This document shows, one piece after another, positions 1-64,000 of a stretch of DNA of 64,000 nucleotides (its first letter is position 1; every line of letters starts with the position of its first letter). The DNA is taken from NCBI RefSeq assembly GCF_018336815.1, contig NZ_CP050497.1:2356001-2420000 (forward strand), given 5' to 3'. The notes beneath the pieces were generated by a model, which was not told where the DNA came from, ran no database searches, and saw only the letters and a list, made by a program, of their open reading frames with translations. The translations under genes were made by a program, and so were the position numbers. Source of the DNA: Treponema vincentii (GTDB lineage: Bacteria > Spirochaetota > Spirochaetia > Treponematales > Treponemataceae).

Positions 1-269
1 ATAAAGTCATCAGGATAGGTGATATGCTGAATCATACCGCCGGTTTTCGCGGAACCGTACATCTCGATCAGTTTTTCAGCACCGCGGAGATCATCTTCGG
101 ATTGAGAGACCGTTCCCGTTACGATACCGATATGATACGAGGCATTTTTTCCGTTATCCCCCGACTCGACTTTTTCCGGCTTTGTTTCTGCTTTTTTGCT
201 GCACCCTAAGACGGATATACTCAAGAGCGCAGTCAACAAAACAAATGCGGCATACATGTTTTTTTTCAT
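1..269 (-). CDS. DUF3798 substrate-binding lipoprotein, N-terminal part (copy 1, cut by window edge)
   Basis: N-terminal ~89 codons of the gene described at 28360-29604. This copy gives the better reading of the signal peptide: it starts MKKNMYAAFVLL and has the lipobox LGCSKK about 20 residues in. An AAGGAG ribosome site lies just upstream of the ATG. The rest of the gene would lie to the left of the window. Confidence 0.8.
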   Translation of the reverse strand, partial: MKKNMYAAFVLLTALLSISVLGCSKKAETKPEKVESGDNGKNASYHIGIVTGTVSQSEDDLRGAEKLIEMYGSAKTGGMIQHITYPDDF

Positions 270-425
270 ATTCAACTCCTTTTGATACCAGAAACCTTTA
301 AAACGCTCATCGAGTTTCTAACGATACCCGTCCGTATGAGTATCAGGAACAATAGGCCATACGGTTGGAAGTCCTTAAAATCCCGCATCGGTTTTTAAAG
401 ATTCTGTAAAATATAACTTTCGTTG

Positions 426-455
426 ATAGTAAGTTCTTCGGCAAAAAAATGTCAA
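426..455 (-). promoter_or_regulatory. Promoter of DUF3798/ABC operon (copy 1)
   Basis: On the minus strand TTGACA (450-455) and TACTAT (426-431) are 18 nt apart. In copy 2 the spacer is the optimal 17 nt, one A of a run shorter. Confidence 0.55.
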
Positions 456-617
456 GTATTTTATGTATAAATATGCAATAAAAAGCGTTAAAAACAGTAT
501 TTTTATACAAAAAGAAAAAAGCATTAAAGTTATTTAACCTAGAAACAGCTGACAATGCAGATGCCTACACGAATCAATTTTCAATTACCTTTCTTTCTGC
601 TATACTTTGACGGTATT

Positions 618-1484
618 ATGAGTATTCGATTGACATCCGCACAAAAAGGGATCTTGTGCATCATTTGTTCGGCTTTCTTTTTTACTGTGATGAATTTATG
701 CGCAAAGCTATCCGGCGATTTACCGTCTATCCAAAAAGCATTTTTTAGGAATAGCATTGCCTGTTGTGCGTCGCTCTTTTTTTTGATAAAGACCCGTCAA
801 TTTGCGCTACCGCAAAAAAAAAGAATATTCCCTTCTTTTATATTACGGGCAGTACTGGGCACTGCCGGATTGGTTTCCAATTTTTATGCGGTCAGTCACT
901 TAGCGCTTGCCGACGCTTCTATTTTGGCAAAGCTCGCACCGTTTTTTACCATTTTCTTCTCATTTCTGTTTTTAAAGGAGCGAATCCGTTTTACCCGAAT
1001 TCTTGCAGCCGTCTGTGCATTTGCCGCAAGCCTTTTAATTATCAAACCGGCTTTTGCAGGGGCAGGTCATACCTTTGCAGCTTCTATTGCCTGCTTCGGC
1101 GGTCTCTGTGCAGGCGGCGCGTACACCTGCATACGCTATCTGTTAACACATAAAGAATCAGGCTCATTTGTAGTATTTTTCTTTTCGGCAGCCTCCATGC
1201 TGATACTGCTGCCTTTTTTCGTCTACGGCTTTGAACCGATGAGCTTGCAGCAGTTTTTCTGGCTGCTTGCCGCCGGAGCTGCGGGGGCAGGAGGGCAATT
1301 TACCGTTACCGCGGCGTATTCTTATGCACCGGCAAAAAATATCGCGGTTTTCGACTATACGCAAATTCTCTTTGCCGCAGCATTCGGCTTTTTATTGTTC
1401 CACGAAATACCCGACCGCTACAGCATTGCCGGATATATCATTATCTGCACGATTGCACTGCTGTTATTTTTAAAGAAAGATTAG
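618..1484 (+). CDS. EamA/DMT-family transporter (copy 1, intact)
   Basis: 288-residue hydrophobic protein with about ten membrane segments in two EamA (DUF6) halves, as in the drug/metabolite transporter superfamily. The substrate is unknown. The start MSIRLTSAQKG at 618 was chosen over an upstream in-frame ATG at 555 because EamA proteins begin just before the first helix. A TATACT box sits 11 nt upstream. The C-terminus (ending LLLFLKKD) is intact here and frameshifted in copy 2. The stretch around 815-840 carries three extra bases relative to copy 2, so a short run of residues differs. Confidence 0.85.
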   Translation: MSIRLTSAQKGILCIICSAFFFTVMNLCAKLSGDLPSIQKAFFRNSIACCASLFFLIKTRQFALPQKKRIFPSFILRAVLGTAGLVSNFYAVSHLALADASILAKLAPFFTIFFSFLFLKERIRFTRILAAVCAFAASLLIIKPAFAGAGHTFAASIACFGGLCAGGAYTCIRYLLTHKESGSFVVFFFSAASMLILLPFFVYGFEPMSLQQFFWLLAAGAAGAGGQFTVTAAYSYAPAKNIAVFDYTQILFAAAFGFLLFHEIPDRYSIAGYIIICTIALLLFLKKD

Positions 1485-1634
1485 GCATACTTTTTTTCAT
1501 AACGCCGTCCTGTTTCCAACGAGGCTCGATTATGGTGAATCAACAATCACGGCGCAGCGCGTTCGTCAAAACTATACATCCGCGGCGGTTAGAGAAACGC
1601 CAGGGTATTAAACCACACGCACGAATAAAGTCGG

Positions 1635-2297
1635 TTATGCCGTTACAAGCGGCAGCAGCTCCTGCGGGTTTGCGATAATATGCGTTGCTCCGGCACCTGC
1701 CAATTCGGCACGGTCTCGAAAACCCCACAGCACGCCGACGGTAGTCAACCCCGCGCTTTTTCCGGTGTTTATATCCACGGAGGTGTCTCCGATGTAGAGG
1801 CATTCCTGTTTTTGGCGATGTAAAAGCTCTAAAATCTCAAACACGCCGGCAGGATCCGGCTTGAGCGGAACGCCTTCCCGTTGACCGAAAACGGCGGAAA
1901 AAGTTCCCGCATCAAAAAAAGCTTTGATGATTTTTTGCGTAGTCGGCTGCGGCTTATTTGAAAGAACCGCCAGCTGGACACCTTGATTACGCAACGCTGT
2001 AATCATATCGGCAACGCCGTCATATAAGGTACACAAGTATAAAAAATCGGCATCATAGGCCGCATTGTAATCCTGTAAAATCGTATCTTCCAACGCCGCA
2101 TCCGTAACGCCGTGATATGCCAATACCCTGTGAATAAGCGTCCGAGCCCCGTTTCCCGCAAACTGTTTAAAATTTTCCACCGGCGCAGGGGGTAATCCGT
2201 GCTTTGCAGTTTCGGCGTTAACAAAATAAGCGAGTGTCCGAACGGTATCGGTCAATGTTCCATCCAAATCAAAAATACATGCCTTAATCATAATCAT
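1635..2297 (-). CDS. HAD-superfamily phosphatase, phosphoglycolate phosphatase-like (copy 1, intact)
   Basis: 220 residues. It shows the HAD motifs in order: DLDGT (motif I, residues ~10-14), LSNKP (motif II region, ~114), the lysine of PLKPDP (motif III, ~145) and GDTSVD (motif IV, ~170). An alpha-helical cap lies between motifs I and II, typical of the Gph/PGP subfamily. Family members dephosphorylate 2-phosphoglycolate or similar small phosphates, but the substrate cannot be read from sequence. This copy is unbroken. Copy 2 (30964-31628) has at least three indels. Confidence 0.87.
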   Translation of the reverse strand: MIMIKACIFDLDGTLTDTVRTLAYFVNAETAKHGLPPAPVENFKQFAGNGARTLIHRVLAYHGVTDAALEDTILQDYNAAYDADFLYLCTLYDGVADMITALRNQGVQLAVLSNKPQPTTQKIIKAFFDAGTFSAVFGQREGVPLKPDPAGVFEILELLHRQKQECLYIGDTSVDINTGKSAGLTTVGVLWGFRDRAELAGAGATHIIANPQELLPLVTA

Positions 2298-2335
2298 AAG
2301 TATACAAAATCGAGCGGTAAAAGTGAATCATACAC

Positions 2336-2364
2336 TTGACTTTAAGGGGGGGGGGGGGGATAAT
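2336..2364 (+). promoter_or_regulatory. Poly-G promoter of the repeat lipoprotein, 17-nt spacer form
   Basis: TTGACT (2336-2341) and GATAAT (2359-2364) are separated by exactly 17 nt. Thirteen of those are G, and the whole run is G14 at 2346-2359. The same promoter in copy 2 has G6 and a 9-nt spacer. Homopolymer spacers of this kind drive phase-variable transcription in other bacteria. Confidence 0.7.
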
Positions 2365-2462
2365 GGAAGATAAGTTGATTCTTTTGAGAGCCATGTGTAA
2401 GTGATCCAATCATCCGTGGTGAACAATCGAAAGGCTGCACAAGCTCACAAAGAAACGAAAAC

Positions 2463-2502
2463 GGCATCTAAAAAAATCCCTCTCAAATTTTTTGCAGATG
2501 CC
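2463..2502 (+). promoter_or_regulatory. Hairpin in lipoprotein 5' leader (copy 1)
   Basis: GGCATCT and AGATGCC arms flank A- and T-rich inner arms. The hairpin lies 23 nt upstream of the ATG and just before the AAAGGAG ribosome site. It could act as an attenuator or a stability element. Confidence 0.5.
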
Positions 2503-2524
2503 CAAATAATAAAGGAGTATCATT

Positions 2525-5327
2525 ATGAAGATGAGAAACATGTTACGAGGCATTCTCCTCCTGCTTCTTATGGCATCGGGATTAAGCGTTTTTCTTAGCT
2601 GTAAAGGCCTCAATCCCACCCCAACGCCCTATACGGTAACCTTCGACGCGCAAGGGGGCTCTACGGTAGCGCCGATTAATGCAGCACAGGGTAAAACAAT
2701 TGCAAAACCGGCTGATCCGGTAAGAGCTTCTTTTACCTTCGGCGGCTGGTATAAAGAAAGCGCTTGTACAACGCCGTGGAACTTTGCAACCGATACCGTT
2801 ACCGCGGATATTACATTGTATGCAAAATGGACGCCTGTCGTTACCGTAATGTTCACGGTAAGCGATGGAACCGGCGGTACGCTTACGGCAAAAGCAGACG
2901 GTAAGGAATTAAAGTCGGGCGCACAGGTAAAAAAAAGGTACGGATGTTACCTTTACAGCCGCCGCGGATCCTGGCTACGCCGTTGAATCTTTGAGTGTTA
3001 ACGGAGAAACAAAATCCGATACGAGTATTACGGTAAAGGCGGATAAAGACTTAACGGTAACCGTGAAGTTTAAGGCGGCGGATACGGTTACTTATACGGT
3101 AACCTTTGACGCACAGGGAGGCTCTGCGGTAGCACCGATTCAGGCAGGACAGGGTAAAACGATTGCACAACCGGCTGATCCGGCAAAAGATGGGTTTACC
3201 TTCGGCGGCTGGTATAAAGAAAGCGCTTGTACAACGCCGTGGAACTTTGCAACCGATACCGTTACCGCGGATATTACATTGTATGCAAAATGGACGGCTG
3301 TTGCCCCTGCAACCGTTACCGTAACATTTGCGGTAAAAGGCGGGCACGGTACGCTTACGGCAAAAGCAGGCGATACGAACCTGACCTCGGGAGCATCGGT
3401 AAAAAAAAAGGTACGGATGTTACCTTTACAGCCGCCGCGGATCCCGGCTACGAAATTGATTATATATTGATTAATGAAGAAAAAAAGACCGAGCCGGAGA
3501 TTACGGTAAAGGCGGATAAAGATATAACGGCAACGGTCAAATTTAAGGCACAAAGCGCTCCGGCAACGGAATTGTGCACCGTTCATTATAACGCCAGCCC
3601 GGCTGCAGGCGGTTTGATAAGCGCAAAAGACACAAACGGCACGCCCGTTAGCCCAGAAAAAAGATAGAAAAAGGAACCGTCCTGAATTTACTGCCGTACC
3701 GAATACCGGCTATGATATTTCCGGCTGGACGGGTGCAACGGCTGCATCAGATAATAAAACCGCAACCCTCACCGTAACACAAGACAGCACGGTAACGGTA
3801 ACGTTTACCTTAAAAAAATACACGGTAAACTTTGACACACAAGGCGGCACAGCGGTAACGCCGCTTGAGGTAGAACACGGTAAAACAGTTCAAAAACCGG
3901 CTGATCCGGTAAAGGCTTCTTTTACCTTCGGCGGTTGGTATAAAGAAAACACTTGTACCACACCATGGAACTTTGCAACCGATACCGTTACTGCGGAGAT
4001 TACGCTCTACGCACAATGGAAAATTACTATTCAGTTTGCTCCCTCCAAAATGACCTGTCGGAAAAACGGTGGAGGTGATATTAACCCAGGCGACACAGTG
4101 CATGAAAATGATGAGCTTTTCTTTACTGCGACGCTGTCTACGGGACAGACGGTTGACAAGTGGACGGTCAACGACGTGGACCAGGGTGGACAATCAAGCC
4201 CCTTTTTCATTACAAGGTGAAAACTGCGGATGCGCCGAGCGGCTCTATAAAGGTTGACTGTGCGATAAAAACCGTGGCGCATGGAACCATACAGTTTGCT
4301 CCCTCCAAAATGACCTGCTCGAAAGATGGCGGAGACGATATTACTACAGGTACCACAGTGTACGAAAATGATGTGCTGAACTTTACTGCGACGCCGCCTT
4401 CCGGACAGACGGTTGGTAAGTGGTCGGTCAACAATGTGGAAAAAGACTATGCGACACAACCAGTTTTTTTCTTACACCGTACGGGCTGATGATGTACAAG
4501 GCGGCGCTATAAACATTGACTACACGCCCAGAACAGCGGCGCATGGAACCATACAGTTTGATCCCTCCAAAATGAAATGCCGGAATCAGAGAACCTATAC
4601 TTTTGTTAACACAGGCGACACGGTGTATGAAAATGATGTGCTGGACTTTGCTGCGACGCCGCCTGCCGGACAGACGGTGAACAAGTGGACGGTCAACGGC
4701 GTGGAAAAAGACTATGCAACACAGCCATGGTTTACTTACACCGTAAAGGCTGAAGACGTGCAAGGCGGCGTTATAAACATTGACTACACGCCCAGAACAG
4801 CGGCACAAGCGGTCATACACTTTGATTCTCGCAAAATGAAATGCTGGAAAAACATTGTTTTGTATACCAACACCGGCACACCGGTAACTGACGGCGCTAC
4901 CGTTTACGAAAATGAAGAGCTCATATTTATCGCTCAACCTTCTGCCGGAAAGATGGCCGATTCATGGACGGTAAATGGCGCTCCTGTAAAAACCAGGGAG
5001 GGAAATTTGTGCTGGTATAGGGTTGGTGCGGAGGCTTCCAGCCTTCGCTTCGAGTACACGGAAAAGACTGCAGAAAAGTTAGAGCTGCGGTTCGATACTT
5101 CAAAAATACGATGTACGAAACCGCTTGATACTACACTTATTAATCCCGGCATGCGGGATGAAGGAGATTTTCTCACCTTTAAAACAACAGACGGTTCTGC
5201 AGTAAAATGGAAGATAAACGATGAGTATATCGGTTTCGGAGCAATGCCGGTTCTGGAATTCCCGTTTACCAAAGAGCGTGCGAAAGAATTTGGCAACGAA
5301 AATCTTATGGAAATCAGCTATGAGTAA
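2525..5327 (+). pseudogene. InlB/Listeria-Bacteroides repeat lipoprotein (copy 1, frameshifted)
   Basis: Same gene as 31847-34650. Copy 1 is broken by extra A's near 2932 and 3408, by indels near 3655-3690, 4200 and 4462, all at short runs. The last third (from about 4490) reads through to the stop. It supplies the frame missing in copy 2 near 34230 (here GAAAATGAAGAG). Confidence 0.85.
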
Positions 5328-5340
5328 AAAATGAGTATGC

Positions 5341-5414
5341 AGGCATCTTGAAAAAACTTTTTCAAGATGCCTCGTATACGGCAGGTTTCGGCGAAAGCCG
5401 GAGCCTGCCGTATA
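5341..5414. other. Two adjacent hairpins between lipoprotein gene and tRNA-Gly (copy 1)
   Basis: A 15-bp stem (AGGCATCTTGAAAAA, loop AC) at 5341-5372 is followed by an 11-bp stem TATACGGCAGG at 5375-5414, which encloses a GAAA-capped CGGC/GCCG helix. See the copy-2 entry. Confidence 0.7.
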
Positions 5415-5432
5415 AAAAAATTCAGATTCCGA

Positions 5433-5461
5433 TTGACATATCAGGTGTTTTTCGGTATAGT
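5433..5461 (+). promoter_or_regulatory. tRNA-Gly promoter (copy 1)
   Basis: TTGACA (5433-5438), a 17-nt spacer and TATAGT (5456-5461), with the tRNA starting 15 nt after the -10 box. Confidence 0.75.
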
Positions 5462-5475
5462 AGCTTCATATTTTT

Positions 5476-5547
5476 GCGGATGTCGTATAACGGCTATTAC
5501 CCCAGCCTTCCAAGCTGGAGACGAGGGTTCGACTCCCTTCATCCGCT
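5476..5547 (+). tRNA. tRNA-Gly(TCC) (copy 1)
   Basis: 72-nt cloverleaf: acceptor GCGGATG/CATCCGC, anticodon stem CCAGC/GCTGG with loop CTTCCAA (anticodon TCC), T arm GAGGG-TTCGACT-CCCTT, discriminator T. CCA is not encoded. Identical to 34799-34870. Confidence 0.93.
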
Positions 5548-5668
5548 TATAACCGCATACTTACCCTTTTTAACCGAATAACCCATTAATTTTTGTTTTA
5601 TGTTTAACTAATGTACTTACCGTACATCATAGTCAGCAGAAAAAGCGGAAAATTCTTCATTCAGAAGC

Positions 5669-5695
5669 TCAACAGACCGGTTCTTTTGCCGATAA
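5669..5695 (+). promoter_or_regulatory. Sigma-28 type promoter of fliS (copy 1)
   Basis: TCAA (5669-5672), 15 nt, then a perfect GCCGATAA (5688-5695), 35 nt upstream of the fliS ATG. Same sequence as copy 2. Confidence 0.65.
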
Positions 5696-5730
5696 GATAG
5701 AAGGAACACGCGATCGCATGGGGGATTAAA

Positions 5731-6177
5731 ATGAGTTATAACAGTCAAGCCTTAACGGCATATAAAGAGACACGTGTAAAGACAGCAAGTCCGGGTTCTC
5801 TGATCATTATGCTGTATGATGAGGGTATTAAAAATATTACCCTTGCCATTGAAGGCATGCCTGACGGAAAAATCGAAGCGGAAAATATCGAACGCATTCA
5901 TCAGTACATCTTAAAAGCGCAGGATGTTATTACCGAGCTAATGGCATCCTTAAATATGGATGAAGGAGGAGAAATTGCTGAAAATCTCTTATCGCTTTAC
6001 TCTTTCTTTAACCAACAGCTTTTTCAAGCCAATATGCAAAAGGATCCGCAACCGCTTATCACAGTACGTAGCATGATGGAAGAACTGCGCGAAGCATGGC
6101 ATCATGTTGTCAATTCAACTGCCGCCGCTGCAACAGAAATGAAACCGGTTGTTTCCGGCGTCAATATAGCAGGGTAA
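5731..6177 (+). CDS. fliS: Flagellar export chaperone FliS (copy 1)
   Basis: 148-residue product identical to that of 35054-35500, where it is described. No frameshift in this copy. Confidence 0.9.
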   Translation: MSYNSQALTAYKETRVKTASPGSLIIMLYDEGIKNITLAIEGMPDGKIEAENIERIHQYILKAQDVITELMASLNMDEGGEIAENLLSLYSFFNQQLFQANMQKDPQPLITVRSMMEELREAWHHVVNSTAAAATEMKPVVSGVNIAG

Positions 6178-6181
6178 GACC

Positions 6182-6658
6182 ATGCATACAGCCACGCTTA
6201 ACGATTCCGAAATTGCCGAACGGGTTGCAGTCCTCAAACGATTCAGGTTGCTGTTAGAGCAGCAGCGGCTTAAATTCCGCGAATACCTGATGGTATTGGA
6301 AAAACAAGAAAAAAGCATTTCCGACGAAAACGCCGATGCTGTCTTACAGCACACGGAGCTTGAAGAATCAATTATTGCCGAAATATTTACTATTCAAAAA
6401 GTAATCGATCCGCTGGAATATATGTATACCAATATCTGCAAGAATACACAACATTCGGATATTCCTCATCTTAAAACGGATTTGGATGACTTACAAAAAA
6501 GAGTTTTGGCTCAGAATAAAAAAAACCGCGAACTGCTGCAAACGCATATTGCCGGCTTACGGCAGCAAATTGCATCGCTGAAACGGCCTTATGCGCATAA
6601 AGAGAGTATCTATGCCGGCACAGCACGTACAGCAGCGCTCGTCGATCTCAGTTTATAG
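6182..6658 (+). CDS. FlgN-like flagellar chaperone (copy 1)
   Basis: 158-residue product identical to that of 35505-35981, starting 4 nt after the fliS stop. Confidence 0.65.
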   Translation: MHTATLNDSEIAERVAVLKRFRLLLEQQRLKFREYLMVLEKQEKSISDENADAVLQHTELEESIIAEIFTIQKVIDPLEYMYTNICKNTQHSDIPHLKTDLDDLQKRVLAQNKKNRELLQTHIAGLRQQIASLKRPYAHKESIYAGTARTAALVDLSL

Positions 6659-6706
6659 ATAATATTCGAACCTTATGCTCTGTATTTTTTACGCTGCACA
6701 TACCGT

Positions 6707-7579
6707 ATGAATCTTCCGTTACCGGCACAGCATCCGGCAAAGAGAAAAGGCTATCCGTATATATGCGGAAAATCGGCAGCTGTATGACGTACCGTTCCGA
6801 CATTGTGTGGATCGATATTGTCGATAAGAGCCAAGATATCCTTATGTTGATAAAAACTCAAAAGGAGTTAAGCTATTTTCCGGTATGTGCAGGTAAAATT
6901 GATGCGGTTATCGGAATCCTGAGTGTCCGAGACTACCTGCAAAGCAGACTGGAAACACCGCCGCCGAATTTACAAAAGATTTTAACCAAACCGCTGTTTA
7001 TTCCCGAATCGCAAACCATTAAACATACGCTTGAATTACTGAACGAGCATAAAGCAAATGCAGCCTGTGTTATCGATGAATACGGCGGCATTGAAGGTTT
7101 TATAACAAAGAACGGCTTATTAAACAGCGTATTTAATGAAACCGTTCGGACATCCGAGCATACCAAACGGCAACAGCTTACGCAAGCCGACGGCAGCATT
7201 GTTATAAGCGCACAGATGAGCCTTGACGAAGTGCAGGTTCTACATCTTTTAGAAGATATCGAACGCCCCCCCTACGGAAGAATACTACACCTTTGCCGGT
7301 TATTTGTTTGCACGATTCGGTGCCATTCCTCATCCGGGTGATAGTATTGATATCGGCTCCTCTATCTGTACGGTACTCAGTATGCATGGACAGCGAATCG
7401 ATCAGGTCGCGATAAAAAAAAAAAAGAAGCATAAACGCCCCCATCCTTTACGAACAGCCTCTCTTTATAGCATCCTACAATATTTACGGTTAAATATAGA
7501 AAATAGCCGCTCTCTTGCAAAAGAATATCTTTATGAATATAATCAAGCCCTATTAAGTATCGATACGGATTATATATAG
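6707..7579 (+). pseudogene. CBS-pair/CorC-HlyC domain protein (copy 1, frameshifted)
   Basis: Same gene as 36030-36755. One A is missing near 6740, so in this copy the frame opens only at 6763. A C/T-run indel near 7267 breaks the frame again. An A11 run at 7414 shifts the end so that the protein would run about 50 codons further, to the TAG at 7577. Confidence 0.75.
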
Positions 7580-7634
7580 CCGAGAAAATCGATATTTAGG
7601 AAATATTTTATTTGAGAGAGGCTTGACAAAATGA

Positions 7635-9756
7635 ATGAAAAAGTATAACCCCCGAAAATATTTTTCAATTCGACGTAAACTTATCTGTGTATTCGGCTTG
7701 TTAATGCTGCTTGCGATTTCTGTTTTAGGAATTACCGCAACAACGAAAAAAAAAAAAAAGCGCTGTTGGAAAAAGTCCACATCCAACTTATCGAAGAGGC
7801 GAAAGACACAGCTGCTCTGATAGATGAACGCATTAATACTTTTGTTGCCACCCTCTCCGCTATCGCACGGCAAGAGGCCCTGAGAAAAGATATCCCGTAT
7901 GAACAAAAATTTCTATCCTTGCAAAATGAACTCGCATTCAACAATTCTGAAATAAATGCATTCGGACTTTGCAACAGGATGGGAAATGCATGGCTTACCG
8001 ATGGGAGACAATTGAATGTTGCCGATCGGGAATATTATCAATCTGCACTCAACGGAAAAACATTTGTAACGGAACCGATGCTTTCGCGGGTAACCAATGA
8101 GCTTTTCACATTTTTCTCCGTTCCGATTTATGATGACGAAAAGAACATTATCGGTGTTTTATATGCACGGGTAGATGCATCAGGTCTTTCAAAAAATGAT
8201 ATCCGATATTGTAATTGGAGAAACAGGTGACTGCTATGTTATCGGCCTTTCCGCAATACCATCGGAGACCCTGACATTGAAGCGGTAAAATCCCAAGAAA
8301 ACAGCATAGAAAAAGCGAAAAGCGATCCTTCCTTTGTCGAAATAGCCGCATTCGAAAAAAAAGCGTTGCAATCTACAGAATCGGATGCAGGATACTTTCA
8401 GTGGAAAGGCGAAGAACAAATAGCTGCTTTCGGCGTAATTGCAAGTACCGGATGGCGGGTTATTCTTTCCGCTCCCATACATGAATTTTTAGGCAGTATA
8501 ACGGTTATGCAAAAAGTATTGTATAGCATTACAACTATAATCTTAATACTCGCAATTATCATCGTGTATATCACTGCATATAAAATAGTAAAGCCGATAA
8601 AGGCAGCAGTGGAAGCATTAAAAGATATAGCACAAGGAGAGGGTGATTTAACGGTACGCTTACCGGTCGTAGGGTATGATGAGATAACCGATCTTTTCCA
8701 ATTACTTTAATCAGACAATAGAGAAGATCGGTACATCAGTTAAAACGGTCGAAGATAGCCTCAGAGGTTATGCAGGCTGTCGGTGAAGAGCTTGCAAGCA
8801 ACATGACCGAAACGGCAAGCGCCGTACATCAAATAAATGCAAATATCGAAAGCGTTAAACAGCAAGCCCTTACACAGGCTGCAAGCGTTACCGAAACAGC
8901 AACTACTATCGAAGAGATAGTACGCACTATTCGACAGCTTAACGGCAGTATCGAAACGCAAGCCGCGAGTGTTGCGCAATCTTCTGCATCAATAGAACAA
9001 ATGGTTGCCAACATTACATCCATCGGGCAGACGCTCGGTAAAACCGACGAAGCTATCAAAAGCCTTACCGGTGCTACGGGAGACGGAAAACACACATTGA
9101 TAACATCCAATGCAGTTACCAAAAAGATTGCCGAAGAATCGGGCTCTCTGATAGAAGCATCAAGCGTTATTCAACATATTGCATCGCAAAAACAAACCTG
9201 CTGGCAAATGAATGCTGCAATAGAAGCCGCACACGCAGGGGAAGCAGGAAAAGGTTTCGCCGTTGTCGCAGATGAAATCCGCAAACTTGCCGAAGATTCT
9301 GGCTGCTCAAGGGAAAACGATAACAACAACACTTTAAAACGCTATCAGGTGAAATTGAAACGCTTTCCGATTCTTCCAAAATCGTCGAAGGAAAATTCAA
9401 TACAATCTTTACCCTTGCCGAACAGGTTAAAGAGATGAGTAACCGCCTTACTGAGGCAATGCGCGAACAAGAACACGGCAGCAGAGAAGTGCTTACCGCT
9501 ATCAAAAAAAATATCAATATGGTAACGTTGAGGTTCAAGCAGGTTCCGCTGAAATGCTGAAAGGCAGTGAAGGAGTCGCGGAAGAAATGCGAAAATTGAT
9601 AACCTTACCCGCGTTATTACCGACAGTATGAACGAAATGGCTTCCGGCGCCGTACAAATCAACAATGCGGTACAGGAGGTTAACGGTATTACGCAGCAGA
9701 ATAAGCGGAGTATCGAGAGTTTAGTCGCAGAAGTTGCTAAATTCAAAATCAATTAG
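7635..9756 (+). pseudogene. Methyl-accepting chemotaxis protein (copy 1, frameshifted)
   Basis: Same gene as 36956-39070. This copy gives the more convincing N-terminus ([16 protein letters not shown], then a membrane helix). It is broken near 7745 (A11 run), 7907, 8195, 8255, 8695, 8760, 9190, 9300, 9510 and 9597. Confidence 0.85.
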
Positions 9757-9803
9757 GGAAGGGAAGACACTTTTTTCGGATAAAAGATTTCTTCCCTTCC
9801 CTA
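9754..9803. terminator. Bidirectional terminator between chemoreceptor and lptG-like gene (copy 1)
   Basis: Stem TAGGGAAGGGAAG (9754-9766) pairs with 9791-9803 and includes the chemoreceptor stop codon. The genes are convergent. A second small hairpin CTTAGGGT/ACCCTAAG follows. Confidence 0.6.
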
Positions 9804-9905
9804 GAACCCATCCTATTTTCAAAATAGCCGCTTAGGGTTCTACCCTAAGAACCCGCCGTGATTCTAGGGTTTAGTTCCGGAACGGAAGTTTAGCAGGTAT
9901 GATTT

Positions 9906-10980
9906 TTACGTGCGCGCTATTCTCAGCATAGCAATGCTCAAGAACGTAAAAATTAAAAGAGGGAGAAACGCGCCTGCAAGCGGGGAAATATACTCCCATT
10001 TTGCAAAAAGCATGGTCATCATCTCGGTAACATAATAGAGAACTGCAAGGGCTAAACTAAAGAGCAAACTCATCAGCAGGATATTTTTTTAAAGCGGCCG
10101 CCGATGGAAACAAAAAAAAAACAAAACAATGAACGTTGTAAACGGAATGAAAAACGGCGGTAATATTGTGAAAGGTATTCATGGTAGGGTAACCCCATTT
10201 TTTTAAATTATTGATAAAGAGTTTTGCCTGTGCAATAGTCATCTCATCAATAGATGTAATATTCCGTTGAAAGGTTTCGGGAGGTTCGAAAAAAGTTTCG
10301 CATCGATTGAATCTTGGTAGAGAGGACCTCATTATCGGCGGTAAAGGTGTAGATTGATTTATCCGTTACCTCCCAATGATCGGTTTGCCACTGTGCCGAA
10401 TTACCTTTTATAATGGTAGAAATATCACCCGATTCGGTACGTATCACAATCAGCACATTGTTCAATTCCTTTTGATTATCATCGTAATAATCGGCAAAAT
10501 ACACAACCTTCCCCGAATCGGATAAAACAACCAAATCATTGCTATTCAAATTCTGTTGAGGTTCCAAGATAGAATTTACCAGTGCAATTTTCTGCCGTTG
10601 AAAGTGAATTAAGATACGATCCTCAAAATAAAACATCCCTATCGATAACAAAAAATCCGCACAGTACAAGCGGAGCCACCAACACGGCAAGCGGCATACC
10701 GGAAGCAAAAGATCGAAGTAAGTTCATTTTTGCGTACATATTTCCCATTGTATACGAACTTGCAAACAAAAAACAGAAAAAGAGGCATTGCAAACGATAT
10801 ACACTTGGGCAAATACAAATACATCACCCGAAGCAGTGTAACAAAGCGTGCTTGATTTTGCAAATACTGCGGTAGATTGAGAAAAAGATCACCAAGCTGC
10901 AGGAGCAAAATAAAAAATAAAATCGTTATCACAAAGACAGGGAAAAAGAGCTGCAGCAAGTATCGTTGAAGAATTTTCAT
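9906..10980 (-). pseudogene. LptG/YjgQ-like permease (copy 1, frameshifted)
   Basis: Same gene as 39220-40291, with indels near 10090, 10120, 10200, 10290, 10650 and 10780. Its ATG overlaps the stop of the preceding lptF-like gene. Confidence 0.75.
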
Positions 10981-12096
10981 CTGAATAATTTTTTCCCCAG
11001 CAACACAATGGATGCGGTAAAGACCATAATATTGGGTACCCACATGGCGGAAGTACCGTTCCAATCAAGCCGTAAACAGAGCGTTTGCCCGCCCATAAAC
11101 AGCGCCCAATATGCAACGGCTATTAAAAGACCTAATACAAAACCAACACCTTGATTATGTACCTTACCGGCACTGCTGATGGCAAAGGCAAGCAATACAA
11201 AAAAGAAGGCGCCGAAAGGAATAGAAAACTTCTTATGCAATTCCATCCAATACAGATTGAGTGTCCGATTATCTTCGTTTTGCGTTTGTTTTTCCTTTAT
11301 ATCTTTATAGAGATCAACAGAGGACATTTCAGAAGGTCCAATCGTATTAAAATAAGAGGACTTAATACTCTTTGCAAGTATGTTGTAGGTTACCGCTTCG
11401 CCATTTACCGCATCATATTTTTTTTTTATCAGAAGGATCTAAGATAAGAAGGTGCGGCAGCGCCATTTTGAGTGACATCACGATTGACGGATCATCGGAC
11501 TTTTCAATCTCGGCAGTCTGTGTGCCAAGTATACGGAATGCTTTATCCGCATTCTTATCAACAATCAAAAGATTATGAATTTTTCCATCCTGTATTAATC
11601 CCGTTACAACAACCGCATTACGATTGCGTTTTACGGAATAAGAAGAAAGCTCCAGCGCAGGGGTTGAGGTTGCAATATCCCAATAGACGCGCCTAAAATT
11701 AACGGCGCTGGCAGGCAGCAATACATCGTTGGTAAAAAAGGAAACAATTGAAACCGCTAAACCGACCAATAACACCGGTAACATTAAAAAGCGAGGCGAA
11801 ATACCCAGTGCGTTCATGGAAAGAAATTCCAAATCACTGACAAAGCGACCGATCCCCATGAGCGTACCGATCAAGGCGGCAAAGGGAGCGGCATTCGCGA
11901 TAACAGCAGGAAGCGAATAGAGCATCAGCAATGCGACATCTTTAAAAGGAGCTTGTTTTGAAAGGACATCTTCCGCCAGCAACAGAATATTATTAACAAA
12001 AAATATAAAGAATAAAAACAAAAAGCAGACAAAAAAGTACAGCAGCATCTCTTTGACAATATATAAAAAAAGCTGCTTTTGTCTTATGCCTATCAT
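10977..12096 (-). pseudogene. LptF/YjgP-like permease (copy 1, frameshifted)
   Basis: Same gene as 40288-41410. The first ~225 residues (from MIGIRQKQLFLYIVKEML) are open in this copy, and the C-terminal ~115 residues are open after an indel region near 11330-11420. This is the better copy for the N-terminal half. Confidence 0.78.
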
Positions 12097-12191
12097 CTTT
12101 TATACCGTTAATCACTGTTATAGGAACAGGGATGTCTCAAAAGTTGGTTACTTTTTCAACATCCTCATGCCCTAATCACCCTTATATCAAT

Positions 12192-12647
12192 TTACGCAAT
12201 GCCGGTAGAGCCATATCCGTTGCAGCCCCGTCCGGTTTTTGAAAGCTCATCGGTTTGTACAAAACTCACCTGAACCGCCTGCGCAACTACGGCTTGTGCA
12301 ATCCTGTCGCCGTTTTGTACGGTAAAAGGTTCGCTGCCGAGGTTTACCAACAGCACGCACAGCTCTCCGCGGTAATCGGAATCAACCGTACCGGGAGTAT
12401 TGAGCACCGTAATACCGTACTTGAGCGCAAGCCCCGACCGCGGACGCACTTGCAGTTCGTACCCCACAGGTAATTCAACAAACAGTCCCGTCGGGATGAG
12501 TTTACGCTCCATCGGGTTCAGCGTTACCGGCTCTGCAAGATACGCATGTAAATCCGCGCCTGCAGAACCGGGTGTTTGATATTCAGGCAGCAAGGCTCCT
12601 TCCTTGAGTACGGAAAAAACCCTTACCGCCCCATCAGCAATACTCAC
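12192..12647 (-). CDS. dut: dUTPase (copy 1)
   Basis: 151 residues, identical product to 41508-41963. GTG start overlapping the pnp stop (GTGA). Confidence 0.92.
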   Translation of the reverse strand: MSIADGAVRVFSVLKEGALLPEYQTPGSAGADLHAYLAEPVTLNPMERKLIPTGLFVELPVGYELQVRPRSGLALKYGITVLNTPGTVDSDYRGELCVLLVNLGSEPFTVQNGDRIAQAVVAQAVQVSFVQTDELSKTGRGCNGYGSTGIA

Positions 12648-14770
12648 CGTTTTTCCTCAGTGAACGGCTTAATGGCTGCCGGTTTTTCCTGCTCTTCACA
12701 GGCATCGATATACGAAAGATTTAAGCGGCCGAGCTTATCGATTTCCAATAGTTTGACGGGTACTTTTTGTCCTTCCTGCAGCACATCGGTAACTTTTTCA
12801 ATGCGGCTGCGCGACAGCTTGGAAATATGACAGAGTCCTTCTTTACCGGGCAGAATTTCGATAAAGGCGCCGAAATCCTTGATGCACTTAACGGTACCTT
12901 CATAAATTCTGCCGACCTCAGGATCTTCCACAATGCCGGTAACCGCAGCCTTGGCACCGAGCGCAGACGAAGAATCCCGCCCGTAGATGGTAACCGTACC
13001 GTCGTTCTCGGTATTGATTGTTACATGGTATTGTTCGGACAGCGCCTTGATAATCTTTCCGCCCGGCCCAATGAGCGCCTGATCTTATCAACCGGAATCT
13101 TGAGTGTTTCAATCCGCGGCGCATACTTGGACACTTGCTCGGAGGGTTTGGAAATAGTCTGATTCATAATGCCGAGAATATGGAGCCGGCCTTTTTTGCC
13201 TGCTCAAGCGCTTTTGCATAATCTCAGCGGAAACGCCGGCGATTTTAATATCCATCTGGAAGCCGGTGATGCCTTCTGCGGTACCGGCAACTTTAAAGTC
13301 CATATCGCCGAGGTGATCTTCTTCGCCCAGAATATCGGAGAGTACCGCAAAGCGGCTTCCATCGGTGATAAGCCCCATTGCAATACCCGCTACCGGTTTT
13401 TCATCGGAACGCCGGCGTGCAGCAGCGAAAGCGTACCGCCGCACACGGTTGCCATTGACGAAGAACCGTTAGATTCCAGAATTTCGGAAACCACTCGGAT
13501 GGTATACGGGAACGCTTCTCTGGACGGAATCATCGGCATCAAGGAGCGGTGCGCAAGGTGCCCGTGCCCGATTTCACGGCGTCCGGTTCCAAGCCGTCCC
13601 ACTTCACCGACCGAATAGGGCGGGAAGTTATAATGCAGGATAAAATTCTCCCGCCGGTCGCCTTCGATATCGTCATACACTTGTTCGTCAAACACGGTAC
13701 CGAGCGTAACAACGGCAAGCGACTGTGTTTCCCCGCGGGTAAAACACCGCAGAACCGTGCGGCCGCGGCAAACTCCGATCTCGCAGGTAATAGGGCGGAT
13801 ATCTTCCAAGCCGCGCCCGTCAACCCGCAAACCTTTTTCCAGTATGTTTTCGCGCAAAAATATGGTATTCCATGTCGTCGAATAAAGCGGCAAAGAGCTT
13901 CGCCTGTGTTTCATCGGCGAGCTGCTCCACATATTCTTCGGCGAGCGCCTTTCTGATAACATCGCAGGCTTCGCGGCGCTCTACCTTGCCCTTTGTATAT
14001 AAGGCTTTGGAAAGTTCGGGGTAGGCCTTTGCGTAAATAGCATCTTTTATTTGCAAGCGTTGCATTCACCGGTGCAAGCGGTAGTTTTTCCTTGCCGCAC
14101 GCCGCGCGAAGCTCATTTTGCAGCGCACAGATCGCTTTGATAAATTCATGCGCTTTTTTTCCAAGGCCTTGAGCATAATCTCTTCCGACACCTCGTGAGC
14201 GCCGCCTTCTACCATCGTAATGCCTTCGGCAGTACCCGCGACAACGATTTCCATATCAGCCTTTTCAATCTGGCTGAACGTCGGATTTATTATAAACTCA
14301 CCGTCGAGGTATGCCACGCGAGCGCCCGCAACCGGCCCGTTAAAGGGAATGTCAGAAATAACAACCGCAGCCGAACTTGCAATAACCGCTAAAATATCCG
14401 GCGGATTGATCATATCCGAGGAAATACAGGTCGGTACAATCTGAATTTCCCGTCCGAATGCTTTTTCAAACAACGGCCGCATCGGACGATCGATGAGCCG
14501 TGAAACTAAAATCTCTTTATCCTTAGGACGGCCTTCACGCTTGATAAAACCGCCCGGTATCTTCCCCGCTGCATAGTATTTTTCATTATAATCGACGGTT
14601 ACCGGTACATAATCGAGTCCCTCAACTGCCGTAGATGACGCACACACCGTTGCCAACACTGCGGTTCCGCTGAATTGCGCATAAATAGCGCCGTTTGCCT
14701 GTTTTGCCAGATGGCCTGTCTCTAAAATTAACTCTTCATTTCCGATCTTATACGTTACTCTCTGTCTCAT
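12644..14770 (-). pseudogene. pnp: Polynucleotide phosphorylase (copy 1, frameshifted)
   Basis: Same gene as 41960-44087. Frame breaks near 13080 (two bases changed in a GCTCCGATC stretch), 13195, 13220, 13400, 13740, 13770, 13860, 14050 and 14155. The C-terminus KPAAIKPFTEEKR is readable here and is lost in copy 2. Confidence 0.85.
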
Positions 14771-14814
14771 AATCTTTCCTTCTATATAATTACAATTCCT
14801 CAAATTACTTTATA

Positions 14815-14849
14815 AAAACGGCTACCTACCCGTTTCCGATAGGTAACCG
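14815..14849 (-). terminator. rpsO-pnp intergenic terminator (copy 1)
   Basis: On the minus strand CGGTTACCTA and TAGGTAGCCG form a 10-bp stem followed by a short T run. Confidence 0.6.
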
Positions 14850-14935
14850 TCTTATGCTGCTTAAATCAATAGCAAGCGCCTCTAAAATTCAAGTGAAATT
14901 TTAAAAAGCCCGTATATGCGTTAAGCAGCCTGATC

Positions 14936-15205
14936 TTACTTACGTAAGCCTAATTCCTTAATGAGGGCACGGTAGCCTTCGAGGTTGGTACGCTTGTAGT
15001 ATTTCAGCAAGCGCCGACGCTGTCCTACCAATACCAAAAGTCCCCGCTGACTGCTCTTATCCTTTTTATTGATTTTGCAGTGCTCGGTGAGCTGGCGGAT
15101 CCTATCGGTCAGCAAGGCAATCTGAACTCTGGTATTGCCCGTATCTTTTTCGTTTGCACCGAATTTCATAACAATCGATGCAGTGTTTTCTTTTGTAAGT
15201 GCCAT
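14936..15205 (-). CDS. rpsO: Ribosomal protein S15 (copy 1)
   Basis: 89 residues, identical product to 44253-44522. Confidence 0.95.
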
Positions 15206-15208
15206 TTC

Positions 15209-16037
15209 TTACTCCTTCCGTATAAATTCCAATTTATGTATCAATGTTCCTGCTGCAGCGGACGGAACCGGCGCTGGGGTCTCTTCGGAAACTTCAAGCA
15301 AAGTATCCGTCACTTTCACCTGTACGGGAATAATCACCCCCGACCGTAAATATGCGCAGGCTGAATACTGTCCGCTCTGTGGGAGAATCTGTGTTACCGC
15401 CGACTTTTCGATAGACCATACAGTGTTCTCTCTCCGCTGGACTATTTTTTCGACATCTAAGAAAAAAGGATACCCGAGAAGGTCTTTTGCAAGGGTAAAA
15501 TCAGCTTGTTCAACGGCCTGCCGTATCGCGCTTGAGCTGATACGCACCTGCCGTGCCGAATAAAGCTGTTCAATGGAATCAAAACAAAAGCCCCTTTCAC
15601 GAGCAAGGCGCTGTAAGTCCCCTACTCCCGTATCGTGGCGATACCCGCAGGTAAAATCACTGCCAACGGCAAGATATTTTATGCAGATAGTTTTTATTAG
15701 TATGTCAAAAAAAACAGCGCCTTTCATTCTAGCAAAATCAGCGGAAAAGTCAATCAGCACCGTAAAGCTAAATCCTTGCTCGGCAAATTTTTGCAGCCTC
15801 ATTTCCAGTGTAGAAACATCGCCTGTATACATGTTGCCTGCCTTAACCGACCGAGGAGAGCGGAAAAAAGTGATGATTCCTGCGGGGATACCCTTACGCT
15901 GCGCAGCCTTCAACACCGCCGATAAGATACGCTCGTGCCCGCGGTGCGGCTCCGTCAAACCCGCCTATCGAAATAGCGGAACCTTGCGGATATATGTTTT
16001 CTTCTTTTATTAAATCATCCCAATAGATAATCTTCAT
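15209..16037 (-). pseudogene. ribF: RibF-type FAD synthetase (copy 1, near-intact)
   Basis: Same gene as 44526-45355. The reading frame is open from the stop to about 15958; an indel in the GGCTCCGTC stretch near 15950 breaks the first ~26 codons. The C-terminal half is better here than in copy 2. Confidence 0.82.
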
Positions 16038-16050
16038 CACTCCAGCCTAT

Positions 16051-16123
16051 CAGGGTAAACGTATCAGATTCTTTGTGATATACACCGCACGAATCAATTT
16101 ACGCATCTGATGCGTTTACCCTG
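16051..16123. other. 19-bp inverted repeat between truB and ribF (copy 1)
   Basis: CAGGGTAAACGTATCAGAT (16051-16069) pairs with 16105-16123 at 18 of 19 positions, the remaining one being a G-T wobble. The loop is about 35 nt. Confidence 0.75.
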
Positions 16124-16136
16124 CCCCTGTTAAATA

Positions 16137-17295
16137 CTATTTGATAATGAAACCGGTTGCCGTTTTTGTGATCAAACCTGCGCAACGTCCTTCGTAAAAC
16201 ACTGCGATAGTTCCGCCGTCCGCAAGCGGCTGCGCACCGGTAAACCAGTGCCTACTGATGGGCTTCCCGTTCATAAATGCAGGATAATATTTTGCTTGAA
16301 GTTCCGCCGTCTGAAAATGTATAGCACGGCTAATCGCTTCGCTTAAAGGTAGCGCAGCTTGCCTTACCTCTTCTTCGGTAACCGAATACGATGCAGGCGG
16401 CGAATCCGGCACGTACGCTCCACACTGCCCTACCCTTCTATCATAGACGGATTTCGGCGCTGCGCGGGTTGAATCCGCATCTGCCGCATTCACCGCAGCG
16501 CTCCCGAACGGCTGCAGCGCCGAAAAGCCTGCCGCCTGTTCAAGGGTAAACGGCCCGACTGCCGTTCTTCGAAGCGCATAGACATACGCGGCAGAACCGC
16601 ATCGATGGGCAATATCCCGCACCAATGAGCGGATATACGTCCCCTTGGAACAGCGCACGCACAGCACGGCGCCAAGGACTTTTTGAACTGCGACCGCTTC
16701 GGATTTTTCGGCGCCTAATCCTTTTTGAACCGTACTCAATGCGGCTACATTATCGCCGGAATGGTCGGCGCCTGTATCCGCACCGAAATTTTCAGCCCTC
16801 GTATCAGTGTCCGGGGCATAAAAAACTTCTTCAATATCGATGCTATAGACGGTAACGGTTCGAGGCGGAACGGTTACCGCTTCTCCGCGCCGTATTCTAT
16901 CGGAAAGTCGCTCCCCCGCCTGCTTTACCGCCGAATAAACAGGCGGCACTTGCTCGATGGTTCCGGTCAGCTGCTTGATTGCCGCAATAAAGTCGGCATA
17001 CACCGGAAGCGGCTTTTCGGCGATGACGGTGCCTTCGGGGTCAAGCGTATCGGTTTCTTTTCCAAAATAGAACAGCACGCGGTAGGTTTTATCGAAATCC
17101 GTGATATACGGCACCAGTTTGGTTAATCTCCCCGAAAGCAATACGAGTAAACCGTCGGCAAAGCTGTCGAGCGTGCCGGTGTGCCCTACTTTCTTAGTGC
17201 CGAGCGCATGCTTTTACCTGCCAGAGGGAGGTAAAACTGGTTATACCGGACGGTTTTGCAAAGGGGATAATAAATTGAGGTTCACTCTTGGGCAT
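16137..17295 (-). pseudogene. truB: tRNA pseudouridine-55 synthase TruB (copy 1, frameshifted)
   Basis: Same gene as 45455-46612. The single break is an extra T near 17214; the remaining ~334 codons to the C-terminus TATGFIIK are open, making this the better copy for the C-terminal part. Confidence 0.85.
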
Positions 17296-17659
17296 TGTTC
17301 CCGAATCCGACGCGGCTTTTAAGGCTTCAAGCTTTTTTTACCATATTAAAGCCTTCTTCGATGCTTTCGTCATAGATAAAAGTAAACTGAGGACACTGAT
17401 GGATATGCAGTTTTTTTGCCAAGTTCGTGCGGATAAATCCCGCCGCGTTTTCCAATCCCCTGACACCCTGCTTTGTCTTGTGCGCATCCATAAAGCTGGA
17501 AACGTACACCTTTGCATACGCAAGATCGCCGGACACTTCCACCCTGTTTATCGAAAGAAAGTTGGAAACGCGCGGGTCTTTTATCTTTCCCGAAAAAATC
17601 AGCTGAGAAATTTCCTCGCGGATTTGCTCTGCGAGTTTATCCAAACGGAACTCACTCAT
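17282..17659 (-). pseudogene. rbfA: Ribosome-binding factor A (copy 1, frameshifted near the C-terminus)
   Basis: Same gene as 46599-46976. It is open for about 108 codons and then disturbed by an extra T near 17335 and a missing G near 17301. Confidence 0.85.
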
Positions 17660-20369
17660 TCGGCTGCTTCTCCGTGATCGCCGGTATGGGCTTCGGGCGC
17701 TTCATAATGCTGCGTATCCGCCAACTTGCGTGCCACCTCAACGGTTTCGATAATCTCAAGCTGGTCGCCGACCTTTATATCGTTGAAGTTCTCAAGCGCA
17801 ATACCGCATTCGTAACCTGCAGCCACTTCTTTGACGTCATCCTTAAACCGGCGCAAGGACGCAAGCTTACCTGAGAACACCACAATACCGTCCCTGATAA
17901 GATGAACCGTACTGCTCCGTTTTACCGTACCTTCAAGCACGTAAGAACCGGCGATATTACCGACCTTAGGTACCTTAATGACGCTGCGGATTTCAGCCAT
18001 ACCGATAACGTTTTCTTTAATATCGGGACTGAGCATTCCTTCCATAGCCTGTTGAATTTCTTCAACGGCTTTATAGATAACGTTATACTTGCGGATATCG
18101 ACTTTTTCCTGCTCTGCAAGCGCCTTTGCCTGTGATGTGGGGCGGACATTGAAGCCGATAATAATCGCATTGGAATCCGCTGCGGCAAGCATAACATCGG
18201 AGTCATTGATAGCGCCGGCAGAAGCATGGATAACATTCAAGCGTATTATTTTTTGGTAGACAGCTTTTCAAGCGACTGCTTTAAGGCCTCTACCGAACCC
18301 TGCACATCACCTTTGATAATTACTTTGAGTTCAAGGACTTCGCCGTCGGTAATCGTTTCATACAGATTATCGAGCGTTACCTTCTTCACATTGCGAGAGT
18401 CTTCAAACCGCTTGAGCTCCTGCCGTTTTAACGAAATCTGACGAGCCATACGCTCAGATTCGGTTACTTGGAAAGGATCCCCTGCATTGGGCATTCCTTC
18501 AAGTCCTAAAATCTCTACCGGCATACTCGGTGTCGCTTCGTCAATCTTTTCGCCTTTGTCGTTAAAGATAGCGCGGACACGCCCCGAATACACACCTGCC
18601 ACATAGGGATCGCCGGTATGGAGCGTTCCACGTTGTACGATAATCGTTGCGACAACACCGCGCCCGTGATCGATCTTTGATTCAATAACCTTTCCTTCCG
18701 CGCGGCAATCGTAATTTGCCTTTAACTCCAGCACTTCCGCCTGCAACAGAATTGCATCGAGCAGGTCGTCGATACCTTTTTTCTGCAAGGCTGAAATAGG
18801 AACGTATATCGTGTCTCCACCCCATTCTTCGGCAACAAGGCCGAGTTCACCAAGGCGGGTCTTTATCTTATCGGGGTTCGCTTCCGGTTTATCGACCTTA
18901 TTGATTGCAACGATAATCGGAACCTTTGCATCCTTTGCGTGGTTCAGCGCTTCAATCGTCTGAGGCATAACGCCGTCATCGGCTGCGACTACCAACACGA
19001 CGATATCGGTAACCTCAGCGCCACGCGCGCGCATCATCGTAAATGCCTCATGGCCGGGCGTATCGAGGAAGGTGATATTTCCCTTGGGGGTAGACACCAT
19101 ATAAGCGCCGATATGCTGAGTAATGCCGCCGAACTCCTGTGCAGTAGTAATTGGTACTGCGGATAGCGTCGAGTGTTTTGGTCTTACCGTGGTCTACATG
19201 TCCCATAATAGTAACAACCGGCGGCCGCGTCAGCAGCTCGGCATCTTCATCACTCACAGTCTCGATAATGGTTTCATCATAGAGGCTGACGATTTTAACA
19301 TCGCATTCGTATTCCGAAGCAAGGATGGTTGCAGTGTCCGCATCAATGGACTGATTCATCGTTACCATCATGCCCATTTCCATTAGTTTGCCGATAAGTT
19401 CAGAGGCTTTAAGGTTCATCTTCCGAGCTAACTCCGCAACGGAAATGGATTCCATCATCTCGATGCTCTTAGGAACGGCGCTTACCTTTTCTTTAGCCTT
19501 CTTCTTTGCTGCAGTAGCTTCTCTTCAAAGAATTCGCTCTCCTGATCCTTGCGTGAATAAGTCTTTTTGCCCTTAAACGCTTTTTTAGTATTCTGTTTGT
19601 TGGTTTCAAGCGGCATCGGGCTTGACATCGGCCGACCGCCGCCGCCTCTATTCTGTCCGCCTTGGAAACCGGGCTTATTGAAACCGCCTGTACGCGGTCT
19701 ATCTGACGAATAGCCGCCCATGCGGCCTCCGCGATTGTTCTCACCGCGTCCATCTTGCTGCGTTCGCCCCTGTCCGCCTGCAAAACCGGACTTATGCCGA
19801 TTCCCTTGGTTACCGAAACGGCTAACCGGTTTTGAGCCGCCCGCGAGATTCCCCGCGCGCCTATCAGGGCGTTTGCTGCTTAAATCCAGCGAACGGATTT
19901 GATTTTTATTATCCGATTGCGTCTGTTGAGTCTGAGATTGGGTTTCGGCACTCTCTCTCCGTATCGGTTTTTCATGCCGGTTCTTATCATAGCGCTCTGT
20001 GCGTTCGCCGCTGTGCTTTTGTACACGTCGGTTTTCTTCATTCTGTGCATACCCTGAATTTTTTCGTTCCGAAGCCTGCGCAGGATGCTCCGCCGTTTTT
20101 TTCAGCTGAGCGGAATGATCCGTAGGAGTCGAAGATACAACAGGGCGCCGCTTCTGCTCACCGGCAGGTCGATTCCCTGCAGTGTTTGATGGGGCGGAAT
20201 TCGACGCGGGATGCGCCACCGGCTTGAGCTTACGCTTTATGGTTCGTACCGGTCTCTGCTCTGCAGTTTGCTGTACCTGAGGCTGAGCTACCGGCGTCGA
20301 AGCCGGTTCAGGCCTTGCCTTTTTGAGAATAACTTTTTGTTCCTGAGTATTTTCGATACCTTCTGCCAT
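17656..20369 (-). pseudogene. infB: Translation initiation factor IF-2 (copy 1, frameshifted)
   Basis: Same gene as 46973-49683. The N-terminal ~300 codons are intact here and broken in copy 2. Breaks lie near 18247, 19148 and 19512. The two copies together give a complete protein. Confidence 0.88.
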
Positions 20370-20376
20370 ACAACTC

Positions 20377-21837
20377 CTATTCTTCGTCCTCATATTCAAA
20401 ACTTAAACCGACACCACAGCTAGGACAGACTGTCATATCGATCGTAATCGGCGCCCCACATTCGGGACATTCGTATACTTCTTCTTCCGCATCTTCAATA
20501 GGCGCAGACATTGTTTGATTTTCAGGCTGTGTTTCCTGCTCCGGCGCTTGATTTTCATCAACAATCTCAAATGCTTCGTTGATTAACGCCTCAAGAGTAT
20601 TAACTTTTTCTTCCGACATACCGGGAAGCGCACAAAGTTCTTGATGCGGAGCATCCAAGAACTGCTCAACTGTTTCAATATGATTCTCATGCAAGAGCGC
20701 CAAAACATCGGGGTCAATCCCCTCAACTTCCGTCAGCAAAATAGCCTCATCATTGAACAGCTCTTCTGCCGCCTTACGAGTCTCGGCGTGAATATCCATC
20801 TCTTGGAACTGTTTTTCTGTTTTGACGTCGATACTCCAATCCGCCAGCCGGTTTGCCAACCGGACATTCAAGCCTTGCTTTCCAATGGCAATTGAAAGCT
20901 GACTCTCCGCAACAACGGCAAGCGCCGTACGCTTTTCCGTATCAAGAATAACAACATCTAATACCTCGGCGGGAGAGAGAGCATTGGCAATAAATACTGC
21001 CGGATCGCTTGAATACTCAAGCACATCGATTTTTTCTCCCTCCAACTCGGTAATAATCGTCTGAATACGAGCGCCTTTTGGACCGACACAGGCGCCGACG
21101 GGATCTACATCCTCCCTATGAGAGATAACAGCGACCTTTGTCCGGTAACCGGGTTCACGGACAATTTTGTACAATTCAACAATATTATCGTAAATTTCAG
21201 GAACCTCAAGCTCCATTAAACGGCGCACAAAATCGGGGTCGGTACGAGACAGGATAAGCTGTACGACATTCGATTGCCGGTGTTTTTTTACTTCCTTTAT
21301 AAGCGCTTTTATTCTATCGTTCGGATGATATATTTCCTGAGGCAGCTGAAATTTCCGCGGCAAAAGACCTTCGACTTTTCCGAGATCGACATAAATATTA
21401 TCGTTTTTCTTCCGTTGATAATAGCCGATGATAATCTCGCCCTCTTTCGCCTTATACTCGGAATAAATGCTGTCCTTTTGGATTTCTCTCGTGGATTGAT
21501 GCACGCGCTGTACACCCGCTTGAATCGAACCGCGCTTAAAATCCTTAGGATCCAGCTCAAAAAGGAGTTCATCACCGAGTTCGCAGTCAGGAGCAAGTTT
21601 TGTTGCCTCTTCTATGTCTACCTCAAGCACGGGGTTCACAACATCATCAACGATCTTTTTACGTGCATAGATATTTACTGCATCATCACCGATAATAACA
21701 ACTGCATTCGCATCGGTTTTAAAGGCTGTTTTGTATGCAGCTTTTAATGTTTGTTCAACAATTTTAAATGCAAGATCTTCATCCAGTTCTTTTTCTAACG
21801 CGAATTTACGGACGTCTTCAATTTTTACCCCAGCCAT
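20377..21837 (-). CDS. nusA: Transcription factor NusA with C-terminal zinc ribbon (copy 1, intact)
   Basis: 486 residues, unbroken. The ATG at 21837 is preceded by AGGAG. Domain order: NusA N-terminal RNAP-binding domain (1-~125), S1 (~130-200), two KH domains (~205-340), helix-hairpin-helix-rich region (~350-430), then an acidic linker and a zinc ribbon with CPEC and CPSC knuckles (~455-475). Role: elongation, pausing, termination and antitermination with RNA polymerase. Copy 2 differs by two frameshifts in its first ~60 codons. The gene lies between rimP (9-nt gap) and infB. Confidence 0.93.
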   Translation of the reverse strand: MAGVKIEDVRKFALEKELDEDLAFKIVEQTLKAAYKTAFKTDANAVVIIGDDAVNIYARKKIVDDVVNPVLEVDIEEATKLAPDCELGDELLFELDPKDFKRGSIQAGVQRVHQSTREIQKDSIYSEYKAKEGEIIIGYYQRKKNDNIYVDLGKVEGLLPRKFQLPQEIYHPNDRIKALIKEVKKHRQSNVVQLILSRTDPDFVRRLMELEVPEIYDNIVELYKIVREPGYRTKVAVISHREDVDPVGACVGPKGARIQTIITELEGEKIDVLEYSSDPAVFIANALSPAEVLDVVILDTEKRTALAVVAESQLSIAIGKQGLNVRLANRLADWSIDVKTEKQFQEMDIHAETRKAAEELFNDEAILLTEVEGIDPDVLALLHENHIETVEQFLDAPHQELCALPGMSEEKVNTLEALINEAFEIVDENQAPEQETQPENQTMSAPIEDAEEEVYECPECGAPITIDMTVCPSCGVGLSFEYEDEE

Positions 21838-21846
21838 CACGACTCC

Positions 21847-22295
21847 TTAGATCTTATTCAATTTCGCTTTTTTTATATCCGCATACCGGATATTTCTTTG
21901 CCCGCCGGAACTATTTAAACAGAGACCCGTCGAATCCGCAGCCAGCAATTCTCCCTCAAGCCAATCGGGACAGGAAACTTCCAATACCTTTATATTTTCT
22001 CCAATAAAGGCTTGAAATTCCGCTGCATTTTTTATTACTCTGTTAAGCCCCGGAGAGCTTACTTCCATTTGAATATCCTGAGAATTGAGCAAAACCTCTG
22101 CACGCGATAATAACGCTCGATGTACCTTTGAGCAATCGTCAATTCCAACTCCATTTTTACTGTAGATAACGGCCTTTACCAGCCACATTGTTTTTGATGA
22201 ACAATCTGCAAATCAACCAATTTATATCCGAGACCGGTAACCAGTTGTTCATAATCGGTAAAATACGGAACGGTTTCTTTTTGCACATATTCCAT
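21847..22295 (-). pseudogene. rimP: Ribosome maturation factor RimP (copy 1, frameshifted)
   Basis: Same gene as 51163-51612, with one T missing near 22190. Otherwise identical. Confidence 0.85.
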
Positions 22296-22321
22296 TGCAT
22301 CAACTCCCGTAAACAAAAAAA

Positions 22322-22338
22322 GAGCCGTTTGAACGACT
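22322..22338 (-). terminator. Leader attenuator hairpin before rimP (copy 1)
   Basis: GAGTCGT/ACGGCTC stem followed by T7 on the minus strand, between the promoter (22377-22405) and the rimP ATG. Confidence 0.55.
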
Positions 22339-22376
22339 CCTGCCTAGACTTATAAGGATAATAAAGTTCTTTATGG

Positions 22377-22405
22377 ATAGTACCATAAAGAAAAAGTTTA
22401 TGCAA
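22377..22405 (-). promoter_or_regulatory. Promoter of rimP-nusA-infB (copy 1)
   Basis: TTGCAT (22400-22405), 17 nt, TACTAT (22377-22382) on the minus strand. Confidence 0.55.
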
Positions 22406-22511
22406 GCCATAGGTTTCCGCCTGTATCGATGCCGGTAGCCAGTCAATCGGCTAAAACCAACGCTGCCAAGACATACCCTACGCCAAGGCAGCAAGCATAA
22501 CGCCAAGCCCG

Positions 22512-23057
22512 TTATTCCAGCAATCGCCGGGCGCGGCGCTGTAGTGCACCCTGTTTTTCGTCTTGTGCGATAGCTTCTACTAAGGCGCGGGCGTCCGCGG
22601 AAGCATTTGTCTTAAACATATCAAGCCCGATGCTTTTGGTTAACACATCATCGCTCTGTAAAAAAGCTTTGCAAATTTCCGTCGTTGCAGTATTTTCGAT
22701 TTTTTTTGCAATTTCTTTACCGAATTCATACCGCAGTTTCTTTTTGCTTGTTGTCCGTTACGGTTCCCAGCACCACCGTATCCAAATCAGCGGCAAGCGC
22801 CGTAGAATTGTGCTTTAACGCCGCGCTGAGATTGTAATCCGTAATTTTTCGCTCTTTTTAGCATCGCGGAATGTTTCGGCAAGCCATGCATTACCTTCTG
22901 CCGTATTCAGCACAGCCAGCGTTTCTACCGCTGCAAACCGAACCGCATCCGTCGGGTCATACTTTGCGCGGTATAACACGCTACGGCGCTGCTTCCTGCA
23001 TCTTTGTCTTTTGTACGGTTTTAAAGCTTCGAGCCGAACCTTATAATAGCTGTCTTT
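22512..23057 (-). pseudogene. HEAT-repeat protein, C-terminal remnant at the repeat junction
   Basis: C-terminal ~180 codons of the gene at 51829-53214, carrying several indels. It ends where copy 1 stops at 23057, and the next base belongs to an unrelated membrane-sensor gene. It has no start of its own. Confidence 0.85.
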
Positions 23058-23917
23058 TATCTTTTACACCGGTAAGTAAAGAGACCGTATTTTTATGGAA
23101 CAGATTTAATCTCGTTCCTAAAAGTCCGAAAAAATATCACGCCGTCGCAATTCCAAATAATTCGGAGTAAAATCTCCAAGCGCCAATTTATCGGTAAAAG
23201 AAACGATAAGTTCGATTCCGTATTAATGCCCTTGTAAAGTGTATAGTTGACAAAAAGAGCTCCCAGCAATACCACGATAGATATCGGAATAATCGAATGT
23301 GTTACGGTCTCTATAATAGTCATCCCATTATAAAGACTCGCTAAAAATGGAGATATGCAAAGGAAAATGATACCTGCAAAAAGGAAAAAACCGACAAGCA
23401 TACCGCGCGTCGTGTACGACATAGAAATATGCTTTCTCTCAAGCGGTAAAAAATTTACATATTGTTCAAGCTTCTGAATCCAGATCACATAAAAAAAGAG
23501 CGCTACAAAAAACAAGCACCCTGTCGATGTAAAAATTGCCGCAATAAACAGTATTGTCGAATTCACGCCTATCCATAACAGCGATACAACCGGAGTTACA
23601 GTCGCTAATACAATCGGGACACCGATACTGAGTTTTGAATATAAACCCAACGCTTTATTCGCCTTATTTACACCGTCTTCTTCCGTCTGCCAGTTGAGGA
23701 CAATAGCCATAGTCTTTTTATAAAGAACAATTGGGAAAACAATCGTAGCACAGGCGGTCAATAAGGTAGATGGCGCTATTAAAATTTTAAAGAGCGCATC
23801 TTGCGGAAGTATTCTTACATACCATGCATATAAAAAAATAAAAATAAAAACACCGGTGTATATTAAAAAATTCAAGACAAAAATAGTTTTCGGCGGTTTT
23901 GATACTACAGTAGTCAT
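23058..23917 (-). pseudogene. Membrane sensor protein, truncated at its C-terminus
   Basis: The ATG at 23917 has GGAG upstream (MTTVVSKPPKTIFVLNFLIY). About 225 residues carry some six hydrophobic segments. After a frame change near 23215 the protein continues TDKLALGDFTPNYLELRRRD and then, after another near 23120, into LLGTRLNLFHKNTVSL. That order (multi-pass membrane domain, then a HAMP-like 'D.LA.GDF' stretch) resembles the linker of chemoreceptor or adenylate-cyclase type sensors. The output domain is missing because the gene runs into the 23057/23058 junction. Function unknown; the family assignment is tentative. Confidence 0.55.
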
Positions 23918-23992
23918 CGGCAAATCTCCTCTCGTCTATATAAAGAATAATTCGCACCATACTATAATTTATTACTTATCCAGTCAAGAATT

Positions 23993-24412
23993 TTAAAAGA
24001 ACCAAGATTCTACTCCTCCGCCGGTTTTATACAGCTCAAAGTGACTGACGGCATTCTCGCCTCTCGTAAAAGCCGGAATAGACACCATCACCGCATCTTC
24101 AAACAACGGAATGGTGATAGTACCGGTAACATCTTCTTGCCCGTTAAAAAAGCTAACCTTTACATGATGAGTCTGACCCCGCAGCATAATTTTATCGCGG
24201 TCGCCCTTAAACATCTCGATCGGTTTTTCTCCATTAAATGAAATAGTACAGCCGTCAATCGCTTTATATGCACCGTTCGGATCGTTGTTGTTGTCTATCA
24301 GCACGGTATGAGAGCGGCCGAATAAAAACATAAGCGCCATAATGAGGAAATAAAAAACAACCAAGCCTATTTTAACCAGCCGCTGACCTTTTTTTGAACG
24401 TACTCGAATCAT
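23993..24412 (-). CDS. Small membrane-anchored protein of the ABC operon (possibly DUF6672)
   Basis: 139 residues. A basic N-terminus (MIRVRSKKGQR) is followed by one membrane helix (~residues 12-32) and a ~100-residue extracytoplasmic domain with predicted beta-strands, ending GGGVESWFF. The ATG overlaps the stop of the upstream permease (TAATG), so translation is probably coupled and the protein probably works with the transporter. I recall a DUF6672 family in Treponema with this placement, but cannot confirm it here. Exact role unknown. This is one of the few unbroken frames between 23 and 29.6 kb. Confidence 0.65.
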   Translation of the reverse strand: MIRVRSKKGQRLVKIGLVVFYFLIMALMFLFGRSHTVLIDNNNDPNGAYKAIDGCTISFNGEKPIEMFKGDRDKIMLRGQTHHVKVSFFNGQEDVTGTITIPLFEDAVMVSIPAFTRGENAVSHFELYKTGGGVESWFF

Positions 24413-25536
24413 TATGCCCTCCCGCTTTCGGCCCGCAGCGCAGCCCGCTGTTTTTCCGCATTCTTTTGATTACGCGCCGCGTGCATAACAAGCGATAACG
24501 CAATCGCCGCATAGCCGGAAAACTGTCTAAAGTATTCGCCGATCATCGCAGAATCAAAGAGGTGCTGTCCTGCCATCGGCGTAACAATGTACAAAAAGTG
24601 CAGCAAGATAATACCGATAAAGACGTTTCTAATGCTTGCCTTATTTACCGAAGCGCCTCCGACAAGGATTGCCGCGGCGGCAAAGAAACCGGTTTGATCA
24701 TGCGCGTTATAGGTGCTCATGTTTTCCCATATTCTGCAAGAAGATAATCTGTCCGATACAGGCAAGCACTGTCGAAATAACAATCGAAATAATCCGTGTC
24801 CGCTCAACCGCAATACCGGAGGCGAGCGAAACCGCTTGATTTTGACCGATTGCCCGCATATCCTGTCCGAGTTTTGTCTTTCTAAACCACACGATAAAAA
24901 CACAGCGCAATGATAATCAGATACGAAAGAATCGGAATTTTAAACCCTGCAATCATAAGCGGAATTGCCGTATCGAGCGTCTGCCGGACGGGCGCCAACT
25001 CAAGCGTATTGCGCACTCCGTAGCCGCGGGAAAGCATAATCGCCTTATTGTGCATCGGAATAACCGACCCGAGGATGTACAGCACAAAAACTGATAAATC
25101 CCGTTAAAGAAAAACCGAGGATGTAGCTGGTAACCATTTCCCGCCCGCGGGCGCGGTTCAGTACCGATCCGGCAACAATCCCAAGCAGGATGGAAAGCGG
25201 CATTCCGATACAGGCTGCGAACACCAATCCGTAGATACCGCCGATGCTCCAGTCCATTTGCAAAAATAAGGCCGATCTGCCCGGCCATTGCACCGAGCAC
25301 CATCCCGAAGTTAATACCCATTCCGGCCATAATCGGCAGGATGAGCGCGAACACCAAAAGGAGTTTCTGCCGATCCGCGTTAAAATTTCGGCGATAATAT
25401 GGTGCGCCGATAACCCCGACACGGGAATGGCAAGGAACGAAATAACCAAAAATATGATGGATACCAAATTATCCAGAATAAAATCAACCGCGGAAAAATG
25501 TTCCCACTTTTTTTTAAGCATATTAGACGATACCAT
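24412..25536 (-). pseudogene. ABC transporter permease 2 (RbsC/BPD_transp_2 type), frameshifted
   Basis: About 375 codons from MVSSNMLKKKWEHFSAVDF, with breaks near 25370, 25260, 25090, 24905 and 24725. Pieced together it gives the eight-to-ten-helix permease of the ribose/BMP-type ABC class, including the motifs GMGINFGMVLGAMAGQIG and ILVGGASVNKASIRNV, which are matched in the neighbouring permease. It forms a membrane channel together with the product of 25540-26579. Breaks are all single-base events, so the gene is probably functional in the organism. Confidence 0.8.
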
Positions 25537-25539
25537 AAT

Positions 25540-26579
25540 CTACCTCGCCGCCTGCGTTTTCCGCGTCAGTGCATATAAGATCATACCGTTTGACAGGACA
25601 ATACGGATAACCTCCGACATATCGGTTTGCAACACACTGTTAATAACGGAGGGAGTCATTGTTAAAATACCTTGAAACAGAAATGTTCCCAGCATCACAT
25701 TTAAAATCGACGCCTTATTGACCGAGGCGCCGCCGATCAGAATAGCCGCTACCGCCGGAAACGCCATAAAGAGCGGCGCTTGGTACAACTGAATAAAGCC
25801 GAAACTTTGCTGATACAGCAAAATCCCGACGCCGCCGATAACGGTAGACAGCACCGTACTGATAATTCGCGCGCGGTCGATATTTACACCGCTTGCCCGC
25901 GCAAATTCGGGATTTGAACCGACCGCAGTCAGTGCCGTTCCCGTCCGTGTCTTCATAAATACCTTCATAATAAAAAAGCAGATAAAGACAAAGAGAATAA
26001 GCCCGGTCGGAAACACGAAAGCGCCGATTTTAAACGCCCATAAATTGTTCAGTATTTTCAGCCAGTATCCTTCGAGCGTGATGGTTGTACGTAAACCTTT
26101 TCCCGCATAGCCCCACACCATTGTCGGATTGGTGTACGGCAACAGCAGCCACAAAATCGACATGAACATAACCGCAGCAAAGCCGACATACAAAGCGATC
26201 GTCATCTCTTCGCCTTTAATCAGATTCAAAAGTTTACCGTAAGCATAGCCGATAACCGCACAGATCAATATCGTAAAAGCCACGGCTGAAAAAGCCTGCC
26301 CATCCGGTTAGGTTCAGTTCCATTGCGAGCGTTGCACCGAGCAGCCCGCCGATAACGCCGAGCGATAACCCGAAGTTAAGACCGCAGCCGGTTTGTACCA
26401 TCGGCACCATCGCAAGCACCAAGAGGGCATTCATCCCGAAGCGGTTTATCGTATCCGACAGGGAAGCACCGATGCTGACATTGACAAAAGGAGCCGCAAT
26501 AAACAGCGACAATAAAAAACAAGAAAATGATAATGCGCGGCCATCCGAATGCCGCAAGTTGTTTTTTTAACTGTTCCAT
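25540..26579 (-). pseudogene. ABC transporter permease 1 (RbsC/BPD_transp_2 type), frameshifted
   Basis: About 346 codons from MEQLKKQLAAFGWPRIIIF, with breaks near 26520 and 26285. The last 245 codons are open and contain the conserved ILIGGASVNKASILNV and GSNPEFARASGVN stretches. The ATG abuts the ATPase stop (26580), and the next permease starts 3 nt after this stop. Two different permeases suggest a heterodimeric channel. Confidence 0.82.
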
Positions 26580-28159
26580 CTATTTTACTCCTGCCATATA
26601 AAGCGCAAACTCAGCCGGATCTTCGGACGGCTGCAGCACATGAGCAACCTTGCCTTGGAATACGACAGCGATACGGTCGCACGCAGACCGCAGCTCTTCA
26701 AGTTCACTGGAAATCATCACAACGGTAACGCCTTTTTCTTTATTTAACGTGCGGATTGCTTCCAACACCAGCGCTTTAGCACCGACATCGATACCCCGCG
26801 TCGGCTCCGCAACAAAGAGCAAATCGGGCTCCAGACAAAATGCTTTTGCCAAACACAACTTTTGCTGATTACCGCCGGAAAGCTCCCGCGCCTTTTGCTG
26901 GGAACCGGTGCATTTAATTTGCAGCATCTTGATATACTCGTCGGCAAGCGCCTTCATCGCTTTTTCGTCGCGGACGGTGATTAACCCGCCCAGATATTTT
27001 TTTAAGTATTTATGCTTGGCCTGCATAGCGGTAAAGGCGATATTCCAGTCAAGACTTTCATCCAGTAAAAGACCGACGCCGCGCCGATCTTCGGAAACAA
27101 AGGCAATCCCTTCCGAAAGCACTTTTGAAGTTTTGCTGATGTCAAGCGGCTTGCCTTTAAAGATAACCTCACCGCCCGCACGGAACAGCCCCATAATACC
27201 GTTGGGAATACCGATTTTTCCCTGCCCCGCCAAACCGCCGATGCCGAATATCTCGCCCCTTTTAACGGAGAAACTTGCATCATCAACCAGCTCTCCCGGC
27301 ATATCCACCCACAGGTGTTTTACCTCGAGGATGGTTTCGTCAAACTGCCGCGCCGTCCTTTCGGCAACTTGACCTTCAACCTTTCTTCCCACCATCGCGG
27401 CCGCAATCGCCTGCATATCCGTTTTTGCAGTTTCCGTGTCTTGAATTGAAACGCCGTCGCGCAGCACGACAACCCGATCGCAAATTTCCATAACTTCGTG
27501 CAAGCGATGGGAAATAAAGATGATTGCGATGCCCTTCTCCGCTAATGCTTTGATGGATTTAAGCAGCACATCCGCCTCCGATTCGGTGAGGACGGCAGTC
27601 GGTTCATCAACACCAAGAGCCGTACATTATCGCGGTCTATTTCGCGGGCAATTTCGGTGAACTGCTTATGTCCGACCGGCATCTCGGAAATGAGCGTCTT
27701 TGCACTAATCGAAACCCCGAGTTGGTTAAGCCGCTGCTGCGCCCGCTCGCGCATCGCTTTGCGGTTTAACGTCGTAAGCCGCGGCCCAAAGAGGTCGGAG
27801 ATAATGCTTTCCTGTTCGAGCTCGCGGTTCAGCATGATATTTTCACCGGAAGAAAAACCCGGAATCAGCGAAAATTCCTGATGCACCATTCCGACGCCCG
27901 CACCGAGAGCGTCGAACGGCGTTTTGAACACGACCTCTTTACCCTGCATCCTAATCGTCCCGCCGTATCCGCCCGTTTCGGTGATCACCGGCATACCGAA
28001 CAGGATGCTCATCAGCGTTGTCTTTCCGGCTCCGTTTTCTCCTACCAGCCCGATCACTTCTCCCGCATGGACATCAAAACTCACACCCTGCAAAACGGGC
28101 GTCCCTGAAAATTCCTTCGTAATATGATCGATGGATAAGATAACTTCATCATTATTCAT
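26580..28159 (-). pseudogene. Double-domain ABC ATPase (RbsA/MglA type), one frameshift
   Basis: About 526 codons from MNNDEVILSIDHITKEFSGT. First ABC domain: Walker A GENGAGKTT at ~39-47, Q-loop VHQEF, and Walker B reading LLVLDEPTAV once one G is restored near 27605. Second ABC domain: degenerate Walker A (GLAGQGKIG), the ABC signature LSGGNQQK, and Walker B (LLFVAEPTRG). A degenerate second site is normal in the RbsA/MglA/BMP-type family. It energises the two permeases encoded immediately downstream. The only visible defect is the base missing near 27605. Confidence 0.88.
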
Positions 28160-28230
28160 AAATTTCTATCATCCTTATAAACAATAGAGATACCCGATCT
28201 CAATGTTTCCTCTTTACTATCGATAAAAAA

Positions 28231-28313
28231 AACGGGTACACGTATTCAAGGCAACCTGTTCCGCAACTTTCATTTCGGAACAGGTTTACTTCAAAATTTT
28301 CCATGTACCCGTT
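28231..28313 (-). terminator. Nested hairpin/attenuator between lipoprotein and ABC ATPase genes
   Basis: The outer stem AACGGGTACA (28231-28240) pairs with 28304-28313. The inner stem AACCTGTTCCG (28253-28263) pairs with 28276-28286. On the minus strand the outer stem is followed by eight T's, as in an intrinsic terminator. Placed after the substrate-binding protein gene, it would protect that mRNA and lower expression of the membrane components. Confidence 0.65.
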
Positions 28314-28359
28314 CTGCTGAGGAGGCTTTTTTTAAATAGTTTCTATTCTCTACTATTTA

Positions 28360-29604
28360 TTAAATTTCATATTTAAGTATTTCTGCGGTACCTCTTGCTC
28401 GGTTGTCGACAAAAAGCCTTTTCCGAGAATATAGGTATCCATAAATACCAACGCCTGATTTTTCGCACGCACACCGGTGTTGGCATCCGTGTAGTACGCA
28501 CTCTTCCACCGTGCATTGGGAGTAAAGACCCCAGCGCTTTCGATAGATCAGTAAGGCTGCCTTTCTCCGCTTCGCCATCGATAATGCGGCGGGCATATTC
28601 ACCCAAACCGGCACTGACCGTAAAGCCGTAAGAGTATGCCCATGTACCGAACCGGCCTGCTCCGCCCTTGTCGATAACGGACTGTTCAACCTTCGTCAAA
28701 ATGGATCCGAAGTCTCCGGCTTGTTCGGTAAGATCGATACCGAGCGCGCTCCCGGATAGCCCATTAACGGGGACGGAAGGTCTGCTTCAACAAAGATACC
28801 GCCGTACTGTAAAAAGCTGCTTTAAGAGCGGCTCCGTATGCGCATCGTTCGTACAAAAGAACGCGGTTTTTTTGCCGTATTTTTCAATCCACTGCGGAAC
28901 CTTTTCAAGGATGAACTGCTGAGCGCCCGCAACTCCGACATCACTGGTCGGGTCGGGGAGCGGTTTCAAACACAAATTTCACCCCGGTATCGTTACATGC
29001 CGCTTCCATAATTTGGCGGCGGAGTCCGAGCGTTTCATACGACATGTGCCGCGGAAAGGAAATATGCACAAACGTCTTTGCACCAAGCTCTTTCGCCGCC
29101 CAAATAATCGTATATCCGCGTGACACGAAATCATTGTTTATCGCCATATCAGCCGCAGCTTGAATAACCAGCGGGTCTTCGTGCGGTTCACCTGCAAACA
29201 GCAATATGTCGGGACGTTTTTCCCGAACGCGCTTAAACGCCTCTGCAGTTCCGGGAATTCCTTGATTGACAATAATAGCCTTCATCATCGGATCGTCTGC
29301 GAGAGCGGCAATCTGCGTAATAGTCGTTTCCTGCTGCGACATAAAGTCATCAGGATAGGTGATATGCTGAATCATACCGCCGGTTTTCGCGGAACCGTAC
29401 ATCTCGATCAGTTTTTCAGCACCGCGGAGATCATCTTCGGATTGAGAGACCGTTCCCGTTACGATACCGATATGATACGAGGCATTTTTTCCGTTATCCC
29501 CCGACTCGACTTTTTCCGGCTTTGTTTCTGCTTTTTGCTGCACCCTAAGACGGATATACTCAAGAGCGCAGTCAACAAAACAAATGCGGCATACATTTTT
29601 TCAT
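28360..29604 (-). pseudogene. DUF3798 substrate-binding lipoprotein (frameshifted)
   Basis: About 415 codons. The better-read N-terminus (copy 1) is a lipoprotein signal with lipobox LGCSKK. Then follow a periplasmic-binding-protein fold (YHIGIVTGTVSQSEDDLRGA near the start; TAEAFKRVREKRPDILLFAG mid-protein) and a C-terminal lobe ending LKYEI. The sequence type matches DUF3798 proteins, which treponemes encode beside RbsABC-like transporters. By analogy with BMP/ribose-binding proteins it should capture a small solute, of unknown identity, outside the inner membrane. Frame breaks occur near 29540, 29600, 28965, 28835, 28750 and 28530. It is first in a minus-strand operon with the ATPase, two permeases and the 139-residue protein. 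Confidence 0.78.
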
Positions 29605-29759
29605 ATTCAACTCCTTTTGATACCAGAAACCTTTAAAACGCTCATCGAGTTTCTAACGATACCCGTCCGTATGAGTATCAGGAACAATAGGCCATACGGT
29701 TGGAAGTCCTTAAAATCCCGCATCGGTTTTAAAGATTCTGTAAAATATAACTTTCGTTG

Positions 29760-29788
29760 ATAGTAAGTTCTTCGGCAAAAAATGTCAA
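29760..29788 (-). promoter_or_regulatory. Promoter of the DUF3798/ABC operon
   Basis: Minus strand: TTGACA (29783-29788), 17-nt spacer, TACTAT (29760-29765). This predicts a leader of about 145 nt before the ATG at 29604. In copy 1 the spacer is 18 nt. Confidence 0.65.
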
Positions 29789-29910
29789 GTATTTTATGTA
29801 TAAATATGCAATAAAAAGCGTTAAAAACAGTATTTTTATACAAAAAGAAAAAAGCATTAAAGTTATTTAACCTAGAAACAGCTGACAATGCAGATGCCTA
29901 CACGAATCAA

Positions 29911-29939
29911 TTTTCAATTACCTTTCTTTCTGCTATACT
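29911..29939 (+). promoter_or_regulatory. Promoter of the EamA gene, almost no 5' leader
   Basis: TTTTCA (29911-29916), 17 nt, TATACT (29934-29939). The ATG at 29951 begins 12 nt after the -10 box, so the predicted leader is about 5 nt and there is no ribosome site. Confidence 0.5.
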
Positions 29940-29950
29940 TTGACGGTATT

Positions 29951-30813
29951 ATGAGTATTCGATTGACATCCGCACAAAAAGGGATCTTGTGCATCATTTG
30001 TTCGGCTTTCTTTTTTACTGTGATGAATTTATGCGCAAAGCTATCCGGCGATTTACCGTCTATCCAAAAAGCATTTTTTAGGAATAGCATTGCCTGTTGT
30101 GCGTCGCTCTTTTTTTTGATAAAGACCCGTCAATTTGCGCTACCGCAAAAAAAGAATATTCCCTTCTTTATATTACGGGCAGTACTGGGCACTGCCGGAT
30201 TGGTTTCCAATTTTTATGCGGTCAGTCACTTAGCGCTTGCCGACGCTTCTATTTTGGCAAAGCTCGCACCGTTTTTTACCATTTTCTTCTCATTTCTGTT
30301 TTTAAAGGAGCGAATCCGTTTTACCCGAATTCTTGCAGCCGTCTGTGCATTTGCCGCAAGCCTTTTAATTATCAAACCGGCTTTTGCAGGGGCAGGTCAT
30401 ACCTTTGCAGCTTCTATTGCCTGCTTCGGCGGTCTCTGTGCAGGCGGCGCGTACACCTGCATACGCTATCTGTTAACACATAAAGAATCAGGCTCATTTG
30501 TAGTATTTTTCTTTTCGGCAGCCTCCATGCTGATACTGCTGCCTTTTTTCGTCTACGGCTTTGAACCGATGAGCTTGCAGCAGTTTTTCTGGCTGCTTGC
30601 CGCCGGAGCTGCGGGGGCAGGAGGGCAATTTACCGTTACCGCGGCGTATTCTTATGCACCGGCAAAAATATCGCGGTTTTCGACTATACGCAAATTCTCT
30701 TTGCCGCAGCATTCGGCTTTTTATTGTTCCACGAAATACCCGACCGCTACAGCATTGCCGGATATATCATTATCTGCACGATTGCACTGCTGTTATTTTT
30801 AAAGAAAGATTAG
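29951..30813 (+). CDS. EamA/DMT-family transporter (copy 2, C-terminal frameshift)
   Basis: Same protein as 618-1484: two EamA repeats, about ten helices, substrate unknown. One A is missing near 30667, so the last ~45 residues are out of frame in this copy (copy 1 reads APAKNIAVFDYTQILF). The region near 30147 looks better here (QKKNIPFFILRAVLG). The gene is divergent from the DUF3798 operon across a ~345-bp gap that holds both promoters and little else. Confidence 0.85.
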
Positions 30814-30963
30814 GCATACTTTTTTTCATAACGCCGTCCTGTTTCCAACGAGGCTCGATTATGGTGAATCAACAATCACGGCGCAGCGCGTTCGTCAAAA
30901 CTATACATCCGCGGCGGTTAGAGAAACGCCAGGGTATTAAACCACACGCACGAATAAAGTCGG

Positions 30964-31628
30964 TTATGCCGTTACAAGCGGCAGCAGCTCCTGCGGGTTT
31001 GCGATAATATGCGTTGCTCCGGCACCTGCCAATTCGGCACGGTCTCGAAAACCCCACAGCACGCCGACGGTAGTCAACCCCGCGCTTTTTCCGGTGTTTA
31101 TATCCACGGAGGTGTCTCCGATGTAGAGGCATTCCTGTTTTTGGCGATGTAAAAGCTCTAAAATCTCAAACACGCCGGCAGGATCCGGTTTGAGCGGAAC
31201 GCCTTCCCGTTGACCGAAAACGGCGGAAAAGTTCCCGCATCAAAAAAAAAAGCTTTGATGATTTTTTGCGTAGTCGGCTGCGGCTTATTTGAAAGAACCG
31301 CCAGCTGGACACCTTGATTACGCAACGCTGTAATCATATCGGCAACGCCGTCATATAAGGTACACAAGTATAAAAAATCGGCATCATAGGCCGCATTGTA
31401 ATCCTGTAAAATCGTATCTTCCAACGCCGCATCCGTAACGCCGTGATATGCCAATACCCTGTGAATAAGCGTCCGAGCCCCGTTTCCCGCAAACTGTTTA
31501 AAATTTTCCACCGGCGCAGGGGTAATCCGTGCTTTGCAGTTTCGGCGTTAACAAAATAAGCGAGTGTCCGAACGGTATCGGTCAATGTTCCATCCAAATC
31601 AAAAAATACATGCCTTAATCATAATCAT
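30964..31628 (-). pseudogene. HAD phosphatase, phosphoglycolate phosphatase-like (copy 2, frameshifted)
   Basis: Same gene as intact 1635-2297. Here an extra A near 31605 destroys the DLDGT motif frame, a G is missing near 31521, and the A/T runs near 31230-31250 differ. The copy-1 reading should be preferred. The gene is convergent with the EamA gene, with about 150 bp between them, in which I see no clear feature. Confidence 0.82.
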
Positions 31629-31666
31629 AAGTATACAAAATCGAGCGGTAAAAGTGAATCATACAC

Positions 31667-31687
31667 TTGACTTTAAGGGGGGATAAT
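31667..31687 (+). promoter_or_regulatory. Poly-G promoter of the repeat lipoprotein, 9-nt spacer form
   Basis: TTGACT (31667-31672) and GATAAT (31682-31687) are only 9 nt apart because the G run is G6 (31677-31682). It should be inactive in this form. Compare 2336-2364. Confidence 0.65.
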
Positions 31688-31786
31688 GGAAGATAAGTTG
31701 ATTCTTTTTGAGAGCCATGTGTAAGTGATCCAATCATCCGTGGTGAACAATCGAAAGGCTGCACAAACTCACAAAGAAACGAAAAC

Positions 31787-31824
31787 GGCATCTAAAAAAT
31801 CCCTCTCAAATTTTTGCAGATGCC
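31787..31824 (+). promoter_or_regulatory. Hairpin in lipoprotein 5' leader (copy 2)
   Basis: GGCATCT (31787-31793) pairs with AGATGCC (31818-31824), with A-run/T-run pairing inside. It ends 22 nt before the ATG, just ahead of the AAAGGAG ribosome site. Confidence 0.5.
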
Positions 31825-31846
31825 CAAATAATAAAGGAGTATCATT

Positions 31847-34650
31847 ATGAAGATGAGAAACATGTTACGAGGCATTCTCCTCCTGCTTCTTATGGCATCG
31901 GGATTAAGCGTTTTTCTTAGCTGTAAAGGCCTCAATCCCACCCCAACGCCCTATACGGTAACCTTCGACGCGCAAGGGGGCTCTACGGTAGCGCCGATTA
32001 ATGCAGCACAGGGTAAAACAATTGCAAAACCGGCTGATCCGGTAAGAGCTTCTTTTACCTTCGGCGGCTGGTATAAAGAAAGCGCTTGTACAACGCCGTG
32101 GAACTTTGCAACCGATACCGTTACCGCGGATATTACATTGTATGCAAAATGGACGCCTGTCGTTACCGTAATGTTCACGGTAAGCGATGGAACCGGCGGT
32201 ACGCTTACGGCAAAAGCAGACGGTAAGGAATTAAAGTCGGGCGCACAGGTAAAAAAAGGTACGGATGTTACCTTTACAGCCGCCGCGGATCCCGGCTACG
32301 CCGTTGAATCTTTGAGTGTTAACGGAGAAACAAAATCCGATACGAGTATTACGGTAAAGGCGGATAAAGACTTAACGGTAACCGTGAAGTTTAAGGCGGC
32401 GGATACGGTTACTTATACGGTAACCTTTGACGCACAGGGAGGCTCTGCGGTAGCACCGATTCAGGCAGGACAGGGTAAAACGATTGCACAACCGGCTGAT
32501 CCGGCAAAAGATGGGTTTACCTTCGGCGGCTGGTATAAAGAAAGCGCTTGTACAACGCCGTGGAACTTTGCAACCGATACCGTTACCGCGGATATTACAT
32601 TGTATGCAAAATGGACGGCTGTTGCCCCTGCAACCGTTACCGTAACATTTGCGGTAAAAGGCGGGCACGGTACGCTTACGGCAAAAGCAGGCGATACGAA
32701 CCTGACCTCGGGAGCATCGGTAAAAAAAGGTACGGATGTTACCTTTACAGCCGCCGCGGATCCCGGCTACGAAATTGATTATATATTGATTAATGAAGAA
32801 AAAAAGACCGAGCCGGAGATTACGGTAAAGGCGGATAAAGATATAACGGCAACGGTCAAATTTAAGGCACAAAGCGCTCCGGCAACGGAATTGTGCACCG
32901 TTCATTATAACGCCAGCCCGGCTGCAGGCGGTTTGATAAGCGCAAAAGACACAAACGGCACGCCCGTTAGCTCAGAAAAAAAGATAGAAAAAGGAACCGT
33001 CCTGGAATTTACTGCCGTACCGAATACCGGCTATGATATTTCCGGCTGGACGGGTGCAACGGCTGCATCAGATAATAAAACCGCAACCCTCACCGTAACA
33101 CAAGACAGCACGGTAACGGTAACGTTTACCTTAAAAAAATACACGGTAAACTTTGACACACAAGGCGGCACAGCGGTAACGCCGCTTGAGGTAGAACACG
33201 GTAAAACAGTTCAAAAACCGGCTGATCCGGTAAAGGCTTCTTTTACCTTCGGCGGTTGGTATAAAGAAAACACTTGTACCACACCATGGAACTTTGCAAC
33301 CGATACCGTTACTGCGGAGATTACGCTCTACGCACAATGGAAAATTACTATTCAGTTTGCTCCCTCCAAAATGACCTGTCGGAAAAACGGTGGAGGTGAT
33401 ATTAACCCAGGCGACACAGTGCATGAAAATGATGAGCTTTTCTTTACTGCGACGCTGTCTACGGGACAGACGGTTGACAAGTGGACGGTCAACGACGTGG
33501 ACCAGGGTGGACAATCAAGCCCCTCTTTTCATTACAAGGTGAAAACTGCGGATGCGCCGAGCGGCTCTATAAAGGTTGACTGTGCGATAAAAACCGTGGC
33601 GCATGGAACCATACAGTTTGCTCCCTCCAAAATGACCTGCTCGAAAGATGGCGGAGACGATATTACTACAGGTACCACAGTGTACGAAAATGATGTGCTG
33701 AACTTTACTGCGACGCCGCCTTCCGGACAGACGGTTGGTAAGTGGTCGGTCAACAATGTGGAAAAAGACTATGCGACACAACCAGAGTTTTCTTACACCG
33801 TACGGGCTGATGATGTACAAGGCGGCGCTATAAACATTGACTACACGCCCAGAACAGCGGCGCATGGAACCATACAGTTTGATCCCTCCAAAATGAAATG
33901 CCGGAATCAGAGAACCTATACTTTTGTTAACACAGGCGACACGGTGTATGAAAATGATGTGCTGGACTTTGCTGCGACGCCGCCTGCCGGACAGACGGTG
34001 AACAAGTGGACGGTCAACGGCGTGGAAAAAGACTATGCAACACAGCCATGGTTTACTTACACCGTAAAGGCTGAAGACGTGCAAGGCGGCGTTATAAACA
34101 TTGACTACACGCCCAGAACAGCGGCACAAGCGGTCATACACTTTGATTCTCGCAAAATGAAATGCTGGAAAAACATTGTTTTGTATACCAACACCGGCAC
34201 ACCGGTAACTGACGGCGCTACCGTTTACGAAAAAATGAAGAGCTCATATTTATCGCTCAACCTTCTGCCGGAAAGATGGCCGATTCATGGACGGTAAATG
34301 GCGCTCCTGTAAAAACCAGGGAGGGAAATTTGTGCTGGTATAGGGTTGGTGCGGAGGCTTCCAGCCTTCGCTTCGAGTACACGGAAAAGACTGCAGAAAA
34401 GTTAGAGCTGCGGTTCGATACTTCAAAAATACGATGTACGAAACCGCTTGATACTACACTTATTAATCCCGGCATGCGGGATGAAGGAGATTTTCTCACC
34501 TTTAAAACAACAGACGGTTCTGCAGTAAAATGGAAGATAAACGATGAGTATATCGGTTTCGGAGCAATGCCGGTTCTGGAATTCCCGTTTACCAAAGAGC
34601 GTGCGAAAGAATTTGGCAACGAAAATCTTATGGAAATCAGCTATGAGTAA
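31847..34650 (+). CDS. Repeat-rich surface lipoprotein: InlB-type B-repeats plus five tandem ~85-aa repeats
   Basis: About 933 residues once one +2 frameshift near 34230 is corrected from copy 1. A signal peptide with lipobox (VFLSC) leads into ~900 residues of repeats. There are three Listeria-Bacteroides (InlB B) repeats of the type YTVTFDAQGG...FTFGGWYKE...ITLYAKW (residues ~37-105, ~190-260 and ~430-500). Between them are divergent bacterial repeats (GTDVTFTAAADPGY; GTVLEFTAVPNTGY). The C-terminal half has five tandem ~85-residue units, each starting I.F.PSKM.C and containing TVYEND.L.F.A.P..GQ and a KWTVN motif, decaying towards the end. Each unit carries one conserved Cys. Likely exposed at the outer surface; adhesin-like by analogy only. 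Transcribed from the poly-G promoter. Confidence 0.88.
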
Positions 34651-34663
34651 AAAATGAGTATGC

Positions 34664-34737
34664 AGGCATCTTGAAAAAACTTTTTCAAGATGCCTCGTAT
34701 ACGGCAGGTTTCGGCGAAAGCCGGAGCCTGCCGTATA
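34664..34737. other. Two adjacent hairpins between lipoprotein gene and tRNA-Gly (copy 2)
   Basis: Hairpin 1: AGGCATCTTGAAAAA (34664-34678), loop AC, 15-bp perfect stem to 34695. It could terminate the lipoprotein transcript although no T run follows. Hairpin 2: TATACGGCAGG (34698-34708) pairs with 34727-34737 and encloses CGGC-GAAA-GCCG, a tetraloop-capped helix. Confidence 0.75.
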
Positions 34738-34755
34738 AAAAAATTCAGATTCCGA

Positions 34756-34784
34756 TTGACATATCAGGTGTTTTTCGGTATAGT
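34756..34784 (+). promoter_or_regulatory. tRNA-Gly promoter (copy 2)
   Basis: TTGACA (34756-34761), 17 nt, TATAGT (34779-34784). The tRNA begins 15 nt downstream. Confidence 0.75.
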
Positions 34785-34798
34785 AGCTTCATATTTTT

Positions 34799-34870
34799 GC
34801 GGATGTCGTATAACGGCTATTACCCCAGCCTTCCAAGCTGGAGACGAGGGTTCGACTCCCTTCATCCGCT
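34799..34870 (+). tRNA. tRNA-Gly(TCC) (copy 2)
   Basis: All four stems form: acceptor GCGGATG/CATCCGC, anticodon stem CCAGC/GCTGG, loop CTTCCAA giving anticodon TCC, T arm with loop TTCGACT. CCA is added post-transcriptionally. It lies alone between the lipoprotein gene and the flagellar genes. Confidence 0.94.
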
Positions 34871-34991
34871 TATAACCGCATACTTACCCTTTTTAACCGA
34901 ATAACCCATTAATTTTTGTTTTATGTTTAACTAATGTACTTACCGTACATCATAGTCAGCAGAAAAAGCGGAAAATTCTTCATTCAGAAGC

Positions 34992-35018
34992 TCAACAGAC
35001 CGGTTCTTTTGCCGATAA
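34992..35018 (+). promoter_or_regulatory. Sigma-28 (FliA) type promoter of fliS
   Basis: GCCGATAA (35011-35018) is a perfect match to the known sigma-28 -10 element. TCAA (34992-34995) lies 15 nt upstream against consensus TAAA. The ATG of fliS is 35 nt downstream and has a GGGGGA ribosome site. Sigma-28 control fits a late flagellar gene. Confidence 0.68.
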
Positions 35019-35053
35019 GATAGAAGGAACACGCGATCGCATGGGGGATTAAA

Positions 35054-35500
35054 ATGAGTTATAACAGTCAAGCCTTAACGGCATATAAAGAGACACGTGT
35101 AAAGACAGCAAGTCCGGGTTCTCTGATCATTATGCTGTATGATGAGGGTATTAAAAATATTACCCTTGCCATTGAAGGCATGCCTGACGGAAAAATCGAA
35201 GCGGAAAATATCGAACGCATTCATCAGTACATCTTAAAAGCGCAGGATGTTATTACCGAGCTAATGGCATCCTTAAATATGGATGAAGGAGGAGAAATTG
35301 CTGAAAATCTCTTATCGCTTTACTCTTTCTTTAACCAACAGCTTTTTCAAGCCAATATGCAAAAGGATCCGCAACCGCTTATCACAGTACGTAGCATGAT
35401 GGAAGAACTGCGCGAAGCATGGCATCATGTTGTCAATTCAACTGCCGCCGCTGCAACAGAAATGAAACCGGTTGTTTCCGGCGTCAATATAGCAGGGTAA
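35054..35500 (+). CDS. fliS: Flagellar export chaperone FliS
   Basis: 148 residues, slightly longer than many FliS proteins. All-helical. The family N-terminus is clear (MSYNSQALTAYKETRVKTASPG..LI.MLYDEG), which binds the C-terminus of flagellin and keeps it unfolded for export. The C-terminal ~20 residues (SGVNIAG tail) are treponemal extra sequence. First gene of a cluster with a FlgN-like protein (4-nt gap) and a CBS-domain protein, behind a sigma-28 type promoter. Acts in the cytoplasm on periplasmic-flagellum filament proteins. Confidence 0.92.
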   Translation: MSYNSQALTAYKETRVKTASPGSLIIMLYDEGIKNITLAIEGMPDGKIEAENIERIHQYILKAQDVITELMASLNMDEGGEIAENLLSLYSFFNQQLFQANMQKDPQPLITVRSMMEELREAWHHVVNSTAAAATEMKPVVSGVNIAG

Positions 35501-35504
35501 GACC

Positions 35505-35981
35505 ATGCATACAGCCACGCTTAACGATTCCGAAATTGCCGAACGGGTTGCAGTCCTCAAACGATTCAGGTTGCTGTTAGAGCAGCAGCGGCTTAAATTC
35601 CGCGAATACCTGATGGTATTGGAAAAACAAGAAAAAAGCATTTCCGACGAAAACGCCGATGCTGTCTTACAGCACACGGAGCTTGAAGAATCAATTATTG
35701 CCGAAATATTTACTATTCAAAAAGTAATCGATCCGCTGGAATATATGTATACCAATATCTGCAAGAATACACAACATTCGGATATTCCTCATCTTAAAAC
35801 GGATTTGGATGACTTACAAAAAAGAGTTTTGGCTCAGAATAAAAAAAACCGCGAACTGCTGCAAACGCATATTGCCGGCTTACGGCAGCAAATTGCATCG
35901 CTGAAACGGCCTTATGCGCATAAAGAGAGTATCTATGCCGGCACAGCACGTACAGCAGCGCTCGTCGATCTCAGTTTATAG
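35505..35981 (+). CDS. FlgN-like flagellar chaperone
   Basis: 158 residues, almost entirely helical and charged. A long coiled-coil-like segment (LEKQEKSISDENADAVLQHT, ~residues 38-57) has the spacing of the FlgN/FlgK-FlgL chaperone family, and a second helix pair lies around residues 95-130. No enzymatic motif. Position directly after fliS (4 nt) supports a flagellar export-chaperone role, probably for hook-associated proteins. Alternatively it may be a treponeme-specific coiled-coil protein; sequence similarity in this family is always weak. Confidence 0.65.
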   Translation: MHTATLNDSEIAERVAVLKRFRLLLEQQRLKFREYLMVLEKQEKSISDENADAVLQHTELEESIIAEIFTIQKVIDPLEYMYTNICKNTQHSDIPHLKTDLDDLQKRVLAQNKKNRELLQTHIAGLRQQIASLKRPYAHKESIYAGTARTAALVDLSL

Positions 35982-36029
35982 ATAATATTCGAACCTTATG
36001 CTCTGTATTTTTTACGCTGCACATACCGT

Positions 36030-36755
36030 ATGAATCTTCCGTTACCGGCACAGCATCCGGCAAAAGAGAAAAGGCTATCCGTATATATGCGGAAAATCGG
36101 CAGCTGTATGACGTACCGTTCCGACATTGTGTGGATCGATATTGTCGATAAGAGCCAAGATATCCTTATGTTGATAAAAACTCAAAAGGAGTTAAGCTAT
36201 TTTCCGGTATGTGCAGGTAAAATTGATGCGGTTATCGGAATCCTGAGTGTCCGAGACTACCTGCAAAGCAGACTGGAAACACCGCCGCCGAATTTACAAA
36301 AGATTTTAACCAAACCGCTGTTTATTCCCGAATCGCAAACCATTAAACATACGCTTGAATTACTGAACGAGCATAAAGCAAATGCAGCCTGTGTTATCGA
36401 TGAATACGGCGGCATTGAAGGTTTTATAACAAAGAACGGCTTATTAAACAGCGTATTTAATGAAACCGTTCGGACATCCGAGCATACCAAACGGCAACAG
36501 CTTACGCAAGCCGACGGCAGCATTGTTATAAGCGCACAGATGAGCCTTGACGAAGTGCAGGTTCTACATCTTTTAGAAGATATCGAACGCTCCCCTACGG
36601 AAGAATACTACACCCTTGCCGGTTATTTGCTTGCACGATTCGGTGCCATTCCTCATCCGGGTGATAGTATTGATATCGGCTCCTCTATCTGTACGGTACT
36701 CAGTATGCATGGACAGCGAATCGATCAGGTCGCGATAAAGAAAAAAGAAGCATAA
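36030..36755 (+). CDS. CBS-pair/CorC-HlyC domain protein without membrane domain
   Basis: 241 residues. Residues ~25-150 form a CBS pair (MTYRSDIVWIDI near the start, then a second CBS with AACVIDEYGGIEGFITKNGL), the arrangement seen in CorC/HlyC-type proteins. Residues ~160-235 match the transporter-associated CorC_HlyC domain (YYTLAGYLLARFGAIPHPGD). The DUF21 membrane part of the CorB/HlyC transporters is absent, so this is a cytosolic CorC-like protein. Ligand is probably a nucleotide, by family. The end is uncertain: after the TAA, another frame stays open for about 50 codons to a TAG at 36898 with no start codon, and copy 1 reads straight into it. Confidence 0.8.
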   Translation: MNLPLPAQHPAKEKRLSVYMRKIGSCMTYRSDIVWIDIVDKSQDILMLIKTQKELSYFPVCAGKIDAVIGILSVRDYLQSRLETPPPNLQKILTKPLFIPESQTIKHTLELLNEHKANAACVIDEYGGIEGFITKNGLLNSVFNETVRTSEHTKRQQLTQADGSIVISAQMSLDEVQVLHLLEDIERSPTEEYYTLAGYLLARFGAIPHPGDSIDIGSSICTVLSMHGQRIDQVAIKKKEA

Positions 36756-36942
36756 ACGCCCCCATCCTTTACGAACAGCCTCTCTTTATAGCATCCTACA
36801 ATATTTACGGTTAAATATAGAAAATAGCCGCTCTCTTGCAAAAGAATATCTTTATGAATATAATCAAGCCCTATTAAGTATCGATACGGATTATATATAG
36901 CCGAGAAAATCGATATTTAGGAAATATTTTATTTGAGAGAGG

Positions 36943-36970
36943 CTTGACAAAATGAATGAAAAAAGTATAA
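36943..36970 (+). promoter_or_regulatory. Consensus-like promoter at the chemoreceptor start (copy 2)
   Basis: TTGACA (36943-36948), 16 nt, TATAAT (36965-36970). In copy 1 the same place reads TTGACA-N15-TATAAC and overlaps the apparent start codon of the gene. Either this is the real promoter and translation starts further downstream, or the copy-2 bases are an error. Confidence 0.4.
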
Positions 36971-39070
36971 TACCCCCGAAAATATTTTTCAATTCGACGT
37001 AAACTTATCTGTGTATTCGGCTTGTTAATGCTGCTTGCGATTTCTGTTTTAGGAATTACCGCAACAACGATTTCAAAAAAAGCGCTGTTGGAAAAAGTCC
37101 ACATCCAACTTATCGAAGAGGCGAAAGACACAGCTGCTCTGATAGATGAACGCATTAATACTTTTGTTGCCACCCTCTCCGCTATCGCACGGCAAGAGGC
37201 CCTGAGAAAAGATATCCCGTATGAACAAAAAATTTCTATCCTTGCAAATGAACTCGCATTCAACAATTCTGAAATAAATGCATTCGGACTTTGCAACAGG
37301 ATGGGAAATGCATGGCTTACCGATGGGAGACAATTGAATGTTGCCGATCGGGAATATTATCAATCTGCACTCAACGGAAAAACATTTGTAACGGAACCGA
37401 TGCTTTCGCGGGTAACCAATGAGCTTTTCACATTTTTCTCCGTTCCGATTTATGATGACGAAAAGAACATTATCGGTGTTTTATATGCACGGGTAGATGC
37501 ATCAGGTCTTTCCAAAATGATATCCGATATTGTAATTGGAGAAACAGGTGACTGCTATGTTATCGGCCTTTCCGGCAATACCATCGGAGACCCTGACATT
37601 GAAGCGGTAAAATCCCAAGAAAACAGCATAGAAAAAGCGAAAAGCGATCCTTCCTTTGTCGAAATAGCCGCATTCGAAAAAAAAGCGTTGCAATCTACAG
37701 AATCGGATGCAGGATACTTTCAGTGGAAAGGCGAAGAACAAATAGCTGCTTTCGGCGTAATTGCAAGTACCGGATGGCGGGTTATTCTTTCCGCTCCCAT
37801 ACATGAATTTTTAGGCAGTATAACGGTTATGCAAAAAGTATTGTATAGCATTACAACTATAATCTTAATACTCGCAATTATCATCGTGTATATCACTGCA
37901 TATAAAATAGTAAAGCCGATAAAGGCAGCAGTGGAAGCATTAAAAGATATAGCACAAGGAGAGGGTGATTTAACGGTACGCTTACCGGTCGTAGGGTATG
38001 ATGAGATAACCGATCTTTCCAATTACTTTAATCAGACAATAGAGAAGATCGGTACATCAGTTAAAACGGTCGAAGATAGCTCAGAGGTTATGCAGGCTGT
38101 CGGTGAAGAGCTTGCAAGCAACATGACCGAAACGGCAAGCGCCGTACATCAAATAAATGCAAATATCGAAAGCGTTAAACAGCAAGCCCTTACACAGGCT
38201 GCAAGCGTTACCGAAACAGCAACTACTATCGAAGAGATAGTACGCACTATTCGACAGCTTAACGGCAGTATCGAAACGCAAGCCGCGAGTGTTGCGCAAT
38301 CTTCTGCATCAATAGAACAAATGGTTGCCAACATTACATCCATCGGGCAGACGCTCGGTAAAACCGACGAAGCTATCAAAAGCCTTACCGGTGCTACGGG
38401 AGACGGAAAACACACATTGATAACATCCAATGCAGTTACCAAAAAGATTGCCGAAGAATCGGGCTCTCTGATAGAAGCATCAAGTGTTATTCAACATATT
38501 GCATCGCAAACAAACCTGCTGGCAATGAATGCTGCAATAGAAGCCGCACACGCAGGGGAAGCAGGAAAAGGCTTCGCCGTTGTCGCAGATGAAATCCGCA
38601 AACTTGCCGAAGATTCGGCTGCTCAAGGGAAAACGATAACAACAACACTTAAAACGCTATCAGGTGAAATTGAAACGCTTTCCGATTCTTCCAAAATCGT
38701 CGAAGGAAAATTCAATACAATCTTTACCCTTGCCGAACAGGTTAAAGAGATGAGTAACCGCCTTACTGAGGCAATGCGCGAACAAGAACACGGCAGCAGA
38801 GAAGTGCTTACCGCTATCAAAAATATCAATATGGTAACGTTGGAGGTTCAAGCAGGTTCCGCTGAAATGCTGAAAGGCAGTGAAGGAGTCGCGGAAGAAA
38901 TGCGAAAATTGGATAACCTTACCCGCGTTATTACCGACAGTATGAACGAAATGGCTTCCGGCGCCGTACAAATCAACAATGCGGTACAGGAGGTTAACGG
39001 TATTACGCAGCAGAATAAGCGGAGTATCGAGAGTTTAGTCGCAGAAGTTGCTAAATTCAAAATCAATTAG
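36956..39070 (+). CDS. Methyl-accepting chemotaxis protein, dCache type
   Basis: About 700 residues. Order: basic N-terminus and membrane helix 1 ([13 protein letters not shown]), periplasmic ligand-binding dCache-like region (~45-290, with [20 protein letters not shown]), membrane helix 2 ([17 protein letters not shown]), HAMP ([16 protein letters not shown]), then the long coiled-coil signalling domain with the conserved tip [20 protein letters not shown] and [15 protein letters not shown]. It senses an unknown small molecule and controls CheA. The frame is open from 37022 to the stop; upstream, copy 2 has a stop at 36968 while copy 1 runs from MKKYNPRK. I take the ATG at 36956 as the likely start. 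Confidence 0.9.
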
Positions 39071-39117
39071 GGAAGGGAAGACACTTTTTTCGGATAAAAG
39101 ATTTCTTCCCTTCCCTA
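39068..39117. terminator. Bidirectional terminator between chemoreceptor and lptG-like gene (copy 2)
   Basis: 13-bp stem TAGGGAAGGGAAG (39068-39080) with 39105-39117, including the stop codon. It is followed by a second hairpin CTTAGGGT-TCT-ACCCTAAG near 39147-39165. The 150-bp gap between the convergent genes holds nothing else. Confidence 0.6.
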
Positions 39118-39219
39118 GAACCCATCCTATTTTCAAAATAGCCGCTTAGGGTTCTACCCTAAGAACCCGCCGTGATTCTAGGGTTTAGTTCCGGAACGGA
39201 AGTTTAGCAGGTATGATTT

Positions 39220-40291
39220 TTACGTGCGCGCTATTCTCAGCATAGCAATGCTCAAGAACGTAAAAATTAAAAGAGGGAGAAACGCGCCTGCAAGCGGGGA
39301 AATATACTCCCATTTTGCAAAAAGCATGGTCATCATCTCGGTAACATAATAGAGAACTGCAAGGGCTAAACTAAAGAGCAAACTCATCAGCAGGATATTT
39401 TTTTTAAAGCGGCCGCCGATGGAAACAGAAAAAAACAAAACAATGAACGTTGTAAACGGGAATGAAAAACGGCGGTAATATTGTGAAAGGTATTCATGGT
39501 AGGGTAACCCCATTTTTTTTAAATTATTGATAAAGAGTTTTGCCTGTGCAATAGTCATCTCATCAATAGATGTAATATTCCGTTGAAAGGTTTCGGGAGG
39601 TTCGAAAAAAAGTTTCGCATCGATTGAATCTTGGTAGAGGACCTCATTATCGGCGGTAAAGGTGTAGATTGATTTATCCGTTACCTCCCAATGATCGGTT
39701 TGCCACTGTGCCGAATTACCTTTTATAATGGTAGAAATATCACCCGATTCGGTACGTATCACAATCAGCACATTGTTCAATTCCTTTTGATTATCATCGT
39801 AATAATCGGCAAAATACACAACCTTCCCCGAATCGGATAAAACAACCAAATCATTGCTATTCAAATTCTGTTGAGGTTCCAAGATAGAATTTACCAGTGC
39901 AATTTTCTGCCGTTGAAAGTGAATTAAGATACGATCCTCAAAATAAAACATCCCTATCGATAACAAAAATCCGCACAGTACAAGCGGAGCCACCAACACG
40001 GCAAGCGGCATACCGGAAGCAAAGATCGAAGTAAGTTCATTTTTTTGCGTACATATTTCCCATTGTATACGAACTTGCAAACAAAACAGAAAGAGGCATT
40101 GCAAACGATATACACTTGGGCAAATACAAATACATCACCCGAAGCAGTGTAACAAAGCGTGCTTGATTTTGCAAATACTGCGGTAGATTGAGAAAAAGAT
40201 CACCAAGCTGCAGGAGCAAAATAAAAAATAAAATCGTTATCACAAAGACAGGGAAAAAGAGCTGCAGCAAGTATCGTTGAAGAATTTTCAT
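39220..40291 (-). CDS. lptG: LptG/YjgQ-like permease (two frameshifts near N-terminus)
   Basis: About 357 codons from MKILQRYLLQLFFPVFVITI. Two N-terminal helices, a third and fourth near residues 55-100, a ~140-residue beta-rich extracytoplasmic domain (SDSGKVVYFADYYDDNQKEL), and four more C-terminal helices. This is the LptF/LptG (YjgP/YjgQ) architecture. In LPS-bearing bacteria the pair extracts lipopolysaccharide from the inner membrane with LptB. T. pallidum lacks LPS, so the cargo here is uncertain, perhaps another envelope lipid or glycolipid. The ATG overlaps the lptF stop (ATGA). Indels near 40045 and 40085 break residues ~65-85. Confidence 0.78.
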
Positions 40292-41410
40292 CTGAATAAT
40301 TTTTTCCCCAGCAACACAATGGATGCGGTAAAGACCATAATATTGGGTACCCACATGGCGGAAGTACCGTTCCAATCAAGCCGTAAACAGAGCGTTTGCC
40401 CGCCCATAAACAGCGCCCAATATGCAACGGCTATTAAAAGACCTAATACAAAACCAACACCTTGATTATGTACCTTACCGGCACTGCTGATGGCAAAGGC
40501 AAGCAATACAAAAAAGAAGGCGCCGAAAGGAATAGAAAACTTCTTATGCAATTCCATCCAATACAGATTGAGTGTCCGATTATCTTCGTTTTGCGTTTGT
40601 TTTTCCTTTATATCTTTATAGAGATCAACAGAGGACATTTCAGAAGGTCAATCGTATTAAAATAAGAGGACTTAATACTCTTTTGCAAGTATATGTTGTA
40701 GGTTACCGCTTCGCCATTTACCGCATCATATTTTTTTTTTATCAGAAGGATCTAAGATAAGAAGGTGCGGCAGCGCCATTTTTGTGACATCATCACGATT
40801 GACGGATCATCGGACTTTTCAATCTCGGCAGTCTGTGTGCCAAGTATACGGAATGCTTTATCCGCATTCTTATCAACAATCAAAAGATTATGAATTTTTC
40901 CATCCTGTATTAATCCCGTTACAACAACCGCATTACGATTGCGTTTTACGGAATAAGAAGAAAGCTCCAGCGCAGGGGTTGAGGTTGCAATATCCCAATA
41001 GACGCGCCTAAAATTAACGGCGCTGGCAGGCAGCAATACATCGTTGGTAAAAAGGAAACAATTGAAACCGCTAAACCGACCAATAACACCGGTAACATTA
41101 AAAGCGAGGCAGAATACCCAGTGCGTTCATGGAAAGAAATTCCAAATCACTGACAAAGCGACCGATCCCCATGAGCGTACCGATCAAGGCGGCAAAGGGA
41201 GCGGCATTCGCGATAACAGCAGGAAGCGAATAGAGCATCAGCAATGCGACATCTTTAAAAGGAGCTTGTTTTGAAAGGACATCTTCCGCCAGCAACAGAA
41301 TATTATTAACAAAAAATATAAAGAATAAAAACAAAAAGCAGACAAAAAAGTACAGCAGCATCTCTTTGACAATATATAAAAAAGCTGCTTTTTTGTCTTA
41401 TGCCTATCAT
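40288..41410 (-). pseudogene. lptF: LptF/YjgP-like permease (copy 2, frameshifted)
   Basis: About 373 codons from MIGIRQKQ. Same fold as its neighbour: paired N-terminal helices, a helix pair containing PAVIANAAPFAALIGTLMGI, an extracytoplasmic beta domain (LELSSYSVKRNRNAVVVTGL) and C-terminal helices ending GKKLFR. Breaks in this copy lie near 41390, 41105, 41055, 40785, 40735 and 40650-40690; copy 1 is cleaner for the first 225 codons. Last-but-one gene of the rpsO-pnp-dut-lptF-lptG run. Confidence 0.78.
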
Positions 41411-41442
41411 CTTTTATACCGTTAATCACTGTTATAGGAACA

Positions 41443-41482
41443 GGGATGTCTCAAAAAAGTTGGTTACTTTTTCAACATCCTC
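41443..41482. repeat. Dispersed hairpin element, dut-lptF gap
   Basis: GGATGT/ACATCC ends with an inner AAGT/ACTT pairing and a GGTTA loop. Resembles the elements at 57441, 57781, 58532 and 63612. Also present in copy 1 near 12131-12168. Confidence 0.5.
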
Positions 41483-41507
41483 ATGCCCTAATCACCCTTA
41501 TATCAAT

Positions 41508-41963
41508 TTACGCAATGCCGGTAGAGCCATATCCGTTGCAGCCCCGTCCGGTTTTTGAAAGCTCATCGGTTTGTACAAAACTCACCTGAACCGCCTGCGC
41601 AACTACGGCTTGTGCAATCCTGTCGCCGTTTTGTACGGTAAAAGGTTCGCTGCCGAGGTTTACCAACAGCACGCACAGCTCTCCGCGGTAATCGGAATCA
41701 ACCGTACCGGGAGTATTGAGCACCGTAATACCGTACTTGAGCGCAAGCCCCGACCGCGGACGCACTTGCAGTTCGTACCCCACAGGTAATTCAACAAACA
41801 GTCCCGTCGGGATGAGTTTACGCTCCATCGGGTTCAGCGTTACCGGCTCTGCAAGATACGCATGTAAATCCGCGCCTGCAGAACCGGGTGTTTGATATTC
41901 AGGCAGCAAGGCTCCTTCCTTGAGTACGGAAAAAACCCTTACCGCCCCATCAGCAATACTCAC
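41508..41963 (-). CDS. dut: dUTP pyrophosphatase
   Basis: 151 residues, the normal size for trimeric dUTPase. Motif 1 (PGSAGADLHAY), motif 2 (PRSGLALKYGI), motif 3 (GTVDSDYRGEL) and the C-terminal motif 5 (RGCNGYGSTG) are all present. The enzyme hydrolyses dUTP to dUMP, keeping uracil out of DNA and feeding thymidylate synthesis. The start is GTG at 41963, whose GTGA overlaps the pnp stop, so translation is coupled to pnp. Confidence 0.95.
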   Translation of the reverse strand: MSIADGAVRVFSVLKEGALLPEYQTPGSAGADLHAYLAEPVTLNPMERKLIPTGLFVELPVGYELQVRPRSGLALKYGITVLNTPGTVDSDYRGELCVLLVNLGSEPFTVQNGDRIAQAVVAQAVQVSFVQTDELSKTGRGCNGYGSTGIA

Positions 41964-44087
41964 CGTTTTTCCTCAGTGAACGGCTTAATGGCTGCCGGTT
42001 TTTTCCTGCTCTTCACAGGCATCGATATACGAAAGATTTAAGCGGCCGAGCTTATCGATTTCCAATAGTTTGACGGGTACTTTTTGTCCTTCCTGCAGCA
42101 CATCGGTAACTTTTTCAATGCGGCTGCGCGACAGCTTGGAAATATGACAGAGTCCTTCTTTACCGGGCAGAATTTCGATAAAGGCGCCGAAATCCTTGAT
42201 GCACTTAACGGTACCTTCATAAATTCTGCCGACCTCAGGATCTTCCACAATGCCGGTAACCGCAGCCTTGGCACCGAGCGCAGACGAAGAATCCCGCCCG
42301 TAGATGGTAACCGTACCGTCGTTCTCGGTATTGATTGTTACATGGTATTGTTCGGACAGCGCCTTGATAATCTTTCCGCCCGGCCCAATGAGCGCTCCGA
42401 TCTTATCAACCGGAATCTTGAGTGTTTCAATCCGCGGCGCATACTTGGACACTTGCTCGGAGGGTTTGGAAATAGTCTGATTCATAATGCCGAGAATATG
42501 GAGCCGGCCTTTTTTTGCCTGCTCAAGCGCTTTTTGCATAATCTCAGCGGAAACGCCGGCGATTTTAATATCCATCTGGAAGCCGGTGATGCCTTCTGCG
42601 GTACCGGCAACTTTAAAGTCCATATCGCCGAGGTGATCTTCTTCGCCCAGAATATCGGAGAGTACCGCAAAGCGGCTTCCATCGGTGATAAGCCCCATTG
42701 CAATACCCGCTACCGGTTTTTTCATCGGAACGCCGGCGTGCAGCAGCGAAAGCGTACCGCCGCACACGGTTGCCATTGACGAAGAACCGTTAGATTCCAG
42801 AATTTCGGAAACCACTCGGATGGTATACGGGAACGCTTCTCTGGACGGAATCATCGGCATCAAGGAGCGGTGCGCAAGGTGCCCGTGCCCGATTTCACGG
42901 CGTCCGGTTCCAAGCCGTCCCACTTCACCGACCGAATAGGGCGGGAAGTTATAATGCAGGATAAAATTCTCCCGCCGGTCGCCTTCGATATCGTCATACA
43001 CTTGTTCGTCAAACACGGTACCGAGCGTAACAACGGCAAGCGACTGTGTTTCCCCGCGGGTAAACACCGCAGAACCGTGCGGCCGCGGCAACACTCCGAT
43101 CTCGCAGGTAATAGGGCGGATATCTTCCAAGCCGCGCCCGTCAACCCGCAAACCTTTTTCCAGTATGTTTTCGCGCAAAATATGGTATTCCATGTCGTCG
43201 AATAAAGCGGCAAAGAGCTTCGCCTGTGTTTCATCGGCGAGCTGCTCCACATATTCTTCGGCGAGCGCCTTTCTGATAACATCGCAGGCTTCGCGGCGCT
43301 CTACCTTGCCCTTTGTATATAAGGCTTTGGAAAGTTCGGGGTAGGCCTTTGCGTAAATAGCATCTTTATTTGCAAGCGTTGCATTCACCGGTGCAAGCGG
43401 TAGTTTTTCCTTGCCGCACGCCGCGCGAAGCTCATTTTGCAGCGCACAGATCGCTTTGATAAATTCATGCGCTTTTTCCAAGGCCTTGAGCATAATCTCT
43501 TCCGACACCTCGTGAGCGCCGCCTTCTACCATCGTAATGCCTTCGGCAGTACCCGCGACAACGATTTCCATATCAGCCTTTTCAATCTGGCTGAACGTCG
43601 GATTTATTATAAACTCACCGTCGAGGTATGCCACGCGAGCGCCCGCAACCGGCCCGTTAAAGGGAATGTCAGAAATAACAACCGCAGCCGAACTTGCAAT
43701 AACCGCTAAAATATCCGGCGGATTGATCATATCCGAGGAAATACAGGTCGGTACAATCTGAATTTCCCGTCCGAATGCTTTTTCAAACAACGGCCGCATC
43801 GGACGATCGATGAGCCGTGAAACTAAAATCTCTTTATCCTTAGGACGGCCTTCACGCTTGATAAAACCGCCCGGTATCTTCCCCGCTGCATAGTATTTTT
43901 CATTATAATCGACGGTTACCGGTACATAATCGAGTCCCTCAACTGCCGTAGATGACGCACACACCGTTGCCAACACTGCGGTTCCGCCGAATTGCGCATA
44001 AATAGCGCCGTTTGCCTGTTTTGCCAGATGGCCTGTCTCTAAAATTAACTCTTCATTTCCGATCTTATACGTTACTCTCTGTCTCAT
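41960..44087 (-). CDS. pnp: Polynucleotide phosphorylase
   Basis: 708 residues when one extra T near 41999 is removed; as written, the last ~12 residues are replaced by TGSH. Two RNase PH domains flank an all-alpha domain ([20 protein letters not shown] and [20 protein letters not shown] mark the equivalent sites). A KH domain (KIPVDKIGALIGPGGKIIKA) and an S1 domain (GRIYEGTVKCIKDFGAFIEI) complete the protein. It degrades RNA 3' to 5' with phosphate. The ATG at 44087 ([10 protein letters not shown]) was chosen because GAAGGAAAG lies just before it. Downstream of rpsO, upstream of dut. Confidence 0.95.
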
Positions 44088-44130
44088 AATCTTTCCTTCT
44101 ATATAATTACAATTCCTCAAATTACTTATA

Positions 44131-44166
44131 AAAAACGGCTACCTACCCGTTTCCGATAGGTAACCG
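44131..44166 (-). terminator. Terminator/attenuator between rpsO and pnp
   Basis: Minus strand: CGGTTACCTA pairs with TAGGTAGCCG (44136-44145 and 44157-44166), followed by a short T run. It would limit read-through from rpsO into pnp. In many bacteria this gap carries RNase III sites controlling pnp. Confidence 0.65.
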
Positions 44167-44252
44167 TCTTATGCTGCTTAAATCAATAGCAAGCGCCTCT
44201 AAAATTCAAGTGAAATTTTAAAAAGCCCGTATATGCGTTAAGCAGCCTGATC

Positions 44253-44522
44253 TTACTTACGTAAGCCTAATTCCTTAATGAGGGCACGGTAGCCTTCGAG
44301 GTTGGTACGCTTGTAGTATTTCAGCAAGCGCCGACGCTGTCCTACCAATACCAAAAGTCCCCGCTGACTGCTCTTATCCTTTTTATTGATTTTGCAGTGC
44401 TCGGTGAGCTGGCGGATCCTATCGGTCAGCAAGGCAATCTGAACTCTGGTATTGCCCGTATCTTTTTCGTTTGCACCGAATTTCATAACAATCGATGCAG
44501 TGTTTTCTTTTGTAAGTGCCAT
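44253..44522 (-). CDS. rpsO: 30S ribosomal protein S15
   Basis: 89 residues, standard length. Family signature present: [39 protein letters not shown] and the C-terminal LGLRK. Primary 16S rRNA-binding protein of the small subunit. GAAGGAG upstream of the ATG overlaps the ribF stop. Confidence 0.97.
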
Positions 44523-44525
44523 TTC

Positions 44526-45355
44526 TTACTCCTTCCGTATAAATTCCAATTTATGTATCAATGTTCCTGCTGCAGCGGACGGAACCGGCGCTGGGGTCTC
44601 TTCGGAAACTTCAAAGCAAAGTATCCGTCACTTTCACCTGTACGGGAATAATCACCCCGACCGTAAATATGCGCAGGCTGAATACTGTCCGCTCTGTGGG
44701 AGAATCTGTGTTACCGCCGACTTTTCGATAGACCATACAGTGTTCTCTCTCCGCTGGACTATTTTTTCGACATCTAAGAAAAAAAAGGATACCCGAGAAG
44801 GTCTTTTGCAAGGGTAAAATCAGCTTGTTCAACGGCCTGCCGTATCGCGCTTGAGCTGATACGCACCTGCCGTGCCGAATAAAGCTGTTCAATGGAATCA
44901 AAACAAAAGCCCCTTTCACGAGCAAGGCGCTGTAAGTCCCCTACTCCCGTATCGTGGCGATACCCGCAGGTAAAATCACTGCCAACGGCAAGATATTTTA
45001 TGCAGATAGTTTTTATTAGTATGTCAAAAAAAACAGCGCCTTTCATTCTAGCAAAATCAGCGGAAAAGTCAATCAGCACCGTAAAGCTAAATCCTTGCTC
45101 GGCAAATTTTTGCAGCCTCATTTCCAGTGTAGAAACATCGCCTGTATACATGTTGCCTGCCTTAACCGACCGAGGAGAGCGGAAAAAAGTGATGATTCCT
45201 GCGGGGATACCCTTACGCTGCGCAGCCTTCAACACCGCCGATAAGATACGCTCGTGCCCGCGGTGCGGCCCGTCAAACCCGCCTATCGAAATAGCGGAAC
45301 CTTGCGGATATATGTTTTCTTCTTTTATTAAATCATCCCAATAGATAATCTTCAT
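44526..45355 (-). CDS. ribF: RibF-type FAD synthetase, riboflavin-kinase domain degenerate (frameshifted)
   Basis: About 276 codons from MKIIYWDDLIKEENIYPQGS. Residues ~20-185 are the nucleotidyltransferase (FAD synthetase) domain: AISIGGFDGPHRGHERIL, then the ISSSAIRQAVEQADF stretch equivalent to the second nucleotide-binding motif. The remaining ~85 residues are where a riboflavin kinase would lie, but I see no PTAN motif and the tail is short, so kinase activity is doubtful. Two or three indels near 44610, 44655 and 44780 break the C-terminal part here; copy 1 reads it through to LEFIRKE. Confidence 0.85.
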
Positions 45356-45368
45356 CACTCCAGCCTAT

Positions 45369-45441
45369 CAGGGTAAACGTATCAGATTCTTTGTGATATA
45401 CACCGCACGAATCAATTTACGCATCTGATGCGTTTACCCTG
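45369..45441. other. 19-bp inverted repeat between truB and ribF (copy 2)
   Basis: CAGGGTAAACGTATCAGAT (45369-45387) pairs with 45423-45441 at 18 of 19 positions plus a wobble; loop 35 nt. No T run, so a processing or stability hairpin is more likely than a terminator. Confidence 0.75.
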
Positions 45442-45454
45442 CCCCTGTTAAATA

Positions 45455-46612
45455 CTATTTGATAATGAAACCGGTTGCCGTTTTTTGTGATCAAACCTGC
45501 GCAACGTCCTTCGTAAAACACTGCGATAGTTCCGCCGTCCGCAAGCGGCTGCGCACCGGTAAACCAGTGCCTACTGATGGGCTTCCCGTTCATAAATGCA
45601 GGATAATATTTTGCTTGAAGTTCCGCCGTCTGAAAATGTATAGCACGGCTAATCGCTTCGCTTAAAGGTAGCGCAGCTTGCCTTACCTCTTCTTCGGTAA
45701 CCGAATACGATGCAGGCGGCGAATCCGGCACGTACGCTCCACACTGCCCTACCCTTCTATCATAGACGGATTTCGGCGCTGCGCGGGTTGAATCCGCATC
45801 TGCCGCATTCACCGCAGCGCTCCCGAACGGCTGCAGCGCCGAAAAGCCTGCCGCCTGTTCAAGGGTAAACGGCCCGACTGCCGTTCTTCGAAGCGCATAG
45901 ACATACGCGGCAGAACCGCATCGATGGGCAATATCCCGCACCAATGAGCGGATATACGTCCCCTTGGAACAGCGCACGCACAGCACGGCGCCAAGGACTT
46001 TTTGAACTGCGACCGCTTCGGATTTTTCGGCGCCTAATCCTTTTTGAACCGTACTCAATGCGGCTACATTATCGCCGGAATGGTCGGCGCCTGTATCCGC
46101 ACCGAAATTTTCAGCCCTCGTATCAGTGTCCGGGGCATAAAAACTTCTTCAATATCGATGCTATAGACGGTAACGGTTCGAGGCGGAACGGTTACCGCTT
46201 CTCCGCGCCGTATTCTATCGGAAAGTCGCTCCCCCGCCTGCTTTACCGCCGAATAAACAGGCGGCACTTGCTCGATGGTTCCGGTCAGCTGCTTGATTGC
46301 CGCAATAAAGTCGGCATACACCGGAAGCGGCTTTTCGGCGATGACGGTGCCTTCGGGGTCAAGCGTATCGGTTTCTTTTCCAAAATAGAACAGCACGCGG
46401 TAGGTTTTATCGAAATCCGTGATATACGGCACCAGTTTGGTTAATCTCCCCGAAAGCAATACGAGTAAACCGTCGGCAAAGCTGTCGAGCGTGCCGGTGT
46501 GCCCTACTTTCTTAGTGCCGAGCGCATGCTTTACCTGCCAGAGGGAGGTAAAACTGGTTATACCGGACGGTTTTGCAAAGGGGATAATAAATTGAGGTTC
46601 ACTCTTGGGCAT
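45455..46612 (-). CDS. truB: tRNA pseudouridine-55 synthase TruB (frameshifted, enlarged)
   Basis: About 385 codons from [20 protein letters not shown], longer than the usual ~310. The catalytic aspartate is in [13 protein letters not shown] (~residue 40). The [23 protein letters not shown] region and [19 protein letters not shown] follow. About 45 extra residues ([17 protein letters not shown]...) sit before [12 protein letters not shown]. It isomerises U55 in the T-loop of tRNAs. An A missing near 46140 and an extra T near 45481 break this copy. It overlaps rbfA by 14 bp. Confidence 0.9.
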
Positions 46613-46976
46613 TGTTCCCGGAATCCGACGCGGCTTCTAAGGCTTCAAGCTTTTTTACCATATTAAAGCCTTCTTCGATGCTTTCGTCATAGATAAAAGT
46701 AAACTGAGGACACTGATGGATATGCAGTTTTTTTGCCAAGTTCGTGCGGATAAATCCCGCCGCGTTTTCCAATCCCCTGACACCCTGCTTTGTCTTGTGC
46801 GCATCCATAAAGCTGGAAACGTACACCTTTGCATACGCAAGATCGCCGGACACTTCCACCCTGTTTATCGAAAGAAAGTTGGAAACGCGCGGGTCTTTTA
46901 TCTTTCCCGAAAAAATCAGCTGAGAAATTTCCTCGCGGATTTGCTCTGCGAGTTTATCCAAACGGAACTCACTCAT
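46599..46976 (-). CDS. rbfA: Ribosome-binding factor A
   Basis: 125 residues. N-terminal [20 protein letters not shown] and RVSNFLSINRVEVSGDLAYA followed by KVYVSSF match the RbfA KH-like fold. The IHQCPQFTFIYDESIEEGF segment is the conserved C-terminal strand/helix ('P.l.F..D.s.e.g'). Binds immature 30S subunits during cold-sensitive 16S maturation. Start overlaps the infB stop (ATGA), and the end overlaps truB. Confidence 0.93.
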   Translation of the reverse strand: MSEFRLDKLAEQIREEISQLIFSGKIKDPRVSNFLSINRVEVSGDLAYAKVYVSSFMDAHKTKQGVRGLENAAGFIRTNLAKKLHIHQCPQFTFIYDESIEEGFNMVKKLEALEAASDSGNNAQE

Positions 46977-49683
46977 TCGGCTGCTTCTCCGTGATCGCCG
47001 GTATGGGCTTCGGGCGCTTCATAATGCTGCGTATCCGCCAACTTGCGTGCCACCTCAACGGTTTCGATAATCTCAAGCTGGTCGCCGACCTTTATATCGT
47101 TGAAGTTCTCAAGCGCAATACCGCATTCGTAACCTGCAGCCACTTCTTTGACGTCATCCTTAAACCGGCGCAAGGACGCAAGCTTACCTGAGAACACCAC
47201 AATACCGTCCCTGATAAGATGAACCGTACTGCTCCGTTTTACCGTACCTTCAAGCACGTAAGAACCGGCGATATTACCGACCTTAGGTACCTTAATGACG
47301 CTGCGGATTTCAGCCATACCGATAACGTTTTCTTTAATATCGGGACTGAGCATTCCTTCCATAGCCTGTTGAATTTCTTCAACGGCTTTATAGATAACGT
47401 TATACTTGCGGATATCGACTTTTTCCTGCTCTGCAAGCGCCTTTGCCTGTGATGTGGGGCGGACATTGAAGCCGATAATAATCGCATTGGAATCCGCTGC
47501 GGCAAGCATAACATCGGAGTCATTGATAGCGCCGGCAGAAGCATGGATAACATTCAAGCGTATTTCTTTGGTAGACAGCTTTTCAAGCGACTGCTTTAAG
47601 GCCTCTACCGAACCCTGCACATCACCTTTGATAATTACTTTGAGTTCAAGGACTTCGCCGTCGGTAATCGTTTCATACAGATTATCGAGCGTTACCTTCT
47701 TCACATTGCGAGAGTCTTCAAACCGCTTGAGCTCCTGCCGTTTTAACGAAATCTGACGAGCCATACGCTCAGATTCGGTTACTTGGAAAGGATCCCCTGC
47801 ATTGGGCATTCCTTCAAGTCCTAAAATCTCTACCGGCATACTCGGTGTCGCTTCGTCAATCTTTTCGCCTTTGTCGTTAAAGATAGCGCGGACACGCCCC
47901 GAATACACACCTGCCACATAGGGATCGCCGGTATGGAGCGTTCCACGTTGTACGATAATCGTTGCGACAACACCGCGCCCGTGATCGATCTTTGATTCAA
48001 TAACCTTTCCTTCCGCGCGGCAATCGTAATTTGCCTTTAACTCCAGCACTTCCGCCTGCAACAGAATTGCATCGAGCAGGTCGTCGATACCTTTTTTCTG
48101 CAAGGCTGAAATAGGAACGTATATCGTGTCTCCACCCCATTCTTCGGCAACAAGGCCGAGTTCACCAAGGCGGGTCTTTATCTTATCGGGGTTCGCTTCC
48201 GGTTTATCGACCTTATTGATTGCAACGATAATCGGAACCTTTGCATCCTTTGCGTGGTTCAGCGCTTCAATCGTCTGAGGCATAACGCCGTCATCGGCTG
48301 CGACTACCAACACGACGATATCGGTAACCTCAGCGCCACGCGCGCGCATCATCGTAAATGCCTCATGGCCGGGCGTATCGAGGAAGGTGATATTTCCCTT
48401 GGGGGTAGACACCATATAAGCGCCGATATGCTGAGTAATGCCGCCGAACTCCTGTGCAGTAACATTGGTACTGCGGATAGCGTCGAGTGTTTTGGTCTTA
48501 CCGTGGTCTACATGTCCCATAATAGTAACAACCGGCGGCCGCGTCAGCAGCTCGGCATCTTCATCACTCACAGTCTCGATAATGGTTTCATCATAGAGGC
48601 TGACGATTTTAACATCGCATTCGTATTCCGAAGCAAGGATGGTTGCAGTGTCCGCATCAATGGACTGATTCATCGTTACCATCATGCCCATTTCCATTAG
48701 TTTGCCGATAAGTTCAGAGGCTTTAAGGTTCATCTTCCGAGCTAACTCCGCAACGGAAATGGATTCCATCATCTCGATGCTCTTAGGAACGGCGCTTACC
48801 TTTTCTTTAGCCTTCTTCTTTTGCTGCAGTAGCTTCTCTTCAAAGAATTCGCTCTCCTGATCCTTGCGTGAATAAGTCTTTTTGCCCTTAAACGCTTTTT
48901 TAGTATTCTGTTTGTTGGTTTCAAGCGGCATCGGGCTTGACATCGGCCGACCGCCGCCGCCTCTATTCTGTCCGCCTTGGAAACCGGGCTTATTGAAACC
49001 GCCTGTACGCGGTCTATCTGACGAATAGCCGCCCATGCGGCCTCCGCGATTGTTCTCACCGCGTCCATCTTGCTGCGTTCGCCCCTGTCCGCCTGCAAAA
49101 CCGGACTTATGCCGATTCCCTTGGTTACCGAAACGGCTAACCGGTTTTGAGCCGCCCGCGAGATTCCCCGCGCGCCTATCAGGGCGTTTGCTGCTTAAAT
49201 CCAGCGAACGGATTTGATTTTTATTATCCGATTGCGTCTGTTGAGTCTGAGATTGGGTTTCGGCACTCTCTCTCCGTATCGGTTTTCATGCCGGTTCTTA
49301 TCATAGCGCTCTGTGCGTTCGCCGCTGTGCTTTTGTACACGTCGGTTTTCTTCATTCTGTGCATACCCTGAATTTTTTTCGTTCCGAAGCCTGCGCAGGA
49401 TGCTCCGCCGTTTTTTCAGCTGAGCGGAATGATCCGTAGGAGTCGAAGATACAACAGGGCGCCGCTTCTGCTCACCGGCAGGTCGATTCCCTGCAGTGTT
49501 TGATGGGGCGGAATTCGACGCGGGATGCGCCACCGGCTTGAGCTTACGCTTTATGGTTCGTACCGGTCTCTGCTCTGCAGTTTGCTGTACCTGAGGCTGA
49601 GCTACCGGCGTCGAAGCCGGTTCAGGCCTTGCCTTTTTGAGAATAACTTTTTGTTCCTGAGTATTTTCGATACCTTCTGCCAT
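46973..49683 (-). CDS. infB: Translation initiation factor IF-2 (N-terminal frameshifts)
   Basis: About 902 codons from [25 protein letters not shown] lies upstream of the ATG. The first ~320 residues are basic and low-complexity, ending in an Arg/Gly-rich stretch ([19 protein letters not shown]). Then the IF-2 N-subdomain ([20 protein letters not shown]), the G domain ([35 protein letters not shown]) and the C-terminal domains, to [10 protein letters not shown]. It positions initiator tRNA on the 30S subunit. Indels near 49285, 49375 and 49412 break the N-terminal part here; copy 1 is intact there. Confidence 0.95.
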
Positions 49684-49690
49684 ACAACTC

Positions 49691-51153
49691 CTATTCTTCG
49701 TCCTCATATTCAAAACTTAAACCGACACCACAGCTAGGACAGACTGTCATATCGATCGTAATCGGCGCCCCACATTCGGGACATTCGTATACTTCTTCTT
49801 CCGCATCTTCAATAGGCGCAGACATTGTTTGATTTTCAGGCTGTGTTTCCTGCTCCGGCGCTTGATTTTCATCAACAATCTCAAATGCTTCGTTGATTAA
49901 CGCCTCAAGAGTATTAACTTTTTCTTCCGACATACCGGGAAGCGCACAAAGTTCTTGATGCGGAGCATCCAAGAACTGCTCAACTGTTTCAATATGATTC
50001 TCATGCAAGAGCGCCAAAACATCGGGGTCAATCCCCTCAACTTCCGTCAGCAAAATAGCCTCATCATTGAACAGCTCTTCTGCCGCCTTACGAGTCTCGG
50101 CGTGAATATCCATCTCTTGGAACTGTTTTTCTGTTTTGACGTCGATACTCCAATCCGCCAGCCGGTTTGCCAACCGGACATTCAAGCCTTGCTTTCCAAT
50201 GGCAATTGAAAGCTGACTCTCCGCAACAACGGCAAGCGCCGTACGCTTTTCCGTATCAAGAATAACAACATCTAATACCTCGGCGGGAGAGAGAGCATTG
50301 GCAATAAATACTGCCGGATCGCTTGAATACTCAAGCACATCGATTTTTTCTCCCTCCAACTCGGTAATAATCGTCTGAATACGAGCGCCTTTTGGACCGA
50401 CACAGGCGCCGACGGGATCTACATCCTCCCTATGAGAGATAACAGCGACCTTTGTCCGGTAACCGGGTTCACGGACAATTTTGTACAATTCAACAATATT
50501 ATCGTAAATTTCAGGAACCTCAAGCTCCATTAAACGGCGCACAAAATCGGGGTCGGTACGAGACAGGATAAGCTGTACGACATTCGATTGCCGGTGTTTT
50601 TTTACTTCCTTTATAAGCGCTTTTATTCTATCGTTCGGATGATATATTTCCTGAGGCAGCTGAAATTTCCGCGGCAAAAGACCTTCGACTTTTCCGAGAT
50701 CGACATAAATATTATCGTTTTTCTTCCGTTGATAATAGCCGATGATAATCTCGCCCTCTTTCGCCTTATACTCGGAATAAATGCTGTCCTTTTGGATTTC
50801 TCTCGTGGATTGATGCACGCGCTGTACACCCGCTTGAATCGAACCGCGCTTAAAATCCTTAGGATCCAGCTCAAAAAGGAGTTCATCACCGAGTTCGCAG
50901 TCAGGAGCAAGTTTTGTTGCCTCTTCTATGTCTACCTCAAGCACGGGGTTCACAACATCATCAACGATCTTTTTTACGTGCATAGATATTTACTGCATCA
51001 TCACCGATAATAACAACTGCATTCGCATCGGTTTTAAAAGGCTGTTTTGTATGCAGCTTTTAATGTTTGTTCAACAATTTTAAATGCAAGATCTTCATCC
51101 AGTTCTTTTTCTAACGCGAATTTACGGACGTCTTCAATTTTTACCCCAGCCAT
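49691..51153 (-). CDS. nusA: Transcription factor NusA with C-terminal zinc ribbon (two N-terminal frameshifts)
   Basis: Same protein as intact 20377-21837. Here extra T/A bases near 50972 and 51040 put the first ~60 codons out of frame; from about 50960 to the stop the frame is open. KH motif DPVGACVGPKGARIQTIITE and the second KH (LSIAIGKQGLNVRLANRL) are visible. The C-terminal YECPECGAPI and VCPSCGVGL knuckles are unusual for NusA. Confidence 0.93.
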
Positions 51154-51162
51154 CACGACTCC

Positions 51163-51612
51163 TTAGATCTTATTCAATTTCGCTTTTTTTATATCCGCAT
51201 ACCGGATATTTCTTTGCCCGCCGGAACTATTTAAACAGAGACCCGTCGAATCCGCAGCCAGCAATTCTCCCTCAAGCCAATCGGGACAGGAAACTTCCAA
51301 TACCTTTATATTTTCTCCAATAAAGGCTTGAAATTCCGCTGCATTTTTTATTACTCTGTTAAGCCCCGGAGAGCTTACTTCCATTTGAATATCCTGAGAA
51401 TTGAGCAAAACCTCTGCACGCGATAATAACGCTCGATGTACCTTTGAGCAATCGTCAATTCCAACTCCATTTTTACTGTAGATAACGGCCTTTACCAGCC
51501 ACATTGTTTTTTGATGAACAATCTGCAAATCAACCAATTTATATCCGAGACCGGTAACCAGTTGTTCATAATCGGTAAAATACGGAACGGTTTCTTTTTG
51601 CACATATTCCAT
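51163..51612 (-). CDS. rimP: Ribosome maturation factor RimP
   Basis: 149 residues from MEYVQKETVPYFTDYEQLVT, with GGGAG 8 nt before the ATG. N-terminal RimP domain with GIDDCSKVHRALLSRAEVLL and the signature MEVSSPGLNRVI; C-terminal SH3-like domain ending IKKAKLNKI. Needed for 30S maturation. First gene of rimP-nusA-infB-rbfA-truB, with its own promoter and a leader hairpin. Confidence 0.93.
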   Translation of the reverse strand: MEYVQKETVPYFTDYEQLVTGLGYKLVDLQIVHQKTMWLVKAVIYSKNGVGIDDCSKVHRALLSRAEVLLNSQDIQMEVSSPGLNRVIKNAAEFQAFIGENIKVLEVSCPDWLEGELLAADSTGLCLNSSGGQRNIRYADIKKAKLNKI

Positions 51613-51631
51613 TGCATCAACTCCCGTAAAC

Positions 51632-51655
51632 AAAAAAAGAGCCGTTTGAACGACT
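51632..51655 (-). terminator. Leader attenuator hairpin before rimP
   Basis: Minus strand: GAGTCGT-TCAA-ACGGCTC (51655 to 51639), then seven T's (51638-51632). It lies between the promoter and the rimP ribosome site, so transcripts from that promoter must pass it. Confidence 0.6.
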
Positions 51656-51693
51656 CCTGCCTAGACTTATAAGGATAATAAAGTTCTTTATGG

Positions 51694-51722
51694 ATAGTAC
51701 CATAAAGAAAAAGTTTATGCAA
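51694..51722 (-). promoter_or_regulatory. Promoter of rimP-nusA-infB
   Basis: Minus strand: TTGCAT (51717-51722), 17 nt, TACTAT (51694-51699). Leader about 75 nt. Confidence 0.6.
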
Positions 51723-51828
51723 GCCATAGGTTTCCGCCTGTATCGATGCCGGTAGCCAGTCAATCGGCTAAAACCAACGCTGCCAAGACATACCCTACGC
51801 CAAGGCAGCAAGCATAACGCCAAGCCCG

Positions 51829-53214
51829 TTATTCCAGCAATCGCCGGGCGCGGCGCTGTAGTGCACCCTGTTTTTCGTCTTGTGCGATAGCTTCTACTAA
51901 GGCGCGGGCGTCCGCGGAAGCATTTGTCTTAAACATATCAAGCCCGATGCTTTTGGTTAACACATCATCGCTCTGTAAAAAAGCTTTGCAAATTTCCGTC
52001 GTTGCAGTATTTTCGATTTTTGCAATTTCCTTACCGAATTCATACCGCAGTTTCTTTTGCTTGTTGTCCGTTACGGTTCCCAGCACCACCGTATCCAAAT
52101 CAGCGGCAAGCGCCGTAGAATTGTGCTTTAACGCCGCGCTGAGGATTGTAATCCGTAATTTTTCGCTCTTTTTAGCATCGCGGAATGTTTCGGCAAGCCA
52201 TGCATTACCTTCTGCCGTATTCAGCACAGCCAGCGTTTCTACCGCTGCAAACCGAACCGCATCCGTCGGGTCATACTTTGCGCGGTATAACACATACGGC
52301 GCTGCTTCCTGCATCTTTGTCTTTTGTACGGTTTTTAAAGCTTCGAGCCGAACCTTATAATAGCTGTCTTTAAATCCCTGTAAGATGAGCTTTCGTGTTT
52401 CGTCCGTATCAAAAGAAGCAGCGCCCCGTATTGCAGCTTCCCGCAGCTGCGGTTCCGGCTGTTCGAAAAATTCTGCCAGCAGAGGCACAATATCGGGGTT
52501 CCCCATTTGGGCAAGACCGGCAACAGCGCTGGAGCGGACGTAAATATTCTCGTTTTCATCCTGCGCCCGCTCAAGTAAAAACGCACGGGTATCTTCGCTA
52601 TGCAGCTTTTCGAGCGCAGCCATAATCGTCTGTTTTAAAATAAGCTCCTGCTTTGCATCATCGATTGTCAAGCTATCAAAATAGTCTGCTAAAAAAGCGG
52701 CATCTTCATCGCCGCCGATTTCGCCTAATACGGAAACCGTTTCCGCGCCATACTCCGCCGTATCTTGAGTCAGCATTTTTTGCAGCGCTTCGTTTAAGGC
52801 GGGGGTAAGTTCCGGCTTTACCGCTGCAAGGTAAGACAGCACCGCCTTTACCAGTGTCCGCTGCTGGGCTTCATAATCTTCCAATACTGCAACCGCAGCT
52901 TCCGTCAATTGAGGATCTTCATATTTTTGGTACAGACCGAAAAGGCCTTCACGCACGGCAGGACTCTTTGTCTCCGTAAAAAGGCGGTTAAAATCGCTTT
53001 GCAGCGTTTCAAAATCCCGCTTATCTACCTTATTGACTACTTCAAGTATTTCCGATTCCAACCCGTACTGCAATGCTTGTTGGGCTTTTTCAATCTCATC
53101 AAGCTCTTGTTTTTTATCTTCCGTTGTCTTTGATGGAGCTGTATCCGCAGCTGCATATATCGGCGCTATGAGTACCGACAGCGCAACCGATATCGTAAAA
53201 ATGAGTCTTTTCAT
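51829..53214 (-). CDS. Secreted HEAT-repeat protein
   Basis: 461 residues from MKRLIFTISVALSVLIAPIY; AGGAG is 7 nt before the ATG. A signal peptide is cleaved near AYAAADTAP-type residues (~23). A charged linker (TEDKKQELDEIEKAQQALQY) follows, then about ten HEAT-like helical repeats of ~35-40 residues, recognisable by phrases such as NIYVRSSAVAGLAQMGNPDI and REAAIRGAASFDTDETRKLI. HEAT arrays are protein-binding scaffolds; no enzyme motif. Probably periplasmic. This copy is complete and crosses the end of the 29341-52371 repeat at 52371; the other copy is truncated at 23057. Confidence 0.85.
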   Translation of the reverse strand: MKRLIFTISVALSVLIAPIYAAADTAPSKTTEDKKQELDEIEKAQQALQYGLESEILEVVNKVDKRDFETLQSDFNRLFTETKSPAVREGLFGLYQKYEDPQLTEAAVAVLEDYEAQQRTLVKAVLSYLAAVKPELTPALNEALQKMLTQDTAEYGAETVSVLGEIGGDEDAAFLADYFDSLTIDDAKQELILKQTIMAALEKLHSEDTRAFLLERAQDENENIYVRSSAVAGLAQMGNPDIVPLLAEFFEQPEPQLREAAIRGAASFDTDETRKLILQGFKDSYYKVRLEALKTVQKTKMQEAAPYVLYRAKYDPTDAVRFAAVETLAVLNTAEGNAWLAETFRDAKKSEKLRITILSAALKHNSTALAADLDTVVLGTVTDNKQKKLRYEFGKEIAKIENTATTEICKAFLQSDDVLTKSIGLDMFKTNASADARALVEAIAQDEKQGALQRRARRLLE

Positions 53215-53284
53215 CACAATACTCCTGCAATCATTATCGGAATTCCAAGATTTTACTTTTAAGAATCATCGATACTTTGGAAGT

Positions 53285-53316
53285 GCTGATTAAAGCAAGG
53301 AGCGCATTTAATCAGT
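53285..53316. repeat. Small palindromic repeat (GCTGATTAAAGC type)
   Basis: CTGATTAAA pairs with TTTAATCAG around GCAAGGAGCGCA, and the flanks extend the palindrome imperfectly to about 45 bp. A related copy is at 60507-60538. It lies in the gap before the HEAT gene. Confidence 0.6.
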
Positions 53317-53358
53317 GTTTCTCTATCATTACAAATTGCCCTTATTTTACATTACCCC

Positions 53359-53709
53359 TTACGCTAATAGATTGGGGCTGTCATACCACAAACGTTCAAG
53401 GTCGTAGAATTTTCGGGCGGTGGGGCTCATTAAATGCACAACGATGGAGCCGAAATCGAGCAGCTTCCATTCGTCGCCGTCGGGACTTTTTCTGATAGTC
53501 CGGTATTCCTCAATCTGCATCTCTTTTGCCGCTTCCATAATTTTGCCTTCAAGGCCGCCGGCTTGTTTACCGCTCGCTATAGTCGCGATCACAAAAAAGT
53601 CCGTCCAAATATGAGCCGACCGTAAATCGAGCACTACCACCGATTCCGCTTTAAGATCGCGCAAAATCGTTCCGAATGTTAATGCAGCCTGTTCAAAATT
53701 AACTTCCAT
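53359..53709 (-). CDS. rsfS: Ribosomal silencing factor RsfS
   Basis: 116 residues, normal length. Signature parts: LKAESVVVLDLRSAHIWTDF near residues 20-38, IEEYRTIRKSPDGDEWKLLD, and the GSIVVHLMSPTARKFYDLER stretch that contacts L14. It blocks joining of ribosomal subunits under nutrient limitation. Last gene of the obgE-nadD-yqeK-LCP-rsfS run. Confidence 0.95.
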   Translation of the reverse strand: MEVNFEQAALTFGTILRDLKAESVVVLDLRSAHIWTDFFVIATIASGKQAGGLEGKIMEAAKEMQIEEYRTIRKSPDGDEWKLLDFGSIVVHLMSPTARKFYDLERLWYDSPNLLA

Positions 53710-53730
53710 AATATTTTCTTATCCTCTTCT

Positions 53731-54915
53731 CTATTTTTTTTGCCGTACCGAATAGCCGTTAAAATCTTTACCGAGTATCAACGTAAAGTCGACATTCGTT
53801 TCGCTGCCGGAATGATCGTCGCCGATTTGGGCGGATTCGATATTTTCGCAACGGACAACCTGCCCGACAATCTTTGCCACCGCCTCGTTCCCGATTCTAT
53901 CGATTAGAACAGTATGCTCAACTCCCGTTTGCGCCGCATTCCCGACACGGATAACATCATACCCAAAACTCTGATACAGCTCGGAGGCAGTCCGCGCAAG
54001 CCCGTTTACATCGGTTCCGTTTAAAACTTCCAGCGCATAAACCCGCTCTAACGTGGTACCCTCTTTTGAAGCAAGTGCCGCAAGCGTCTGTCCGATAATT
54101 TCCTTTATCTGCTGACCGTCACGGAACGGAAAGAGCAATTCTTTTGAATCGACGATACGCACGGCGCCGGTTAAACGCTGAGGAACCAATCGCTCCGAAT
54201 CGATTTTGCAGAGATATTCCAAAAGTTGCTTTAAATTTCCGCCGGTAACATTGCCGTGCAGCAACGGGCTGAACACTTTAAACTGTTCTTTTTCGAGCAT
54301 TTCGGGATGTTCATATAAACTGCGGAGAAAGGCCAATACCGCTTTTTGCTTACGGGTTACCGCTTCGTCCTCGGCATCCGCCTCATCTTCATACAATAGA
54401 TAGTCGCGAACCTTATCGCCGTCCAACAGCACCGAACCGGAGGGGAGCAAAATCTTTCCGTATTGCTCTGAATCGATATCTACCGAAGAAGGGATAAAAA
54501 CCGAAATGCCGCCGAGCAAGTCGGTTAAATGCATAAAGTCGGTCAGCGAACATACGATATAGAACGGGATTTCAACACCGGTCAGTTTTTCAATTTCGTC
54601 TTTATAAACAGCAGCGCCTTTTTCCGTATAAAGCGAGCCGATGCCGCCGGTACGTCCAAGCTGAGGTAAAATCAACCCGATATTCGCAGGAATATCGAAC
54701 ATTGCTGCGCGCCGCGTTTGCGAATAGTGAGCGATAACATTCGTAGAAATAGGGACATTATCATTTTCAATGACAAACAGCACCTTGAGCACATTATCCT
54801 CGGAAAGGGACGTGCTGATAGGGTCGACATTGAGATTCCGTGCCACAATCACCCCCGAAGGAATGAGCATCGCTAAGATGAGCAATAAAAAGATGATGTT
54901 TTTTCCCTCTTTCAA
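53731..54915 (-). CDS. LCP (LytR-CpsA-Psr) family protein with LytR_C domain
   Basis: 394 residues. A short N-terminal membrane anchor (IIFLLLILAMLIPSGVIV) is followed by an LCP domain at ~45-270, with RRAAMFDIPANIGLILP, the FMHLTDLLGGISVFIPSSVD stretch and YEDEADAEDEAVTRKQK (the arginine/acidic site region). The C-terminal LytR_C domain holds EVLNGTDVNGLARTASELYQ. LCP proteins transfer glycopolymers to peptidoglycan in Gram-positive bacteria; the acceptor in a spirochete is unknown. The start is TTG at 54915, with GGAGG upstream, overlapping the yqeK stop. Confidence 0.85.
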   Translation of the reverse strand: MKEGKNIIFLLLILAMLIPSGVIVARNLNVDPISTSLSEDNVLKVLFVIENDNVPISTNVIAHYSQTRRAAMFDIPANIGLILPQLGRTGGIGSLYTEKGAAVYKDEIEKLTGVEIPFYIVCSLTDFMHLTDLLGGISVFIPSSVDIDSEQYGKILLPSGSVLLDGDKVRDYLLYEDEADAEDEAVTRKQKAVLAFLRSLYEHPEMLEKEQFKVFSPLLHGNVTGGNLKQLLEYLCKIDSERLVPQRLTGAVRIVDSKELLFPFRDGQQIKEIIGQTLAALASKEGTTLERVYALEVLNGTDVNGLARTASELYQSFGYDVIRVGNAAQTGVEHTVLIDRIGNEAVAKIVGQVVRCENIESAQIGDDHSGSETNVDFTLILGKDFNGYSVRQKK

Positions 54916-55532
54916 TTTCCTTCCTCCCGATGGGGTATTTTCGTCTCTCTTTCTTTTAAAAACCGATATGTTTTATAGGTACACGCCTGCACTGTTTGTC
55001 CTTTTGACTCCACAAAACCGATAACCTCTTTCAGCACTTCAAGAAAAAGCTCATCAAGGGTCAGCCGTGCAACCTTTTCCCGTAAGTAATCGCAATTTTT
55101 CCGGCCGGGTTCAATTTTATCCGCAATATAGATAATCCGCCCCAGCACATCAAACTTTGTAGAAGCGGAGGTGTGATAGCGTACCGCATTTAAAAGCGAT
55201 TTTTTATGAATACCGTAATGCTCCTGCAATAAAACCGCCGCTGCCCGCCCATGCAATAACTCGGAATTTGCCGTTTCGTCAGGGGTAACCGGTTGCCCGT
55301 CCGTCCGTACCGTGCGGAGTAAAAAACCGATAGGTTTTTCTTTGCACATATCGTGGGAAATACCGGCAAGATAGCAGAGCCGCTGCAACCTGTGTCCGTA
55401 CCCGTACCGGCGGGCAAGTTCTTCCGCATAAGAGGCAACCCTGCATGAATGTTCATAGCGGTAATCGGAAAGATTGGCTCGTGCATATCTATCCAGCGCT
55501 GTGATGAATTTTTCAATACGGATATCATTCAT
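54912..55532 (-). CDS. yqeK: YqeK-like HD-domain diadenosine tetraphosphatase
   Basis: 206 residues from MNDIRIEKFITALDRYARAN. HD-domain metal site: H in YEHSCRVASYAEELARRYG, the HD pair in AGISHDMCKEKP, H in NSELLHGRAAAVLL, and the D in IIYIADKIEPGR. This set matches YqeK (symmetrical Ap4A hydrolase in Firmicutes), which is commonly placed between nadD and rsfS, as here. It overlaps nadD by 8 bp and the LCP gene by 4 bp. Confidence 0.88.
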   Translation of the reverse strand: MNDIRIEKFITALDRYARANLSDYRYEHSCRVASYAEELARRYGYGHRLQRLCYLAGISHDMCKEKPIGFLLRTVRTDGQPVTPDETANSELLHGRAAAVLLQEHYGIHKKSLLNAVRYHTSASTKFDVLGRIIYIADKIEPGRKNCDYLREKVARLTLDELFLEVLKEVIGFVESKGQTVQACTYKTYRFLKERETKIPHREEGN

Positions 55533-56115
55533 AGAGTTTATGTTCTTTAATATACGAGTATACGGCTGAAGGTACAAGATAGCGCCAGCTCTTTTTTTCT
55601 TGTATGGCCGCCCGTATTCCGCTTGAAGACACCGGCAGCAGGGCATTATCTACCCTTAAATGAGGAACCGTACCCGCGGTGTCGGCTTGTTCCGTAGAAT
55701 ACCGGTCTATAATGCGGTTTCCTACCATTATATTGGCATAATCGGGTATGCGCTCCGCTTCATGCCAGCCGCTAAAGCCTTCCAGTAAATCATCACCGAT
55801 AATCAACCCGATTTTTCCTTTGCACTGCGGAAATTTTTTCTTTAGAAACTTCAACGTATCGATGGTATACGAAACACCTTGCCGCTCAATCTCGCAGGGT
55901 TCGCAGTAAAAGGCAGGATTATCGGCGATTGCGAGTTTGACCATCGCGAGTCTGTCTTCGGCGGTACAGCCGGAATGCCCGTCTTTAAAGGGAGATAAGA
56001 AGGCGGGGACAAAGGCTACGGTGTCGTACCCGTAACGGAGGGCAACCGCATCGGCAAGCATTAAATGGCCGATATGAATAGGATTGTAAGATCCGCCCAA
56101 TACGGCGAGCCTCAT
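55525..56115 (-). CDS. nadD: Nicotinate-nucleotide adenylyltransferase
   Basis: 196 residues. The N-terminal nucleotidyltransferase motif is GGSYNPIHIGHLMLADAV. The ISSSGIRAAI equivalent is VSSSGIRAAIQEKKSWRYLV near the C-terminus. Substrate-site residues lie in FVPAFLSPFK. It makes deamido-NAD from nicotinate mononucleotide and ATP. ATG overlaps the obgE stop (ATGA). Confidence 0.95.
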   Translation of the reverse strand: MRLAVLGGSYNPIHIGHLMLADAVALRYGYDTVAFVPAFLSPFKDGHSGCTAEDRLAMVKLAIADNPAFYCEPCEIERQGVSYTIDTLKFLKKKFPQCKGKIGLIIGDDLLEGFSGWHEAERIPDYANIMVGNRIIDRYSTEQADTAGTVPHLRVDNALLPVSSSGIRAAIQEKKSWRYLVPSAVYSYIKEHKLYE

Positions 56116-57386
56116 TTTTTACCCTTCCGCTTGCGGCTTAAACTCACCGTTGCGCCGAAACCTTCTTGCTGCACGTAAACGGGCGCTTCCAGCTCCGCAT
56201 ACATAAAGTTGTTGTCCGCCGCAGCCGTACCTGCCCATAAACCTTGGGCGGTAACATCATCGCCTAAATCGACACCGGATGCCGTGCCGACTGGAGTGTT
56301 GCCGAATGCGCCGCCGTATACAGCTCCGCCGGATGGAACAGTACCGGATATTCTCTCCGCCGCTGCTTCGGAACTCTTGCCTGCATCTGCAACGGCAAGC
56401 TCTTCTACCAGCGCCGCAAACGCATCGCGGACTTCGTCCAATCCCCAGCGGTTAAACACCGAAATACCGAGTACGGGCACATCGGAAAGTTTTTCCCGCA
56501 GGGTTTTGAGCCGTTCTTTTGTTCCCTCAAGGTCGAGCTTGGTTGCGATAACAATCCGTTTTTTTGCAGCCAATTCTTCCGAATAGGCTGCAAGCTCTCC
56601 GCAGAGGGTATCATACGCGGTTAAGTAGTTTTCATCGGAAAGGTCGATCAAAAAGGCCAACCCCGCCGTCCGCGAAATATGCTTTAAAAAGCGAATACCG
56701 AGTCCGATCCCCTCCGAAGCGCCCTCCAATATCCCCGGTATATCCGCGATGATAATATCTTGTTCCTCATCGATACGGAGTACGCCGAGGTTCGGTATTT
56801 TGGTAGTAAACGGATAGGGCGCAATCTTAGGGCGGGCATTGGTAAAGTAATCCAACAGAGAGGACTTACCGGCATTAGGAAAGCCGACAAGTCCGATATC
56901 GGCGATGATATTCAACTCAATTTTAAGCCGTCGGGTCTTGCCCTCCTGCCCCGGCAAAGCGGTGCGCGGCGCTTGATTGGTGGAGGTTTTAAAATGACAA
57001 TTCCCCCAGCCGCCGTTACCGCCGGTCAAGAAAGGGATAAGCCCCTCAGTCCGGTCGCCGAAATCGTAGACAAGCTCATCGGTATCGGCATCTTTAATAA
57101 TACAGCCCGGCGGGAGCGGAATAATACAGTCGGCGCCCTTTGCACCGAATCGTTTTGAACCTTGCCCATCCAAGCCGTTTTTTGCCCGGAATACACGCTT
57201 ATGGCGTAAATGCACAAGCGTGCGCATATTCCGCTTAATCTCAAACAGCACATCGCCGCCGCGCCCGCCGTCGCCGCCTGCCGGGCCGCCTTTAGGTACG
57301 TATTTTTCCCGCCGGAACGCAATACAGCCGTTTCCGCCCTTTCCCGATGAAACTTCGATTAAAGCTTCATCCGCAAATTGAATCAT
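56112..57386 (-). CDS. obgE: GTPase Obg/CgtA with atypical C-terminal tail
   Basis: 424 residues. The glycine-rich Obg fold (1-158; FADEALIEVSSGKGGNGCIA, GGDGGRGGDV) is followed by the G domain (~159-335; GFPNAGKSSLL, IADIPGILEGASEG, TKLDLEG, and a SVFNRWGL motif). It acts in late 50S assembly and stress signalling. The last ~85 residues are low-complexity and Gly/Ala-rich (GGAVYGGAFGNTPVGTASG), ending in SRKRKGKK, instead of a recognisable OCT domain. Separated from rpmA by a terminator and a dispersed hairpin. Confidence 0.95.
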   Translation of the reverse strand: MIQFADEALIEVSSGKGGNGCIAFRREKYVPKGGPAGGDGGRGGDVLFEIKRNMRTLVHLRHKRVFRAKNGLDGQGSKRFGAKGADCIIPLPPGCIIKDADTDELVYDFGDRTEGLIPFLTGGNGGWGNCHFKTSTNQAPRTALPGQEGKTRRLKIELNIIADIGLVGFPNAGKSSLLDYFTNARPKIAPYPFTTKIPNLGVLRIDEEQDIIIADIPGILEGASEGIGLGIRFLKHISRTAGLAFLIDLSDENYLTAYDTLCGELAAYSEELAAKKRIVIATKLDLEGTKERLKTLREKLSDVPVLGISVFNRWGLDEVRDAFAALVEELAVADAGKSSEAAAERISGTVPSGGAVYGGAFGNTPVGTASGVDLGDDVTAQGLWAGTAAADNNFMYAELEAPVYVQQEGFGATVSLSRKRKGKK

Positions 57387-57410
57387 CGCCTTGTTTCCTT
57401 CTCGAAAAAA

Positions 57411-57432
57411 AAGCCGGCATGAGAGCCGGCTT
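57411..57432 (-). terminator. Terminator of rplU-prp-rpmA
   Basis: Minus strand: AAGCCGGC-TCTCAT-GCCGGCTT followed by six T's. A textbook intrinsic terminator, 24 nt upstream of the obgE ATG. Confidence 0.85.
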
Positions 57433-57440
57433 ACAACAGA

Positions 57441-57477
57441 GCAGCTCTAAAAACTCGGTTAGATTTTTAGAGTTGCC
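57441..57477. repeat. Dispersed hairpin element
   Basis: GCAGCTCTAAAAACTCGG begins a 37-bp imperfect palindrome with core GGTTAG and end AGAGTTGCC. Closely related to 58532-58572 and, in reverse, 63612-63651. Confidence 0.7.
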
Positions 57478-57510
57478 AATATCATTGCGGAATTAACCGC
57501 TCGTCCATCC

Positions 57511-57762
57511 CTACGCTTGCGTTACAGATGCTAAATGTCTGCCATTGCGGTGATGATACACAACCGTACCGTCTACAGTTGCAAATAAGGTATCATCCTT
57601 GCCGCGGCCGACATTATCGCCCGGATGGATAGGAGTTCCGCGCTGACGTACTAAAATAGAACCGGCTTTTACCGTCTGCCCGCCGTATACCTTAACGCCC
57701 AAATATTTCGGGTTTGAATCTCGTCCGTTTTTTGCACCGCTTCCGCCTCGTTTCCGTGCCAT
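57511..57762 (-). CDS. rpmA: 50S ribosomal protein L27
   Basis: 83 residues, [20 protein letters not shown] at the start. The mature-type N-terminus is already present at codon 2, so there is no Firmicutes-like cleavable leader. C-terminal HLASVTQA. It reaches into the peptidyl-transferase centre. Follows prp by 34 bp. Confidence 0.97.
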
Positions 57763-57780
57763 AGTAGCCTCCTCATATTA

Positions 57781-57821
57781 GGGTATGACTTAAAAGTCAG
57801 TTACCTTTTCGCCATCCCCGC
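57781..57821. repeat. Dispersed hairpin element
   Basis: GGGTATGACTTAAAAGTCAG leads into GTTACCTTTTCGCCATCCCC. A weaker member of the same family; it overlaps the last codons of prp and the rpmA leader. Confidence 0.45.
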
Positions 57822-58138
57822 TGTATCTTTTTGCATTGAACCGCTTGCGGATATTCTTCCTGTAAAGAAGTTATCCCAAGCCATAAAAATTCCGCTGCAT
57901 ACCGTAATTTTTCGCTTTGCGTTTCGTCATAGCTGAGTACCCGAAAGGAAAGCGAACCGCGCTGTTCCGCACTGACATCAGCTTGCACGGAACCGAGCGC
58001 TTGTACAGTCGTCCTTAAAAGGATCGTTACGGCTGCACACACAATATCATGTCCTTTAATGCCGCTATTCGCATGGCCGGAAGCTTCAACGGAAAGGAGA
58101 TGTCCCTTTTCATCAAGCTCCAAAAGGACTTGTATCAT
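57797..58138 (-). CDS. prp: Ribosomal-processing cysteine protease Prp
   Basis: 113 residues. The active-site signature is present: GHANSGIKGHDIVCAAVTIL with the catalytic His and Cys. In Firmicutes and Fusobacteria, Prp removes an N-terminal extension from L27 and its gene sits between rplU and rpmA, as here. The L27 of this genome lacks the extension, so its substrate is unclear. Starts 7 nt after rplU. Confidence 0.88.
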   Translation of the reverse strand: MIQVLLELDEKGHLLSVEASGHANSGIKGHDIVCAAVTILLRTTVQALGSVQADVSAEQRGSLSFRVLSYDETQSEKLRYAAEFLWLGITSLQEEYPQAVQCKKIQRGWRKGN

Positions 58139-58145
58139 TCCGCGC

Positions 58146-58460
58146 TTACACCCCGGTAATCGAATTAACCGTTAAATAGGTGTAGTGCTGGCGATGCCCG
58201 ATTGTGCGGTGATAGTCTTTCTTGCTCTTGTACTTGTATACAATCACTTTCTTATCACGCATACTCTCTTCAACCGTTGCCGAAATTTTCGCGCCCGCAA
58301 CGTAGGGAGCTCCAACAGACACTTTACCGTCATTGTTAACCAGCAAAACGGTATCGATATCGATAGCCGTTCCCTTTGGTTCATTGATCTTATCTACCAG
58401 AATCTTGGAACCTTGTTCAGCCTTATACTGTTTGCCTTTATATTCAAAAAGTGCGTACAT
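58146..58460 (-). CDS. rplU: 50S ribosomal protein L21
   Basis: 104 residues: MYALFEYKGKQYKAEQGSKI at the start and YKSKKDYHRTIGHRQHYTYL near the C-terminus, the family signature. Binds 23S rRNA. First of the rplU-prp-rpmA operon, preceded by a ~275-nt leader with three hairpins. Confidence 0.97.
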   Translation of the reverse strand: MYALFEYKGKQYKAEQGSKILVDKINEPKGTAIDIDTVLLVNNDGKVSVGAPYVAGAKISATVEESMRDKKVIVYKYKSKKDYHRTIGHRQHYTYLTVNSITGV

Positions 58461-58531
58461 AAAAACCTCTGTTTACATTTCCACGGAAGCATCTATCATT
58501 AAAAGGATAAATAGTTCCGCTTATTTTATAT

Positions 58532-58675
58532 GGGCAGCTCTAAAAACTTGGTTAGATTTTTTAGAGCTGCCCGACGAGTTTTTAGATAAGTCTTTTTATT
58601 TATTGATATGACTTATCTAAAAACATCGCAAAAGGATTTAAGGAAAATCTTTAAAAACTGAAGTTTTTAAAGATT
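58532..58675 (-). promoter_or_regulatory. Three-hairpin leader of rplU
   Basis: Hairpin A at 58532-58572 belongs to the dispersed family (GGGCAGCTC...GAGCTGCCC). Hairpin B is a perfect 15-bp stem GTTTTTAGATAAGTC (58578-58592) with 58610-58624. Hairpin C is a 14-bp stem AATCTTTAAAAACT (58646-58659) with 58662-58675. All lie between the promoter at 58742 and the rplU ATG at 58460. Confidence 0.65.
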
Positions 58676-58741
58676 CCCAATATTTTTGTATGATGATATA
58701 TGAACGGGTGCATATCATCAAAACTAAACGGTTGATTTCGA

Positions 58742-58771
58742 AATATAGCATAAACGGTCTACAGAGGTCAA
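58742..58771 (-). promoter_or_regulatory. Promoter of rplU-prp-rpmA
   Basis: Minus strand: TTGACC (58766-58771), 18 nt, TATATT (58742-58747). Confidence 0.6.
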
Positions 58772-58833
58772 GGGTGCGAAAAGAAGTACAAAATTTCGCA
58801 CAAAAAGAAGCCCCCCGCATTTGAACTTTTGCC

Positions 58834-58862
58834 TTGCCCGAAAGTAGGAAAATCGGTATCAT
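58834..58862 (+). promoter_or_regulatory. Promoter of slyD, predicted leaderless transcript
   Basis: TTGCCC (58834-58839), 17 nt, TATCAT (58857-58862). The ATG at 58870 is where transcription should start, and no ribosome site precedes it. Confidence 0.5.
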
Positions 58863-58869
58863 AGTCAGC

Positions 58870-59388
58870 ATGAAAATTGCAGATGATTGTTTGGTTACAC
58901 TTGAGTATACCTTAAAGGATGATGATCAAAAGGTTTTAGATTCATCGGAACAGATGGGACCGCTAGACTATGTTCACGGTTATCGGCAGCTTATTCCCGG
59001 CTTGGAAAAAGCGCTTGAAGGGCGAGAAGCCGGAGAAAGCTTTTCGCTTACGGTAGCGCCTCAGCAAGCTTACGGCGAAATCGATCCGCGCGCCGTCTTT
59101 GAGGTAAGCCGTGCACAGTTTCCGCCCGACACACAGCTGGAAGTCGGCATGGAGTTTGAAACAAGCGGTCACCATGTGGTAATAACCGGTATTGACGGCG
59201 ATATTATCACGCTGGATGCCAACCATCCGCTTGCCGGAAAGACCTTACACTTTGATATAAAGGTTGCCGGTGTACGAGATGCTACCCCCGAAGAGCTTGA
59301 AGAAGTTCAACAATCCTTCGCAGGCGGATGCGGAAGCAGCTGCGGTACAGGTGAAGGCGGCTGCGGCGGGTGTTCAGGCTGCCATTAA
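58870..59388 (+). CDS. slyD: SlyD-type peptidyl-prolyl isomerase
   Basis: 172 residues from MKIADDCLVTLEYTLKDDDQ. FKBP domain with PLDYVHGYRQLIPGLEKALE, interrupted by the IF (insert-in-flap) chaperone domain (~70-125), then NHPLAGKTLHFDIKV. The C-terminal tail is Cys/Gly-rich with a final His (CGSSCGTGEGGCGGCSGCH), a metal-binding tail as in SlyD proteins that hand nickel to enzymes. Cytoplasmic. An upstream in-frame ATG at 58834 is rejected because it overlaps the promoter. Confidence 0.93.
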   Translation: MKIADDCLVTLEYTLKDDDQKVLDSSEQMGPLDYVHGYRQLIPGLEKALEGREAGESFSLTVAPQQAYGEIDPRAVFEVSRAQFPPDTQLEVGMEFETSGHHVVITGIDGDIITLDANHPLAGKTLHFDIKVAGVRDATPEELEEVQQSFAGGCGSSCGTGEGGCGGCSGCH

Positions 59389-59400
59389 GCCGGTTGTACT

Positions 59401-60516
59401 ATGAATAAAAAACAGGATGCGTTGGTACCGGTTTTCGGCGCCTTGTGCTTTTTCCTTTCGGCTATTGAGTTTGTTATTCCCAAGCCGCTGCCGTTTTTGC
59501 GGATAGGACTTGCAAATGTTCCGCTGATGCTGGCGCTTGATGTACTGTCGTTTCCGGCGTTTTTATTGCTGACGGCAATAAAAATTCTCGGACAAGCTTT
59601 TATCAGCGGAACGCTCTTTTCTTATCTTATCCTGTTTTCGGCAGCAGGAACAATCGGTTCCGCACTTGTGATGTACGCCTTACATAAGATTCCACGTAAG
59701 GTGCTATCGCTCGCCGGAATCAGTATGGCAGGGGCTTTTGTATCGAACTGCATACAACTTTTTATCGGTCGTTTCTGTATCTTCGGAGAAGGGATTCTCT
59801 ATATGATACCGCCGTTTCTCTTTATCGGTGCGGTAACGTCCTTGATCCTCGGTATTTTTTGCGAAACCTTTGAAGCGGAATCCGAATGGTATGCTCATGT
59901 ACGGGACGCCGATTCTCCGCTATACGTGCAGTTGCCTGACAATACGAACCCTGCCGCTTATCCGTGGATCCGGCTGATAACCGGCTTTACCTTGCTAATT
60001 GCACTCTTATTTATACCGGGCTTACCGGCAAAGGCAGTCATTTTTTTCGCCGGCTTTTTACTTTGCCTTGCGGAAAAACAAAAAATATATTGGATACCGC
60101 TCTGTATTTCAACGGTGGGTATTATCATCTGCCATCTTTTTATTCCGGTGGGGAGAGAGCTTTTCTCGATTGGAAGGTTCTCTCTTACAAGCGGAGCATT
60201 GCTGAACGGTTCGGAAAAAGCCGTTATTCTGCAAGCGATGATCTTTCTTTCACGATGGACACTGCAGGTGCGTATCCGATTTCCGGGGACGCTTGGCGTC
60301 GTACTTGACGAATCCCTTTACATATTTAAACAGTTGCTTGAGTTTAAAGACAGGATACGCCCCCGCCATCTTATCACAAGCATCGACGAGCTGCTGCTCA
60401 GCCTTCCCTTTATTATCAACAACCCCGAGGCAAAACATAGAGGGATTAAAGCCTTACACAAATCAGACAGCCGAAAGGATGATACCTCGGAACACATCTC
60501 TGGAAACGCTGATTAA
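59401..60516 (+). CDS. Gx transporter family membrane protein (heptaprenyl-diphosphate synthase component I-like)
   Basis: 371 residues. Residues ~1-160 match the Gx/Hpre_diP_synt_I family: LRIGLANVPLMLALDVLSFP and the helix with AGAFVSNCIQLFIGRFCIFG. About four further hydrophobic stretches follow to ~residue 270, then a ~100-residue soluble, basic C-terminus. Despite the family name, an ECF-like transport role is more likely than prenyl synthesis. 12 nt after slyD. Confidence 0.78.
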   Translation: MNKKQDALVPVFGALCFFLSAIEFVIPKPLPFLRIGLANVPLMLALDVLSFPAFLLLTAIKILGQAFISGTLFSYLILFSAAGTIGSALVMYALHKIPRKVLSLAGISMAGAFVSNCIQLFIGRFCIFGEGILYMIPPFLFIGAVTSLILGIFCETFEAESEWYAHVRDADSPLYVQLPDNTNPAAYPWIRLITGFTLLIALLFIPGLPAKAVIFFAGFLLCLAEKQKIYWIPLCISTVGIIICHLFIPVGRELFSIGRFSLTSGALLNGSEKAVILQAMIFLSRWTLQVRIRFPGTLGVVLDESLYIFKQLLEFKDRIRPRHLITSIDELLLSLPFIINNPEAKHRGIKALHKSDSRKDDTSEHISGNAD

Positions 60517-60538
60517 AGCGATGAACGCATTTAATCCG
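60507..60538. repeat. Small palindromic repeat (GCTGATTAAAGC type)
   Basis: GATTAAA and TTTAATC arms around GCGATGAACGCA. Second copy of the element at 53285-53316. It includes the end of the Gx transporter gene, whose stop codon (TGATTAA region) it supplies. Confidence 0.6.
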
Positions 60539-60572
60539 GCGCGCCCAGAGGATGTCTCCGCATATTTTTTGG

Positions 60573-61730
60573 TTATAAGCCTAATTCACCCAGCTCGGCG
60601 GTAAAGATGCCTGTGCGTCCGACTTCGTAGAATACCGATTCTTCCCAAGCGACGGTAATCTCCGTAGCCGAGATAGAAAACGCGGTATAGATAAAGTTTT
60701 CCGGCAAAGACGGTAAATGCAGTTTCTGTATGCTGTTATCGCCGGTATTAAGCAGCAACGTCCCATTAGGTAATAGGATTGCGGCATTCTGCTTACCGTC
60801 TCTTTGGGGATACTGAACTGCATAAACGGTTACCGGTACCCGCTCTTCCATAGTATCGTTTGTTTGATCCCGTGCAGGTTTAAAGAAAATCGTACTATCC
60901 GACGCACCTTCGGTGAATACTTTCAAGTACAAATCCCTATCACTTTCGATTATGTCCGCCAATTCTTTGAGCATATCAGGCATCCGGTTGTAAAGCGGCG
61001 GTTCGCAGGCTGCTCTAAATTCTTCTGCAGATAGTTGTTTGATATGGTTATAGGCATCATTCTGCATAAAGACGGCAAAATTGCTGCATTTTACATACGA
61101 GAAGGAAATATCCGCTCCGCTATCAGCCTTAAAACTTGCATACCATTGCCCGCCTACCTGCTCAAGCGATTTACACTGCGCTTCCTTAGGTAAATGCAGA
61201 TTTGTTACATCGGCTACGGGCGTATAGACTTTGCATTCAGGGTCAGTACGTAACAAGAAGTGCGTATTTTCTGATGTGCCGCGCGATGAAAAGATCGAAT
61301 TTTGATAGATACGGATAAAATACTGTCCGTCCACTGTATACAGATCCCCCGCGGTGGCGTGTGAAAAAAGCTCATGCCCAAGAGAAAGCGATGCGCCTGC
61401 TTGTAAGGAGTGAATCGGATACAGCCCGCACTTATTGATTAAAAAGACGGTATCCCCCTGATTTAAACCGAAATCGGCAACGCGAACCGCCTCCGTCCAC
61501 GGTTTAAACGCCGCAGCAGGTATTTCGGAAACAGCATCGGCATTTTTTAATTGCACAGAACCGTTGCCGTCAACGGAAAAATATTTCCAATGATTGACAG
61601 ACGGCTCTTCAACCGGCACCGCCGATGCGCTTTCTTGCGCTGGGGGGACTTCGGTTTCCGTCTTTTGTTTTGTACAAGCGGAAAAAACAAGCGCTGCTGC
61701 AAGCGGCAGCGCCAACATCGACTTACGCAA
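60573..61730 (-). CDS. Lipoprotein of unknown function
   Basis: 385 residues if the TTG at 61730 is used: MRKSMLALPLAAALVFSAC, a clean lipoprotein signal whose Cys precedes TKQKTETEVPP. An ATG four codons later (61718) also works. The TTG lies 9 nt after a GAGG and overlaps the ridA stop. After a Pro/Glu/Ser linker come ~340 residues of beta-rich sequence, with alternating motifs like GDTVFLINKCGLYPIHSLQA. No domain recognised. Probably exposed in the periplasm or at the outer membrane. Confidence 0.7.
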   Translation of the reverse strand: MRKSMLALPLAAALVFSACTKQKTETEVPPAQESASAVPVEEPSVNHWKYFSVDGNGSVQLKNADAVSEIPAAAFKPWTEAVRVADFGLNQGDTVFLINKCGLYPIHSLQAGASLSLGHELFSHATAGDLYTVDGQYFIRIYQNSIFSSRGTSENTHFLLRTDPECKVYTPVADVTNLHLPKEAQCKSLEQVGGQWYASFKADSGADISFSYVKCSNFAVFMQNDAYNHIKQLSAEEFRAACEPPLYNRMPDMLKELADIIESDRDLYLKVFTEGASDSTIFFKPARDQTNDTMEERVPVTVYAVQYPQRDGKQNAAILLPNGTLLLNTGDNSIQKLHLPSLPENFIYTAFSISATEITVAWEESVFYEVGRTGIFTAELGELGL

Positions 61731-62103
61731 GAGCGATTGCCTCAATTTCGACCAGTCCGTCTTTCGGCAGGCGGGCAACTTCTACAGCGGAGCGCCCCGG
61801 ATAGTTTCCGGTACCGAATACCTCGCTGTACACTTTGTTCATTTCCGCAAAATTGTTCATATCGCTTAAAAACACGGTTGTTTTAAGCACCTTATCCAAA
61901 CTGCTGCCGCCGGCTTCGAGCACCGCTTTCAGGTTCATCAGCGATTGACGGGTTTGTTCGGCAATACCGCCCGGAACAAAAGCGCCCGTAGCGGGATCAA
62001 TCGGCAGCTGACCGGAGGTGAAAATCAAGCCGTTTGCGGCTGTTCCCTGTGAGTACGGTCCGATTGCGGCCGGCGCCTTATCTGTTGCAATAATCTGTTT
62101 CAT
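61723..62103 (-). CDS. ridA: RidA/YjgF enamine/imine deaminase
   Basis: 126 residues. Family features: IGPYSQGTAANGLIFTSGQL, the catalytic Arg in the YPGRSAVEVARLPKDGLVEI stretch, and EIEAIALA at the C-terminus. It hydrolyses reactive 2-aminoacrylate-type enamines. GGAGGA lies upstream of the ATG. It is followed at once by the lipoprotein gene. Confidence 0.95.
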   Translation of the reverse strand: MKQIIATDKAPAAIGPYSQGTAANGLIFTSGQLPIDPATGAFVPGGIAEQTRQSLMNLKAVLEAGGSSLDKVLKTTVFLSDMNNFAEMNKVYSEVFGTGNYPGRSAVEVARLPKDGLVEIEAIALA

Positions 62104-62290
62104 AAATAAATCCTCCTATAAATCAATTAGTAATTGGTAATTTGTAATGGGTAATTACTATCATTTTTAATTATGAATATATAATTAAAAATATTAAATC
62201 AGCATGCGGACATCGGACTCGTTTTTCATTTAGAAAAAGAACTTCCGAATATCCGCTTGGAACTGCTTAGAAATATCCGCCTATAACTGC
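62104..62290. other. AT-rich eno-ridA gap with small repeats
   Basis: The gap holds a near-palindrome (TTTTTAATTAT/ATATAATTAAAAA near 62164-62191) and two tandem imperfect 23-24 bp units of the type GAATATCCGC..AACTGCTTA (62247-62269 and 62270-62293, the second including the eno stop). No gene seen. Confidence 0.5.
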
Positions 62291-63651
<1,361 letters not shown>

Positions 63652-63668
63652 TAGAGATAATTCATTAC

Positions 63669-63697
63669 ATATTACACTTATTTTATGATATAATCAA
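63669..63697 (-). promoter_or_regulatory. Promoter of eno
   Basis: Minus strand: TTGATT (63692-63697), 17 nt, TAATAT (63669-63674). Its -35 overlaps the -10 of the divergent UPF0158 gene. Confidence 0.55.
63689..63694 (+). promoter_or_regulatory. -10 box of UPF0158 gene, predicted leaderless transcript
   Basis: Perfect TATAAT ending 8 nt before the ATG at 63703; the -35 is weak (TTACAT or TACATA near 63665-63671). Confidence 0.5.
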
Positions 63698-63702
63698 ATG
63701 GT

Positions 63703-64000
63703 ATGACATTTATTTTATCACCTGAAATAATCGATGACATTATATTTGCGATGGAAAATCAAACGGAAATTCTTTTATTCGATGCGCTTGAAGGTATCTG
63801 TGTCGACATGGATGAGATTGACGATGATTATGAGACGACTATCGATGATCAACGTTATTATGATCTCCCTGAATGGACTTCTGCCCAAGGCTTCCGTGTA
63901 ATGGAACAGTTTACGACGCGGGTACACAACCCTCTGCTGAGAGAAGCGCTGCTGAATGCCCTCGGTCAGCGGAAAGGAGTGTTCCGCCGGTATAAAGAAG
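63703..64000 (+). CDS. UPF0158 family protein (partial, runs off window)
   Basis: First 99 codons, MTFILSPEIIDDIIFAMENQ onward; the reading frame stays open to the window end. Conserved elements of UPF0158: YYDLPEWTSAQGFRVMEQFT and LREALLNALGQRKGVFRRYK. Function unknown for the family. The start is set by the TATAAT box; an ATG at 63698 closes after two codons. Confidence 0.75.
   Translation, partial: MTFILSPEIIDDIIFAMENQTEILLFDALEGICVDMDEIDDDYETTIDDQRYYDLPEWTSAQGFRVMEQFTTRVHNPLLREALLNALGQRKGVFRRYKE

What the first reader, a model, noticed from the sequence alone, without database searches (positions are those of the whole stretch)
2336..2364. Promoter with a poly-G spacer, 17 nt in one copy and 9 nt in the other: candidate phase-variable switch of a repeat lipoprotein
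TTGACT and GATAAT flank TTAA plus a G run. In the copy at 2336 the run is G14 and the spacer is exactly 17 nt, the sigma-70 optimum. In the copy at 31667 the run is G6 and the spacer is 9 nt, which should not work. Known precedents are homopolymer spacers in Neisseria porA/opc and poly-G tracts near tpr genes of T. pallidum. The target is a surface-type lipoprotein made of repeats. The 8-nt difference is much larger than the 1-3 nt differences elsewhere between the copies, but a sequencing error in a long G run cannot be excluded.
Basis: partly seen in the sequence, partly recalled or inferred. Interest (0 to 1): 0.85.

Follow-up and report, generated by a model that had tools for sequence, protein, structure and literature searches.

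The report
Slippery poly-G promoters controlling Treponema lipoproteins
A predicted promoter whose two halves are separated by a run of Gs stands in front of a predicted lipoprotein gene and belongs to a family of look-alike sites scattered through several Treponema genomes, where slippage of the G run would likely switch cell-surface genes on and off.

Summary
In detail: TTGACT-TTAA-G13-GATAAT at 2336-2364 (17-nt spacer), and the same element with a 9-nt spacer at 31667-31687. The two-copy comparison is weak evidence: the copies are halves of an exact head-to-tail 29.3-kb duplication with 111 indels, 86 in homopolymers, which looks like unmerged assembly ends. Better evidence lies elsewhere. 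The site is one of a dispersed family, TTGACTTTTGA-Gn-TATWATRGAAGA. In 7 genomes of the genus a poly-G-spacer pattern has 23 matches, against 0 for poly-C and 0 reversed. A pattern not asking for Gs returned 31 sites, 20 with at least 7 Gs. Related sites occur in 33 of 145 genomes of the family, against 2 reversed. Matching loci carry very different tracts: G7/G14, G4/G14, G2/G12, G3/G16. First downstream genes are enriched in lipobox proteins: 15 of 26 against 10 of 105 background frames. Best reading: a multi-locus promoter-spacer phase-variation system for surface lipoproteins, working like N. meningitidis porA and T. pallidum tp0126. Switching and transcription were not observed here.

The parts
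2336..2341 (+). -35 hexamer TTGACT (predicted)
   Evidence: recurs in family sites
2342..2358 (+). 17-nt spacer: TTAA plus 13 Gs (the G run goes on to 2359)
2359..2364 (+). -10 hexamer GATAAT (predicted); other family members mostly read TATTAT or TATAAT
2365..2370 (+). GGAAGA box 3' of the -10, shared by the family (RGAAG in 21 of 22 family-form sites, which did not ask for it)
2525..2986 (+). predicted lipoprotein gene, copy 1: 153-aa frame with lipobox Cys 26, cut short by a frameshift relative to copy 2
31667..31687 (+). second copy of the promoter element with a 9-nt spacer (six Gs), inside the probable assembly duplicate
31847..34297 (+). predicted lipoprotein gene, copy 2: 816-aa frame with three Flg_new (Listeria-Bacteroides) and three Flg_new_2 (divergent InlB B-repeat) stretches
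1..23057 (.). first half of the head-to-tail duplication (it begins 6283 bases before the window)
23057..52371 (.). second half of the duplication, probable assembly artefact

Best explanation
This is a predicted sigma-70-type promoter in which TTGACT and GATAAT are separated by TTAA plus a G tract, one member of a dispersed Treponema family of poly-G-spacer promoter-like sites, and slipped-strand changes in tract length would likely switch the downstream predicted lipoprotein gene between on (spacer near 17 nt) and off. SHOWN: the anatomy; its recurrence as CTTGACTTTTGA-Gn-TATWATRGAAGA at several loci in four genomes of the genus and in T. pedis; the G-only, one-strand bias; different tract lengths at matching loci; enrichment of lipobox genes downstream. 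INFERRED: that these sites are promoters, that the tract slips at high rate within a population, that spacer length sets transcription, and that each locus switches independently, so that one clone would contain many combinations of surface lipoproteins.
For: Poly-G-spacer pattern: 23 matches in 7 genomes, 0 reversed, 0 for the poly-C version; one of the 23 (G001 431k) is not of family form. Pattern without any G: 31 matches, 20 with 7 or more Gs, 5 short or interrupted, 6 without; 4 reversed. Of 16 own-genome G runs of 10 or more, 4 sit between the hexamers. Matching loci with different tracts: chemotaxis receptor G7/G14 with 86 of 86 nt upstream and 99.75% of 400 nt downstream identical; lipoprotein G4/G14; G2/G12 with 96% identity over 794 columns across the site; G3/G16 in G005 and T. 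pedis. Lipobox first genes 15 of 26 against 10 of 105 (p = 5e-7); 11 of 18 when matching genes are counted once, a grouping made by hand (p = 4e-6). Precedent: tp0126 transcription is best when its poly-G brings the -35/-10 distance to 17 nt (PMC7864442, passages); poly-G/C tracts differ among T. pallidum clones (PMC10013896, passages).
Against: No read-level, strain-level or transcript data. Long G runs are hard to sequence, so single assembled lengths are uncertain; one relative has ten Ns inside such a tract. The two window copies are probably an assembly artefact. Only 9 of 25 genus sites have a 16-18 nt spacer and 13 of 25 a 15-19 nt spacer (copy 2 dropped). About 11 of the 26 tested first genes have no lipobox by my rule. 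At one locus two species have equal tracts (G12/G12).
Confidence: 0.8

Rival explanations
1. The tract-length differences are sequencing and assembly errors, and the true promoter has one fixed length.
For: The window's two copies differ mainly by homopolymer indels (86 of 111); G14 against G6 fits a poorly read run. Frame-breaking indels against G001 are frequent in both copies and in the right flank. One relative has Ns inside a tract.
Against: It cannot explain why long G runs lie again and again between -35 and -10 hexamers, nor G2, G3 and G4 forms at loci that have G12 to G16 in other species, nor G7/G14 between otherwise near-identical flanks outside the duplication.
Confidence: 0.1
2. 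The sites are promoters, but the tract acts through a regulator or DNA structure (for example a G-quadruplex, or a protein at the GGAAGA box) and not through hexamer spacing.
For: All family sites carry the Gs on the same strand as the -35/-10, and the C version is absent; the RGAAG box is conserved beyond what a -10 needs. In tprL the tract acts without changing spacing (PMC7864442, passages).
Against: The tract is exactly between recognisable hexamers, and outside the genus and T. pedis 13 of 13 spacers are 15-19 nt. The strand bias may also come from common descent.
Confidence: 0.12
3. The element is a remnant of a small dispersed repeat whose G tract is incidental, and its position before lipoprotein genes follows from duplication of gene families.
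For: Some sites in one genome share upstream flanks (G001 288k/291k and 946k/947k), and one locus looks like recombination between two copies.
Against: At most loci compared the shared block is about 30 nt, and the targets belong to different families. Matching gene-promoter pairs recur in T. pedis, another genus in this taxonomy, with a different -35 context.
Confidence: 0.08

Closest known systems
T. pallidum tp0126 (OmpW homologue) promoter
   Same: Poly-G between -35 and -10; best transcription at 17 nt (PMC7864442, passages). The Nichols-sized genome G002 has at 148 kb G9-TAGAATGGAGTA, similar to the family's 3' part.
   Different: A single match of this kind in G002, without the TTGACTTT 5' part; here the element is repeated at several loci per genome, mostly before predicted lipoproteins.
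Neisseria meningitidis porA promoter
   Same: Poly-G between -10 and -35, spacing of 17 nt optimal (PMC7864442 passages; PMC3639595 seen in a search listing).
   Different: One outer-membrane porin gene; no sequence relation was tested.
T. pallidum tprE/G/J and tprL poly-G tracts
   Same: Poly-G of variable length in the promoter region of putative surface proteins.
   Different: [quoted passage not shown] here it lies between the hexamers, apart from the first base of GATAAT.

Membership tests
Promoter-spacer phase variation (porA / tp0126 kind) | homopolymer tract between recognisable -35 and -10 hexamers | tested here: met
Promoter-spacer phase variation (porA / tp0126 kind) | tract length varies at the same locus | tested here: inconclusive
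   Varies between species at matching loci and between two near-identical G003 loci that lack a TTGAC; variation within a strain could not be tested
Promoter-spacer phase variation (porA / tp0126 kind) | transcription depends on spacer length | not testable with these tools
   needs transcript or reporter data
Promoter-spacer phase variation (porA / tp0126 kind) | controls a surface-exposed product | tested here: inconclusive
   Lipobox and InlB-type repeats predicted; lipobox enrichment in the family; surface exposure not shown
tprL-type poly-G (tract within the -10 region) | tract overlaps the -10 and does not change spacing | tested here: not met
   Tract between the hexamers; only the first base of GATAAT belongs to the run
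Invertible promoter switch | promoter flanked by inverted repeats | not tested
   No inverted-repeat search was run at the locus

The most novel reading that the evidence does not exclude
Cultivable treponemes carry a copied 'slippery promoter cassette' (TTGACTTTTGA-Gn-TATWATRGAAGA) that turns many unrelated lipoprotein and sensor genes into independent on/off switches. Identical cassettes also recombine with each other to add or remove whole genes behind the switch, as the 3.6-kb lipoprotein difference between the own genome (2584k) and T. medium (288k-291k) suggests. The result is a combinatorial surface coat run by one dispersed promoter family, with a shared downstream box that may also allow common regulation.
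Probability: 0.3. Interest if true: 0.8.

Novelty: new variant of a known kind. Interest (0 to 1): 0.62.

Why it matters
Poly-G promoter switching in treponemes has been studied in T. [quoted passage not shown] A multi-locus version in cultivable oral and animal treponemes would make the mechanism directly testable. It would also explain how these spirochaetes could vary many lipoproteins at once with few regulators. I did not find such a family described for cultivable treponemes in searches of an open-licence library that lacks most subscription journals. PMC8049484 (section 6 and passages seen) counts homopolymers per genome; what I saw of it does not place them in promoters.

Tried and rejected
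A genome-contig scan with the lipoprotein was swamped by the widespread InlB-type repeat; its 80 loci were not used. The motif CTTGACTTTTTATGGGAG, found many times, was set aside as a different, hairpin-like repeat without a long poly-G run. The G002 277k hit was rejected for lack of poly-G, and the G001 431k match is not of family form. My lipobox rule called L275 positive, but that protein is a transposase, so 16 became 15 of 26; one search's printed p is for 16, the corrected one is. L318 in the other-genera set (11 of 19) is also doubtful. The rule is my own, not SignalP. Matching genes in several species are counted separately in the 26; collapsed by hand they are 11 of 18. The control of promoter-like matches without poly-G is small: 3 of 17 with a frame, of 25 matches; p = 0.01.

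Dropped before counts: window copy 2 was left out of the family statistics. The other-genera sites come only from loci that one search returned and the 20 stretches, not from every match. A first spacer count (24 genus sites, 8-23 nt; 14 of 14 elsewhere at 15-19 nt) was made before the and 48 loci were in hand and is replaced, which also shows T. pedis spacers up to 21 nt.

Full report
1. Observation. The window lies at 2,356,001-2,420,000 of a one-contig genome of 2,711,688 bases. At 2336-2364 it reads TTGACT-TTAA-G13-GATAAT, spacer 17 nt. At 31667-31687 the same element has a 9-nt spacer. The G run at 2346 is the only G or C run of 8 or more in the window.

2. The two copies. The sequence from 6283 bases before the window to 23057 is repeated from 23057 to 52371, head to tail (junctions). 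The copies differ by 34 substitutions and 111 indels; 86 of the 111 lie in homopolymer runs of 3 or more. Against the relative G001, frame-breaking indels are 2.49 per kb in copy 1 (59 in 23.7 kb), 1.96 in copy 2 (44 in 22.5 kb), 0.49 in the left flank (4 in 8.1 kb) and 1.95 in the right flank (9 in 4.6 kb, which weakens the contrast). In the 60 kb of G001 that I fetched the region is present once. The simplest reading is two overlapping contig ends joined without merging. The G14/G6 difference is therefore weak evidence, although it is the largest of the 111 indels.

3. A family. The own genome has 16 G runs of 10 or more. Four of the 16 lie between TTGACT and TATTAT or GATAAT and are followed by GGAAGA: 799679, 1836508, the window site and 2563381. 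A fifth, at 603804, has the -35 but not the -10. In the 7 genomes of the genus, GGGGGGGGTATWATGGAAGA with up to 3 mismatches has 32 matches against 1 reversed. TTGAC-N2-9-G6-N0-14-TAWWAT has 23, in 4 of the 7 genomes, against 0 reversed; the same with C6 has none. A pattern that does not ask for Gs returned 31 sites: 20 with 7 or more Gs, 5 with short or interrupted runs, 6 without; 4 reversed. Of the 22 family-form sites, 21 carry RGAAG after the -10 although this was not asked for. In the wider family, 33 of 145 genomes and 6 of 20 genera have a match at up to 2 mismatches, against 2 of 145 genomes with the reversed pattern; 112 of 145 have none.

4. Names. G001 has exactly the size of T. 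medium ATCC 700293 (2,721,998), G002 that of T. pallidum Nichols (1,139,633) and G064 that of T. pedis T3552B (2,889,390) (against Table 1 of PMC8049484). The own species is a relative of T. medium (mostly 86-95% nucleotide identity in single-copy pieces of the region) and was not named.

5. Tract lengths. In the genus, 25 distinct sites with both hexamers and RGAAG (copy 2 of the window dropped) have 2-17 Gs and spacers of 7-22 nt; 9 of 25 have 16-18 nt and 13 of 25 have 15-19 nt. In T. pedis 6 sites have 16-21 nt; in the other genera 13 of 13 have 15-19 nt. Matching loci differ. At a chemotaxis-receptor gene: G7 (own) and G14 (G001), with 86 of 86 nt upstream and 99.75% of 400 nt downstream identical, proteins 99.5% identical over 642 aa. 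At a lipoprotein: G4 (own), G14 (G001) and T10G4 (G005), proteins 71-87% identical. G2 (G005) and G12 (own): 96% identity over 794 columns across the site; there G001 also has G12. G3 (G005) and G16 (T. pedis): proteins 83% identical. A small zinc-ribbon-like gene (name by my reading): G17, G15, G16 in three species, and G14 in T. pedis (61% protein identity). The window locus: G14, and G16 in G001 (91% upstream identity). Two G003 loci identical in 300 nt upstream and 400 nt downstream differ as G9/G10 but lack a TTGAC. The hexamers are kept at loci whose spacer should be inactive, which fits a reversible switch better than decay (inference).

6. Targets. The window gene begins with a lipobox (Cys 26). 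Its copy-2 frame of 816 aa holds three Listeria-Bacteroides repeats and three divergent InlB B-repeats. Over 26 genus sites 15 first genes have a lipobox after removal of one false call; background 10 of 105 frames (p = 5e-7); promoter-like matches without poly-G 3 of 17 (p = 0.01). Elsewhere in the family 11 of 19, one doubtful. Other targets include a chemotaxis receptor, a DUF2715 protein and lipocalin-like proteins; 9 of the 19 target-region proteins scanned there had no Pfam match.

7. Mechanism. Polymerase with the main sigma factor prefers a spacing near 17 nt (established knowledge). In tp0126 of T. pallidum the poly-G between -35 and -10 allows best transcription when the distance is 17 nt (PMC7864442, passages). 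Among T. pallidum Nichols clones 24 of 46 poly-G/C tracts of 8 or more vary in length, with over 90% of reads agreeing within a clone at nearly all places (PMC10013896, passages). By analogy the window site in its G14 form is predicted to be on, and copy 2, if real, off. Other own-genome members would be on (2563k, 16 nt) or off (799k, 20; 1836k, 22; 2584k, 12; 455k, 8). These states are inferred.

8. Recombination between cassettes. The own 2584k locus matches G001's 291k promoter upstream (92%) and its 288k promoter and chemotaxis gene downstream (98%); the two matches overlap by about 160 nt around the poly-G promoter. G001 has about 3.6 kb more there, with a 711-aa lipoprotein gene. Deletion in one and gain in the other cannot be told apart; in G006 a homologue of this lipoprotein was found without the receptor gene in the 5 kb fetched.

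9. Novelty. The mechanism is known from porA and tp0126. A dispersed, sequence-related family with lipoprotein targets in cultivable treponemes was not found in the eight literature searches that ran. The paper on tp0126 itself (Giacani 2015) is not held and is cited only through other papers.

Noticed in passing
window 23057 (junction); 1-52371: Exact head-to-tail 29.3-kb duplication beginning 6283 bases before the window, with 111 indels, 86 in homopolymers: probably two contig ends joined without merging.
   Followed up: partly
L128, L131, L137, L140, L129 (G000 107041, 623934, 1661120, 2462414, 394388): Other long G runs lie near the start of coding frames; three of the genes begin with a lipobox-like signal. 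Four of the five appear out of frame at the assembled length, one in frame: candidate translational contingency loci.
   Followed up: partly
L213 against L220: A 3.6-kb segment with a 711-aa lipoprotein gene lies between two poly-G promoters in G001, where the own genome has one promoter: possible recombination between cassettes.
   Followed up: partly
L223:697-1860: In G001 a DDE transposase gene lies just after the start of the counterpart of the window lipoprotein gene, 3' of the poly-G promoter.
   Followed up: no
many places in G000, G001, G004-G006: A second dispersed repeat, CTTGACTTTTTATGGGAG, next to hairpin-like sequence: 15 listed copies in G001 and 7 in G000. Function not studied.
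   Followed up: no
L244 (G006:C1 about 698,900): The assembly has ten Ns inside the G tract of a family promoter, as if the tract could not be resolved.
   Followed up: no
L215 (G000:C1 about 719,200): A family promoter whose tract is interrupted (GGGGGAGAGG) in front of a lipocalin-like lipoprotein; it might be locked at one spacing.
   Followed up: no
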